Assembly (NCBI RefSeq): GCF_029962835.1
Contig: NC_080586.1
Location: 63,992,001 to 64,056,000 of the forward strand
Direction of reading: 5' to 3'
Length of the DNA stretch: 64,000 bases
DNA from: Magnolia sinica
Taxonomy: Eukaryota; Streptophyta; Magnoliopsida; Magnoliales; Magnoliaceae
In this document: piece after piece, positions 1 to 64,000 of the stretch
Layout of the letters: each line of letters opens with the position of its first letter
How positions within the stretch are numbered: the first letter of the stretch is position 1
Translations under genes and position numbers: made by a program
The notes under the pieces: generated by a model
What the model was told of the DNA's origin: nothing
Database searches by the model: none
The model's input: only the letters and a program-made list of their open reading frames with translations

Positions 1-3000
1 GATTTGCCACAGGACCGTTCATTTAAGCCATATATAGTGAGGTATCACAAATAAAATAGACCAAGATTAACCCAATTGAATAGATCAGACGGGCCCTGAT
101 AGAACATGGTGTAGGCCTCCAAGCCAGATGGCCGTTTACACTTAGCGACAGCCCATGCGGGCTATACTGCGACACGGGAAGGTCAGAAAATTATAAAAAT
201 TTAGGGGAGCCTAGATCTCACTGGGCTTGGGGACCATCGCAGGCCACGGACCCAGTGGACACCCAGAAGTAGAATCTGGCACTTGCCAGATGTGCCCCAC
301 CAATGTTAGAATTGAAATCTAGCACATGTAAATAAAACCAAAATATAAGACATTTCAGCCGTTGGATTTCTTCATAATTTACGATGAGGGTCTAATGTAT
401 TTTTCTACACCCGCCCACAAAAATCTGAGACCCGATCGTGAAACGGTGACCATTGATCGCAAATCGAACCGTTGCGGTAAAACTCCACATCTGTTTGCCT
501 TCAAATTTTGCATTACCCTTCATCAGGCCATGGAGCACCTATTCTAAAAATTTCGTGACCAGGGACCCATCAGAGCAACCCTGTTACTCTTTTAGCCTAA
601 AACCAACGGCTTAGAGTAATCATGACCAAATCTTCACTTTCACTAGTTATAAATAGACCACACTATGAACATAGTTAATCTAAACCCTAATCATTACCCT
701 CAAAAAATCTCAATACCTAATTTATTCCATAAATGCCCTGATTTTCTGAACAAGCTCTAGACCGTTCGTTGGCGGGTCATTAATTCCAAAACTATAGAAT
801 AATATTTGTCTCATTGGGCTTGACATCCATCGCCGGAGTCGGACCTGGGTACTATCCAGAATCACTCAACTTGAGCTAAAGGACGAGTGCATGAGAAGTA
901 CAAATTCCCAAAGAAAGGAGCTGAAACTTAAGTGAATTGGGTCATCCACTCTTATGCAAAGTTGAGAATTTTGGACCGTCGGTTTACGACTAAACTTCAC
1001 ACATGGAGTGAGGATATTTCCCTGCTCATATTCGTATAACTGCGGCCCCGAACGACCATCGGCGACCGTTGAACAGACTTCTCATCATTTTTGTCGATCG
1101 GTGCATCCAAATGGCGGGCCAAGCATATCCATACGTAGATCATCATTAGGGCTAACTATCCTACAGTGTATATTGACTTGTACACCTCATAGTGGGCTCA
1201 CAGGGGACCCTCCGATGCCTATATCAGGTAGAGAATCTAGGTTTGGTCGTATAAGGAGTTTTAGGTTAAAGATTGTGCATACTTTTCACCATTAGAGGTG
1301 TTCCACTTTATAGGTGAGAAGAGGTGGTAGTGCAGAGAAGATCTTCCTATTGTAGAGGGATTCGAACCTCAAACGCATGAGGGAATCTCTCGAGATCTTT
1401 GGCGAAAATTCCGAGATTCTGAGTGTGTCGCGGATATCCTTCGAGATCTTTGGAGAAGATATTGGGCGGATATCTCTTAGATAAGACCTGTTTATTCGGA
1501 ATCAATGTATATGTATAGTAAGAGGTCAAGGTGGTCTTGGCGACCTAACCTGGGGGGAGCATGCCGACCATGAGTTACACCGACTAGAAAGACCCTCCCA
1601 TAGGTCTAGTGTAGTAAAAACCCAACACTTGGGGCCATTTCCACCAAATCTGGCATTATAAAAGGGCCTCATTTGGGCACCCCCTCTCCCCATACGATTT
1701 TGCCCTAGAAGAGAGAGAAGAGAGTAAGGTTGCCCTAGAAGAGAGAAGAGAAGGAGGAGAAAGAGAGAGGAAGAAAAGAGTGAAGGAGGGTGTTGTTGGT
1801 GATGGGCCCCAAGGAAGCTCAACCTTGCAACTCTCTACCCCTTCTCCAAGGAAATCTCTACAACACAACCACAAGAATCGTCTAGATAAGATTCCTCATC
1901 CTTTTTCTTAAAACTCTTGTGTTGAGAAAGGATTGGCATGGATTTCTAACATGTAAATGTGTGCTTTAGGGATTCTGGCCGATCGACCCCAAATCCACCC
2001 TCCTAGGTCGTTTCCAAGATCTCAACGATCCATAGGTGCGGACTATTATCCTTAGGTAGCCTAGCACCAATTTTAGTAGGAGTTTAATGATTTTGTTTGC
2101 TTGATATGTTGTATGGAAGAATCTAGAGGAACCTAGGAATGATATGTTGTTGGGATTATATGGAATGGCATGTTTAGTCTCCTTGATGTTAAATCCTGCC
2201 TCTCATAATCTAGTGTATGGATGATTACATGCTCCTGTTGTTTGATTTCTTTTTCTCACATGTGCTGCTTCATGATGTGCATGATTCACTACTCTTGTGT
2301 ATTTGATCCCTTGAGGTGTAGGAAGTGCTTAACTTCCTCCCTAGCCTACACCACTCACATGTACCTTGTGCATGTTGTTATAGCATGCTTGTTAGGAATA
2401 ATTGAACCGTATGTTGTGATGTATGCAAACATGATACTATTATGCTAGTTAGTAATATTGGTGGTTGGTATGTTATGAATTAACATTGGACCCTTGGTTG
2501 GTTGGGAACATGAGGAGAACGAAGGTGGTTCTGTTGGTAGAACCGCCTTGAGGCTAAACCCAAGGATTTGGGTGAGTGTGTACGGGCGGTAGTAGTTTGA
2601 CTACATGGGACCCTTATACCTGATGTCGTTCATCGCATGCTCGCCTGACTCATGCGGTTTGGCCTATTTACTATCCAACCTTGTTTGTTAACCATGTTTG
2701 ATCACTTATGTATGAAATCTGAAACACTCTACCCTCGTTGTAGCCCATTGATACAGGATGGAATATTGATCCACAGTCTTGTGAGCCGGGCATAGTGGAA
2801 TGGGACACTGTATCCGAGCTGTCGGCCTAGCTGGGGTGACGCCCCTCCCCGTAGTGACCGCAAGCGATCCCTTTCTCTCAGCACTCCCCGTGTGCTTAAA
2901 CTCGGGGACGAAAAATCCGACGGGATCAAGGATCGCGGGGTTTTGGCCTCACACATTGAGGGGGTTTTGGCCTCGCAACTAGTTCAGGGCATTTGATACC

Positions 3001-3768
3001 TGGGGTGTATCAGATTCCCTAATCTGTTGGATAAATGGACTTAACTAAGAACCCGGTTAACATCATCATTGCATGGCATTAGCTAGGTTGGCGACTCTGC
3101 AGTCGAGGTCGCTCTGAGGGAGTGTTGACATATACGATCATTAGACGGAGTCGCTCGAGGGAGAGTTGTGGTGAGGGCATACATCATATCATCCACCATG
3201 CATGTGCATTAGTAAGATTAGTTAGGTATTTGTGAATGATTGCTTTTTATTAATTTCTTATTATAACTGATGCTTATTGCAACTTAAGACTAACAACACC
3301 TACTGAGTTGATCACTCACTCCCACTCTGGGACGGTGTTTTAAAACACCAACTAGACCCGCTCGTAGATGTGGAGATACAGATTACATGGAGCCTGGTGA
3401 TGCGAGTCTCGAGGAGGACGAGTTCCCTTACTTTCAGTTGATGAGCGGGACCCCATCGGATCAGTAGATGGGTCGTTGGATTGCTGAGCAGCGGCTCAGC
3501 TTTATTCTTTTTGGACATGCCATTCTTTTTGTGATTTTATTGGGCGTCACCTTGTGTGCCCGTTTATATTCTTTTGGGCATGTATATATAGGTATAGTTG
3601 ATTTTCTTCCATTTCAGTAGACTTGTGTGGTTGTGCTTCATGTTCCAGGAAATTCTAGAATGCGCATTTAGACTGGATTAATCGCATATTAATGAAAACC
3701 GGTTATAAGTGACCCTGGGAACTCAGGAGTCGAGCGTATGCACGACCCCTGATTTTCAGGGCGTTATA
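1..3768 (+). repeat. 5' LTR of RE1 (partial)
   Basis: Position 1 aligns with 11832 of the 3' LTR, so about 251 bp of U3 are missing from the window. The copy ends GGGCGTTATA, where the other LTR has GGGCATTACA, so the terminal CA has mutated to TA. Relative to the 3' LTR it has about 385 extra bp at 1197-1584. The small reading frames along it are noise. Confidence 0.85.
1655..1664 (+). promoter_or_regulatory. TATA box candidate in RE1 5' LTR
   Basis: ATTATAAAAG is followed about 55 bp downstream by a GAGA-rich leader. The same motif is conserved at 13109-13117 in the 3' LTR. It is the most likely U3 core promoter of the element. Confidence 0.5.
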
Positions 3769-3770
3769 AG

Positions 3771-3784
3771 ATGGTATCAAAGCA
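3771..3784 (+). other. Primer-binding site of RE1 (initiator Met-tRNA type)
   Basis: TGGTATCAAAGCA starts three to four bases after the LTR end. It matches the complement of the plant initiator Met-tRNA 3' end (TGGTATCAGAGC) with one mismatch. This fixes the 5' LTR and the element's orientation. Confidence 0.75.
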
Positions 3785-4872
3785 ATAGTTTGAAATCCCT
3801 TGGGCCATGGGTCATGAACTCACTAACGTGTCCGCTGACTTGAGAGGATATGTTTTAGAAAATGCAACAGGGAGTTAGAACGCTAGGAACCATCCCCGAC
3901 CCTGAACCAACAATTGTAGACGGAGGGTAGGACTTCCAAGGAGTTAGGAATGGGTAGCGAGAAAGGGAATAGTAATGTTAGAGAGGGGGATCCGAGAGTC
4001 TTACAATGCCACGGCCCATTCCCGAGCAAGAAATTGGAAACCTGAAGGCAAGACTCGATATGATTGACTTGGAGATTTAGCTAGTTTAGTCCACCAAATT
4101 CATAGGGCCCGTTGGGCCAACTGAAATAGGTGGGATTAGGGTGGAATGAATTTTAAAGTAACGATAAATGTATGTGTAAGGTATTATCCCTGGGATGAGT
4201 GCACGCCATGTTCTATAATGCCCTGTTGGAATGTATTCAATTAAGGGTAAACCCCGGGTCTTCCTTCCTAACTATACTTAGAAATTCATCATCCTGGGAG
4301 TTGGAAATCCCATATTACACCTTCTAACGCATGACTCATTTAGCAAAGCCTGTGAAATAAATTTGAGTCCCATCCCGTACTTATTCCAGACATGTCATTC
4401 CCAATCTTGAGCTGGGATTGACATTGTAACCCCAGTTAGTACAGCTTAATATCACTGGCCAAACTGGCCTAAGTCCAAATTCCTCTCCCCAACCTATACC
4501 CTTAAAATCTTCACCTACCATCATTCTTTCCTTTAGCTTTTCCGGGACATTGATAGAAATGAGCCGAAAACTGAACGATTTGACGGTCAAAGCAATCATC
4601 CTACACCAAATGAGTGAATATCAGGTAAAATTTGATAGTTTCAACCCATTTAGGGATAACGAGTTAGGAGAGAATGAAAATTTACCGAAAATAGTGAAAC
4701 TGAAGAAAAATAGGATTTTTGGCCTCTAAATGGGAGGAATTTTATGAAATATATAGGCTCATTGCGTAGATCAAATCCTCCTACCCCAAATTCATATATG
4801 GCATGTCGCGTAATTTATTCTGGTTTGCAAGATATGCCCGTCGCAAAGTACCCCCGCCACAGCCCCTGTCGA
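3785..4872 (+). other. RE1 leader/interior without recognisable coding
   Basis: This is where gag should begin. I see only short open stretches, for example a ~24-codon stretch near 4008 starting MPRPIPEQE that runs into stops. It might be a decayed gag N-terminus, but nothing supports that firmly. Confidence 0.4.
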
Positions 4873-5002
4873 CTGCGTGGCCCCTGCCGGATCCATGTGG
4901 TCCCGCCGCCTACCCACGTGGCCCCCACTGTCTGCCTGCGTGGCCCCCGCCGACAGTTTAAGGGACTGCGTAGCCCCGGCCGGATCTGCGTTGCCTCCAC
5001 CA
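4873..5002 (+). repeat. GC-rich 21-bp minisatellite inside RE1
   Basis: Five to six degenerate units beginning CTGCGTGGCCCC / CATGTGGTCCC / CACGTGGCCCC follow one another at a 21-bp spacing, with one 30-bp unit. The tract is far more GC-rich than its AT-rich surroundings. Because 21 is a multiple of three it gives open frames on both strands, which I do not take as coding. Confidence 0.65.
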
Positions 5003-5102
5003 AAATTTTCTACAACTTTCGTCCAACTTCAAAAAATCGTTACAACTCTGATTTAGGCGATTTTAAATCTAAATTAAAGATTAATGAGTCTAGTTTTATA
5101 TA

Positions 5103-5590
5103 AAAATAATAAAAAAATAAAATAAAAATTTTAATATAGTTAAAATTAAGATGTTTTACCAACTGTCCAAAAAATTATTAATTTCAGACAGCTATTACTC
5201 CTAGAATTTTAATAATTTATCTACAACTTAAAATGATATGAAATTTTGTGGGATGACTTAAAACTTGATGCTAAATTATTATAAAAATTTTGAAAATAAT
5301 ATAATTACTAAAAGTATAATAAACATTACAAGATGGGTCCCCTTCTCCCTTTCAATGTACACACGAGTGGGGCCCATTTCTATTGCATTTTAAGGACCCA
5401 AACCCCTCATTCCTCCCCTCTCACTCCCCTCAATTGCTTCTAAACCCCTAGAAAGACCTCTCCCTCTCCCATTCTCAAAACTAAATCCCAAAACCACATT
5501 CTTCTTCTTCATATTTCCCTTCCCTCCAACCACACATCTCAAATCTTACATTTGTCAATGCATGTGGATGATTTTAAATAAAAGAAGTAT
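5103..5590 (+). other. AT-rich RE1 interior, no gene seen
   Basis: AT-rich sequence (5103-5330) is followed by a CT-rich stretch (5395-5550) that looks like a 5' leader of the exon-like fragment after it. No ORF or structural motif is supportable here. Confidence 0.4.
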
Positions 5591-5885
5591 TCGTTGATGT
5601 GGAGATGGACAGTGGAGATCATGTTTAAGAGACTTCTCTTGATAAAAAAAATCAGTTGTTTTAAGTCTTCCTCAACTAATGTTGATCCTGTTGTTTATAA
5701 GCCCGTTCGGGCTGAAGGTGATGGAAGACTAATGCCTGCTACAGATGACGAGGTTATGAAAGTTGAAGATTCATTTGAAGATGATAGGATAGAACCTCCT
5801 CTAGTTAAAAACCCTGTGCACACTGAAGGATACATTTCAAATGATGGGTTTTCCTCCAAGAAGGCTGATTTAGAGAGCTTGGAAG
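5591..5885 (+). pseudogene. Exon-like fragment of an unidentified host gene, captured in RE1
   Basis: An open stretch encodes an acidic, protein-like sequence, including SSSTNVDPVVYKPVRAEGDG and later DDEVMKVEDSFEDDRIEPP. It ends at GAAG/GTTTTC (5885/5886), which looks like a plant splice donor. What follows is T-rich, intron-like sequence that stays open until 6103. Codon use and composition look like a real exon rather than random frame. I do not recognise the gene. It lies in the same orientation as RE1 transcription, as expected for a fragment picked up into the element. No start, no downstream exon and no promoter are visible, so it is at most a fragment. Confidence 0.45.
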
Positions 5886-6439
5886 GTTTTCTTTCACAAT
5901 GTTTCTCTCTGTGTTGTTTCCTTGTGGTTAGTTATGATTTTGCACATATTCTGATTATGAATTATGTGTGCACTTCAATGGATTGGGTACTCAAGGTCCT
6001 ATTGTGTTTCATTCCTAGGCATTTCAACCATTTCCTCCAATCACTGCTTTCTAGAATCTTCTACTCTATGATGCATTGTCCCATAAGAAATTCAAATATC
6101 TAGATGCCCTAGAACACAAAAAAGGCTCGCTCTTTTCCCTCAATTCCTGCTGCAACATCTAGTTACTTTTGGAGACTAAGGTTTTACTTATTTTTGTTAG
6201 GTAAGAAATTATATGGAATGGTTAGAAAATAAAAATAAAAATAAATAAATAAATAAAATTTAGCTTACCAAAAAAAAAAAAACTACAAAATATATTTTAT
6301 AAAATAACTAAATATTTCAGTTAAGATAGTAACTGTTAAATGCATGGTCATGTCACTTGGAGTGCAATTCTAGTAACAATAGGAGTGGGAATAAGGAATT
6401 TGTTAAGATTGTTGGCCAAGAAGTTTCCCAAATGATCAC

Positions 6440-6957
6440 CTTGATATATTGGTTTGATAATTCATGAGTGGAGAGATTGAGAATTGAGAAGGATGTTGCC
6501 TATAGACTTCAAGTGAGGTGCAAGAAATGGAGATGTGCATATGGAGTTTTATGTGATCGTCAAGGTGCCACTCAAATTGAAAAAAAAGAGAAAAAAAAGA
6601 AAAAAAAGAAAAAAAATGGGGAGATTTTATAGGGTGAATATAAGACCAACCATGCTTCATGGAATAGAATGTGGGGCAATTAAAGAACAACATGTTCATA
6701 GGATTAGTGTAGCTAAAATGAGGATGTTGAGATGGATGAGTGCTAAGACAAGGAAGGATATAATTAGAAGTGGATGCATTCGAGGTAATTCAGGGGTAAT
6801 ACCGATCAGTAATAAGATGAAGGAAAGTAAATTTAAATGGGTTGGTCATGCACAACGGAGAATAAGAACTACACGGGTTAGAATGAGTAAATTTATATGG
6901 ACGCCCATGCCGAGCCCCACATTGTTGGGTGGAGGTCGACAAGAAAAGTTTAATTAG
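6440..6957 (+). pseudogene. Non-LTR (LINE, RTE-like) retrotransposon relic: C-terminal end of RT ORF
   Basis: Translation in two frames gives the signature tail of plant RTE-like LINE proteins. A region around DVAYRLQVRCKKWRCAYG (6494 on) is followed after a frameshift in an A-rich tract (6580-6615) by GRFYRVNIRPTMLHGIEC, then VAKMRMLRWMSAKTRKD and KMKESKFKWVGHAQRR. The reading ends at 6957 and decays afterwards. The 5' part of the LINE, including endonuclease and RT palm, is absent, as is typical of 5'-truncated copies. I see no clear poly(A) tail or target duplication. It sits in the sense orientation inside RE1. Confidence 0.75.
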
Positions 6958-7474
6958 TTTAGACTTGGTTCACGAGACCTTAGAAAAGATACATATTATC
7001 AGGCATCGATTCCTAGCTGCCCAGAGTAGATAAAAGAATTATACCGATCCCGATTGGCGTTCGACGCGACCCCACCGGAATCTTCTACATCCTTCTTAGC
7101 GTTATTAGCACTTCAAACCTTTGAAATACCTTAGAACTTTCAATTCTTCCTTCCCTCTCGAAGTTTAGGAAACTGAAGTGCAGTCTACCCCTAACACAAC
7201 TAGACATTGAGTCAAGTTTTCATTTATTTATTTATTTCTAAAACATGTGATGGATTAAGCTAGATATTAGGATCTAGGACTAACATTCGAAGGCATCTAA
7301 TGGGTGAGTTGGATGGAACTTATATGTCATGGTGGGCCACACATAGGTTTAAAAAAGGGTTGGTACTTATCATGCTTGTTTTAAAAGACCCTGTAGACTT
7401 TCCTATATTAACTAACAAATAGTTTTCTTAGGTCTGATTTGGGTCCTGTCTAGGTTGAGTTCATTATAATATTT

Positions 7475-7651
7475 GATAAGATGGAACCACATGTGGTAAC
7501 TTGTCATTTATTGATTGATGGATGGTGTGAGTTGGGTAAGATAGAAGTTGCATTAGACATTTTGCTGTTGATGGGTGAGAAGGGTATTTTGCCGAATGGG
7601 GTTAATTATGCTTCGTCGATTAAAGCCTATTGTAAAGAAAGCGAGATTTAA
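7475..7651 (+). pseudogene. Pentatricopeptide-repeat (PPR) gene fragment
   Basis: About 58 codons read open to a stop at 7649-7651. They contain a P-type PPR motif: CHLLIDGWCELGKIEVAL, then MGEKGILPNGVNYASSIKAYCK. Family hallmarks are the LIDGxCxxGxxxxAL helix pair, the G(I/V)xPNxVxY loop and the start of the next repeat. PPR proteins bind RNA in organelles and normally carry ten or more 35-residue repeats; here only about one and a half remain. No start or upstream repeats are visible. It is in the sense orientation inside RE1, so it is probably a captured fragment. Confidence 0.7.
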
Positions 7652-8362
7652 AAAATATATATGTATATACATGACATAGCTCGCTTGACTTTATCGCCTA
7701 GTTTACTTGCTCGGCTTCACCATTTGAGGTGTGCATGCAATAATTGTGTTGGGTTTAGGACTAGATGAGACCATGTTAAGATGAGAGTGTAGTCAATGTG
7801 AGGCTCCACCATGGTTGGTTCTTGGATCCTAGTGTCATATCTGGAGTACTTCCCTAAGTGCAGACTATAAAGCACTCGCCCACAACCTCGTTGCGAATGA
7901 GTTAGCCTACCACCATAGTGTAGTCACGTTATTTTGGAGTGGAGAGTAACATAAGAGAGCCTTCAAGGTAAGTGAATTTGTTACACTAGAACTCAAGAAT
8001 GGGGTCTATGTGGTTAGTTATAAATGAGGACCTGTCTTCCTTATGTAGACCTAAGATTCTCTTAGCTACCTTACATGGATAGTTAAGATAAAGCTTACGA
8101 TGTCATCCTGCGGCTAAGAAAACTTTAGAAACCATCTAGATAATCCTACGTAATCTCTATAATACATTCTTCTACCACTCTAGAATTTGCTATACATGTA
8201 TAAACCTTTTAACCTACAAAATGTGCCAAATGCCCAGTTTTATGGAATAGCCTCCTTGAAATTTTTGGTATATCCATGACATTAGTTAACAGATGAAGAT
8301 TGATGCCCTGTGGGTTGCCAATGAACCAAGTGTATTTTTATTTTATTTTTCATATTGGAGTT
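7652..8362 (+). other. RE1 interior, no gene seen
   Basis: No convincing ORF, RNA gene or repeat. The 5 bp before 8363 (GAGTT, 8358-8362) is the left target duplication of the solo LTR that follows. Confidence 0.4.
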
Positions 8363-9177
8363 TGTTCACTCCCCAAGTATAGGGTTGTGATGTAGTAATA
8401 AACTCGGTGAGACCGAGGTCGAATCCCAAGGACTAATACCTGTACGTTACCTGAAACTAACTAGAAATAGGACTAGCTTAAGATGAAATCTAAATCCAAT
8501 ATAAAGTGATGAATAATGGTGAGAGATTAATTTAAAACTTAAGGAATTCAGAGGAAGGAAACTAGGGATTCAGAGGATCCACTTGTAGAGATCAGGGAGA
8601 TCTTATGCCTGCATCAAGAATCATGGAAATCAAACTGAACTTACTTGATTTGGTCTTCACGAGGTGAAAGGTATGTTAATTAGAATGGATTCCATCATCA
8701 AACCATGCCCAGGAGACAAAGCAAACAACAGAATTAAACTAATTACCAACCAATCAACAATGCATAAAAGTTAGGAAGGATACCGCCATCCGACCATGCC
8801 CATGAGACGATGGTGAATAACAGGGCTTCCTGACGTCATAAACATCAAAAGGAGGAAGAAATACTCAAAACCATCGTAGATCTATTGTAATTTCAGTCAC
8901 AACAAACCATTAAAAATAACTGAAAGTATTCCTTTTAAGTTGAACAAAAATCAACATCAGTCGGTCTAAACAATAGGCACGAGCAAGGTCTCTCTCATCA
9001 GACTACAAGCTTCACCTCTTAGCCCTAGCTAAGAGGTTTAGCCCAACATGATTGGACTAGATCTCATAATAATAAAGAAAAAACAAATAAAAACCTTAAA
9101 AAACAATACTCTATTTTCTTGTTAACGGCTGCCTCCCAGCTCACGTGTAGCCACCCCCGGTTGATGATAATCCCCCA

Positions 9178-9221
<44 letters not shown>

Positions 9222-10471
9222 ATAGAACTGTCGTCGGAGCAGAGCAGGAGAGGCCTGGCTGGAGTCGTCCTTCCTGGAGTTTACGTACTCCTTGGGCAGA
9301 AAAAAATGCAACATAACACAGCCGATCTGCGTTTGAAGTTGAAGTTCTGGCAACAGGAGCTCCCCATGCAAAATCCGATCCATCTGGCCTTCATATCTCT
9401 GGTCGGTTGGCCCAGGGAAGACTTTTGAATGGCCAGAATCGTCAGATCGATCCTAGCCACGTCTGCAAAATGGCCTGCGGCGTCCGGGTCTTGGACGCGC
9501 AGTGAACAGAGCATGCGCAAGCCTTGCGCTGTGCCGACGGTGGGACCTACTTCTTTGTCATTTGAGAAATCCAAGCCGTTCATTGGATTCAGGACGAAGA
9601 ACCATTCGGGAAGGGACAGTTTCGGTTTGATTTCGGTGTGGCCCACAAGCTAGTTCAGTCCACCATCCATCTTCCGTTTAGTCGGCTGGATTGTGACCCT
9701 TACTATCATCTGTATTTATGCCACCTAGGCAAGGGTAATACCCCCTCCCTGAACACCTTGGATGGTCCAGACGGATGATCTGGATGATGAATGGGGCCCA
9801 CTGCACAAAACTAGCGGACCTCGTGCGTCCGCTGGTCGTCCGTGCTGGAGAAGGAGAAGGACACGGGTTTCCTTTGTTGACTGGGGGATCCTGGTCCAGT
9901 GCACGTCAAGTGCACTTGTGCACTGTGCACTGGCGTTGCCAGTGGGGTCCACTCATGATGTATATATAAAATCCGCTCCGTCCATCCGTTCTGTTACGCA
10001 GTTTAAGGGGTTGAGACCAAAATTGAAGTATATCCAGATATCAGGCGGGCTCCACATAACGATTCAAGGGGCTGATCTGTCCGTTGGGCCACTTTCAGAG
10101 GGATCTGAGGGTTGAAATTTGACGTGTACGGTTAATTTATGGTCCTCAGGCCATGTATGAAGTTTTGAGCTGAACGGACGGTGGGAACCCCGTGATCTTG
10201 CATTCTGGCCGACTTTTAGGCCGCTTGAGTTTCAGTTTCTCGATTTTCGCGGATCCCTGGCGTGTAATTCCGTCGATCTTGGTCCCCTGGAGTCCGTCCC
10301 TTGCCTTGGTGCATTCTGAACGTTAAATCCGTGCTTTTAGCATCATTTCCCATTCAAGCTCGTAAACACACCCTGCATTACAAACACGATTAATTCAGGC
10401 CGTTAAGCAATATCATAATCGTAAATCCATGCAAATAATGGGGTCTAATATGCAATATTTGACCCTCAACA
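8363..10471 (-). mobile_element. Solo LTR of the RE3 (Athila-like) family
   Basis: On the minus strand this 2.1-kb unit begins TGTTGAGGGTC and ends GGGAGTGAACA, matching the complete RE3 LTR at 33165-35369 along its length. It is flanked by a perfect 5-bp target duplication, GAGTT, at 8358-8362 and 10472-10476. There is no internal domain, so it is a textbook solo LTR left by LTR-LTR recombination. It contains a (CT)n tract (9180-9219) next to a minus-strand TATA box candidate (about 9219-9225, CTATAAAG). Reading frames inside it are noise. Confidence 0.92.
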
Positions 10472-10476
10472 GAGTT

Positions 10477-11566
10477 TTAGTATTTTGTTTCATTTTAGAA
10501 ATTACTTCTAATCATAATAGAAATCGTCCGGTATGATTAAATTAGATTATTTTTAGTATATTTTTCTATTTCAAATAGTTTCTAGAACAGTTGAACTATG
10601 ACTCTTGAATAGGGTTGAGTTTAATTGTTTAATACTTTCTAAGTTCATATTCGATGCGGTCTTCACTAAAATATTATAATTTTTCTTATTTTCTTATGGA
10701 ATCAAGATTCATACCACATTGAGGAGATGGTGTTCTTCCTCTTTCCATTCCCGCGGCCTTTCTAGGTCACCATCCCTTCAACCCTCTAAAATATCCTAGA
10801 ACTTTCTGTTCTTTATTCTCTTTCGAAATTAACGAAACCCAAACATGGTTTGCTCATAACCCATTAGCTATAGGATCGAGACAATAACATAAAGATACAA
10901 TCATAGTCCATTGGAAACCTTGTTAGGATAATTGTTTGACCATAAGCATAGTGAAAGATTTATTGATCACTAATTTGGGCATTAATTAAGACAAGAACTC
11001 TCTTTGTATAAGACATGAATGACAACTTTATGAATAGGAGATTTTAACTTTTTAATTATATGTGATTTTCTTAAATATTTAGATTGATCAGACTACGGAA
11101 TTACAAGACCATACACTTGCGAAGCATTCGCAACTTGACCCAATTCTCAATCCTAGGTGACTACCAAAGGACTCACTGCATTGACCAAGCAGAAGATCAG
11201 GATCCATCAAGATTAGAAAGGAATATAATGAGTTGTCTGCCCTGGTCAGGCGGACAATCGACGTATCAGATCAAAGCCTACCATAACTGGTTTTTCGTAT
11301 TAGCCCAATTAGAAATACTAGAATATACCACCATTAGGTAAACTTTATCAACAAACCACTTAGTACAATAATAATAATTTTGACATTTGTTTTAAAACCT
11401 CAAAGGTGAAAACTTTTAAGGGGGGTAGAATATAATAAGCAAGGCTAGTATAGTTAATATGCACCCTACCACGCATATGAACCTGTAATCAATAAAAACT
11501 TAGGCAATCGAAATGATAATATCTTTATTTATTACCCTTAGGCAATTTCGGGGATGAAATTGTTTT
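10477..11566 (+). other. RE1 3' interior, no gene recognised
   Basis: AT-rich sequence without recognisable protein similarity. A small open frame at 11084-11341 (85 codons) has no features I recognise. The stretch contains a first purine tract (11415-11427, TTTTAAGGGGGGTAG), about 150 bp before the true polypurine tract. Confidence 0.4.
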
Positions 11567-11579
11567 TAAGGGGGGTAGA
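11567..11579 (+). other. Polypurine tract of RE1
   Basis: TTAAGGGGGGTAGA lies directly before the 3' LTR start TGTAACG, preceded by GGGGATGAAATTG. This is the normal plus-strand priming site and confirms the start of the 3' LTR. Confidence 0.8.
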
Positions 11580-11580
11580 T

Positions 11581-14500
11581 TGTAACGTCCCGGATTTTCA
11601 CTATTTTAGATTTTCAAAAAAACCTTGAAATTTTTTCTATTAATTAACTTATAATATCACTTAATGACCATTAACACTCAATGTTAGTTTATACAAGGGT
11701 GTACCAGTAAAGAACCACACAAGTCCGATTAATCAGCCGTAGAAAGCCAATGAATCCGCCCGATCACTTGAACATCAGGTGTAGTGTAACGTCTCGCCCG
11801 AGCAGAACAATGTCTTGGGGCGTCCACGTAGGATTTGCCATAGGACCGTTCATTTAAGCCACTCATAGTGAGGTATCACAAATAAAATAGACCAAGATTA
11901 GTCCAATTGAATAGATCAGATGGGCCCTAATAGAACCTGGTGCAGGCCTCCAAGCTAGATAGCCGTTTACACTTAGCGACAGCCCGTGTGGGCTATACTG
12001 TGACACGGGAAGGTCAGAAAATTATAAAAAATTAGAGAGCTTAGATCTCACTGGGCTTGGGGACCATCGCGGACCATGGACCCAGTGGACACCCAGAAGT
12101 GAAATCTGGCACTTGCCAGATGCGCCCCACCAATGTTAGAATTGAAATCTGGTACGTGTAAATAAAATCGAAATATAAGATATTTCAGCCGTCGAATTTC
12201 TTCATAATTTATGATGAGGGTCTAATGTATTTTTCTACACCCGCCCATAGAAATCTGGGACCCGATCGTGAAACGATGACCGTTGATCGCAAATCGGACT
12301 GTTGCGGTAAAACTCTACATCCGTTTGCCCTCAAATTTTACATTACCCTTCATCAGGCCATGGAGCACCTATTCTATAAATTTCGTGACCAGGGACCCAT
12401 CAAATCAACCCCGTTACTCTTTTAGCCTAAAACTAATGGCTTAGAGTAATCATGACCAAATCTTCACTTTCACTAGTTATAAATAGACCACACTATGAAC
12501 ATAGTTAATCTAAACCCTAATCATTGCCCTCAAAAAATCTCAATACCTAATTCATTCCAGAAATGTCCCGATTTTTCGAAGAAGCTCTAGACCGCTCGTT
12601 GGTGGGCCACTAGTTCCAAAATTATAGAATAATGTCCGTCTCATTAGGCTTGATATCCATCGCGGGATTCGGACCTTGGTACTACCTAGAACCGCTCAAC
12701 TTGAGCTAAAGGACGAGTGCATGAGAAGCGCAAATACCCCAAAGAAAGGAGCTGAAACTTAAGTGAATTGGGTCATCCACTCTTATGCAAAGTTGAGGAT
12801 TTCGGACCGTCGGTTTATGACCAAACTTCACACATAGAGTGAGGATATTTCTCTGCTCATATCCATATAGCCGCGGTCCCGATCGACCATCGGCGACCGT
12901 TGAACAGACTTCTCATCATATTTGTCGATCAACGCATCTAAATGGCGGGCCAAGCATATCCATACATAGATCATCATTAGGGCTAACTATCATATGGTGT
13001 ATATTGACTTATACACCCCATAGTGGGCCTTAGAGCTTAGAAAGACCCTCCCATAGGTCTAGTGTAGTAAAAACCCAACACTTGGGGCCACTTCCACCAA
13101 ATCTGGCATTATAAAAGGGCCTCATTTCGGCACCCCCTCTCCCCATACGATTTTTGCCCTAGAAGAGAGAGAAGAGAGTAAGGGGAGAAGAGAAGAAGGA
13201 GAAAGAGAGAGGAAGAAAAGAGTGAAGGAGGGTGTTGTTGGTGATGGGGCCCAAGGAAGCTCAACCTTGCAACTCTCTACCCCTTGTCCAAGGAAATCCC
13301 TACATCACAACCACAAGAATCATCTAGGTAAGCTCCTTCATCCTTTTTCTTAAAACCCTTGTGTTGAGAAAGGATTGGTATGGATTTCTAACATGCAAAT
13401 GTGTGCTTTAGGGATTCCAACCGATCGACCACAAATCCACCCTCCTAGGTCGTTTCCAAGATCTCAACGATTCATAGGTGTGGACTATTATCCTTAGGTG
13501 GCCTAGCACCAATTTTAGTAGGAGTTTAATGATTTTATTTGCTTGATATGTTGTATGGAAGAATCTAGAGGAACCTAGGAATGGTATGTTGTTGGGATTG
13601 TATGGAATGACATGTTCAGTATCCTTGATATTAAATCTTGCCTCTCATAATCTAGTATATGGATGATTACATGCTCATGTTGTTTGACTTCTTTTTCTCA
13701 CATGTGATGCTTCATGGTGTGCATGATTCACTACTCTTGTGTATTTAATCCCTTGAGGCGTAGGTAGTGCTTAACTTCCTCCCTAACCTACACCACTCAC
13801 ATGCACCTTATTCATGTTGTTGTAACATGCTTGTTAGGAATAATTGAACCATATGTTGTGATGTATGCAAACATGATACTATTATGCTAGTTGGTAATAT
13901 TGGTGGTTGGTATGTTATGAATTAACATTAGACCCTTGGTTGGTCGAGAACATGAGGAGAACAAAGGTGGTTCCGTTGGTAGAACCGCCTTGAGGCTAAA
14001 CCCAAGGATTTGGGCGAGTGTGTACGGGCGACAGTAGTTCGACTACATGGGACCCTTGTACCAGATGTCGTTCATCGCATGCTCGCCTGACTCATGCGGT
14101 TTAACCTATTTACTGTCCAATGCTGTTTGTTAACCATGTTTGATTACTTATGTATGGAATCTGGAACACCCTACCACCGTTGTAGCCCATCTATACCGGA
14201 TGGAATATTGTTCCACAGTCTCGTGAGCCAGGTATGGTGGAATGGGACACTGTGTCCGAGCTGTCGGCCTACGCTGGGGTGACGCCCTTCCTCGTAGTGA
14301 CCGTGAGTAATCCCTTTCTCTCAGCACTCCCTGTGTGCTTGAAGTCGGGGACAGAAAACCCGACGGGATCAAGGATCGTGGGGTCTTGGCCTCACACGTT
14401 GGGGGGGTATTTGCCTCGCAACTAGTTTAGGGCATTTGATACGTGGGGTGTATCAAATTTCCAAATCTGCTTGATGAATGGACTTAACTAAGAACCCGGT

Positions 14501-15215
14501 TAACATCATCATTGCACAGCATTAGCTAGGTTGGCGACTCAGCAGTCGAGGTCGCTCTGAGGGAGTGTTGACATATGCGATTGTTAGACGGAGTCGCTCG
14601 AGGGAGAGTTGTGGTGAGGGCATACATCATATCATCCACCATGCATGTGCATTAATAAGATTAGTTAGGTATTTGTGAATGATTGCTTTTCATTAATTTC
14701 TTATTATAACTGATGCTTGTTGCAACTTAAGACTAATAGCACCCACTGAGTTGATCACTCACTCCCACTCTAGGACGGTATTTTAAAACACCAACCAAAA
14801 CCGCTCGTAGATACAGGAGATATAGATTACATGGAGCTTAGTGATGCGAGTCTCGAGGAGGAGGACGAGTTCCCTTACTTCCAGTTGATGAGCGGGACCC
14901 CGTTGGATCAGTAGATGGGTCGTTGGATCACCGAGCAGCGGCTCAGTTTTATTCTTTTTGGACATGTCATTCTTTTTGTAATTTTGTTGGGCGTCACCTT
15001 GTGCTCCTGTTTATATTCCTTTGGGCATGTATATATAGGTATAGTTGATTTTCTTCCATTTCAGTAGACTTGTGTGGTTGTGCTTCATATTTTAGGAAAT
15101 TCCAGAATGCGCATTTAGACTGGATTAATCGCATATTAATGAAAACCAGTTATAAGTGACCCTGGGAACTCGGGAGTCGAGCGTATGCACGACCCCCGAT
15201 TTTCAGGGCATTACA
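11581..15215 (+). repeat. 3' LTR of RE1
   Basis: A 3635-bp LTR beginning TGTAACGTCCCGG and ending GGGCATTACA. From 11832 on it matches 1-3768, except that about 385 bp present at 1197-1584 are replaced here by a short stretch near 13028. A TATA box candidate is at 13109-13117. Confidence 0.88.
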
Positions 15216-15444
15216 ATTTTGGTCCAATCTTGTTAAGAATGCATCTGTAGCACACCCTACGTCAAAACACTACAATGAGTCCTACACAAAACTAATGATG
15301 GGTGTTCCCTCTTAAATATTTCCTCTTACATGAGATTTGGATTATCATGATTTTTGGGTCCAATGGTTAGAATAGGGTATTGTATCTAATAAATGGGATG
15401 GAATTTATGAAAGTCGCATGCATCTAGGTTTTTGGATTTTTCTT

Positions 15445-15525
<81 letters not shown>

Positions 15526-16835
15526 TGCTCCCCTGCGCACCTATGCACGTGCGCACCTTTGCACACGTGCCATGGGTGTCTAATCTAAATGGTCCATGTG
15601 ATGCGGAATCCCATAAAACCCCAGGTGACAAATTTTTACCCCAATCTATTATTCTGGTGGGCAATAGCAAAGAGAAATGCAAATCAAGGGAGGAAACTGT
15701 TTTCATTTTTCATGGCCCATCAAAGTTTTAGATCAAAGTAAAACTTAGGCTTAGGGGGTTTCAGGAGGTGCTACTTCACATGAACGGTTTAGATTTTGGA
15801 TCCACATCACGTATGATGGGTTCTCAAAAAAGTTTGTACGTAGTACGTATGAACTTGTTCGCAGGTGAGCGTTTCCGTGTGTGTGTGTGTGTGTGTGTGT
15901 GTAAACCATGGAATGGCATGGTGGCTGAGAACCATAAATTTTAAAATGGTCATGACTTTATTTAAAGGGAGTTTTACAAAGAAACAAACAATAATAATAA
16001 TAATAATAATAATAATCTTAAATAATATTGAATTTACATTTCAGTAACTTTTTTTTTAAAGGTTTTTAAAATGTCACCTCATAATTGATATAATTATCAT
16101 TCCACTACCTTCCCCCGCAGTGGTCCAGCGAGCCAATGGATCGGTCGCTCAAGTGCGCCCTATCATGATGCTCATGTAAAATTCATCCTGACCACTAGGT
16201 TAGGTAAGAACCCAAAATTCAATTCCATCTTTTCTTCATATGGACCACATGATTGAAAACATTGTACAGGTCAATGCTCACCCTCCAAATTGGTTCCATT
16301 AGTGTGGCCCATTGAATCATAGATGAGTATATTTTTGGGGCCATTGGTCAAATTTTTATACAAAATCTAATTGTTGGAGTGGATTTCATATAATTATCAC
16401 TGTGGGGCCTCTAAAAATCAAGGGTGCACATTCTCTCTCTCTCAACTATTTCCTTTGATGTCGCCCACCAAAATCACCACTAAACCTGATTTTTATCCAT
16501 GGGGCCAATATGTGATTAAATATCTAATGGTCAAAGTGGATCTTACATAAACATCATGGTGGGCCCATCAAAATCAAGGCCGACATCCCATAAAATTTTG
16601 TTTTCTTATAAATAACCTTTTTGTATAGTTGCATGGGGACATTGAGACTTATCTTTGGTGAGCACACAATGATTTGTGTATAACATCCACTTTGACCAAA
16701 GATGCATAATCCAATTTGAACCTCAGAAAAAAGTTGATTTGTGATTTTGGTGGGCTGCACTAAAGAAAATGGTTGGGAGAGAGACATATAACGATCAGAT
16801 TTTTACTCTAAATTTAATTTGATTTTTTAAAAATG

Positions 16836-16875
<40 letters not shown>

Positions 16876-17479
16876 GTTTCATAACTCTCTTATCTCCCTC
16901 TTTATCTCTGCTGCATCCCTCAAATCTCTCTTCCCTTGTATCTCTCCAATTCCTAATGCCTTCTCCTTCTTAAGGAATGAAACATGAGAGAGTCCTACAT
17001 TAACTAAAAGAAATGAAGAGAAAACCTAACTTGACGCATTCATGCATGTACGCATTTTCATGGCATTAATTTATGCATACAATCATTCACTGCATTTACA
17101 TTGTTAAATGATTGTTTGTGTACTATTGTATGTATTTCTATTTTAATTTTGATGTGATAAATCATGTTGGGAATCACTAAGCCTGACCAACCTACCCTTT
17201 ATTGATGAAAAACCGTACATTTGTGACCGAGGCTGAACCTTTGGCATAAGAACAAGTGAACGTATTCAAACTAAAGGAGGATCCATGGGACACGTGGCCT
17301 TACATGACGAAAGAATAAGTGGCCGCTTTGGACCGATCTTAATTATCAATTTAGTTCTCATTTGTTATTTTTGGAATAAATTATGATTTGTTATATGTTG
17401 CTTGAAATGGTGACATTGATTTATGATTTTGAGTTTTGGACAAGATTATTTGATCTAAGTATTAATTCTAGACATGTGA
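15216..17479. other. Non-genic spacer with microsatellites and degenerate repeats
   Basis: No gene seen. It holds (AT)n at 15447-15490 joined to (AG)n at 15491-15521, (GT)n at 15877-15902, (ATA)n at 15990-16016 and (GA)n at 16842-16872. The segment 15522-15876 may be a small inverted-repeat element: it starts near GCTCCCCTGCGCAC and ends with the imperfect complement of GCTCACCTGCGAAC. I cannot establish target duplications because both flanks are microsatellites. 16330-16600 contains two degenerate copies of a GGGCC...CAAAATCAAGG block. Confidence 0.45.
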
Positions 17480-17487
17480 ATAAGAAC

Positions 17488-18133
17488 GAGGGCTGTGCAT
17501 CGAGCTGAGTTGAGGTGGGCCAAGCTTGGCTTGACTCGCCTGTACTCTCCTCGAGCTCAAGCTCGCCCTCAAGGTTACCAATAGAGTTTGGCTTGACTTG
17601 TCCATGCTCCCCTTGAGCTCAAGCTTACTCTTGAGCTTACCATTCGAGCTCCCACCCCAACCCAACCGCCAAACCTTTTAATTTGCAAATCATATATTCA
17701 AAATCTCAAATCTCAATTTTGGGATTTAGGATTTTCTTATTTTTAAACATTACATAAATAAATAAATAAAATCAAAGATTATATTTAGAGGTACATTACC
17801 ATTAACAGAAAGAGAGAGAGAGAGTGAGAGAGAGAAGCTCGGGCGAGCACAGTGGATTAGGTTTGTAAAGGGAAACGTAGAAAAAGGGACACATGTGTGC
17901 ATATTATTTAAGCTAAGCTGAGCTCAAGCTAACCAAACTTAAAATCAAGCTGAGTCAAGCTTCGAGCCAAGCTGAGTCAAGCTTAACTTTGCTCGACCTT
18001 GGCTTGTTTTCAAATTAGCTGGGTTATATGAAGTTTGACTTGCCTTGAGTCGTCAATCAAGCCGAGTCAAACCGAGCTAGATTGAGCTTAGTCAACGAGC
18101 TTTTTGAGTTAGCTTGGCTCTTGTATAGCTCTA
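17488..18133. mobile_element. hAT-type non-autonomous element (MITE-like)
   Basis: Imperfect terminal inverted repeats (left GAGGGCTGTGCA, right end complementing TAGAGCTATACA) are flanked by an identical 8-bp duplication, ATAAGAAC, at 17480-17487 and 18134-18141. The interior has many dispersed copies of AAGCTTGGCTTGACTC and its complement, the subterminal repeat style of hAT elements. There is no transposase, so it would need one in trans. Confidence 0.75.
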
Positions 18134-18141
18134 ATAAGAAC

Positions 18142-20156
18142 CCAAACATGTGGGTCTTTAACTAGACATAAAATAGCTAAGCTTGCATGGATGTTGGTTT
18201 TTGCATGTATGATATGTGATTGTGATTGTACGAAACCTAGATTCTACCTTAACAATATCAAATTTATGTCTCTGCATAAATGTATTGGATGGATTAAGTA
18301 TACTTAGTGTACAAGTCATAATGCGAATCTTGAGTTTGGGATGCGAGCTTGATACCCGAAATTCGAGTCGTGACAAGATGCCCACTCTTTCTTTTTATTG
18401 GCCCACTGTGATGATTATATGAACTCCACTACAACTACTAGATGCCACACCAAAATTTAAGCTTGGGACGTAAAAATCAGGCCCATACATGATTATGGTA
18501 AGCCATATTAACAAAAATAGTTTAGAGGGTGGTGGTTGCATTGTACACTAATTTTCAATTATATAGTCCACCTATATCATAGATGAGGCTCTTGTTTTTA
18601 CTATTTCTTTATTTTTATAAATCACTAGCTTAACATAGGATTATATGCTAATATAGGGTAATACACATGGTGGTTGGGGTGGATTTTACATGTAAACATT
18701 ACGATGGTGCCTACTTAAGTAGCCAACGCATCTACTTACTTGCCCACTTAACTGTGTTAAAGAAATGTGATGGAAGGCAATGAAATGATAATTATATGAA
18801 TTAATTAGGTAGCATTTTGAAAACCTCATGAAAAAAAGCACAGCAATATAAATTCCATACTAATTAAGTTTTTTTTTTAAAAAAAAATAATTTTTCATTC
18901 CCTTGTTTGAAAAATGTTGTCATATTTCTTGTGCACCTAAGGTTCTCCATGTTCGAAACAAGTGGGGATAAAAAATGTGCTTGGCCATGGCCGTTAACAA
19001 TGGATGATTCAACAAAATAATAGTATAAAAGAAGTTAAATGTAAAAAACACAATGAAATTGCCATAGACTAACAACGAGAAGATCTTAAGCCCAATGGGT
19101 TGGATCATAAGTTACCCACCACCCAGTGGATAACTTCCAACCTCTCACGTATGTACCACATGTTGGTACCAAAATGAGGAACACCTTAAGCAAAAATCAA
19201 CCTCATCTGATTAATTAGATTACAATTGTATTTTTATTTATCAATGGCTATACATTTTTTTTTGGTGCATCCTACCTAGTGAGTGGACCGGGATGATTTC
19301 GGTATAAGATGATCATCATGATGCGGCCCACCAATTGGACAGGCTGGATGTCACACGCCCGTGATGGATTGAAACTATCTGTGTTCGGTCCCACGGGTTG
19401 AACTTGAGTTCTCGTCACTAAGACCACACGCGTGCGTAATAAAGCTCATGTACACGCAACACATGCACCAGCATGTCATATAAGTCCAAGATCCAATACA
19501 TCTGTCAGAAGGGAACCAATATATTGATGCCCCATCCCTACAATCAGGTTGATCCATTGGTTAGGTGGGCCACAGTTTGCAAAGCAGATGTGTGGCAGTG
19601 AAAATCTTATCAGAAGTTATCTAACCTGTCCACCTGTTTTCAATATTGGGACCCACATACTGAGCGTACTAGATTTATTACTGCAAAAACATCTACAAGG
19701 TGAGCCAACCTGATGGATGGATTGGATCTGCAGATATGAGGGATGTAGATGAGATGTATGCGCGGTCTTAGCAAAGCTCGATTAATAAGAGTTACTTTGT
19801 ACTCTGGCAGGGTATCAAGCTTGATAGGCAGACACTTGTACGTCGGCATTGCATAACTCAAATTAGAGCGGCTAAATCGGGTAAGCCACTGTTGGTAGGT
19901 ACTAAAATCAGATTGGTTAAACAATCTCAACCTTTAATTCGTGGACAACTATTTGCAGAACATGATCTTGGATTTCTTTTCATTTTTAACCGTCTAATAA
20001 TAAGTGTGCACCAATCGCATGGTAAGAAAATCAAATACTGCTCAATTTTTTGGACAGTTTACTTTGAATTATTTGTCTCTAGCGTATGCAATTTCTACGT
20101 GCCCGCGTGTGATCCATCACAGGGCGTGGATTAGGTGAGTACCGGGTAAGAGCTTA
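18142..20156. other. Non-genic spacer
   Basis: No gene recognised on either strand. It contains poly(A)/(T) tracts around 18866-18890 and several GTGGGCC-type blocks. Small open frames lack any family resemblance. Confidence 0.4.
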
Positions 20157-20615
20157 GTGGGTGAGTCCTTGACCACGGGGCCCACCTTGATGTATATTGT
20201 TTTTATATCCACGCCGTCCATCCGTTTTTATAGATCATTTTAGGTCATTAAGTAAAAAATTAAGCAGATCCAAATCTGAAGTGGACCACACCACAGGAAA
20301 CAGTGGTCATTGAATGTTCGCCATTAAAAACTTCCTAGGGTCCACCGTGATGTTTATTTTCTGTCAAAACTATTGATAAGGTCACACAGACATGGATGAA
20401 GTTAAAATACAAATATCAGATTGATCCAAAAATTTTGTGGCCCACAAAAGTTTTTAATGGTCCGAGACCAATGTTTCCTGTGGTGTGGTCAACCGAATAT
20501 TTGGATCTGTTTCATTTTTGGAACCATATCCTAAAATGATCTTTAAAAATTGATGGACAGTGTGGATATAAAATACATACATCTTGGTGGGCCCCACGGT
20601 CAGGAACTCACCACC
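20157..20615. repeat. Foldback (long inverted repeat) element
   Basis: The left arm (about 20157-20345: GGTGAGTCCTTGACCACGGG ... CCATTAAAAAC) is complementary, with mismatches, to the right arm (about 20440-20615: GTTTTTAATGG ... GGGCCCCACGGTCAGGAACT), leaving a loop of about 100 bp. Both arms carry the GGGCCCACCTTGATGTAT / ATATCCAC / CCATCC module that also appears inside the RE2 and RE3 LTRs. No transposase is present. The ends and target duplication are not certain. Confidence 0.65.
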
Positions 20616-23600
20616 ATGTTGCGCCCCCATTGCACAATACAGGAGTATCAAAGCATTTCTCAATTTATAAATATAATTAAAGAATCTAACCTTTCCAGGG
20701 CAATACCTGCACCATATTATTTTATTTTTGTGGTGATATTTACAGCCACAAAAAGAAAAAAGAGAAAAAAAGGAATGATATTCACAGCCACACATCTTCA
20801 TGTGCGGAACACTTGCATCTCTCACGTGGCTATATGGCTTACGTGTGACAATGACCGTTCACCCATTGGGTGGGCCACGTGTATGAGAAAGGTAACAGTT
20901 TGAATTGTTATATCTGTTGTTTGTTACAGTTGTTGAGTGTGCTGGGCTGATTTTTCGGCTAGGATTGATTCATCAGGGGGTCCACCTGATGAAGGTCACA
21001 GATCTCATACATGTGCCACATTGGCATGCGTGGGGCGCCTGTATTTTACTCATAAATGCAAGACTGCAAATACCATTCCCAAGCAGGCGGATCCTTTTGA
21101 GGATCCCGAGCGAAAATAAATGAATTAAGAGATGCAGTCAGCCACCTACTTGCAATTGGTTCATTTCCCTCTATGGCCCAGGGAGAGGATGGTCACCATC
21201 CAAACCAATGTTCAGTTACTCACCAACCAACAATTTTCAAGATTTGTACCCTTTACTGTGATGGCTAATTTTAAAAGAAAAAGGGGAAAAAAAAAAAAAG
21301 CCATCTGCCACACTACAAGAAACAGTTAGAAATTGTAGACACCTCACCCAAGATCACAAATAATACTTTGCCGAAACTAGTATCCGATTAACAGTGACAG
21401 TACAGTATCGTAAATGAAAATAAATTACACCAAGAGGATACTCGAGACCACCCAGAGTCAACTAACGATCCGGATCGGCTAAAAGCCACAAGTAGGAATC
21501 CAATTCCCACCGGCAACGTTGCAACCATCTGATCCATCAAGCAGACCCATGTGACAGATTAGACAATGAATTTGCCTCGAAAAACACATAAATATATTAC
21601 CAGGAATTCAAGTTTTAGTACTGGTCCAAAATATTCACTTATTAGTACCTGATAATTCTTATCACCCAAAGCATCTCCAATATTGCAAAATCAAGCCACA
21701 TCAGCACTAGTAGGAATCGTAATTCCACTTATCAGCACGGTAAAAATCGAGCTCCTTGTCATTTACAACACTTACCTTTGCTCAAGTTGGGTAGAGTTTT
21801 TTTTTTTTAGTTTTGTTTTTGTGGTTAGCTTGTTAGTACACTCAAGGTCAGTTCACACTTCACTGTTAGCCACCCCCACTAGGGAATCGATACCAAAACC
21901 TCAGTGTTTCGAGGTACCTTTCACTCGGTCTACCACTTGATGTATGAATCTGGGTGTGAAGGCTTGGGTAGACTAAAGAGATGCTTTGTGAGGGTTGAGA
22001 AGGGTCTCGAGGACTTGGAGAGATTTTCTCTAAGCAGTCTCCACTGCATAAGAAGATCATTAGTTTTAGAAGAGTTTATTAATTAACCGAGTAGAGTTAG
22101 ATTATGGGATGCTAGCTTCCTCTTTCCTTTTTCATATCTTCACAAGTTCATACTAGCATCACACACAACATCCAATCAAAATACTCTTATCTCTTTTTAT
22201 TTCTTATGGTTACTCCGGCATTTGTCCACTTGAATCCCCGATATAATCACTTTTAGAACTGTTTCAAATTTCTAAAAAATTCAAAATCTCATAAAATAGA
22301 GACCATACTCTATGCGGGCGGAAAATGGTTCCTAACTCCTATTTCTTTCACCGAGGCCCTTAAAATCTTTGGTCGTATACCAAATGCAGGAATTACTTAG
22401 GATGAAAGGATCTTTGAACCCCTTAAATCTAAAACGATTTTACAGTTTCTACCTAGCTGTAGTTCTTAAGCTTAATCGACTAGTGGCGACCCTAAACAAA
22501 AAAGTTTATCACTCTTGAGTCAATATCACCCCCATTTGTGCAAAGAACAAGAAGAGCACGAATCGACTTGCTTCGCACCTGCTCTATGTTCAATAGGATT
22601 AAACGCCTACCATTGCAATCTTCCGGGGGTGCACAAAAGTTTAGATCAAGCTAATACATGTGTTTTCCCTTCATCCTGGTGAAACTAACTTATGAATAGG
22701 CTCGATGGCGTATAAACATCATTGTTAATCTTAGGAAGGTTTCAATGGTGGTCATTTCCATCACACTATTTTCTCTAATGTGGCCCACCGAGTTATGGAT
22801 CTATTTGATTTTTAATCCTACATCTTTTCATGATATGGTAATATGATAAAAGTGATCAATAGAGTGGATGTCACATAGGCATCATGGTGAACTCCACTCA
22901 TAAGCTATAGGGTAGGAAATTGGGTTCGTCTTTAATCGCGATAGCTAGAAACATACAATCATCATGATTATTTGGATTATCTTACATTCATAGTAATAGT
23001 CATGCATTATTAAAAATCTTGAGATGTGTATGGCCTAACTGTATGGTTTTGTGTGGAATAAAAAACTCAAATGGTTCACTTAAATGTGAGAGATGATCCA
23101 AGCTCTTAAAACATTGTACATTATAATGCTCCTAATTACATTGGGACACAGTCCAATCCGTTGATCTAATCTATTCCTTGTGGCATTTAAGAACCATTTA
23201 AGAACCGTTTAACAACTCTTATCTAATATAATAAGAGCTAAAGAAGTATGACTTTTTGTTAAAGCTCTTATTTTACAATAAACTTATTTGGTAAAATCAC
23301 TTTTTCATAGGCCAAAAAAGTTTTTATTTGAAATAGGTAAGTTTAGTAAAACATTCAAATAAGAGTTTTATTTTAAACGATTCTCACTCTCTTTTTTTAA
23401 AAATTACAAGTCCATCATAATCAATGTGAACTGCATGTTCTTCTTTTTTTTTTTTTTCTTTTTTAAAGTATTCATTGGATGAAATTACCTAATCAAGAAG
23501 AATGGGTAATTAAAGGTGGACCCACCTTCAATGTGGGTTCGCCTTTAATGTGGGATATTATTTGAGAAAAATAATCTTTTGATGATTTGGGGTTTGGAGA

Positions 23601-24008
23601 GAATGTTTGAACGTTTCTATTAGCCGTTCGATGTTATGCACTGGGCGTCTCATGTAACTGAGTTTGGCATGATGAATTTAACTATGAGAAATGTTAGGTA
23701 GCCGATTAACCACCGAGGCATAAAAAAAAGTCAATGTTTAATAGGAATGAGTTTGATGTTCTTTGTTTACATTAAGGAATTGTTATTTCTATTGAAGAGT
23801 TATTGAGTATTTAAATTCTATTTGCAGATCATGCAATGCATATATAATGTGCATATTTAAAAAAATAAAATAAAATCATACCAAGTGGCTTTTATTAGTA
23901 TCTGAAAGTAGTTACATTTTAGGATGTGGTCTAGCGCAAGCCCTTAATTACATCTTGGGGGGCATTGATTGAAAGGTAAAACTAAAATAATAGTTCTACT
24001 ACATAGCA
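20616..24008. other. Non-genic spacer
   Basis: No intact gene or RNA gene recognised. 21797-21814 and 23444-23466 are T-rich tracts. 22200-22620 (with GTGGCGACCCTAAAC) looks like old LTR sequence but I cannot delimit it. The last 5 bp before RE2 (CAAAA, 24009-24013) are its left target duplication. Confidence 0.35.
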
Positions 24009-24013
24009 CAAAA

Positions 24014-26091
24014 TGTAAGACCCGTGTCCTAATCCATACTGTTCCGTTAGCTTCCGCGATCCTTCCGGTCAAATTCCGGCAACCTTCGCACCGTATTCGG
24101 TGTTTGCGCACGATCCTAAGCCAGGTCCTGCGCACCGACGTCGGCTTGGTCTGAAAGTTATATCATAGCGACCGCGTCGTCGCCGCGGTTCCAACGCCGT
24201 GACTTGCGCACTGAACCGATATCCAGACAAGAAGATGCCGATCAGCGTTTATTCCGAAGAAACACCGCGCGTTGCGGATTTCGAGGGAATCTCTACAATT
24301 AGTCCCATTAATCAACCATTAAAGCATCCCATACCTCAAGTACAACAACCCATCACCACCTTTTACAAAAGTCCACCATTCTTTCCACCTCACCACTCCT
24401 CTTTTCCAAATTTCAACAACAACCATACACCTTTTTACAATTTTCAACCCAAACCATCCCCCATCACTCCATCACCCATCTCTTTCTCTCTCTCTCCCTC
24501 CCTTTACAACTATCTCTCTTATTCTTTTTTTCAAAAAAAAATCCAAATCCAAGAGAGAGCACCATACGTATGAGTCCCCCATGGTGAGAAAACTTCATTT
24601 GTGAGGTCCACCTTTCCCACCCCTTCATCTCTCATCTCAACCATCCATTTCCCATCTTCCTCCATCAAAGGGTAGTACAAGGAGCTAAGGAAGCCAAGGG
24701 AGCAAGAAGATCTAGCGGTGGGTGTTTGGATAGGATAGTTTTGATGTTTTTAAGATGGGCCAAGTGAGGCCAACCGATCAATGGTTTGGATCTCGCTTTG
24801 GACCCTAAGATGTGGCCGATGGCCCACTTGGATCATCATGATCATTCCATGACGGGGCCATCCTCCATGGACCCCATCATGATGTTTACCTTCTTGTATA
24901 TTTAGGGTCATCTAGACCGTTTAATTTGGTGGAGAAGGGATCTCCACCGTTGGATTTAATTTTAATGGGCCACATAAAACGGGACCCACTTGATGTATGA
25001 TTTAGTGCAAGGGAGGGCCCATAGTGCCGGGGTCCCTCCATCACACGGTCTCACTCTCCATCTCTCTCCCTTTTATCTTATTTATTTATTTATTTTATTT
25101 TTGTAATAATGAGATTATGTGGCCCACTTGAATGGACCCACCATGAGGTAGGTATTCATTCCAAACCATTTTATAAGTGGGGCCCACCTTATATGTGTGG
25201 TTCCATGCCACCCATCACTTGGTGGCCCACCTAAGCAGGGCCCACCTCCAACCTACACGCCAAGTCCAGCGTCCAGGGACGCTGGACGTCTGATGGGAGA
25301 AACACAATTACAAGCTTTTTCCCTAAGCTTGGAATGGTCCACTCATGTAGGCCCCACCTTGATGTATGTTTTCAATCCATGCCATCCATTCCCTTCCCAA
25401 CCATCTTTTAGGCGTTGAGCCGAAATATGGGACCAATCAGACCTTCGGGCGGGCCATACCGTAGCAAATGGTGGTCTTCACCATTAAAACAACCTCCCCT
25501 ATTGCTTTTATACGCCGAAACAGGCCCAATATTGGGCTTGTTTTGTTTGTTTAGAGCCATGGAGGGCCATTGGATGGGGTGGATTGCTTGGATGTGGACC
25601 CCACCGGTAAAATCCTCAAGCAAAGGGAAATCAAAAAAAAAAAAAAAAAAAAAGACAACAGCAGCCGCTGCTGCTGTGTCAGGAGCGCAGCAGCGCTGCC
25701 AGCGCCCCAGCGCCCGGGCTGGCGGACGTACAGCCACCCACGGCTGTTCATAGGGTGGGCCACTACCTGACATGGGCCCACCCCAAAAATCAGCCTGATC
25801 CAAGACTCAGGTGGCCCACACTGTGTGAAATAGTGGGATTGAACATTTACCTTTGAAACTCTTTTGGGGTCCACAGAAGTTTTGGATCAGGGTGAAAAAT
25901 CTTGTCACCCTTCATCGAGGTCTGCTTGACCTCATCAATGGTTTGGATGGAAAATAAACATTATGGTGGGCCCCACATGGAGCCCACAGTGATGTAAGTG
26001 TTTTAGTCTCACCGTCCGCCTGGACGGTGGACGTGGAGCCGCTGTGATGAATGTGTGGGCCCACTGTGATGAGTGTGTGGGCCCACTGTGA

Positions 26092-26128
<37 letters not shown>

Positions 26129-28112
26129 TATATTTCATATAATATTATATATATGTATTATGTATATATATTATATACTATATACATATTATATACTATA
26201 TTATATGTATATATTTTTATTTTATTTTTTTATTTTTTTACTAATGTTGAGGCCCGTGATTGAGGCCCACCTCAGTACCTGTGACTCATGGTTGAGGCCC
26301 ACTTTGATGTATATAAAAGGCCCATGGGTTGAGGCCCATCCAATGTATTAGAGGCCATGGGTCGAGGTTCATTTGACGTAATGGGGCCAATGAGTTGAGG
26401 CCCATTTGATTTGTACATGGAGCCCAATTGGTGAGGCCCATTTGATTCATATAAGGCCAGGTGAGTAGACCCATTTGATGTACATATGGAGCCCAATTGT
26501 CGAGGCCCATTTGACACGTGTAAGGCCCATAAGCTTAGGCCTATTTGATATGTTCTGAAGCCCCCGGGTTATAGCCCATTGCAATGTACATAAGGCCCAT
26601 TGGTGCGGCCCACTTAATGAATATAGGCCATATGATACGGCTCATTTGATGTATTAAAGGCCCAATGGGATATACCAAAGGTCCATTGCAATGTGCAATC
26701 CCGACATGATTTATGACAGTCGTGCCTTGGGAGCAATGTTGGTTTGACGTCCACATTGCAAGTACAATGTTGGTTAAATGTCCGCATTATGCCTTTCCCT
26801 AGGGCCCATTGGCGGGCCCATGCGTGTTATGTGCAGGTCGTCTGGGCCCACCTTCGTTATGCATGTCATCCATCCTATATAGCATGTTTAAATTCCATAA
26901 TTCATGATCATATGTATCATATGTATGCTTGATATGAGAGATGACTGATCATAGCATAAGTCTTTGGGTAGATTGTTTAGGGACTCCCGCATTGGGGGTG
27001 TTGGCCTACATGAGCGCACGATACGCGCAGGATTGCTGCATGACTGAATAGTGTGATTCATGCATTCGCATTGTGTGATATGGTTACTCTACGCCCTAGC
27101 GACATCAGGGTCATAGCCTCCACAGACGCATCGTGGTTGGCAGGATTGGATTGGATACCGGAAATACTGTTCTACATGGGGTGCGATAGATATCCCTGGG
27201 TGAAAGTCCCTAAACCCTTATGGTACCAGGAGGTTGCTCCAACGTCTAGACCGAGTGGGTGCATGAGCGCTGAGTGCCGATTACCAGACGGTTGCGCTTT
27301 CCACTGTGTCGTGGTCGGTTGGAAGGGGGTGCGGCCTTACCCGCCCGAGAGTAGGGGGCAATGCTAGGCTGAGTCTGACCAGCTCGAGGAATGGGTCCGC
27401 TATTGACGAGCCGAGCCCGATATTGGCAGGCGGATAGTGAGGTCTTTTCCACTCACCTTATTGCGCGCGATGGGGCGGCAATCTGGCTTGGAGTGTACTA
27501 GACCCCGGTGATATTCCAGATTTGAGCCGTATTGACATGTGGACTTAGATGAGGATTTGTATGCTTGACTTGCATTTTGCATTGCATGGCCTTGGTATGG
27601 CCGACATCATTCTTTGCACCGCATGGCCTTCGTACGGCTAATGGGGTTCTTGGCATTCATCAGCATGTTCCGCATTACTCTGATACTGCATAGCTGCATT
27701 ACCACCTTGAGCATACACTTTCACCACCCTCTAAGCTTTCCATAAGCTTATGCACGACCGTTGCGTGCAGGTGACGTTGGATCGCAGCAGCGCTGAGGCT
27801 TGGACGCGTGGCTGATCTTCTTTTGGAGTTTTGGTCTATCTTCATTGTATTTCCCTTATGCTCATTGTACCTGTAAAGTTTTTGATTATAGTGGAAATGT
27901 GATGGAGTTTTTGGTCGTTGTTTGTGGGTTATGCCTTTGGTTATGCTTATTACGAATCAAACTGAAGTTAAAAATCCTCCTTGTAGCATCCCAGGATCGG
28001 AACCTGGCGAATGGGCGCTGGGAGCCGAGAATGGGGTTCTACGGAGGCTGTCGGCGCCAGATTCGGCGATCGGGAATTTTGTGAGCCCGGTTTCCGAGTT
28101 TGGGGCGTGACA
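24014..28112 (+). repeat. 5' LTR of RE2
   Basis: A 4099-bp LTR beginning TGTAAGACCCGTG and ending GGGGCGTGACA, repeated in reverse complement at 41132-45222. It contains a poly(A) stretch (25633-25653), a (TG)n(TA)n microsatellite (26092-26130) and a tandem array of GGCCCATTTGATGTA units (about 26262-26690). Frames within it are duplicated in the other LTR and are not genes. Confidence 0.93.
26262..26690 (+). repeat. Degenerate ~35-bp tandem array in RE2 LTR
   Basis: About ten units of the form GAGGCCCATTTGATGTA plus a variable spacer containing AAGGCCCA follow each other at roughly 30-45 bp. The same array is at about 42545-42975 in the other LTR. A TATA-like TATATAAAA at 26310-26318 lies in the first units and could be the LTR promoter, which would place the array in the transcribed R/U5 part. 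Confidence 0.6.
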
Positions 28113-28116
28113 GAAG

Positions 28117-28130
28117 TTGGTATCAGAGCA
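28117..28130 (+). other. Primer-binding site of RE2
   Basis: TTGGTATCAGAGCA lies 4 bp after the LTR end and is a perfect match to the plant initiator Met-tRNA type site. It fixes the LTR end and plus orientation. Confidence 0.9.
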
Positions 28131-28287
28131 TAACTCGGGAATAACCAAAAACAACATTACATGTCTGCTATGAATGATTTAAGTCCTAAGTTCGGATAGC
28201 CTAGCGATCTTTTATTACCGACCCTTAACGAGCGTGCCTTCGAGAGTTTTCAAAGTTGATAGGCACCTTCGCTCTTTCCTGTAGGAT

Positions 28288-29560
28288 ATGGCGCGCAGGA
28301 GAGTGACCCGATCGACTCCCGCACCACCATCTGAGACTCCGACTCCACCACCTGCGGCTCCCGCACTACCACCTACGATTCCTGCCCCACCACCCGAGAT
28401 CCCTATTGCCCCGCCTGAGGATGCCACCCATCTGCCAGGGATTCATGCTGCCCAGCCTATGGGCGCAGCTCCTCCACCAGAGACTAGTGCGGAGCCGACC
28501 GTATCTGTGAGTGCTTCCCAGTTACAGCAGATGCTGCAGGCAGGGCAGACCCCCAGTCGTTTCTCCAGCACAGGCAGAGCAGGAGCGCTCGAGTGCCCTC
28601 CTTCGAGAGTTCCGACGCCTCGATCCCCCGCATTTCCAGGGTGAGCCAGACCCGACCGTGGCCGAGAGATGGCGCGCTGACGTAGAGAAGATATTTGAGA
28701 CGATGGGATGCGCGACCGAGCGGCGAGTCCGATTAGCCGTATTTCTTCTCCATGGTGAGGCTGAGCACTGGTGGATGACAGCAGTCTCCAGCAGGCACTG
28801 ATTTTGTATGGACTTGGGAGGATTTTGTGGATCGGTTTGACCGACAGTATTTTCCCGATCACATCCGACGTCAGCGAGCATTGGAGTTTGAGGCCTTGGT
28901 GCAGGGCGATATGACAGTGGCTCAGTATGCCGCTCGTTTTGTAGCACTGTCCAGATTTGCACCATATTTAGTGGATGATGAGGAGCGGAGAGCCCGCCGA
29001 TTCGAGGCCGGCTTACGTTACGGTCTTCGAGGCCGTGTTATTGGGCATGAGCTCCCTACCTTCGAGGAAGTGGTGCGGAAGGCCCAGATTTTTGAGGCTG
29101 AGTGGGACGGTTCTCAGTCTGATCGCGGTCAGAGGAGAGACCGGAAGAGGCAGGCTCCTTCCAGTGATACCCAGCAGGGTCGACCACCGCAGAGGCGCAC
29201 AGGTCGCCCAGCCTTTCGAGCACCAGCAGCACCCCCAGCACCTCCAGCACCACCTCCGAGACAGTTCTCTGGCACTTGTTTTAGGTGCGGTGCGACAGGA
29301 CACCGTATGTGGGAGTGTCCTCGCCCCCAGCAGCAGCAGCAGAGAGGTCCACAGCAGCCTCCACCACCGCAGCAGCAGAGACCCCCACAGCAGCAGCAGA
29401 GGCCCCCACAGCAGCAGCGACAGCAGCCCCCACCACCGAGGCCACCTCAGCAGCAGCATCAGCACCAGCCTCCGAGGCCGCAGCAGCAGAGGCAGCAGTT
29501 TCGACCGCCTCAGCGACCCCAGCAGCAGCAGCACGCTCCCAGCCGGCTCAGGCTCGATTC
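28288..29560 (+). pseudogene. gag: RE2 gag (frameshifted)
   Basis: The structural capsid polyprotein that would form the virus-like particle. The start is MARRRVTRSTP, followed by a Pro-rich N-terminus. Three reading frames carry successive parts: 28288 to ~28560, ~28530-28801 with LREFRRLDPPHFQGEPDP and GEAEHWW, and ~28803-29550 with the gag core (YFPDHIRRQRALEF, FEAGLRYGLRGR). The last frame has a CCHC zinc knuckle at 29277-29318 (C-x2-C-x4-H-x4-[15 protein letters not shown]) that would bind RNA. A Pro/Gln-rich CAG-type tract (29325-29545) follows, and the frame shifts again before protease. In this lineage gag and pol are normally one ORF, so at least three indels have broken it. Confidence 0.88.
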
Positions 29561-31108
29561 TATGCGGCCCAGCAGGATCCTCAGTCATCTGGAGGAGTCG
29601 TTGAGGGTATACTTCCTGTATCTGCATGCATTGCACGTGTGTTGTTTGATTCTGGTGCATCGCATTCTTTCGTGGCCGAGAGTTTTTGCCGATTGACTGG
29701 TTTACCGTTGGAGTCTGCTCATGAGGGGTTGACTCCCTTGGGGAAGACTGCAGTGTTGGGCCGATTTTGCTTGTCTTGCCCCGTTTTGGTTGGGGATATG
29801 TTTTTGCCTGCCGACCTGTTTGCTTTGCCTATGTCCGAGTTCGATGTCATCCTGGGCATGGATTGGCTTGCCGAGTATCACGCCATATTGGATTGTTCCG
29901 CGAGGACAGTCACGTTTTGTATACCTGGCTTGCCGCAGTTCCAGTTCATTGCTGAGCCCAGAGGAGAGCCGTTGTCTTGTTTGATGTCTTGTGCCATAGA
30001 GGATCCCTTAGTGGTGAGCGTCGACCAGTTGCCTGTGGTTTGCGATTTTCCCGATGTGTTTCAGGAGATTCCGGGATTACCGCCTCGTCGACTCACCGAG
30101 TTTCAGATTGATCTCGTGCCCGGTACTGCGCCTATTTCAAAGGCCCCATATCGTATGGCACCATTGGAGTTGCGGGAACTGCAGAAGCAGTTGGACGAGT
30201 TGCGCGAGTTAGGCTTTATCCGTCCGAGCAGTTCGCCGTGGGGAGCACCGGTACTCTTCGTGAAGAAGAAGGATGGCTCGTTGAGGCTCTGCGTAGATTA
30301 TCGCGAGCTCAACAAGGTCACGATCAAGAACAAGTACCCGCTCCCGAGGATTGATGATTTGTTCGATCAGCTGCAGGGTGCACAGTTCTTTTCGAAGATT
30401 GACTTGCGTTCCGGTTATCATCAGATTCGGGTCCGAGAGGAGGACATTCCGAAGACAGCATTCAGGACGCGTTATGGTCATTTCGAGTTTCAGGTCATGT
30501 CCTTCGGACTGACCAATGCGCCAGCAGTATTCATGCAGTTGATGAACGAGGTCTTCCGTCCGTATCTCGATCAGTTTGTTGTAGTCTTCATCGACGACAT
30601 TCTGATTTATTCGAGGACTCGTGAGGAGCATGAGCAGCATTTGGAGGTTACATTGCAGACCCTCCGCGCACACCAGTTGTATGCGAAGCTGGAGAAGTGC
30701 GAGTTTTGGCAGGAGGAGGTGAAGTTCCTCGGTCACGTGGTGACGAGGGAGGGTGTCGCAGTGGACCCCTCGAAGGTTGAGGCAGTGCGTCAGTGGGACC
30801 AGCCCACGACTGTGTCCGAGATCCGTAGTTTCCTTGGTTTAGCGGGCTACTATCGGCGTTTCATTGAGGGCTTCTCTCGTATTGCAGCCCCGTTGACCAG
30901 GTTGACCCGGAAGGGCGCAGAGTTTATTTGGAGTGACGCCTGCGAGCGAGCATTTATGGAGTTAAAGGACCGTCTGACGTCCGCTCCTGTCCTCACTCTT
31001 CCCTCTGGGAGTGACGGATTTATTGTATTTACCGATGCCTCGCATATTGGTTTGGGTGCTGTCCTGATGCAGCACGGTAGACCTGTAGCCTTCGCGTCTC
31101 GCCAGCTC
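29560..31108 (+). pseudogene. pol: RE2 pol, N-terminal part: protease, reverse transcriptase, start of RNase H
   Basis: One open frame continues from about 29560 to the inversion junction. The aspartic protease has its active site DSGAS at 29648. RT motifs follow: [46 protein letters not shown] and the catalytic FIDDIL, with aspartates at 30593-30598. RNase H begins with [13 protein letters not shown] (first catalytic Asp at 31034) and breaks off after VAFASRQL. The sequence is of the Tekay/Del chromovirus type. The frame happens to stay open across the junction into RE3 integrase until a stop at 31322-31324, so a long chimeric ORF exists but is not a natural polyprotein. The remainder of this gene lies inverted at 45720-47157. 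Confidence 0.92.
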
Positions 31109-31855
31109 AACATCCTTTCTCGATTCGGAACGCCTCGAGCCATCATTAGTGATGGGGGCTCACACTTTTGTAATAAACCATTTGAGAGCTTAATGAAGAA
31201 ATACGGTATCTCTCATAGGATGAGCACCCCATACCACCCACAGACAAGTGGGCAAGCTGAGATTTTTAATAGGAAAATTAAACACATTTTGGAGACAACA
31301 ATTAACCCTGATCGTAAGGATTAGTCAATCCGATTGACCAATGCCTTATGGGCATACCGTACTGCCTTTAAAACCCCTATTGGAATGTCTCCCTTTAGAC
31401 TTGTCTATGGGAAAGCTTGTCACTTGCCTGTGGAGCTAGAACATAAAACGTACTGGGCAATCAAAAATCTTAATTTCAATCTGGACAACGCTGGCTCGCT
31501 ACGCAAACTTCAATTGAATGAACTTGAGGAAATCCGGAATGATACGTACGATAATTCGAGAATTTACAAGGACAAGATGAAAGCATTTCATGACCAACAC
31601 ATTTTGCGAAAATCATTCACGCCTGGTCAGAAGGTCCTTTTGTACAATTCTCGATTACATCTCTTTCCGGGTAAGCTTCGATCTCGTTGGACCGGCCCTT
31701 ACATTGTTGTTACTGTTTTTTCTCATGGGGCCGTTGAGATAAGAGATCCCGACAATGGCAAGGAGTTTAAAGTCAATGGACATCGATTGAAACCATTTGT
31801 CGAGAAATTTGATTCAGAGGACATGTCCATGCCCCTGACTACTCCTGTTTACTAG
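31109..31855 (+). pseudogene. pol: RE3 integrase, C-terminal part
   Basis: This encodes the second half of an Athila-type integrase, the enzyme that joins cDNA ends to host DNA. Seen in order: [17 protein letters not shown] (second catalytic Asp), [13 protein letters not shown] (catalytic Glu), [20 protein letters not shown], and the C-terminal [12 protein letters not shown] / GHRLKPF segment, ending at a stop after TTPVY (31853-31855). A TAG at 31322-31324 replaces the Trp normally found after RKD, so the gene is dead even apart from the inversion. The zinc-binding N-terminus and first catalytic Asp are missing; they were lost at the breakpoint. Confidence 0.9.
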
Positions 31856-33147
31856 GATTGATCTCCTAGTCTGATAGAGGTATAGGTAGGTTTATCGCTT
31901 TCATAGGACTAGGGTAGTTGCTTTATTTGTCTGGCTGAAGACGGTAAACTTAGCGCTCCTGGGAGGCAACCCAACTCTTCATTTCTTTTCGTTCTTGTCA
32001 TTAGTTAGTTCAATGTTTGTAGGTAACATTACTGCAAACCCTCACGAGACTACAACTCATCCACTAGGGGTAACTTAGGGGTTTAAAGGCTTGTTGCATA
32101 TGCTAAATGCAATCGAGAGCACCTACGAAAGTGGTATAGGTAGGATTTTTTTTATTATTTATTTTTATGTTACCTTCTCTTTCGTGCTGACCGACGCCCA
32201 TGCTGCGATCTCTTGGAAAGTGTCTCTCGATTCATCATCCAGGTACTATCTTCCCATCACTTCATATTTACGTTTCGTTGTCCCAAGTGCATTGCATGCT
32301 CATATCTTTTACATTGAGGACAATGTAGATTTTAGGTTGGGGGTGGGAGATTAGGTGACCTAATCAGGATTTTCTTGGTCTTGAGCAAAAAATTGTGTAA
32401 ATTTTTAATTTTTCTGGACTTTCTTGTGAACTCGAAGGGATTTTTGACAGCCATCTAGGGCACTTGGAATTTCAAGATACATGATGTTGGAAATTTAAGA
32501 CGCTTGGATTCAGTATCTGTTGGATTGCTTAATTAAGTTTGAATTGTTAATCCAGAATTAGACAATTGTAAACATTGATTGAGTCATGATTTCACAAACG
32601 CATCTCGCTTACACATTAAGATTCAGTTCGACATTGAAGGGATAACTTGGTGATCAGTAAACATGAAAGGAACCAACCTGAGAAATTGAAAGGATTGAGC
32701 GACTGGTCTTCACCATGGGTCTGCTCCCTATAGGTGAGGATTCGTTTACCCTCCTTGGCTTTACCTTTAAAAAAAAAGTTGACATAGTGTGAAAATCATC
32801 AAAAGCTGGAAGAATGAATCAAGTTTCGGTTTAGGTGTTGGATATCATGAATTTTTTGGGTTACCGATGATATCTTGAAATAGAAAAGTGAATTTTAATA
32901 GTGTTAAGCCGAGATTACACGATACACTCATGGAACTCAATATTTAGAATTGTCTAATTAATGGATTAATATTTGAGCCTGATTATGAAGTTTACCGTGA
33001 GCTTGATTTCAGGAGGAAGCAATGCCAACATTCATTAATCTTAGAATTCTAGTATCTGAATTGTTTTTTCATAAATCTCTTGAGTTTATAAAAATTGTCT
33101 TGTAATTCTCAAATTATTTTCCGCATACCTTGCTCGGGACTAGCAAG
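31856..33147 (+). other. RE3 3' untranslated region
   Basis: No ORF of note. Several blocks (32230-32400, with TTTACATTGAGGACAATGTA; 32570-32700; 32820-33060) recur in RE6 at 60470-61400, showing that RE3 and RE6 are related. No envelope-like ORF is present. Confidence 0.7.
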
Positions 33148-33164
33148 ATGCTGGTTGGGGGTTG
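33148..33164 (+). other. Polypurine tract of RE3
   Basis: The purine-rich GATGCTGGTTGGGGGTTG immediately precedes the LTR start TGTTGAGGGTC. The same place in RE6 reads GCTAGTTGAGAATTG. Confidence 0.65.
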
Positions 33165-35369
33165 TGTTGAGGGTCAAATATTGCATATCAGACCTAGTTA
33201 TTACCTGGATTTATGAACATGGTACCGTTTAATAACCCATTTTAATCATGTTTGTGTTGCAAGGTGGAATTGCGAGCTGGGACTGGATCGGGATGCTAAA
33301 AGCACGGATTTAACATTCAGAATGCATCAAGGCAAGGGACGGACTCTAGGGGACCAAGATCTACGAAATTATACGCCAGGGATCCGCGAAAATCGAGAAA
33401 CTGAAGCTCAAGCGGCCTGAAAGTCAGCCAGAATGCAAGATCACTGGGTTTCCATCATCTGTTCGACTCAAAACTTCATACATGGCCTGAGGGCCATAAA
33501 TTAACCGTACACGTAAAATTTCATCCATTGGATCCCTCTAGAAGTGGCCCAACGGACAGATCAGCCCCTTTAATCGTTATGTGGGGCCCGCCTGATATCT
33601 GGATATGCTTCAAACTTGGTCTGGACGGTTTAAATGATATGACAGAATGGATGGACGGAACGGATTTCATGAATATATCAAAGTGGACCCTATGCTGCAG
33701 TGCGTGTATACCACGTACCGGAAGACTCGCTGTGCACCAAGAAATTGAAGACGGTCAACAAGGCATTGGCCGATTACAACTCAAAAATGGCAAAGTCGTT
33801 CGCTGTTTGCAACAAAGAGTTGCGGTTGAAGTTAGGTGGGCCACCATCATCGTAGATATCTCTAATCTGGACCGTCCATTTGTTTCAGAAGGTCAAACCG
33901 ACCGTACACATGAGGTTTTTCCAAACCTATGCTCGCATACATAGGAAAATACCGTTCAAACGCAGGTTGAATGGCAATATGGAAAATCAGGTGGGCCGCT
34001 TCAGCCTCAATCCAAAACCGACCAGATCTAAACGGTTTTTTGAGTAGAATGTAGTGGACGTTGTGGATTCCTCGAACCAGCAATGAAGTGGGCCCCACCA
34101 GCAGTACAGCGTCTGGACGTGCGTTACCTCTATTCGCGCGATCCGAAAAATCCGGGACGATGTGGCCCACCCCTGTTGATCAGATGGTTGATCCGAGCCA
34201 TCTAGTAGGAGCGCAGGTCAGCCATGATCCTAGCTATGTCGCCGGAATTTCAAGCTGAAGGGATCAATAATCAAAAACTTTAGCCGCAGCTTGGTGCGTT
34301 TGCGCAAGAAATCCCAAAGTTTGCAAACTGGCTGCGAAACGATCTGGTTGCAGCCATTCCGCATCGTCTTACGCACTCCCAGCCGATGGAGGTCGGAACC
34401 ACCATATAAGCAAGGGAGAGAGAGAGAGAACAAGGGTCTTGGATGGAGGAAAGGCTTGGTCGGGACAGGGAGGAAGGAGAGACCTGCACGTGAGCGAGGC
34501 TTGGGGCTAGAAATTATAAGGATCGGTTTGGTTTTTTTTTGAAGGAAGCTGGATGTGGAAGGAGGCAGAGGCTGGGCTTGAACGTCAAGATAGGGAGAAA
34601 AAAAGGAAAGTTTTTTTTTCCTATTTGCTGGCCTATTATTTTCTTTCTGTTCTTTCTTTCTCTCATGACTTCTAAGGTTATTAGCCTAATCATGCTCGGC
34701 TAAATCTCTTAGCTGGGGCTAAAAGGGGAAGCTTGTGGCGTGATAGGACTGATTCTATGCCTTTAATTTATGCTAGACTGATTGATGTTGATGTTAGTTC
34801 AAATAAGAGGAATATTTTCAGTTGGTTTTAATGGTTTGTTGTGACTGAAATTACAATAGATCTGCGATGGCTTTGAGTATTTCTCCCTCCTTTTTATGAC
34901 GTCAGGAAGTCCTGTTGTTCACCATCGTCTCATGGGCATGGTTGGATGGCGGTATCCTTCCTAATCTTCATGCATTGTTGAGTGGTTGGTAATTAGTTTA
35001 ATTCTGTTGTTCACCATCGTCTCATGGGCATAGTTTGATGATGGAATCTATTCTAATTCATTTATCTTTTATCTCTTTAAAACTATATCAAAAGAAGTTT
35101 AGTTTAATTAACATGGTGATGGCATAAGATCTCCCTGATCTCTACAAGTGGATCCTCTGAATCCCCAGTTTCCCTTCCTCTGAATTCCTTAAGTTTAGAT
35201 TAATCTCTCACCATTATTCATCAATTTACATTAGATTTAGAGTACATCTTTTTGCTAGTTCTATATCTAATTAGTTTCAGATCATGTACAAGTTTCAGCC
35301 CCTGTGGATTCAACCTCGGTCTTACCGAGTTTATTACTACATCACAACCCTATACTTAGGGAGTGAACA
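33165..35369 (+). repeat. 3' LTR of RE3 (complete)
   Basis: A 2205-bp LTR, TGTTGAGGGTC...GGGAGTGAACA. It is matched by the solo LTR 8363-10471, the truncated 5' LTR 50432-51352 and the RE6 fragment 61451-62018. A TATA candidate ATATAAG is at 34402-34410, just before a GAGA tract. Within it, two ~35-bp direct repeats (GTTGTTCACCATCGTCTCAT) start near 34913 and 35006. Confidence 0.92.
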
Positions 35370-35374
35370 ATATA

Positions 35375-36645
35375 TTATATGACCTAAAATAGATAGTGGC
35401 CCTGGGTGGCTCACTAGCTAAAGGAGCAGTCCTGATCGCAGGATTGGACCATAAGTAGTCATCGGATTGACAATAAGTGGCAATCAAGGGCCATGTTTCA
35501 GCTGATATGGCCCACCTAAGACTTGGATTGGCTTCATTCCTTGGACTAGGCCGTTATGCAATCCAAAAAAACTGATGAACGGCGTGGATTCACTAGAACC
35601 ATCATAGTAGACATCACATGAGGAGCATGTGTACATGGTTGGGGTGCACCCGAGGTGCACTACGCCACAAACACGGTCTGACGAGCGCTGACCCGCGCTC
35701 GTCCGAAAGAGGAATAGGTTTCCCTCCTTCCTTTCTTTTTTTAAATTTTCATTAGGCCACGAACAGAGCCTATTCTGAATGAGTTATCACCCACCATCAG
35801 CAATCTCTTGGTTGATCCAAACCGTCCATCTTGTAGAAGGCCCGAAGACGCTGAAAAACATGGTGATCCACCTGCTGGAGTACACCTACACGCACACAAG
35901 GATCGATGCAAACAGGGCATGAAAACACATTGTTTTCCAAAAATGGAAAACGTCTTGCTGGCTGCCAACCTGGCGATCCGTGTACGCCCTCAGCCTCGAA
36001 TCTCAGCCTTTGGAACGAGCATATCTCAGCCATCCATTGCTGATTCGCATGGATTGAAAACCAATGCAAGAAAACCACTGTTTGGCCCACGGTTTTGAGA
36101 AAACGGAACAGTGGGATTCAATCCGGGTCGTGCACTCCTCATCCGACGGTGATGGTAGAGCTTAGGGAAACTATAAATGGGGGAGGATCGAACAGCATTT
36201 GATTTATTTGTTGCTCATGACCCTTTAACGAAAACTTAGCGCCCCTTCCAAAAATCAAACCCACCCGCCACACAGGTTTGAAGCTTCGAAACCAGTGGTT
36301 GGGAAGCATGTTGTGATCAAGATCAGTCGATCCTACGATGCTGATCGGAGGAAGGATCATCAGATGTGGATCTGCCATTAACGGCTGACCCATCTTCTCC
36401 ACCTGACTGCGCTGACTCAGTCCGAGTCTAAGCCGAGTCTGGGTTCGGTTGGGCCCTCTGGAACGTTGAATCAAGGCGGGTGAAAGAAAAACAGAAAGAA
36501 AAGAAGAAGGGAAGGAAGAGAGTAGGAGAAAGGAAGTGTTGGGTGGGCGGCTGCCGCACCAACCCGACCCAGTCGAGTTGAGCGCGACTCAGGCCCTGGC
36601 TCGGTCCAGATTATTGCTGGATATTCCAGCATTTTGATTTTGATA

Positions 36646-36676
<31 letters not shown>

Positions 36677-39592
36677 GAGAGGAAGGCAGAGGAAGAAAGA
36701 AAGAAAAGAAAAAAAAAAAAAAACAGAGAAGAGGGAGAGGGACAGTTGCTGTCCCAACCCGACTCAGCCGGACTCCCGCACCAGAACCAGGCGCTACTAG
36801 CCCACCTGCTGCTGCTGTTGGGTTTGATTCGAGCCTGAGGAGTTGCTGGATGAAGACCCATGCCGTCATCCACAGGTAACCGTCCAAACGCACCTGAGAT
36901 TGAAATCTCTGTGGGCCAGACTCTGTATTGCAGCACTCTCAGTTGGGCTGTGGGAATGCGGAAAGCAGGCCTTCAATGGGCTTTCAATGTTGCTGAAAAC
37001 CTCCTTCAGCTGGCCCACTATCTAGACAGAAAGCAAGCTGAAATCTGGCCATGCATTGGGCCATGATGTGGGTCGAAACTAGCCTCCCAGCAGAGGCCCT
37101 GGGCCAGGTCGAAACTAGCTGTGATGTGGGCCAAATGCAGCCCTTAGTCTGGACCGCAATCTGGGCCTAGGTCACCACTAGATTAGGCTATGTGCTGGGC
37201 TGATATCAGCCCAGGTCCAGGCCAAACCGCATCATAGGCCTGGGTCGAATCTGTGCTGATCCCAGCCACATGTTTGGGCCGAGCCAGCCACCTCCTGGGA
37301 TGCTTTTGGACCATGGATCTGGGCAGCAATGTGCAGCCAAATCCTGGGCCCCATCATGGGGTTGGTTGGGAGCCAATCCGTCCCATATATGGGGTTGGTT
37401 TTGAGCCCACCAGCAAACGCATACAACCCATCTCTCGGGCTGTGTAGATATTGTTGTGGCTGAACCAGAAACGAACTACCCGGCCTCGTTTTTCCTCGTG
37501 GTGTATTAAAACAGCCGGGCCAGGACAAGCCTAGCCTAACTCTTGGACACTGATGTATATCACAAGCCAGCTCAAGACTTGCTATTGGACAGTTTCAGGT
37601 CCAGTCCTGGCCACCTTGTTGGGCCACAATTGATGGGCCTGACCACCTTGATGTGGGCCCAATTTCTGTGTCTTTGGGCCCTTACGATTTCGAGCATTCA
37701 CAATAATTAAAATGCATATCCATTAACAATTATCTATACAAATAATAGTTATTAAGGACATTAATAATAATAATAATGATGATGATGATAATGTCATTAT
37801 TAAATCTTGATGCCTTGTTTTGCCACTCTCAAATGTTATTATTAATAGTAGGTCAATCATCATAACAATTGTTATTACTAAGTTAGTCAATATAAATAAT
37901 AACAACAAGGTACACCAACTAGGGTTTAAAGTCCTAAACCTAGGAACTCCAAACCCTAAGTTAATACCCTAACCCTAAATAGTGTGTAAGCTTGGGTCTA
38001 CAACTTTGCAATTGATAGTAGGAATTGATTCTAAGGAAGCACGCATTTTTAGCGATGGTGCAGGTGGTTCAAACATAAGGTGAGGACTTACCCTTTGAGC
38101 TTCCCACTCGATTTCATCAATCTAGATATAGATGATAGCATGATTCCCTTAATTGAATTTCTTACTTTACTATTGAATATGCTAACTTGTGGTATAGTTA
38201 ATTCATGTGTTGGGTAATAAACGTTTCTTTTAAATTATAACATGCATGAATGGTTCAATGATAACATGCTATTCTTTATTGTACATGTATTAATTTATTT
38301 ATATGCTACCACTTGTGCTTGAATGATGAATTGAATGGAACTTACCTTGGACTTATGATCCTGCGGTCCACATTTGCCTTACACGGCTTGAATATCACAT
38401 TTGCCTTTGTGGCTTGGATGGGTCATTGGTGTCATTTATGGCTTATTGGTTGTATTTACACATATGTTGTTTCTTAGCCGTCTTGCGGAGTTTAGTCGTA
38501 CCATGATTTTCAAGTGTAGCTGAAGTTCGTCTATCGATTTTCTAGCCATCTTGCGGTATTCACATACGATATGATTTTCGTGTGGTCTAGAGTTGTATAT
38601 TTATTTTCCTAGTCATCTTGCGGAGTTCAGTCGTACCATAATTTTCGGGTGGAGCTAAAGTTTGTTTATCGATTTTTTAGCCATCTTGCGGTGTTCATGT
38701 ACGATATGATTTTCGGGTGGTATAGAGTTGTAAGTTTGTTTTCCTAGCCATCTTTCGGCGTTCAGTCGTACCATGATTTTTGGGTGGAGTTGAGGTTCGT
38801 TTATCGATTTTCTAGCCATCTTGCGGAGTTCATGTACGACATGATTTTCGGATGGTCTAGAGTTTGTGTTGTTTGTCTCTTCATCTGCGGTGTCAGTCGT
38901 ACCATGATTTTCGAGTGAAGCTGAAGTTTGCTTATCGATTTTCTAGCCATCTTGCGGAGTTCACGTACATATGCGATTCTCGGGTGTAACAGAAAGTCGT
39001 ATAGTTGATTGTTTGGTTATTTGGACATGTTTCCTTGTATTGCGACTGCTATTATATTTTGTTTATGATGAAATTCAGTTGATTGGTTTGATTTTCTCAA
39101 TATGATGAAATGTCCTATTTAGTGTATCTAATTTCATGACTTGTAATCTATATTGGATATTGAATGATGAGTGCATAATCTAAGAGGGTGCTCCTCACTG
39201 CGATAGCCATTGACGCTATCACACCGTAACAGTTGATGCAGGTATACGGCGAGTCGATGCTATTCACTAGGTTGCTGGAGCAGATCGAGTAGCTAAGGAG
39301 CTAGGCGAGGTCCTTGCGGCCCACATTGATCTCCACTACTAGTTGATAGACTCATATTTTTACTTGCCTGAAATCTGTTATTTGAGATTATATAAGTCCT
39401 GTATGGGTGCCACATTTGGAAATTTGTAATGATCAGAATGTTTTTATTTAATGCATGGTTTATTCTAGCTTCGTTGCTGTTAACTCTGATTAATGACAAA
39501 CGGTTGAAATTTATACTAGATTTTATAGGCTAACACTCAGGTTTTTAAGAAACGGGTTATATACTCGGGTCCTGAAAACATAAGGCGTTACA
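35375..39592 (+). repeat. RE4 3' LTR, main part (separated from its start by RE3 and the inversion)
   Basis: The last ~1.6 kb (37990-39592), ending GGCGTTACA, matches the RE4 5' LTR at 54947-56608 in reverse complement. The upstream part (35375-37990) is assigned to the LTR by inference. RE3 inserted at an ATATA site whose other side (51358-52010) is the start of the RE4 3' LTR, so both sides were once continuous, giving an LTR of about 4.9 kb. A TATA candidate CTATAAAT is near 36171. GAGA/poly(A)-rich DNA at 36480-36730 and GGGCC-rich DNA at 37020-37680 carry no genes. Confidence 0.65.
38474..38995 (+). repeat. Tandem repeat in RE4 LTR (~67-bp monomers in ~135-bp dimers)
   Basis: Alternating monomers share CTAGCCATCTTGCGGAGTTC. 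One type continues ATGTACGATATGATTTTCGG and the other AGTCGTACCATGATTTTCGG. They give a higher-order period of about 135 bp. The same array is in the 5' LTR (55560-56215), where the period shows as a 45-residue repeat in one frame. Confidence 0.75.
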
Positions 39593-39599
39593 CATATAC

Positions 39600-40239
39600 T
39601 TAGATCTTGACCCTGAAGATCCTGTACCTCGATCAGAATTCATGCCTCTCATAATCAGTGCATCGGAAGATGTCTCCGTGTCGCCGTTTAGCTTTCTCAT
39701 GACCTTTCCTTAAAGGGTCGAGATAACGGTGTCGACACTTAGGGTTTTATTTCTGATGCACATTATGTCCTTGAATGACTCATACGATGCTGGAAGAGAA
39801 TTTAATAACATACATGTTTGTTCCTCATATTTGATCACTTCCTCCATATCTAGCAGTTTGCAAACAATTTATTAAAGTTGCTGACATGGGCCTCCAGATC
39901 TCCACCCTCTGTCATCTTAAAGTTATACCACTGTAACTTTAAGTGTAAGTGATTTTTAGAGGATTTTTTTGTATAGATATCCTCTAACTTCGCCCATAAA
40001 CTATCCGCAGTTTTCTCCCTTAAAATATTGTAGAGAACCTCATCTGTGAGACATAAACGGATCGAGGATAAGATTTTTTTATCAAGAGTATTCCAATTAT
40101 CATCAGTCATAGTAGACTTTTGCTCCTTAAAAGCATTATCTTCACCTTGCTTGGTGAAGGAATTGATTATCGTGATCTTCCATAACTTAAAGTTATTTTT
40201 CCTTGAGTACTTTTCAATATCATACATAGTGCTTTCCAT
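39600..40239 (-). pseudogene. gag: RE5 copia gag (UBN2-type), truncated
   Basis: The start chosen is the ATG at 40239 (MESTMYDIEKYSRKNNFKLW), as copia gags usually begin just after the primer site. It is followed by LSSIRLCLTDEVLYNI, LWAKLEDIYTKKSSKNHL and ITVSNFNKLF-like spacing typical of the UBN2 domain. An open frame runs to 39850. Similarity continues in decayed form to about 39600 (EEQTCMLLNSLPASYESF). The zinc knuckle and all of pol are absent because the element is cut by RE4. Confidence 0.85.
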
Positions 40240-40280
40240 TGATGTTAATCCTATAGATCCAAATTTGTACCCCAACGATA

Positions 40281-40292
40281 GCTCTAATACCA
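40281..40292 (-). other. Primer-binding site of RE5
   Basis: On the minus strand TGGTATTAGAGC lies 2 bp after the LTR end ...AATCCCAACA, matching the initiator Met-tRNA type with one change. Confidence 0.75.
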
Positions 40293-40294
40293 CT

Positions 40295-40821
40295 TGTTGG
40301 GATTTGTTCTACAGAATCACAAAGAGATGGATCTAGGATAACAATTCAAGAGCACCAGACAAACACAAGAGAACACAAAGATTTAACGTGGAAAACCCCT
40401 TCGGGAAAAAATCACGGCACAAAGCGACATAAATCCACTATGAAAGCATAAATTACAAAGAGAGAGGACTTACCTGATTCGAACAACCTCGAATCTCACC
40501 CTTGCTACACCTTTTGAAACCCTAGAACCCCTTTTAGAAACCCTTTTGGAATACTTTAGAAGGCCTTAGGATGATTTAGAAAGGCCCTAGGAACTTCTAT
40601 TTGTAGTTTAGGAAACCCCAATTTCCCACCGACTTAGAATAGTTAGAAAACCGCCTTAAATTTACGCAGTCCGTGTGCTATCTGCGTAACCTTCAACGAG
40701 TCGAAGCAGATCTTCGATGCGTCGAAGATCTCAAAAATTTCGATATACTTTGTTACTGGACTTTGAGCCGAACTTTCTTGGGCTAGTCGAACTTTTCAAG
40801 ATTTAAGTCATCTTTTTAACA
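40295..40821 (-). repeat. LTR of RE5 (copia type)
   Basis: On the minus strand it starts near TGTTAAAAAGATG and ends ACAAATCCCAACA. It carries the phrase GCCGTGATTTTTTCCCGAAG...TTTTCCACGTTAAATC typical of copia R/U5 regions. Two near-palindromes, CTTCGACGCATCGAAG and CTTCGACTCGTTGAAG, sit in U3 and resemble the RE7 array. The outer end is approximate. Confidence 0.65.
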
Positions 40822-41126
40822 ACACCATGCAAAAACACAAAGTTTTTATTCAACCCATCAAAAGACTTCGAGAACATATAACTTATAGTGGACCTTCTAC
40901 ACAACTTAGTCCTTAAGTTGTGTGTGGACCTCTAAACAATCAGTGCTCGGCATAAAAAGTTCTATTACTAAAAGATGGGAGTTAGAGAATTACATTTCGC
41001 CCTTGACATGTGAGCCTCAAAAGCATTGTCAGGATAACCATTTATGTACACCACAACTATTGTGAGTCTCCTATTCATATCAAGGTTTGAGACACTTTAA
41101 AGAAAAAGAACCAATGACCAGTAATG
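40822..41126. other. Flank between RE5 and RE2, no gene seen
   Basis: No ORF or repeat recognised. It is the DNA that originally lay to the right of the RE2 insertion; its last 5 bp (41127-41131, TTTTG) are the RE2 target duplication in inverted form. Confidence 0.45.
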
Positions 41127-41131
41127 TTTTG

Positions 41132-43102
41132 TGTCACGCCCCAAACTCGGAAACCGGGCTCACAAAATTCCCGATCGCCGAATCTGGCGCCGACAGCCTC
41201 TCGTAGAACCCCATTCTTGGCTCCCAGCGCCCATTCGCCAGGTTCCGATCCTGGGATGCTACAAGGAGGATTTTTAACTTCAGTTTGATTCGTAATAAGC
41301 ATAACCAAAGGCATAACCCACAAACAACGACCAAAAACTCCATCACATTTCCACTATAATAAAAAACTTTACAGGTACAATGAGCATAAGGGAAATACAA
41401 TGAATATAGACCAAAACTCCAAAAGAAGATCAGCCACGCGTCCAAGCCTCAGCGCTGCTGCGATCCAACGTCACCTGCACGCAACGGTCGTGCATAAGCT
41501 TATAGAAAGCTTAGAGGGTGGTGAAAGTGTATGCTCAAGGTGATAATGTAGTCATGCAGTATCAGAGTAATGCGGAACATGCTGATGAATGCTAAGAATC
41601 CCATTAGCCGTACCAAGGCCATGCGGTGCAAAGAATGATGTCGGCCATACCAAGGCCATGCAATGCAAAATGCAAGTCAAGCATACAAATCCTCATCTAA
41701 GTCCACATGTCAATACGGCTCAAATCTGGAATATCACCGGGGTCTAGTACACTCCAAGCCAGATTGCCGCCCCATCGCGCGCAATAAGGTGAGTGGAAAA
41801 GACCTCACTATCCGCCTGCCAATATCGGGCTCGGCTCGTCAATAGCGGACCCATTCCTCGAGCTGGTCAGACTCAGCCTAGCATTGCCCCCTACTCTCGG
41901 GCGGGTAAGGCCGCACCCCCTTCCAACCGACCACGACACAGTGGAAAGCGCAACCGTCTGGTAATCGGCACCCAGCGCTCATGCACCCACTCGGTCAGAC
42001 GTTGGAGCAACCTCCTGGTACCATAAGGGTTTAGGGACTTTCACCCAGGGATATCTATCGCACCCCATGTAGAACAGTATTTCCGGTATCCAATCCTGCC
42101 AACCACGATGCGTCTGTGGAGGCTATGACCCTGATGTCGCTAGGGCGTAGAGTAACCATATCACACAATGCGAATGCATGAATCACACTATTCAGTCATG
42201 CAGCAATCCTGCGCGTATCGTGCGCTCATGTAGGCCAACACCCCCTATGCGGGAGTCCCTAAACAATCTACCCAAAGACTTATGCTATGATCAGTCATCT
42301 CTCATATCAAGCATACATATGATACATATGATCATGAATTATGGAATTTAAACATGCTATATAGGATGGATGACATGCATAACGAAGGTGGGCCCAGACG
42401 ACCTGCACATAACACGCATGGGCCCGCCAATGGGCCCTAGGGAAAGGCATAATGCGGACATTTAACCAACATTGTACTTGCAATGTGGACGTCAAACCAA
42501 CATTGCTCCCAAGGCACGATCATAAATCATGTCGGGATTGCACATTGCAATGGACCTTTGGTATATCCCATTGGGCCTTTAATACATCAAATGAGCCGTA
42601 TCATATGGCCTATATTCATTAAGTGGGCCGCACCAATGGGCCTTATGTACATTGCAATGGGCTATAACCCGGGGGCTTCAGAACATATCAAATAGGCCTA
42701 AGCTTATGGGCCTTACACGTGTCAAATGGGCCTCGACAATTGGGCTCCATATGTACATCAAATGGGTCTACTCACCTGGCCTTATATGAATCAAATGGGC
42801 CTCACCAATTGGGCCCCATGTACAAATCAAATGGGCCTCAACTCATTGGCCCCATTACGTCAAATGAACCTCGACCCATGGCCTCTAATACATTGGATGG
42901 GCCTCAACCCATGGGCCTTTTATATACATCAAAGTGGGCCTCAACCATGAGTCACAGGTACTGAGGTGGGCCTCAATCACGGGCCTCAACATTAGTAAAA
43001 AAATAAAAAAATAAAATAAAAATATATACATATAATATAGTATATAATATGTATATAGTATATAATATATATACATAATACATATATATAATATTATATG
43101 AA

Positions 43103-43156
<54 letters not shown>

Positions 43157-45222
43157 TCACAGTGGGCCCACACACTCATCACAGTGGGCCCACACATTCA
43201 TCACAGCGGCTCCACGTCCACCGTCCAGGCGGACGGTGAGACTAAAACACTTACATCACTGTGGGCTCCATGTGGGGCCCACCATAATGTTTATTTTCCA
43301 TCCAAACCATTGATGAGGTCAAGCAGACCTCGATGAAGGGTGACAAGATTTTTCACCCTGATCCAAAACTTCTGTGGACCCCAAAAGAGTTTCAAAGGTA
43401 AATGTTCAATCCCACTATTTCACACAGTGTGGGCCACCTGAGTCTTGGATCAGGCTGATTTTTGGGGTGGGCCCATGTCAGGTGGGGCCCATAGCTACAG
43501 CCGTGGGAGGCTGTACGTCCGCCAGCCCGGGCGCTGGGGCGCTGGCAGCGCTGCTGCGCTCCTGACACAGCAGCAGCGGCTGCTGTTGTCTTTTTTTTTT
43601 TTTTTTTTTGATTTCCCTTTGCTTGAGGATTTTACCGGTGGGGTCCACATCCAAGCAATCCACCCCATCCAATGGCCCTCCATGGCTCTAAACAAACAAA
43701 ACAAGCCCAATATTGGGCCTGTTTCGGCGTATAAAAGCAATAGGGGAGGTTTTAATGGTGAAGACCACCATTTGCTACGGTATGGCCCGCCCGAAGGTCT
43801 GATTGGTCCCATATTTCGGCTCAACGCCTAAAAGATGGTTGGGAAGGGAATGGATGGCATGGATTGAAAACATGCATCAAGGTGGGGCCTACATGAGTGG
43901 ACCATTCCAAGCTTAGGGAAAAAGCTTGTAATTGTGTTTCTCCCATCAGACGTCCGGCGTCCCTGGACGCTGGACTTGGCGTGTAGGTTGGAGGTGGGCC
44001 CTGCTTAGGTGGGCCACCAAGTGATGGGTGGCATGGAACCACACATATAAGGTGGGCCCCACTTATAAAATGGTTTGGAATGAATACCTACCTCATGGTG
44101 GGTCCATTCAAGTGGGCCACATAATCTCATTATTACAAAAATAAAATAAATAAATAAATAAGATAAAAGGGAGAGAGATGGAGAGTGAGACCGTGTGATG
44201 GAGGGACCCCGGCACTATGGGCCCTCCCTTGCACTAAATCATACATCAAGTGGGTCCCGTTTTATGTGGCCCATTAAAATTAAATCCAACGGTGGAGATC
44301 CCTTCTCCACCAAATTAAACGGTCTAGATGACCCTAAATATACAAGAAGGTAAACATCATGATGGGGTCCATGGAGGATGGCCCCGTCATGGAATGATCA
44401 TGATGATCCAAGTGGGCCATCGGCCACATCTTAGGGTCCAAAGCGAGATCCAAACCATTGATCGGTTGGCCTCACTTGGCCCATCTTAAAAACATCAAAA
44501 CTATCCTATCCAAACACCCACCGCTAGATCTTCTTGCTCCCTTGGCTTCCTTAGCTCCTTGTACTACCCTTTGATGGAGGAAGATGGGAAATGGATGGTT
44601 GAGATGAGAGATGAAGGGGTGGGAAAGGTGGACCTCACAAATGAAGTTTTCTCACCATGGGGGACTCATACGTATGGTGCTCTCTCTTGGATTTGGATTT
44701 TTGAAAAAAATGAATAAGAGAGATAGTTGTAAAGGGAGGGAGAGAGAGAGAAAGAGATGGGTGATGGAGTGATGGGGGATGGTTTGGGTTGAAAATTGTA
44801 AAAAGGTGTATGGTTGTTGTTGAAATTTGGAAAAGAGGAGTGGTGAGGTGGAAAGAATGGTGGACTTTTGTAAAAGGTGGTGATGGGTTGTTGTACTTGA
44901 GGTATGGGATGCTTTAATGGTTGATTGATGGGACTAATTGTAGAGATTCCCTCGAAATCCGCAACGCGCGGTGTTTCTTCGGAATAAACGCTGATCGGCA
45001 TCTTCTTGCCTGGGTATCGGTTCGGTGCGCAAGTCACGGCGTTGGAACCGCGGCGACGACGCGGTCGCTATGATATAACTTTCAGACCAAGCCGACGTCG
45101 GTGCGCAGGACCTGGCTTAGGATCGTGCGCAAACACCGAATACGGTGCGAAGGTTGCCGGAATTTGACCGGAAGGATCGCGGAAGCTAACGGAACAGTGT
45201 GGATTAGGACACGGGTCTTACA
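41132..45222 (-). repeat. 3' LTR of RE2
   Basis: A 4091-bp reverse-complement copy of 24014-28112. In the 320 bp compared at the 3' end I count three substitutions and one 1-bp indel. A clustered difference lies around 43478-43510, and the microsatellite (43110-43157) differs in length. Now 13 kb from its partner in inverted orientation. Confidence 0.93.
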
Positions 45223-45240
45223 GCTCTCCCCTCCTAATAG
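45223..45240 (-). other. Polypurine tract of RE2
   Basis: On the minus strand AGGAGGGGAGAGC directly precedes the LTR start TGTAAGACC, with the usual CGAGGACGAAATTTC phrase upstream. Confidence 0.8.
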
Positions 45241-45352
45241 AAATTTCGTCCTCGAAATTTACACAATCACCGCAACTAGGCAGAATTCAAGAGGGAGAAG
45301 AAACATAACATCAATATATAAAATCAGAGATAACATACAACATGCAACACAA

Positions 45353-45700
45353 TCAATCATCAAAAAGATGGGGATAACGCTCTCGAATCTCAACCTCACG
45401 CTCCCAAGAAGCCTCCTCAACAGAATGGTGACCCCACTGAACCTTCACCAACGGAATGACCTTGGTCCGGAGGACCTGCTCCTTCCGATCAAGGATACGG
45501 ACTGGCTGCTCAATATAGGAAGCGTCCTCACGAACCTCTAACCGCCAATCGATAACAGGAACGATGTCCACCCACACTTCCTCAACATGGAGACATGAAA
45601 ACGTTGTGGACACTAGACAACTGAGATGACACAGCAAGCCGATAGGCCATAGCGCCAATGCGCTAAGTGATCTCTAAAGGTCCTATAAATCTCGGGACAA
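45353..45700 (-). pseudogene. pol: RE2 integrase tail with chromodomain (frameshifted)
   Basis: The last part of pol. One frame shows YIEQPVRILDRKEQVL followed by VKVQWGHHSVEEASWE and a stop after HLFDD. This is the chromodomain-like tail of Tekay/Del chromoviruses, thought to direct integration to particular chromatin. The link to the integrase core is broken by the TGA at about 45717 (CGA in relatives), another stop near 45676 and at least one frameshift around 45600. Confidence 0.8.
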
Positions 45701-45719
45701 GCTTGCCCTTCGCCCCAAA

Positions 45720-47157
45720 TCAAACTACGTCCTTCATGGGCGAGACCTTGAGATACACATGGTCCCCTACATCAAACTCCAAGGGACAACGCCGGCGATT
45801 AGCAAAACTCTTCTGCCGGCTCTGAGCTGTGCGCATCCTCTGCCTGATGATATCAATAGCCTCTGACGTCTCCTGCACAAGCTCGGGACCTAAGAGACGA
45901 CGCTCTCCCACCTCGGCCCAACAACTCGGTGATCTGCATGGTCTGCCATATAGTGCCTCAAAAGGAGCCATGCCGATGGTCGCCTGATAGCTGTTATTGT
46001 ATGAAAACTCAGCCAATCGCAGATGCTCATCCCAGCTACCCCCGAAATCAATCGCGCAGGCCCGAAGCATATCCTCAAGGATCTGGTTGACCCTCTCGGT
46101 CTGGCCATCGGTCTGCGGATGGTATGCGGTGCTGAGCTGCAAATCAGAACCCATCGCTCTCTGGAAGCTCCCCCAAAACTGAGACGTGAACCTCGGGTCT
46201 CGGTCAGAAATGATCGAGACTGGAACGCCATGCAGTCTCACAATATCCTCAATGAATAATCTCGCAAGCCGGTCCAAAGGCCAAGTCGCACGTATCGCAA
46301 TAAAATGTGCCGACTTCGTTAGTCGATCAATGACAACCCAGATGGCGTCATGACCGCGTTGAGTCCTCGGCAAGCCCATAATGAAATCTGTCGACACGTG
46401 CTCCCACTTCCACATCGGGACACTCAACGGCTGCAATAGACCAGGGGGTCTCTGATGATCGGCCTTGACACGCTGGCATGTGTCACACTCGGCCACAAAA
46501 CTGGCGATCTGGCGCTTCATCCCCGCCCAAAAATACTGTCGCCTCATGTCATGGTACATCTTCGTCGAGCCAGGATGGATAGAAAACCGCGATCGATGTG
46601 CCTCGGTCATAAGATCTCGGCGTAGCTCAGGAATATCCGGGACACATAATCGGCCTCTGAAGCGAAGTCCACCATCTGTACCAATCTGCCAATCTGTCTG
46701 ACTCTCAGATGCTGCCTCTGCTCGGTAATCCTGTAACGACTCGTCTGCCTGCTGAGCCTCGATCACCCTTGCGACAAGAGAGGGTTGAATCGACAGGCTC
46801 GATAACTGCACAATAGAAGACTGCAAGCCAAACTCAAAGTCGTACTCTGCTACATCCTCGAGCATTCGCCACTCCTGAATCATCATATGCGCCACCAGGC
46901 CTCGTGGCTGACGGCTAAGGGCATCCGCCACCACGTTCGCCTTACCCGGGTGGTACTGGAGATCGAAATCATAGTCCTTCAGGAGTTCCATCCAACGCCT
47001 CTGCCTCATATTCAACTCAGACTGAGAGAAGAGGTACTTCAAGCTCTTATGATCAGAAAAGAGCTCGAACCTAACCCCATAGAGATAGTGTCTCCACACC
47101 TTTAGTGCGAAAACAACTGCAGCCAACTCTAAATCATGCGTGGGGTAGTTCAGCTCA
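45720..47157 (-). pseudogene. pol: RE2 pol, C-terminal part: RNase H remainder and integrase core
   Basis: An open frame of about 480 codons of RE2 origin. RNase H continues with [31 protein letters not shown] (catalytic Asp) and [12 protein letters not shown]. Integrase shows the H-x-H ... CDTCQRV zinc site, then the catalytic triad STDFIMGLP / [11 protein letters not shown] / [13 protein letters not shown] (D, D, E), and [12 protein letters not shown]. It ends at a TGA after SPMKDVV, a likely methylated-CpG change of CGA to TGA. Its N-terminal ~19 codons in the open frame are RE3-derived DNA read out of frame. Confidence 0.93.
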
Positions 47158-47586
47158 TCGTTGAAAGGTGGTAGGGGCATTACATAGTCCGAATGGCATC
47201 CTTCGATAGGCAAAGGTGCCGTAGGGACATGTAAATGTGGTCTTTTCCTGGTCTTCAGGGGCTATCTCTATCTGGTTGTAGCCCGAATACCCGTCAAGGA
47301 AACTGTAATAGGAATGACCAGCTAACCTTTCCAGGATCTGATCAATAAATGGTAAAGGAAAGTGGTCTTTCCTCGTGACGATATTCAACTTCCTGTAGTC
47401 AATACACATTCTCCAACCAGTAGTAACTCTAGTTGGCACGAGTTCATTATTGGCATTGACTACGATGGTGAGTCCGGACTTCTTAGGGACCACTTGAGTT
47501 GGACTCACCCATTGACTATCAGATATAGGGTATATGATGCCTACGTCCAATAGTTTAAGAACCTCGGCCTTAACCACTTCCTTCAT
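47158..47586 (-). pseudogene. pol: RE3 reverse transcriptase, N-terminal part
   Basis: Athila-type RT up to the palm. Motifs: VVKAEVLKLLDVGIIYPISD, GWRMCIDYRKLN, YSFLDGYSGYNQI (first catalytic Asp), and [17 protein letters not shown], where it stops. The box with the two catalytic Asp, the thumb, connection and RNase H are all gone. The junction is directly after FQR, where RE2 RNase H begins in another frame. Separated from the protease frame by a stop and a shift at 47586-47605. Confidence 0.92.
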
Positions 47587-47604
47587 GTTTGGATTTAGTC
47601 TACG

Positions 47605-48681
47605 TTATGGTTGCCGAGCGGTTTTTGCATTATCCTCAAGATATATGCGGTGAGTACAAATCGAAGGATCGATTCTCTTGAGGTCCGCTATCGTCCATCC
47701 CAGGGCTCCTTTATGCTCAATGAGAGTAGATATGAGCATACTCTCCTGTTCTTTCTCTAGGTAGGCAGAGATCACCACCGGGTATGTCTCATCTTGACCT
47801 AAATAAGCATATTTTAAATCAGAGGGCAAAGGTTTTAGGTCAAGCTTCGACGGCTTGAGGTTAGACGGTAGAGGCACTACATCGGTTTGTGGCAATTCTT
47901 CAAATTGTGGCCTCCACCGGTTAACTTCAAGTACCGGTGCAGTATCAAGCAAGGCGCACGTCTCCCTAATCATGTCATCATCAAAATCATGGGAGTGGGT
48001 CAGACACGTCTCTAGATGGTCAGAGGATAAGGTTAGAGGTGTCGTATCTTCCACTAAAGAGTCAATCATGTTAATGTCGTGGACATCGTCATCCTCCTCT
48101 AAGTTTCTGCCGTTATTTAAAAAGTTTGACTCCAATGTCATATTCCTAAAAGACATAGTCATGACACTATTCCTGCAATTGATAATTGCATTTGAAGTGG
48201 CAAGGAATGGGCGGCCAAAAATGACGGGGATCTGAGTGCTTATGTTATTGATGGGTTCGGTGTCCAGGATGATAAAATTTACAGGGTAGTAAAATCTATC
48301 AACTTGGACCAACACATCCTCAATTATCCCTCTTGGTACACGAACAGAGCGATCAGCAAGTTGTAGTATGGTTAGGGTGGGTTTTAATTCACCCAAACCT
48401 AACTGTTTGTATACCGCGTAGAGAATCAGATTGACGCCCGCTCTTAGGTCAAGAAGTGCATGATCTATTCGATGGTCCCCAATTACACATAATATGGTTA
48501 GGGTACCGGGATCCTTTAATTTCTGTGGCACGTCTTGCTTTAGAATGGCACTCACTTTCTCGGTCAAGAAGATCTTCTTTTGAATACTCTGTCGTCGTTT
48601 GGTCGTGCATAAGTCTTTCAGGAATTTGGCATATGAAGGTATCTGTTTCACGACATCAAGTAGAGGAATGTTGACTTTCAC
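47605..48681 (-). pseudogene. pol: RE3 protease and linker
   Basis: An open 358-codon stretch of Athila type: PSYAKFLKDLCTTKRRQSIQ, CVIGDHRIDHALLDL, then the protease core with YKQLGLGELKPTLTILQLAD and IIEDVLVQVDRFYYPV. The active-site triplet reads DLRA where relatives have DLGA, a Gly-to-Arg change expected to inactivate it. A long acidic linker (LETCLTHSHDFDDDMIRETC) follows before RT. A similar but extended linker-like sequence forms the RE6 ORF at 57921-58976. Confidence 0.88.
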
Positions 48682-48973
48682 ATTTCAATACCTCTAGGAT
48701 ATCCTGAGAGTTAAAGAGAGATTTTTGTGAAACCAACCGTTGGGGGAATGGAGCAACTGGCTTCTCTAGAAGTTCCGGTTCTAATTTTTGTGGGGCATCA
48801 CTAAATCCATCATTGTTATCCTCTTTTGGTTCTTGAGACTTTTCGGGCCTAACCGAAAGAGTTTTATCAATGATTTTTCCACTCCTAAGAGTGGTGATGG
48901 ATTTAGCATGCCCCATCTGATTTGAAGAGCTGGGATCATTGATCTCGTACTGCGGTTTAGGATTGGGGAGAGG
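48682..48973 (-). pseudogene. RE3 gag-protease connecting region (out of frame)
   Basis: A minus-strand frame (48656-48916) contains MGHAKSITTLRSGKIIDKT, the usual Athila 'TLRSGK' segment between zinc knuckle and protease. It joins neighbouring segments only through frameshifts near 48680 and 48960. Confidence 0.7.
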
Positions 48974-50196
48974 TTATGCAGGAAGCATCCCCTTTTCTAT
49001 AACCGTCATACGAGAATCTATCTTTTGCATAAAATTTGCAATTTCCCGCATTGCCTGAGCCAGCTCTTGTATGGAATTTTGAACCGGTTCCTCTTGAGGT
49101 TTCACTTGATTTGGATTTTGATTGAAGAAACCTTGAGGGGTAGCCATTTGTCCATTTCTCCAACTAAAGTTTGGATGATTTTTCCAACCAGGATTGTACG
49201 TATTGGAGTTAGGTCCAGTAAAAGGTCTTTGATAGTTGTTTACGGCATTAGCTTGTTCATTCAATACTCCTCGAAAGGCGGGTATTGTAGGACAATTTTC
49301 AGTTGTATGAATGTTGCAATCACAGATGCCGCAAACAATTTCATTAACCCTATCCTTCTTTCCTTTCATGGCCTCAACTTTCCTTATGAGCGTAGTCACT
49401 TTACACTTGAGATCATCCTCCTCTTTCAAGAGATATAATCCACCTTTCTCCTTTAATTGAGTCGGCCTAGACGTGGTATTCGACTTTGGGTAATAGTCCC
49501 ATGATTGTGTTTTTCAGCAAGACTATCGAGGTAATCCCATATCTCGTCAACATCTTTATTAATGAACTCTCCATTACACATTATCTCGACCATTTGGCGC
49601 ATGGAAGATGTCAGTCCATCATAGAAAAAATTTGTAATGCGCCACATTTCAAATCCGTGTTGTGGGCATGAACTGACCAAATCTTTGAACCTTTCCCAAC
49701 ATTGGAAGAATGTTTCATCTTCCCTTTGGGCAAAGTTCATGATTGCTTTTCTGAGGGTAATCGTTTTATGATGTGGAAAGAATTTTTTTATGAATTCCCT
49801 CTGCATGTCGTTCCATGTGCCAATGGATCTAGGATGCAGTGAATGTAACCACGTCTTAGCTTTCTCTTTTAAGGAAAAAGGAAAGAGTTTCAGCCTAATT
49901 GTATCCTCAGATACATTAGGAAAAAGTAATGTAGCTATAATCTCATCGAACTCTTTCAAATGTAAATATGGACTTTTTGATTCAAGTCCATGGAATTTGG
50001 GAAGGAGTTGGATAACTCCTCAGTTGATATCCATTTGTCATGTGTTTTCAGGAAAAATCATGCATGAGGGCGTACTCACTCCTGCCGGTTGTAGATAATC
50101 TCGTAAAGTACGAGGCGGGGGTGCCTGATGCACCTCATTCTCATCTTGGGTATCCTCCACCCTGGGTGGAAGTAGAGGAGGTTGGTCTTCAGCCAT
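48974..50196 (-). pseudogene. gag: RE3 gag (broken)
   Basis: Capsid gene of an Athila-like element. The start is taken at the ATG at 50196 (MAEDQPPLLPPR), with an RTLRDYLQP segment soon after. The first frame stops at 50038-50040. The core resumes about 49960 as LKLFPFSLKEKAKTWLHSL, FFPHHKTITLRKAI, ERFKDLVSSCPQHGFEMW and DVDEIWDYLDSLAEKH. A further shift near 49440 leads to a CCHC-type knuckle (CGICDCNIHTTENC), then GWKNHPNFSWRN. At least two breaks make it non-functional. Confidence 0.88.
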
Positions 50197-50431
50197 AACT
50201 TCAGTTAACTCGGGAGATTTCGAGTGGTGTCTAGTCTTGCGATGGATAGTCAACCCCTCAACCAATCCTCCTTCAGTCAAGAGACATCGAGTGTTGTCAC
50301 AGGCCCACTTGGGCATGAAACACTCGCAGCCTTTAATCAAATTTTGAAACCTAATCCTAAGAAGGAAAAGAAAATCTAAAAAGAAAGAGAGGGAGAGTTG
50401 GAAAGAAATTACCAAAATTTGAAACCTAATT

Positions 50432-51352
50432 CACTGCTGGTTCGAGGAATCCACAACGTCCACTACATTCTACTCAAAAAATCATTCGGATCTGGTCGGT
50501 TTTGGATTGACGCTGAAGCAGCCCACCTGATTTTCCATATTGCCGTTCAACCTGCGTTTGAATGGTATTTTCCTGTGTATACGAGCATAGGTTTGGAAAA
50601 ACCTCATGTGTACGGTCGGTTTGACCTTCTGAAACAAATGGACGGTCCGGATTAGAGATATCTGCGATGATGGTGGCCCACCTGACTTCAACCGCAACTC
50701 TCTGTTGCAAACAGCGAACGGCTTTGCCGTTTTTGAGTTGTAATCGGCCAACGCCTTGTTGACCGTCTTCAATTTCTTGGTGCACAGCGAGTCTTCCGGT
50801 ACGTGGTGTACACGCACTGCAGCATAGGGTCTACTTTGATATATTCATGAAATCCGTTTTGTCCATCCATTCTGTCATATCATTTAAACCGTCCAGACCA
50901 AGTTTGAAGCATATCCAGATATCAGGCGGGCCCCACATAACGATTAAAGGGGCTGATCTGTCCGTTGGGCCACTTCTAGAGGGATCCAATGGATGAAATT
51001 TTACGTGTACGGTTAATTTATGGCCCTCATGACATGTATGAAGTTTTGAGTCGAACAGATGATGGAAACCCAGTGATCTTGCATTCTGGCTGACTTTCAG
51101 GCCGCTTGAGCTTCAGTTTCTCGATTTTCGCGGATCCCTGGCGTATAATTCCGTAGATCTTGGTCCCCTAGAGTCCGCCCCTTACCTTGATGCATTTTGA
51201 ACGTTAAATCCATGCTTTTAGCATCCCGATCCAGTCCCAGCTCGCAATTCCACCTTGCAACACAAACATGATTAAAATGGGTTATTAAATGGTACCATGT
51301 TCATAAATCCAGGTAATAACTGGACCTGATATGCAATATTTGACCCTCAACA
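50432..51352 (-). repeat. 5' LTR remnant of RE3
   Basis: It matches the first ~925 bp of the complete RE3 LTR and stops at CCAGCAGTGAA, equivalent to about 34088. The last ~1.28 kb of LTR and the primer-binding site are missing, so a deletion joined U3 to the gag leader. The motif GAAACCTAAT occurs on both sides of this point (near 50356 and 50421), a possible microhomology. Confidence 0.85.
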
Positions 51353-51357
51353 TATAT

Positions 51358-51662
51358 ATATTTGTTTGGTATAGTACATTAATAGTTATAAATAAGTATT
51401 CATTTACAATCATTTATAATGTATTTTTGTGATTATGTATGCATTTATAGTATAGTAAAGCTAATATTAAGTGATGCATATTTTATATATAGTATGATAT
51501 AATAACCTATAGCTTAAAATTATAAAAATGTAAATGTTAGTGAATATATATATAATAATGTGTTGGTATACCATTTATTCTATATATAGTTTAAATAATA
51601 TATATGATTGAATAATTCGTGTAACATATGTATTATTATGTATAATTATAAAGTTACTTTGT

Positions 51663-51733
<71 letters not shown>

Positions 51734-52010
51734 TACATCACATTTAAAATGAATTATTTGGGTATCAACTTAAGATGGGCCACCCATCTGACTTGAGGTA
51801 GATCTATAACTCTAGATCTTACGAGCACTCCTACAATTAGATTCCTCTACATATCAGTTGGATGATAGATCTCGAACCTCGTAGTTGCTCCACCATCTTG
51901 ACAGTTGGATTTAGGCTAGAGTGTGAATGTTCACATAAATCAGGATTGTATTTATACTAAGTCAGGTTCTCATGGTAGCACCTGAGTATAGAAAAGTACA
52001 GGGTGTTACA
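51358..52010 (-). repeat. RE4 3' LTR, first part
   Basis: On the minus strand it starts TGTAACACCCTGTAC directly after a polypurine tract and runs ~650 bp until RE3 interrupts it. It contains a long (AT)n tract at 51668-51730. The continuation is at 35375-39592. Confidence 0.7.
51668..51730. repeat. (AT)n microsatellite
   Basis: About 31 uninterrupted AT units, self-complementary, lying about 310 bp from the RE3 insertion point. Confidence 0.95.
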
Positions 52011-52011
52011 A

Positions 52012-52025
52012 TCTACCCCCCTTAA
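52012..52025 (-). other. Polypurine tract of RE4
   Basis: On the minus strand CTTTAAGGGGGGTAGAT directly precedes the LTR start TGTAACACC. A second, similar tract plus TGTAACAACCTC is about 168 bp upstream (52172-52194), so the LTR-start/PPT module is duplicated. Confidence 0.75.
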
Positions 52026-52895
52026 AGAGAATTTCATCCTCGAAATTCAATACCTCTACCTTAAATGGGAATGAGGATAATGTATCCTACCCTATCTGTT
52101 ATCATTCACCACCTTCCCCGTGATACATGTTTATGTGCTCAAGGGTTCGTGACTAATTGCTAGGACTGAGGTTGTTACAATCTACCCCTCTTAAAGAAGA
52201 ATCTTGCCCACGAGATTTGATTATGATCATCCCCATTTCCTTTAGTATCTATTACGATCAAGGATTTACTTAAATGTCGTGAAGAAGAGTTTTACTACTC
52301 TTCTATATTTATATATTTGTGCGTGTATGTTTGAAGTTCACAATGGCAGTTCTACGTCATCTAAAAGAAGAGTAATAGTTTTATGTTTTCACTGTTCAGG
52401 TTAACATAAACAGACGGTTATGGTCGGTCTAAGCCTGATATGCCAAACTTCTGCCTGGCCGGGCAGTGAGTCTATCAGTATCCCTCTCAATCCTAGTGAG
52501 TATCGATCTTCTACTTGATCAAGGCATTGAGATCATTGTAATCATTAGGATTCAGAATTTACGTCAAACTACGTATACTTCGCTTAAACATGGTTTTGTT
52601 GATTTGAGTTCCCGATCATTCTATTCATTTGAGTCATGTTTTTTTTTAAAAAAAATTAAGGGAATAGGCCTAAACGGTTCCTTATGCTTTAACATTGCCT
52701 TTTAGTTATCTAAGTAACCAAAAATCTATAATCTAATAATTTCTAATCGTTCTAGTCACATTACTACGCATTCTAAAATCTTTTTAATCTTTACTAACTA
52801 TTTGTAACTACTAAGGAAGATTTATAAAGGTTGTACCTTGGTGGCTGAAGTCATTGTACTGGAGGAGAGATTCCCTCATCTCGTTGTTTCTTAAA
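52026..52895 (-). other. RE4 interior downstream of gag: no pol
   Basis: About 870 bp between the gag end and the polypurine tract with no protease, RT or integrase resemblance on the minus strand. RE4 thus looks like a gag-only non-autonomous element. Confidence 0.65.
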
Positions 52896-53903
52896 ACACT
52901 ACTTCAAGAAGTGACCTAGCCTTCCACAATAGTCGCAAAGCTTATCCTGACCCGGGAATGAGTCGGGTGGGACATTAATTCCATCCTCTCTTTAGCCATA
53001 GGAGATGCGATTGGCGTCGTCTTGGCTTTGCTTGCCGAACCTCGAATAAGGCACGTGTTTTGGCTCTATGCTTGAAGTCCTTCTCTATTTGTATGGCTTT
53101 GTCCATGAGATCAACGAAGTTAGTAAAGTCGAAGGTGCACAATCTCGACTGGATTTCAGGTCGGAGACCTCCCTTAAACTTTTCCAATTTATATTCCTCA
53201 TCCTCAACAGCCTTTGGTATATATCGTGACAATTCGTCAAAGCGCGTTTCATATTGCGACACTGTCGTATTCCATTGTTCCAATTTGAGAAACTCAGATA
53301 TTTTCTTGTGACGATAGCACGGAGGAAAGTATTTTTCATTGAACCTTTTCTTAAACTCATTCCAGGTCCACTCATAATCAGATGGGGCTCTTCTTAGCAC
53401 GCCTTCCCACCACATAGCAGCCTCGCCTTCCAAGGCATAAGTGGCGAGATAACCTTTTAGGGGTCCGAACAACCCAACGATCTCATCATCTTGGCCATTC
53501 TATTCAGCTAGTGTTCTGCTAGAACTAGATTTGGTGCTCTTGAGAAGGATGGTGGCCTCAACCTCTGAAACCTTTCAAATATATCTGCCCCACTAACTTC
53601 TTCAGCCTTCGAAGCCGATGCACCCATATTATGTTAGAGAGCTTCTAACAATGAGGTGATCGAAGCCTGTTGTTGTTGTACAATGGTAGTCAACTGACTA
53701 ATAACATCGCCAAGTGGGGTTTCAAGTTGTGCATTTGGTGGAGGTGTGCCCACATGACTCACAGGTGACTGAGACGGGATAGTCCCTGACGTAGGCTCTC
53801 TTTTAGGGCCACTTGGCCTAATTGGAGGTGTAAGAGAGCTCTCAGGACTCCCTTCTCTAACCACCTCGTCTGTCGGCGACGTTAGCGAACGGAAAGTTCG
53901 CAA
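52896..53903 (-). pseudogene. gag: RE4 gag (gypsy type, with stops)
   Basis: N-terminal open part 53903-53634 (MRTFRSLTSPTDE, VVREGSPESSL, QQQQASITSLLEAL). The core is in a second open part, 53472-52975: ATYALEGEAAMWWEG, FNEKYFPPCYRHKK, EFLKLEQWNTTVSQYETRF, KFKGGLRPEIQSRL. Between them LRPPSFSRAP and NRMAKMMRSLGCSDP are interrupted by stops at 'EAL*', 'AEH*LN' (Trp to stop) and 'SDP*KV'. Downstream, a zinc-knuckle remnant LCDYCGRLGHFLK*C lies at about 52896-52945. Length and motifs match gag of Tekay/Retand-like gypsy elements. RE4 apparently kept gag but no pol. Confidence 0.85.
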
Positions 53904-54929
53904 TCTCGAACGATGGGAATTTGAAGCCCTAATCCTGTTGAAAGAAAGGATTTATCATTGTCTCATCCTCATAAGTTTAAACAAGTCTTAACCTAAGATT
54001 GTAAGATAGCTTATATGAATCATACGACTGGAGTATTGTTTAGGTCGATGGGTGCTCGTCAACTCTCTATCCTTTGTGATTAGTTGTAACCAGACTCCAA
54101 AGATTTTTAAATGGCCCTTCTAGCTGTTATGTAAACTGTAACCCATATCTTTTAGTTCTCAACCAACCGTTAAGGTCCTATGATAATCTTTAAGGTTATT
54201 TTAGTGTCCTGAGATGTACTACAGGGGGTCTAGACTCATGAGTTCTTGAATTTTAACCCAACTTTCCACAACACCTAAAACTTATTTCTAAGTTCAATGA
54301 CTACCCTAGAATTCCTCATGGGAGCCTAAAATTTCTATATGGGGATTGGGTTTAACTATGTTAATCCTACTTAAGTTTTCAAAGCTAGTCTCAACAAGCC
54401 TAGCCTAGGGCTGGAATTTTGCCCGAAATTCTAAATTCTTACTATTACTTATTTCCATTCGTTGGAACATACAAGAGATGTGTTAGGGGATTTAAATTAC
54501 AGAAACCTAGTCTGATTCCTTAAGCTTATAGAGCGCTTATATTTGATTTAACACACGACATGGTGGGTACTTGTTTCCCTATGGTACCTGAGTTTAGTAC
54601 CTGGTCTCAAACATCTATAATTTACAAGGGAACCTAAGTTCTTGCTTCTAAGTTCAAATGGCTAAGCCTAAAATCATAAGGGACCCTAAAATTTAAGTTC
54701 CTAGATTCAGCAAATCACAATTCATAAAGGAACTTAGGTTTGTGTTTCTAAGTTCAAATGGTTAACCCTAACATTTCGAGGGAGCCTAAAATTTAGATTT
54801 CTAAGTTCATAAATTACCTTAACACTAGGGGAATGAAACTCGGTTTCAAGTCTCTAATTTCTTCAATGCAACTATGGATTATTTGAGGTCATATAAGTCC
54901 CGTTTTTCCCAAGGCCTAGTTTATCTAGA
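53904..54929 (-). other. RE4 5' leader
   Basis: About 1 kb between the primer-binding site and gag without an ORF. It has repeated phrases such as CTAAGTTCAAATGG...CCTAAAAT (54300-54830). No function can be assigned. Confidence 0.5.
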
Positions 54930-54946
54930 CTCGCTCTGATACCAAC
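54930..54946 (-). other. Primer-binding site of RE4
   Basis: On the minus strand GTTGGTATCAGAGCGAG follows the LTR end ...GGGGCGTTACA, a perfect initiator Met-tRNA type site. Confidence 0.9.
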
Positions 54947-56608
54947 TGTAACGCCCCATTTTCAAGACCCGAATATATAACCCGTTTTCCAAAAACCCAA
55001 GTGTTAGCCTATAAAATCCAGTGTAAATTTGAACCGTTTGTCATTAATTAGATTTAACAACAACGAAACTAGAATAAACAATGCATTAAATAAAAACATT
55101 CTGATCATTACAAAATTTCAAATGTGGCACCCATACAGGACTTATACAATCTCAAATAACAGAGTTCAGGTAAGTAAAAACATGAGTCTATCAACTAGTA
55201 ATGGAGATCAATGCAGGCCGCAAGGACCCCACCTAGCTCCTTAGCTACTCGATCTGCTCCAGCAACCTAGTGAATAGCATCGGCTCACCCTATACCTACA
55301 TCAACTATTACGATTTGATAGCGTCAATGGCTATCGCAGTGAGGAGCACCCTCTCAGATTACACACTCATCATTCATAATCCAGTATAGATTACAAGTCA
55401 TGAAATTAGATACACTAAATAGGGCATTTCATCATATTAAGAAAATCAAACCAATCAACTGAATTTCATCATAAACAAAATATAATAGCAGTCGCAATGC
55501 AAGGAAACATGTCCAAATAACCAAAAAATCAACCATACGACTTTCTATTACACCCGAGAATCGCATATGTACGTGAACTCCGCAAGATGGCTAGAAAATC
55601 GATAAGCGAACTTTAGCTCTATTCAGAAATCATGGTACAAGTGAAATTCATGAGGTGAATAGAAAATCAACCTTCGAACCTCTTCTTCATCTGGAGATCA
55701 TGTCGTATGTGAACTCTGCAAGATGGCTAGAAAATTGATAAGCGAACTTCAGCTCCACCAAAAAATCATAGTACGACTGACACCTCAGATGAAGAGACAA
55801 ACAACACACAAACCTTAAACCACCCGAAAATCATGTCATACATGAACTCCGCAAGATGGCTAGAAAATCGATAAATGAACTTCAGCTCCACTCGAAAATC
55901 ATGTTACGACCGAACGCCGCAAGATGGCTAGGAAAACAAACATACAACTCTAGACCACTCAGAAATTATATCGTACGTGAACACCGCAAGATGGCTAGAA
56001 AATTGATAAACAAACTTCAGCTCTACCTAGAGATCATAGTACGACTGAACTCCGCAAGATGGCTAGGAAAACAAACATACAACTCTAGACCACCCGAAAA
56101 TCATATCGTATGTGAACACCGCAAGATGGCTAGAAAATCGATAAATGAACTTCAGCTACACCTAGGAATCATGGTACAACTGAACTCCGCAAGATGGCTA
56201 AGAAATAACAAATGTGTAAATATAACTAATAAGCCATAAAGGGCACCGATGACCCATCCAAGCCACAAAGGCAAATGTGCGATTCAAGCCGTGTAAGGCA
56301 AATGTGGACCGCAAGATCATAAGTCCAAGGTAAGTTCCATTCAGTTCATCATTCAAGCACAAGTGGTAGCATATAAATAAATTAATACATATATAATAAT
56401 AGATAACATGTTATCATTAAACCATTCATGCATGTTATAATTTAAAAGAAACGTTTATCATCCAACACATGAATTAATTATACCACAAGTTAGCATATTC
56501 AATAGTAAAGTAAGAAACTCAGTTAAGGGAATCATGCTGTCATCTATATCTAGATTGATGAAATCGAGTGGGAAGCTCAAAGGATGAGTCCTCACCTTAT
56601 GTTTGAAC
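54947..56608 (-). repeat. RE4 5' LTR (3' part only)
   Basis: It matches 37990-39592 in reverse complement, including the ~135-bp tandem array (55560-56215). It breaks off at 56608, where another family's LTR begins, so the upstream ~3 kb of this LTR is missing from the window. Confidence 0.82.
55560..56215 (-). repeat. Tandem array in RE4 5' LTR
   Basis: Same monomers as 38474-38995 (GAACTCCGCAAGATGGCTAG on the plus strand). It has more units than the 3' LTR copy and one irregular section (55640-55800). One plus-strand frame reads as 45-residue repeats (MARKxINxLQL...), which I take as a by-product of a period divisible by three. Confidence 0.75.
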
Positions 56609-57750
56609 TGTCATGCCCCAAACTCGGAAACCAGGCTCACAAAATTTTCGATCGTCGAATCTGGCACTGACAGCCTCCATGGTACCTTATTCTCGGCTCC
56701 CAACATCTACACACCAGGTTCTGATCCTGGGATCCTACAAGAAAGATTTCAAACATGATTTTGATTCAGTATAAGCATAACCCACGAACAATAACCACAA
56801 GAACACCATCACAAAATCCACTATGATCAAAAACTTTGAGTACAATGCGTATGAAAGAAAAATACAATATAATGAAAGTAACAGAAACTCCAGAAGCTCG
56901 GCTGCACACTCCAACTATGGCGAGGCTATGGTTGCGTTTTGGTGTCACCTGCACGCATCAATTGTATAGGCTCAAAAGCGATGTAAATGGCTCCAGGGCC
57001 TTGGTATACTTAAGTTATAGCCAAAGGGTGCCTATTTTTGACAAACAGGGCTCTTAGGAAGGTCCATTTCTTACCCACGTCATGGAGCAAGTTTCCTGAC
57101 AATGGATCTAGGCCAGGACTGTGTTTATGGTGCGATCTGACAAATTGATCAGCCGTGAAGGACCCATATCAGATCAACGATCGTCATCTCTCGATCAGGG
57201 CCACAAGTATACCGATAGGTGCAGGAAAATTTTCCTGATCCATGGGTGTAGCTGGGTTAAAAACTGATGGTCTGAAGTCTTCAATTTAGCTCGCAAGTGA
57301 ATGGTCCAATTTACTTAAGTTTGAGTTCATTTTCTAAAGATATTTGCGTTTCTCACACACTTTTCTCAAGGCTCAAGTTGTACATTTTTAGATACTATTT
57401 GGGCTGGATTCCCTTGATGGTTGTCAAGCTCAATAAGAGGGTCATAACCTTATAGTTTCGCGGTCATCAGACTTTCGATGCACGGTCCAGGTCCGATACG
57501 GAGTTTCAATGTGCTCTCGAAAGCAACTGGGTTTTGGGATTCCCCCGAGATTTTTAAGTAATGTTGAGCTAGCGATTTTAATAGTTTTGGGTCTTGCAGT
57601 TTGTTTAGATAGTGGTTCAAGCTAATCTATCGATTAATTTAGTTTAGTACTCAATTAATTTTTGTCTAATTTTCACAGTATACAGTCTTTAGGGATTTCT
57701 GCTTGAGGTGGTGCTCGAGTCTTTTGTACAGATTTTTCTGAGACGTTACA
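56609..57750 (-). repeat. LTR of a further gypsy family related to RE2
   Basis: On the minus strand it starts TGTAACGTCTCAG and ends GGGGCATGACA, 1142 bp. Its last ~370 bp (56609-56975) resemble the RE2 LTR end (41132-41500), including the TTTGGGGCRTGACA terminus; the remainder differs. It has no primer-binding site after it, so it is not part of a complete element. The flanks (CAAAA on the right, TGAAC on the left) do not form a target duplication, which suggests deletion or inter-element recombination. Confidence 0.6.
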
Positions 57751-57920
57751 CAAAATCTAGAGTTCATCTAACAAAACACGCTCCAAAGATTTCAAGAACT
57801 TATAAAAGATATACAACTGTTGAGTTCACGTGATGTGATTATGGAAATATTACTATTGAGAATGAAAAGTTAGATTGTGATAATGAGCATACGGTCCAAT
57901 TTTTTGAATAGTCGATCTCG

Positions 57921-58976
57921 ATGACGGTCAAAAGGAATGGTCAAGAGATGTGGGTGTCTTTTAAATATAATGATAATGACACACTTCACTCACATAACAC
58001 ACATGATTTCAATAATGAGGGAGAGGTTAGTTTATTCAAACCTCAACCTAATTTAGGAATAAAATGTGAGGAAAGCGATCCCATCCTAAGTGTATACTAC
58101 ACTGAATTAAATGATGATGAGTCTTGGGATGACGATTATGAATGTGCAACCCAAATTCCTATGGAATCAATCTCAAGTATGGTCCAAGGCAGTGATCAAG
58201 AAGTATACAAAATGATCGATCATAAGAATATACTCCACTCATTTAACATGCCAAATTTAAATGTGGAGGATGAGCCCCTTGTAATCGACCCTTCTAACTC
58301 TTATGAAACATGTTTGGACCACTTTCCTAAATTAAATGATGATATAATTTGGGAGAGGGACGAGTTGCTCGATATGACTCTGGAATTTGAAACCACCCAG
58401 TTGAGGCCACCATCTGAGCTATACACTTTTGACAATTCAATGCCTCTTCTGAGTAGTATCAATAAACAGAGTCCTCACATCAATACTTCGTATACTGACC
58501 TTCAATCTATTTGTATAAGGTTAGAGCAAGAGAGCATACCTCCATTTACTTTTAAAGACGGTGAAGTCCTTGAGCATCTTATTACAGATTTCAATGTGAA
58601 AAATAAGTCACTCTCAGCTGAATTTCTCAACTCTTTGGATGATTGCTTGGTACACTTTTCAGATTCAAACGATTATATGATTAAAGAAATAGTCGATGCC
58701 TCACAAGAGAATATCTCGGTAGTTGTTATTAACAGAGAGAACACCTATTCTGAAGCATCTCCTTCCCCAGATCCTGAACATTTATCATTAAAGGAGGAGT
58801 TGAAAATTGAACCGAAGTCTGAAACTTCGAAATGTGTCGAGACTACATCACTTTCTGAGAATTTTTCTAAATTCTATCTATCGATAGTCTCTGATTCACC
58901 ATGGGATATGAACTTTGAAACTTTTTCTATCACAGGTGAATCATATATACTTTGGATACCTCAAGCGATTGAATGA
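57921..58976 (+). CDS. Uncharacterised acidic 351-residue ORF in RE6
   Basis: Uninterrupted frame from an ATG at 57921 (MTVKRNGQEMWVSFKYNDND) to a stop at 58974-58976. I see no membrane segment, zinc knuckle or enzymatic motif. It is acidic, and at least two stretches resemble one another: SYETCLDHFPKLNDDIIWER and SLDDCLVHFSDSNDYMIKEI. The first also resembles the RE3 protease-RT linker (LETCLTHSHDFDDDMIRETC). My inference is that it derives from an expanded Athila linker region; whether it is translated is unknown. It is the only long ORF in the window outside pol that is free of stops. The start is simply the first ATG of the frame. Confidence 0.5.
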   Translation: MTVKRNGQEMWVSFKYNDNDTLHSHNTHDFNNEGEVSLFKPQPNLGIKCEESDPILSVYYTELNDDESWDDDYECATQIPMESISSMVQGSDQEVYKMIDHKNILHSFNMPNLNVEDEPLVIDPSNSYETCLDHFPKLNDDIIWERDELLDMTLEFETTQLRPPSELYTFDNSMPLLSSINKQSPHINTSYTDLQSICIRLEQESIPPFTFKDGEVLEHLITDFNVKNKSLSAEFLNSLDDCLVHFSDSNDYMIKEIVDASQENISVVVINRENTYSEASPSPDPEHLSLKEELKIEPKSETSKCVETTSLSENFSKFYLSIVSDSPWDMNFETFSITGESYILWIPQAIE

Positions 58977-59399
58977 CAATTTTTTTGTTGAGGTTCATAA
59001 ATTTCTCTGAAAATTCATGCTCCAGGGCATCAAAGCCTATTGCAAAAAGTAGGGGTGCACACGGGTTGGTTCGGTCCGGTTTTGGGGTGAAACCGGAACC
59101 GGACCGTTCCTAATGGTTCTGCAAATATTGGAACCAGAACCAAACCGTTAGCACCTTAGAACTGAACCGAAACTAGACCGTGAAGAACGGTTCGGTCCCA
59201 GATCGAATCCACGGTTCTGAGCTTTTAAAAAGCATTGTTGACAGAGATGCAGGTGATCGTGTCCACGCCCCTTTTTTTTAAAATTTCATCAAACCCAAAT
59301 TAGCTCTAACAAACCTGCATATCCTTCACTTACTGCAGTGATTTTCTAGAAATTCAAAAAAGAGGGCAAACCGAGGATTTTAGCTGCAGCTATACTTAC

Positions 59400-59561
59400 T
59401 TCCTACCACAGATTTTAGCTGCCTTCCTGTTCCTCTTCTTAACTCCAGACTTAGCAACCTGAAGACTCCTGTGCACAACACTCAGCCTAGCAAGCACCAC
59501 ATTCTTCAGATCTGGCCTGTAGTAGTTGTCTGCAACCTGGTTCACAACAACCTTCACCATC
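59400..59561 (-). pseudogene. Captured fragment: C-terminus of ribosomal protein L28 (eL28)-like gene
   Basis: Minus-strand reading gives [20 protein letters not shown] and then [20 protein letters not shown], the conserved C-terminal end of plant 60S ribosomal protein eL28. A stop follows after about 7 extra residues near 59395. No introns are visible, so it is one exon end or processed sequence. The fragment directly follows the peroxiredoxin piece, near 59560, making a chimeric segment. There is no start and it covers less than half of the protein, so it is not functional as eL28. Confidence 0.75.
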
Positions 59562-59795
59562 GTGTCCATGCCCTTGGACCAGAGGTCGGCCGCCCGCTCG
59601 ACGAAGCCCGGGAGGTGCTTCTACAAGCAAGTTGGCATGAAGGCTCAAGGAACCACAAACAGGATCGCCTTCTTCTTAGCGGTGAGGTCGGACATGGTGA
59701 CCGTCTGGAGCTTGCCGGTGGGGTCGAGTAGGAGAAGGTGGATTCCGGAAGCTTGTCACTGACGGAGATGTCGGCGGTGATGGTGGAGGTAGACT
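59562..59795 (-). pseudogene. Captured fragment: type II peroxiredoxin (chloroplast PrxII E-like), N-terminal part
   Basis: The minus strand reads ITADISVSDKLPESTFSY, then after a frameshift TGKLQTVTMSDLTAKKKAIL and FVVP*AFMPTCL*KHLPGFV. This corresponds to the N-terminal half of plant type II peroxiredoxins, thiol peroxidases that reduce peroxides, with the peroxidatic Cys in PGAFTPTC. The Cys codon is kept, but the Gly before it is TGA and another in-frame TAG lies three residues later, so it cannot encode an enzyme. ISVxDKLPES resembles the chloroplast isoform after its transit peptide. It breaks off after KGMDT, where the eL28-like piece starts. Confidence 0.78.
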
Positions 59796-60190
59796 GGTAG
59801 AGGGCATGGCAGAGGAGGTAAATCGTGAGGGTTTGGAAGGGCAGAGGGCAGGGAGTGCGGCGAGAGAGAGGGCAGCGGCCAGGGAGTGCGGTGTGAGAGA
59901 GGGTAGGGCATGGACTTAGGCAACTTAGGGTTTTTTTTTATTTTAAATACATCGGATCAACAGTTCGGATCCACGGTTCCTGTCATGGATCGGTTCTACA
60001 ATTCGGCTCAACGGTTTAGTTCGGTTCTATAGGACCCTAAACTGGAACCGATCCGTAATCAACGGTTTTCAAAATTTGGGAACCGGAACCGAACCGTTAG
60101 CACCCTGGAACTGGACCAAACCGGACCAATCCAACGGTTCCGGTCTGGTTACACGGTTCCAACGGTTAAATGTGCACCCCTAGCAAAAAG

Positions 60191-61450
60191 GCCTTTTGAA
60201 TGATCTTATTGAGAAACCTACTAAGAAATTTATCAAAATATTGGCCAGAAGAGGAACCTTGCGGCATGACTGAGTAGCTTTTTCCTTACTTTCATAAGAC
60301 TAGGATAGTTTGCTTGATGCTGTTCTAGGATAGTCGACTTTATGCCATTAGGATAGTTTGCTTTTCAGTTGTTTTAGGATAGTTCGCTTTTGTTGGATTG
60401 AGTCTTGTGCCGAACCACCGTCACGCTAAGATCTCTCTGGGAAAAAAGCTGCTTAACTCATTCATCAGGTACTATCTTTCTATCACTTCTCCTTCATTTT
60501 CGTTATCTCACGTGCATTGCATGCTTATATCTTTTACATTGAGGATAATGTAGATTTTAGGTTGGAGATGAGAGATTAGGTTACCTAATTAGTGTTTCTC
60601 AGTCTTGAGCAAAAAATTGTGACTTTTTCAAAAAAATTTCTGAAAATTCTTGTGAATTCGAAGTAATTTTGAAGGCCATCTTTGATTTAGAAATATAAGA
60701 TACTTAATGTTGGTTATTTATGACTCAGTTATTTGTTAGATTTCATAGCTAAGTTTAAATTATTAATTCATGATTTGAAGTTTTAAACATTGATTAAGTC
60801 ATGATTTCACATGTTACATCTCGCTTACACATTAAGGTTTTAATTTGATATTGAATTGTTAACCTGGTGATCATTAAGCATGGAAGGAACCAACCTGGGG
60901 AATTTGTCCATCATGTTCAATAAGAAGAATTGAAAAAAAAAATAAGAAAAAGAAAAAAATAAGAAAAAGAATACCCAGCTAAAAAATAGTTGTCGTCAAA
61001 AAGGGCTACCGATTAAAGATCTTTAAAAAGATTGACATATCGTGAAAGCCATCGATGGAAAAATCAAAACCTGGATGAATGAAAAGATGAACTGTAAGGC
61101 AAGTTTTGGTTTAGGTTTTAGTTGTCATGAATACTCTTTTGATTGTCAATGTTATCATGAAAATTGATGATTGGAACTTTAATGGTGATAAGCCAAGGTT
61201 GCACTATACACCAATGAAACTCAATGTTTAGAATTTTTCTAATGGATGGATTAATACCTTGAACTTGACTATGAAGTTTACCGTGTGCTTGAGTCTAGGA
61301 GAAAGTAATGCCCATCATTCATGAATCTTTGATTTCTATTGACTGGATTGTTTTTCAAAAATCACTCGGGTTTATAGAAATTGTCCCGTTATTCTTAAAT
61401 TATTTTTCACATACTTTTCTCAGGAGTAGCAAAATGCTAGTTGAGAATTG
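60191..61450 (+). other. RE6 3' untranslated region
   Basis: Shares TTTACATTGAGGATAATGTA and neighbouring blocks with the RE3 3' UTR, in the same order. It has a short direct repeat (AGGATAGTTTGCTT) at 60302-60380. No ORF. Confidence 0.65.
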
Positions 61451-62018
61451 TATTGAGGGTCAAATATTACATATTAGACCCCAGTTATTACCTGATTTTA
61501 TGAACATTATACTGTTTAACGGCATATTTTAATCGTGTTTATGTTGCAAGGTGAATTTAGAAGCCTGGACTGAAAAAGGGTATTAAAAGCATGAATTTAA
61601 CACTCAGAAGTCACTGAGGCAAGGGATGGACCCTAGGGGACCGATAACGAAGAATTTACATGCCAAAGATCTGAGAAAATCAAGTGATTGGGTTTAAACA
61701 AGCCTGAAAGTAATCCAGAATGCAACATCACAGGGTTCCCAACATCTGTTCGGCTCAAAACTTTATATATGGCCTGAGGACCATAAATTAACCGTACACG
61801 TCAAATTTCAGCCATTGGATCCTTGTGGAAGTGGCCCAACGGACAGATCAACCTATAAATCATCAATCTAGGGACCACCTGATATCTGGATATACTCAAA
61901 TTTGGTCTCAACACCTTGAATAGGGTGACAGAACAGATGGACAGAATGGATTTCTCATAAACATCAAAGTGGACCCCACCTTGAGTGGTGTGTGCACAAT
62001 GCACAAGTGCACTGGCTG
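61451..62018 (+). repeat. RE3-type LTR fragment ending RE6
   Basis: It begins TATTGAGGGTC (RE3: TGTTGAGGGTC) after a polypurine-like GCTAGTTGAGAATTG and matches the first part of the RE3-family LTR. It is cut at 62018 where RE7 starts. Confidence 0.8.
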
Positions 62019-63160
62019 TGCCAAATAAAAACTTATAACAATGAATAATAAAGAAAATGATAGCCAAATTAAATAATAATGCAGGAAAGAAAAACAACCT
62101 CAAAATTCAGATCTTGAGAGGTTGATACAAACGTTATTCTAAGGACAACCTTACACCAAAACAGAGTTTATGGTAGGACAACCTTATTTCTAGAAAGGTC
62201 TTTGTATCAAGTCTCAAATCGAAGAGGAATACAAAAATAAATATGAACTGAATTGAAATAACTTGTAATTAAAGATGTATTGTTCTAGGGACAGCCATAC
62301 ACCATAAAAATGGCAGGGCAACCTTACTGGAACAACTTTCAAAATGAAATTGAAAATCAAGCTTATAAAGGAATAGCAGAAAGTAAATTCTAAGCTATTA
62401 CAACATTCTCACAAAGCTTGAAATAATTACAACATTCACCACCATACATACATCCCACAAAAAGAATAAAAACAATTAAAAGAATAAATCAATCAACCAC
62501 AACTCAAAGGATTTATAGTGGTTCGCCTGTGTGTTCACCAACTGTTATCCAACAGCCACACAAAAAGCTACTCCACTCCTAATATCCTCACACAGGGGAT
62601 ATTAGCGTTCACTAAAGATAGGTTTTCCCAGGTTCACCCAAAACCCTTACAATTGTGTCTTTGTATGTGGGCTTACACAATTAAAAAAACCCCCACTTCT
62701 GAGTTTTCCTGGCTTTCCTCAGATAACCAATATAACAAGATTTTTCTGGCAAATCTTGAAAGAAACCAAAATAATAGAAAGGAATTTACAATATGTAAAA
62801 TACCTGAATATCTCCTTCGTTGTAGCAGCCCGGTAGAACCAAATCAAAGTAGATGATTGAATGTCCAAGTTCAATGTCCAGTACTCGATTACAATGGTTC
62901 TAGATCTAATTGATTTTAAATTAAACCAAACAGGGCTTGCCTTAATTGATTTTGATTCCAAAGAAAGGGAATAACAATTCCTCTTTTCAAATCAGATTGG
63001 AATATAAGAAACAAAATCAATTAAAATAAAGCTAAGGAAAGAAGATATTAAATAAGCACACTTAGCTTAGATGGAGCACAGAATTATCTCTCAGAAGTTC
63101 GACGAAGATTGGCTTGAATACTATAATTAAATCGATGATTTCTTCTGAGATTCGTGCACT

Positions 63161-63170
63161 ATTTATAGGT
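63161..63170 (-). promoter_or_regulatory. TATA box of RE7 LTR
   Basis: The minus strand reads ACCTATAAAT, with the palindrome array immediately upstream in U3. The arrangement suggests the array flanks the LTR promoter. Confidence 0.6.
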
Positions 63171-63181
63171 GAGAAGATCGG

Positions 63182-63563
63182 GTCTTCGACTGGTCTAGAG
63201 TGCTCTTCGACTAGTCGAAGCCATAACAGATATTTGAAAGATTAGGCGGGATAAGCGCAGACCGTTCTACGACTGGTCGTAGCCCTCCTACGACTGGTCG
63301 TAGGTCACCTACGACTGGTCGTAGGTTTCCTTCGACTGGTCGTAGGTCCTGCAAAAGTTCACTGGACTTCGAGTCGTAGATTCTACGACTGGTCGAAGAT
63401 GCGTCGACACTGTTCCTACGATCGGTCGAAAAGATTCCAGGACTAGTCGAAGGCTATCTGATTTATCCGTAATTTGTAACAAACTTACGATCGATGAGGA
63501 ATTTCTTAGATTGGTCGAAGCAAGTCTAGGACTAGTCGAAGCAGACCTAAGACTGGTCGAAGA
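63182..63563 (-). repeat. Near-palindrome array in RE7 U3 (CTACGACTGGTCGTAG units)
   Basis: About a dozen units of the type CTACGACTGGTCGTAG or CTTCGACTAGTCGAAG occur at irregular 16-40-bp spacing between 63182 and 63563. Each is an imperfect inverted repeat around a central TG or TA. Arms vary together (CTAC...GTAG vs CTTC...GAAG), though some units have one arm of each kind. Two related palindromes are in the RE5 LTR (about 40690-40735). Confidence 0.8.
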
Positions 63564-64000
63564 ACAGACCAATCACATGTAAAATAACATTCGACTTATG
63601 TATCCAAATGACCTACTTCTAAGGTCATCCTATGGTCAAACAAACCTCAATCATGAAGTATGGACATTGAAACAAGAGACCATGAAGAATGAGCCTTGAA
63701 GTCTTGATGTAGACTAAACCTTGAAGTAGCTCAATCATGAAAGTGGCTTGAGTTTCAGCTTGAGTCTTGAGTTCAGCTTGAGTCTTGCCTTGTACTTTCT
63801 TTTTCTTTTCAGCTTGAGTCTTGTGAGCAGTTCTTGCATTCAAGAGTCTTGTCTTGTGATCAGTTCTTTCATTCAAGATCTTGAGTCTTGTACTTGAGAG
63901 CGTTGCTTGATGTGAGCTTAGCTTGTACATGTATGTTGATCCTTGAGAGAGCTTCACTTATGCAAGTTATATATAACAGAGTATAATAGTGATTTTGGCA

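Follow-up and report, generated by a model that had tools for sequence, protein, structure and literature searches.

A probable 16-kb inversion with its ends in the pol genes of two LTR retrotransposons of Magnolia sinica

Background

Nested LTR retrotransposons build up datable layers in plant genomes. The locus described here, part of a 64-kb stretch of Magnolia sinica DNA (the window; positions 63,992,001-64,056,000 of its contig), resembles such nests in that one element, RE3, lies inside another, RE4. It differs from ordinary nests in that a later inversion, whose other end lies in a younger neighbour, RE2, appears to have cut the RE3/RE4 nest.

In maize centromere 10, according to the available text of PMC4806543, chimeric centromeric retrotransposons have mismatched target-site duplications (TSDs) and few identical bases at their junctions, double-strand break repair was proposed as their source, and inversions are reported as well. 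The recombined elements at the Magnolia locus are recognised by the same signs, mismatched TSDs and short junction identity. In maize, however, the chimeras join CR1 subtypes of one family, whereas here the lineages are unrelated, the rearrangement would be an inversion and both products were kept. More generally, the repair of paired breaks in repeat-rich plant DNA gives inversions, with short microhomology as the mark of end joining (PMC13393857, in the portion available). Paired breaks and short junction microhomology would link the present case to those inversions, but that account is a general one, whereas the present case traces a single event base by base and finds 1.46 kb missing from one end. 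Neither the RE2/RE3 event nor a similar reciprocal case was found in the literature searched, of which the coverage was partial, and the available part of PMC2686159 has nothing on such an inversion.

Elements of the locus

The pieces of the three elements are distributed as follows (positions in the window).

24009-24013, plus: RE2 TSD, left copy CAAAA, identical to the 5 bases that follow the second RE2 LTR at its 3' end
24014-28112, plus: RE2 5' LTR (TGTAA...TGACA)
28113-31108, plus: RE2 5' body, with primer-binding site, gag (two frames), protease, RT and first part of RNase H
31109-31115, plus: junction 1, AACATCC of RE3 (AAGATCC in most RE2-family copies)
31109-33164, plus: RE3 3' body, with end of integrase core and C-terminal part (in-frame stop), 3' untranslated part and G-rich tract
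33165-35369, plus: RE3 3' LTR (TGTTG...GAACA, 2205 bp)
35370-35374, plus: RE3 TSD, 3' copy ATATA
35375-39592, plus: part of RE4 entered by RE3, including an LTR-like repeat (38067-39592)
41127-41131, minus: RE2 TSD, right copy CAAAA
41132-45222, minus: RE2 3' LTR, now inverted, starting TGTAA and ending TGACA
45223-47158, minus: RE2 3' body, with remaining RNase H, zinc-binding and core integrase, weak chromodomain match and purine-rich tract
47156-47158, minus: junction 2, ATG common to RE3 (CGATG/TATGC) and RE2 (TCC/ATGAG), slash at the breakpoint
47156-50429, minus: RE3 5' body, with gag, protease region and RT to CNAPTTFQR
50430-51352, minus: RE3 5' LTR, first 923 bp only; the LTR remainder and the primer site are missing
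51353-51357, minus: RE3 TSD, 5' copy ATATA
51358-56608, minus: other part of RE4, with gag (52975-53499), primer site just below 54947 and LTR-like repeat (54947-56608)

Aligned to each other, the two RE2 LTRs, at present in inverted orientation, show 29 substitutions in 4078 sites and 35 gap columns, a K2P distance of 0.0071 (0.7%). The sequence TGGTATCAGAGC directly after the first LTR is the primer site, which we take to be of the initiator-Met type, and a purine-rich tract stands ahead of the second LTR. When its halves are placed in ancestral order, RE2 presents a gag with CCHC, the series PR-RT-RNase H-integrase and the primer site, features that point to a chromovirus-like element of the Ty3/gypsy type; the CCHC match, at 20.0 bits, falls just under its cut-off of 20.8, and the chromodomain match (PF00385, E 4.7e-4, 20.5 bits) falls below its cut-off of 25.1. 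Since gag is spread over two frames, this RE2 copy has other defects too.

RE3 is likewise divided between the strands. Its gag, protease region and RT run, with stops, down the minus strand from 50429 to 47158, and the end of its integrase lies on the plus strand from 31109 to 31855, with one in-frame stop, followed by the G-rich tract and the 3' LTR. Between the halves ~1.46 kb is lacking (the end of RT, RNase H and the start of integrase). When this segment was sought in the window with seven mapped RE3 relatives, only RE2's own pol matched, at ~24-49% identity. The shortened 5' LTR is identical to the 3' LTR at 889 of 923 positions, and a solo LTR of the RE3 family (8363-10471), which has a duplication of its own, AACTC, supports placing the end of the latter at GAACA. 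RE3 is presumably Athila-like, to judge from RT and integrase motifs; the name Athila is borne by none of the matches listed. The ATATA duplication sits in an AT-rich stretch and is weak evidence by itself.

The two RE4 repeats (38067-39592 and 54947-56608), compared at 698 sites, have a K2P distance of 0.086. A search for the outer end of RE4 in 20 kb of extra sequence on the right did not locate it.

The junctions

The preliminary description placed a switch from RE2 pol into RE3 integrase at about 31108 and one from RE3 RT into RE2 RNase H, on the other strand, at about 47157, and on this point reading frames, Pfam matches and same-genome copies agree. At junction 1 a 679-aa plus-strand frame (29285-31324) passes from RE2 to RE3 at 31108/31109, and its Pfam matches run through protease, RT and the start of RNase H directly into the last part of the integrase core. 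At junction 2, on the minus strand, RE3 RT ends ...CNAPTTFQR at 47158 and RE2 RNase H begins at 47156, the remaining RNase H continuing into the zinc-binding and core integrase domains as far as 45720. The two RNase H pieces complement each other along the 105 positions of the RT_RNaseH profile, the junction 1 half covering 5-41 and the junction 2 half 43-105.

The sequences joined at junction 1 share AA exactly and six of seven bases loosely (AASATCC, S being C or G, with one mismatch), and those joined at junction 2 share ATG. Neither junction has inserted or duplicated bases.

Copies elsewhere in the genome

All genome searches were made in the window's own genome (1.84 Gb, 127 contigs). 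For the RE2 family (query 30709-31108), 40 of 4349 candidates were scored and 30 loci taken, including the window. In all 29 others the junction 1 half leads collinearly into the junction 2 half, RE2 resuming at 47158 after exactly 7 bases; the matches are ~1 kb long in 28 loci and 251 bp in the remaining one (L034). The 7 bridging bases are AAGATCC in 19 of the 29, AAGGTCC in 8 and AAGGTTC in one (L037); L017, which does not match the motif used, was left out of this reading. The bases that the window's own RE2 copy had before the event are presumed from these relatives. Judged against them, RE2 is short of 5 bp, or of nothing when one counts the 7-nt near-match.

On the RE3 side, 40 of 8382 candidate matches to 30900-31400 were scored, and the 39 other than the window all start exactly at 31109. 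Seven of these 39 loci were fetched, and every one reads CAGCGATG/TATRC, then 1454-1459 bp, then AAAAGAA/AACATCC. The preliminary description had called the content of the two junctions exactly reciprocal; in fact RE2 lost 0-5 bp and RE3 ~1.46 kb.

The chimeric junctions were not seen as a repeated family among the candidates scored. A 90-base query across junction 1 (40 scored of 2049 candidates) matched the window in full, 27 places on the RE2 side only and 12 on the RE3 side only; the corresponding query across junction 2 (40 scored of 1273) matched the window in full and 39 places on the RE2 side only. With 40 candidates scored per junction, the case that the junctions are unique is strong but not exhaustive. 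In the 19 places shared between the two sets, the RE2-side matches abut with a gap of 0 in every instance; this comparison took 24 of the 27 RE2-side rows for junction 1 and 28 of the 39 for junction 2, the rows omitted having no partner by eye.

Proteins were compared as a set of 323, made up of the listed best 120 from each of three overlapping searches (7982, 1999 and 552 hits). By the filter used, 63 of them span both RE2 halves, with exactly 3 residues between the halves in all 63, a regularity that sets the observed switch beyond chance. Both RE3 flanks occur in 37, with gaps of 487 residues in 12 and 489 in two; the gaps in the other 23 range from -227 to 461 residues (five of exactly 171) and were taken for putative predicted introns or deleted copies. 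The size of the RE3 gap was accordingly read from the seven genomic copies and not from proteins. None of the 323 has the same chimera (one half RE2-like at ≥50%, that is at least 50%, over at least 100 aa, the other RE3-like at least 55% over at least 40 aa). A scan of viral contigs with one protein (P0001) gave no match. An earlier, looser chimera filter had flagged 16 of the 323 proteins.

Empty sites

The sequence that RE3 entered is itself repeated. A search with 35375-35874 gave 312 candidates, of which 40 were scored and 15 loci taken, one of them the window. In 10 of the 14 others the RE3 5' flank (minus strand from 51353) and 3' flank (from 35370 on) are contiguous on the same strand, separated by -3 to 27 bases, whereas in the window they are 16 kb apart and in opposite orientation. 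One of the remaining four loci has 221 bases between the flanks, and three are without a qualifying pair. As controls, all 14 loci lack a match to the RE3 5' LTR plus gag stretch, and one of them (L053) matches the RE3 LTR, away from the empty site. The 10 contiguous loci are paralogous empty sites, and both RE3 flanks come from one ancestral sequence; of the tests made of the inversion, this is the strongest. For RE2, an empty site was not recovered among the matches listed: these hardly cover the 302 bases beside the right flank, and the non-window matches start at query positions 283-330, away from RE2.

A probable single inversion and how it may have arisen

As the locus now stands, each hybrid is bounded by LTRs of different elements, one of RE2 and one of RE3, and its flanks are unlike (CAAAA and ATATA); the TSDs match, CAAAA to CAAAA and ATATA to ATATA, solely when paired across the junctions. 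Both LTR pairs, that of RE2 (4.1 kb) and that of RE3 (923 of its 2205 bp), are inverted. When 31109-47157 is flipped, these pairs become direct, as do the RE4 repeats, the pol halves of RE2 and of RE3 are reunited and the TSDs pair up. A reversed segment is thus present together with both novel junctions. Because one flip accounts for the chimeric pol genes, the inverted LTR pairs, the cross-paired TSDs and the paralogous empty site of RE3, the locus very probably reflects a single 16.05-kb inversion (~31,109-47,157), which broke RE2 in its RNase H region and RE3, itself nested in RE4, in its pol gene. The earlier proposal of a single inversion with both ends in pol genes is upheld in this respect, as is the expectation that flipping would give two collinear elements, since halves and LTRs then stand in register and all 29 RE2 copies are collinear. 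The elements had also been described as head to head, but after the flip RE2 is on the plus and RE3 on the minus strand with their 3' ends facing, so that they lie tail to tail, before the inversion as after it. Sequence comparison establishes how the pieces are ordered and oriented, where the junctions fall to the base (judged by copies in this genome), and how much was lost, ~1.46 kb from RE3 and close to nothing from RE2. The inversion would have split both RE2 and RE3, and no function is evident for it.

The simplest account is breakage followed by end joining. After RE2 had inserted, two or three double-strand breaks would have arisen, one in RE2 and, in RE3, either one accompanied by resection or two; end joining would then have reconnected the breaks with the middle segment in reversed orientation, helped by short matches, AA (or the 7-nt near-match AASATCC) at junction 1 and ATG at junction 2. 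Both junctions show few shared bases and no long homology, the pattern of end joining. Two or three shared bases do not tell classical from microhomology end joining. The RE3 loss would belong to the same event, because the deletion end coincides with the breakpoint. A more specific version, in which the RE2 break healed without base loss and mismatched annealing of the 7 nt guided a one-step exchange that excised the RE3 1.46 kb at the same moment, is possible but rather doubtful.

Since the shared bases are short and long inverted homology is absent, end joining is preferred over homologous (ectopic) recombination between the inverted pol genes. Both breakpoints do lie in Ty3/gypsy-type pol genes in inverted orientation, as such recombination would have it. 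The breakpoints are nevertheless not equivalent (RNase H in RE2, from RT to integrase in RE3), 1-kb stretches compared between the junctions have an inverted match of 10 bp at most, within the 9-11 bp range of 20 shuffles, and a crossover does not remove 1.46 kb, all of which makes recombination extremely improbable. Less improbable, though still unlikely, is that the same inversion arose by replication template switching (FoSTeS/MMBIR), or that a simple inversion struck an RE3 that already lacked the 1.46 kb. The microhomologies of 2-3 bp and the one-sided loss fit both, but the junctions have none of the inserted or duplicated bases that would speak for the former, and the latter would need an earlier deletion whose end coincided exactly with the inversion breakpoint.

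Template switching during reverse transcription is known to yield hybrid elements, and two inserted hybrids might in principle produce chimeric pol genes of this kind. Inserted hybrids would be expected to have alike LTRs and one TSD, but each hybrid here has an RE2 and an RE3 LTR and mismatched duplications, and this origin was ruled out. An assembly error, with the segment flipped or chimeric reads joined, might be suspected from the repeated nature of RE2 and RE3 and from the mutually inverted 4.1-kb RE2 LTRs. It is nonetheless very unlikely: a flip at the level of the LTRs would not place the junctions in pol, two misjoins at non-homologous places would be needed that yet left TSD pairs, LTR pairs and the empty site consistent, and there is no N in the 64-kb window or in the adjoining 20 kb on the right. 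Published ONT reads of M. sinica, moreover, average 22 kb (N50 25 kb) at ~100x, by the available text of PMC10999834. Breakage and end joining with the segment turned round therefore remains the best account in our judgement, and the event is ordinary in kind and unusually well resolved.

Nested repeats as a ruler

The nest acts as a built-in ruler, in which LTR pairs, TSDs and paralogous empty sites, read from a single genome with no outgroup, together serve to establish a small inversion, to place both of its breakpoints to the base, to measure the loss and to set a maximum age. Applied genome-wide, the same ruler could count inversions that are hard to see by species comparison in repeat-rich DNA. 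There is also a warning for annotation, in that chimeric pol genes can be repair scars and not new element families.

Order of events and age

The LTR divergences of 0.086 for RE4, 0.038 for RE3 and 0.007 for RE2 suggest that RE4 inserted before RE3 and RE3 before RE2, the inversion coming last. As the RE2 LTRs differ by so little, the inversion is young. If rates between 1.5e-9 and 1.3e-8 per site per year are assumed, the RE2 insertion would date to between 2.4 and 0.3 million years ago, and the inversion would be younger still.

Truncation of RE3 and other RE3-family sequences

The 5' LTR of the Ty3/gypsy-type element RE3 retains 923 of 2205 bp and ends sharply at 50430, the 5' side of the element lacking both the remainder of this LTR and the primer site; this loss at 50430 is a separate deletion in its own right. 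A solo LTR of the RE3 family (8363-10471, minus strand, ~2.1 kb) has a perfect 5-bp duplication, AACTC. At the right window edge, an older RE3-like 3' end with its LTR runs from 60462 to 64000 and on into L039/L040, sequence beyond the window end (to ~74444, window numbering), and is interrupted by a ~10.9-kb element with similar end repeats.

Repeats in and beyond the window (window numbering)
1-3769 and 11832-15216: direct repeats, 3.4-3.8 kb, 91-92% alike, ~11.4-11.8 kb apart
38462-38997 and 55518-56205: tandem repeats, unit ~135 bp, within the LTR-like repeats of RE4
62019-64056 and 70919-72934: end repeats of the ~10.9-kb interrupting element, 96.8% alike

Surroundings of RE4 and remaining features

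The outer LTR end of RE4, the older host of RE3, was not found, perhaps because an RE2-like LTR end (56609-56868, minus strand, ~77%) immediately adjoins the RE4 repeat. The other LTR-like repeat of RE4 ends at 39592, near a Copia-type gag (39850-40308, minus strand; PF14223 match), itself adjoined by a minus-strand repeat at ~40300-40824 that is probably the 5' LTR of the gag-bearing element.

The direct repeats at the left edge are perhaps the LTRs of a further element cut by the window start. An open frame of 354 aa (57912-58976, plus strand) gave no match in a Pfam search; a portion of it, 58236-58505, has 31% likeness to the Magnolia sinica protein P0137.
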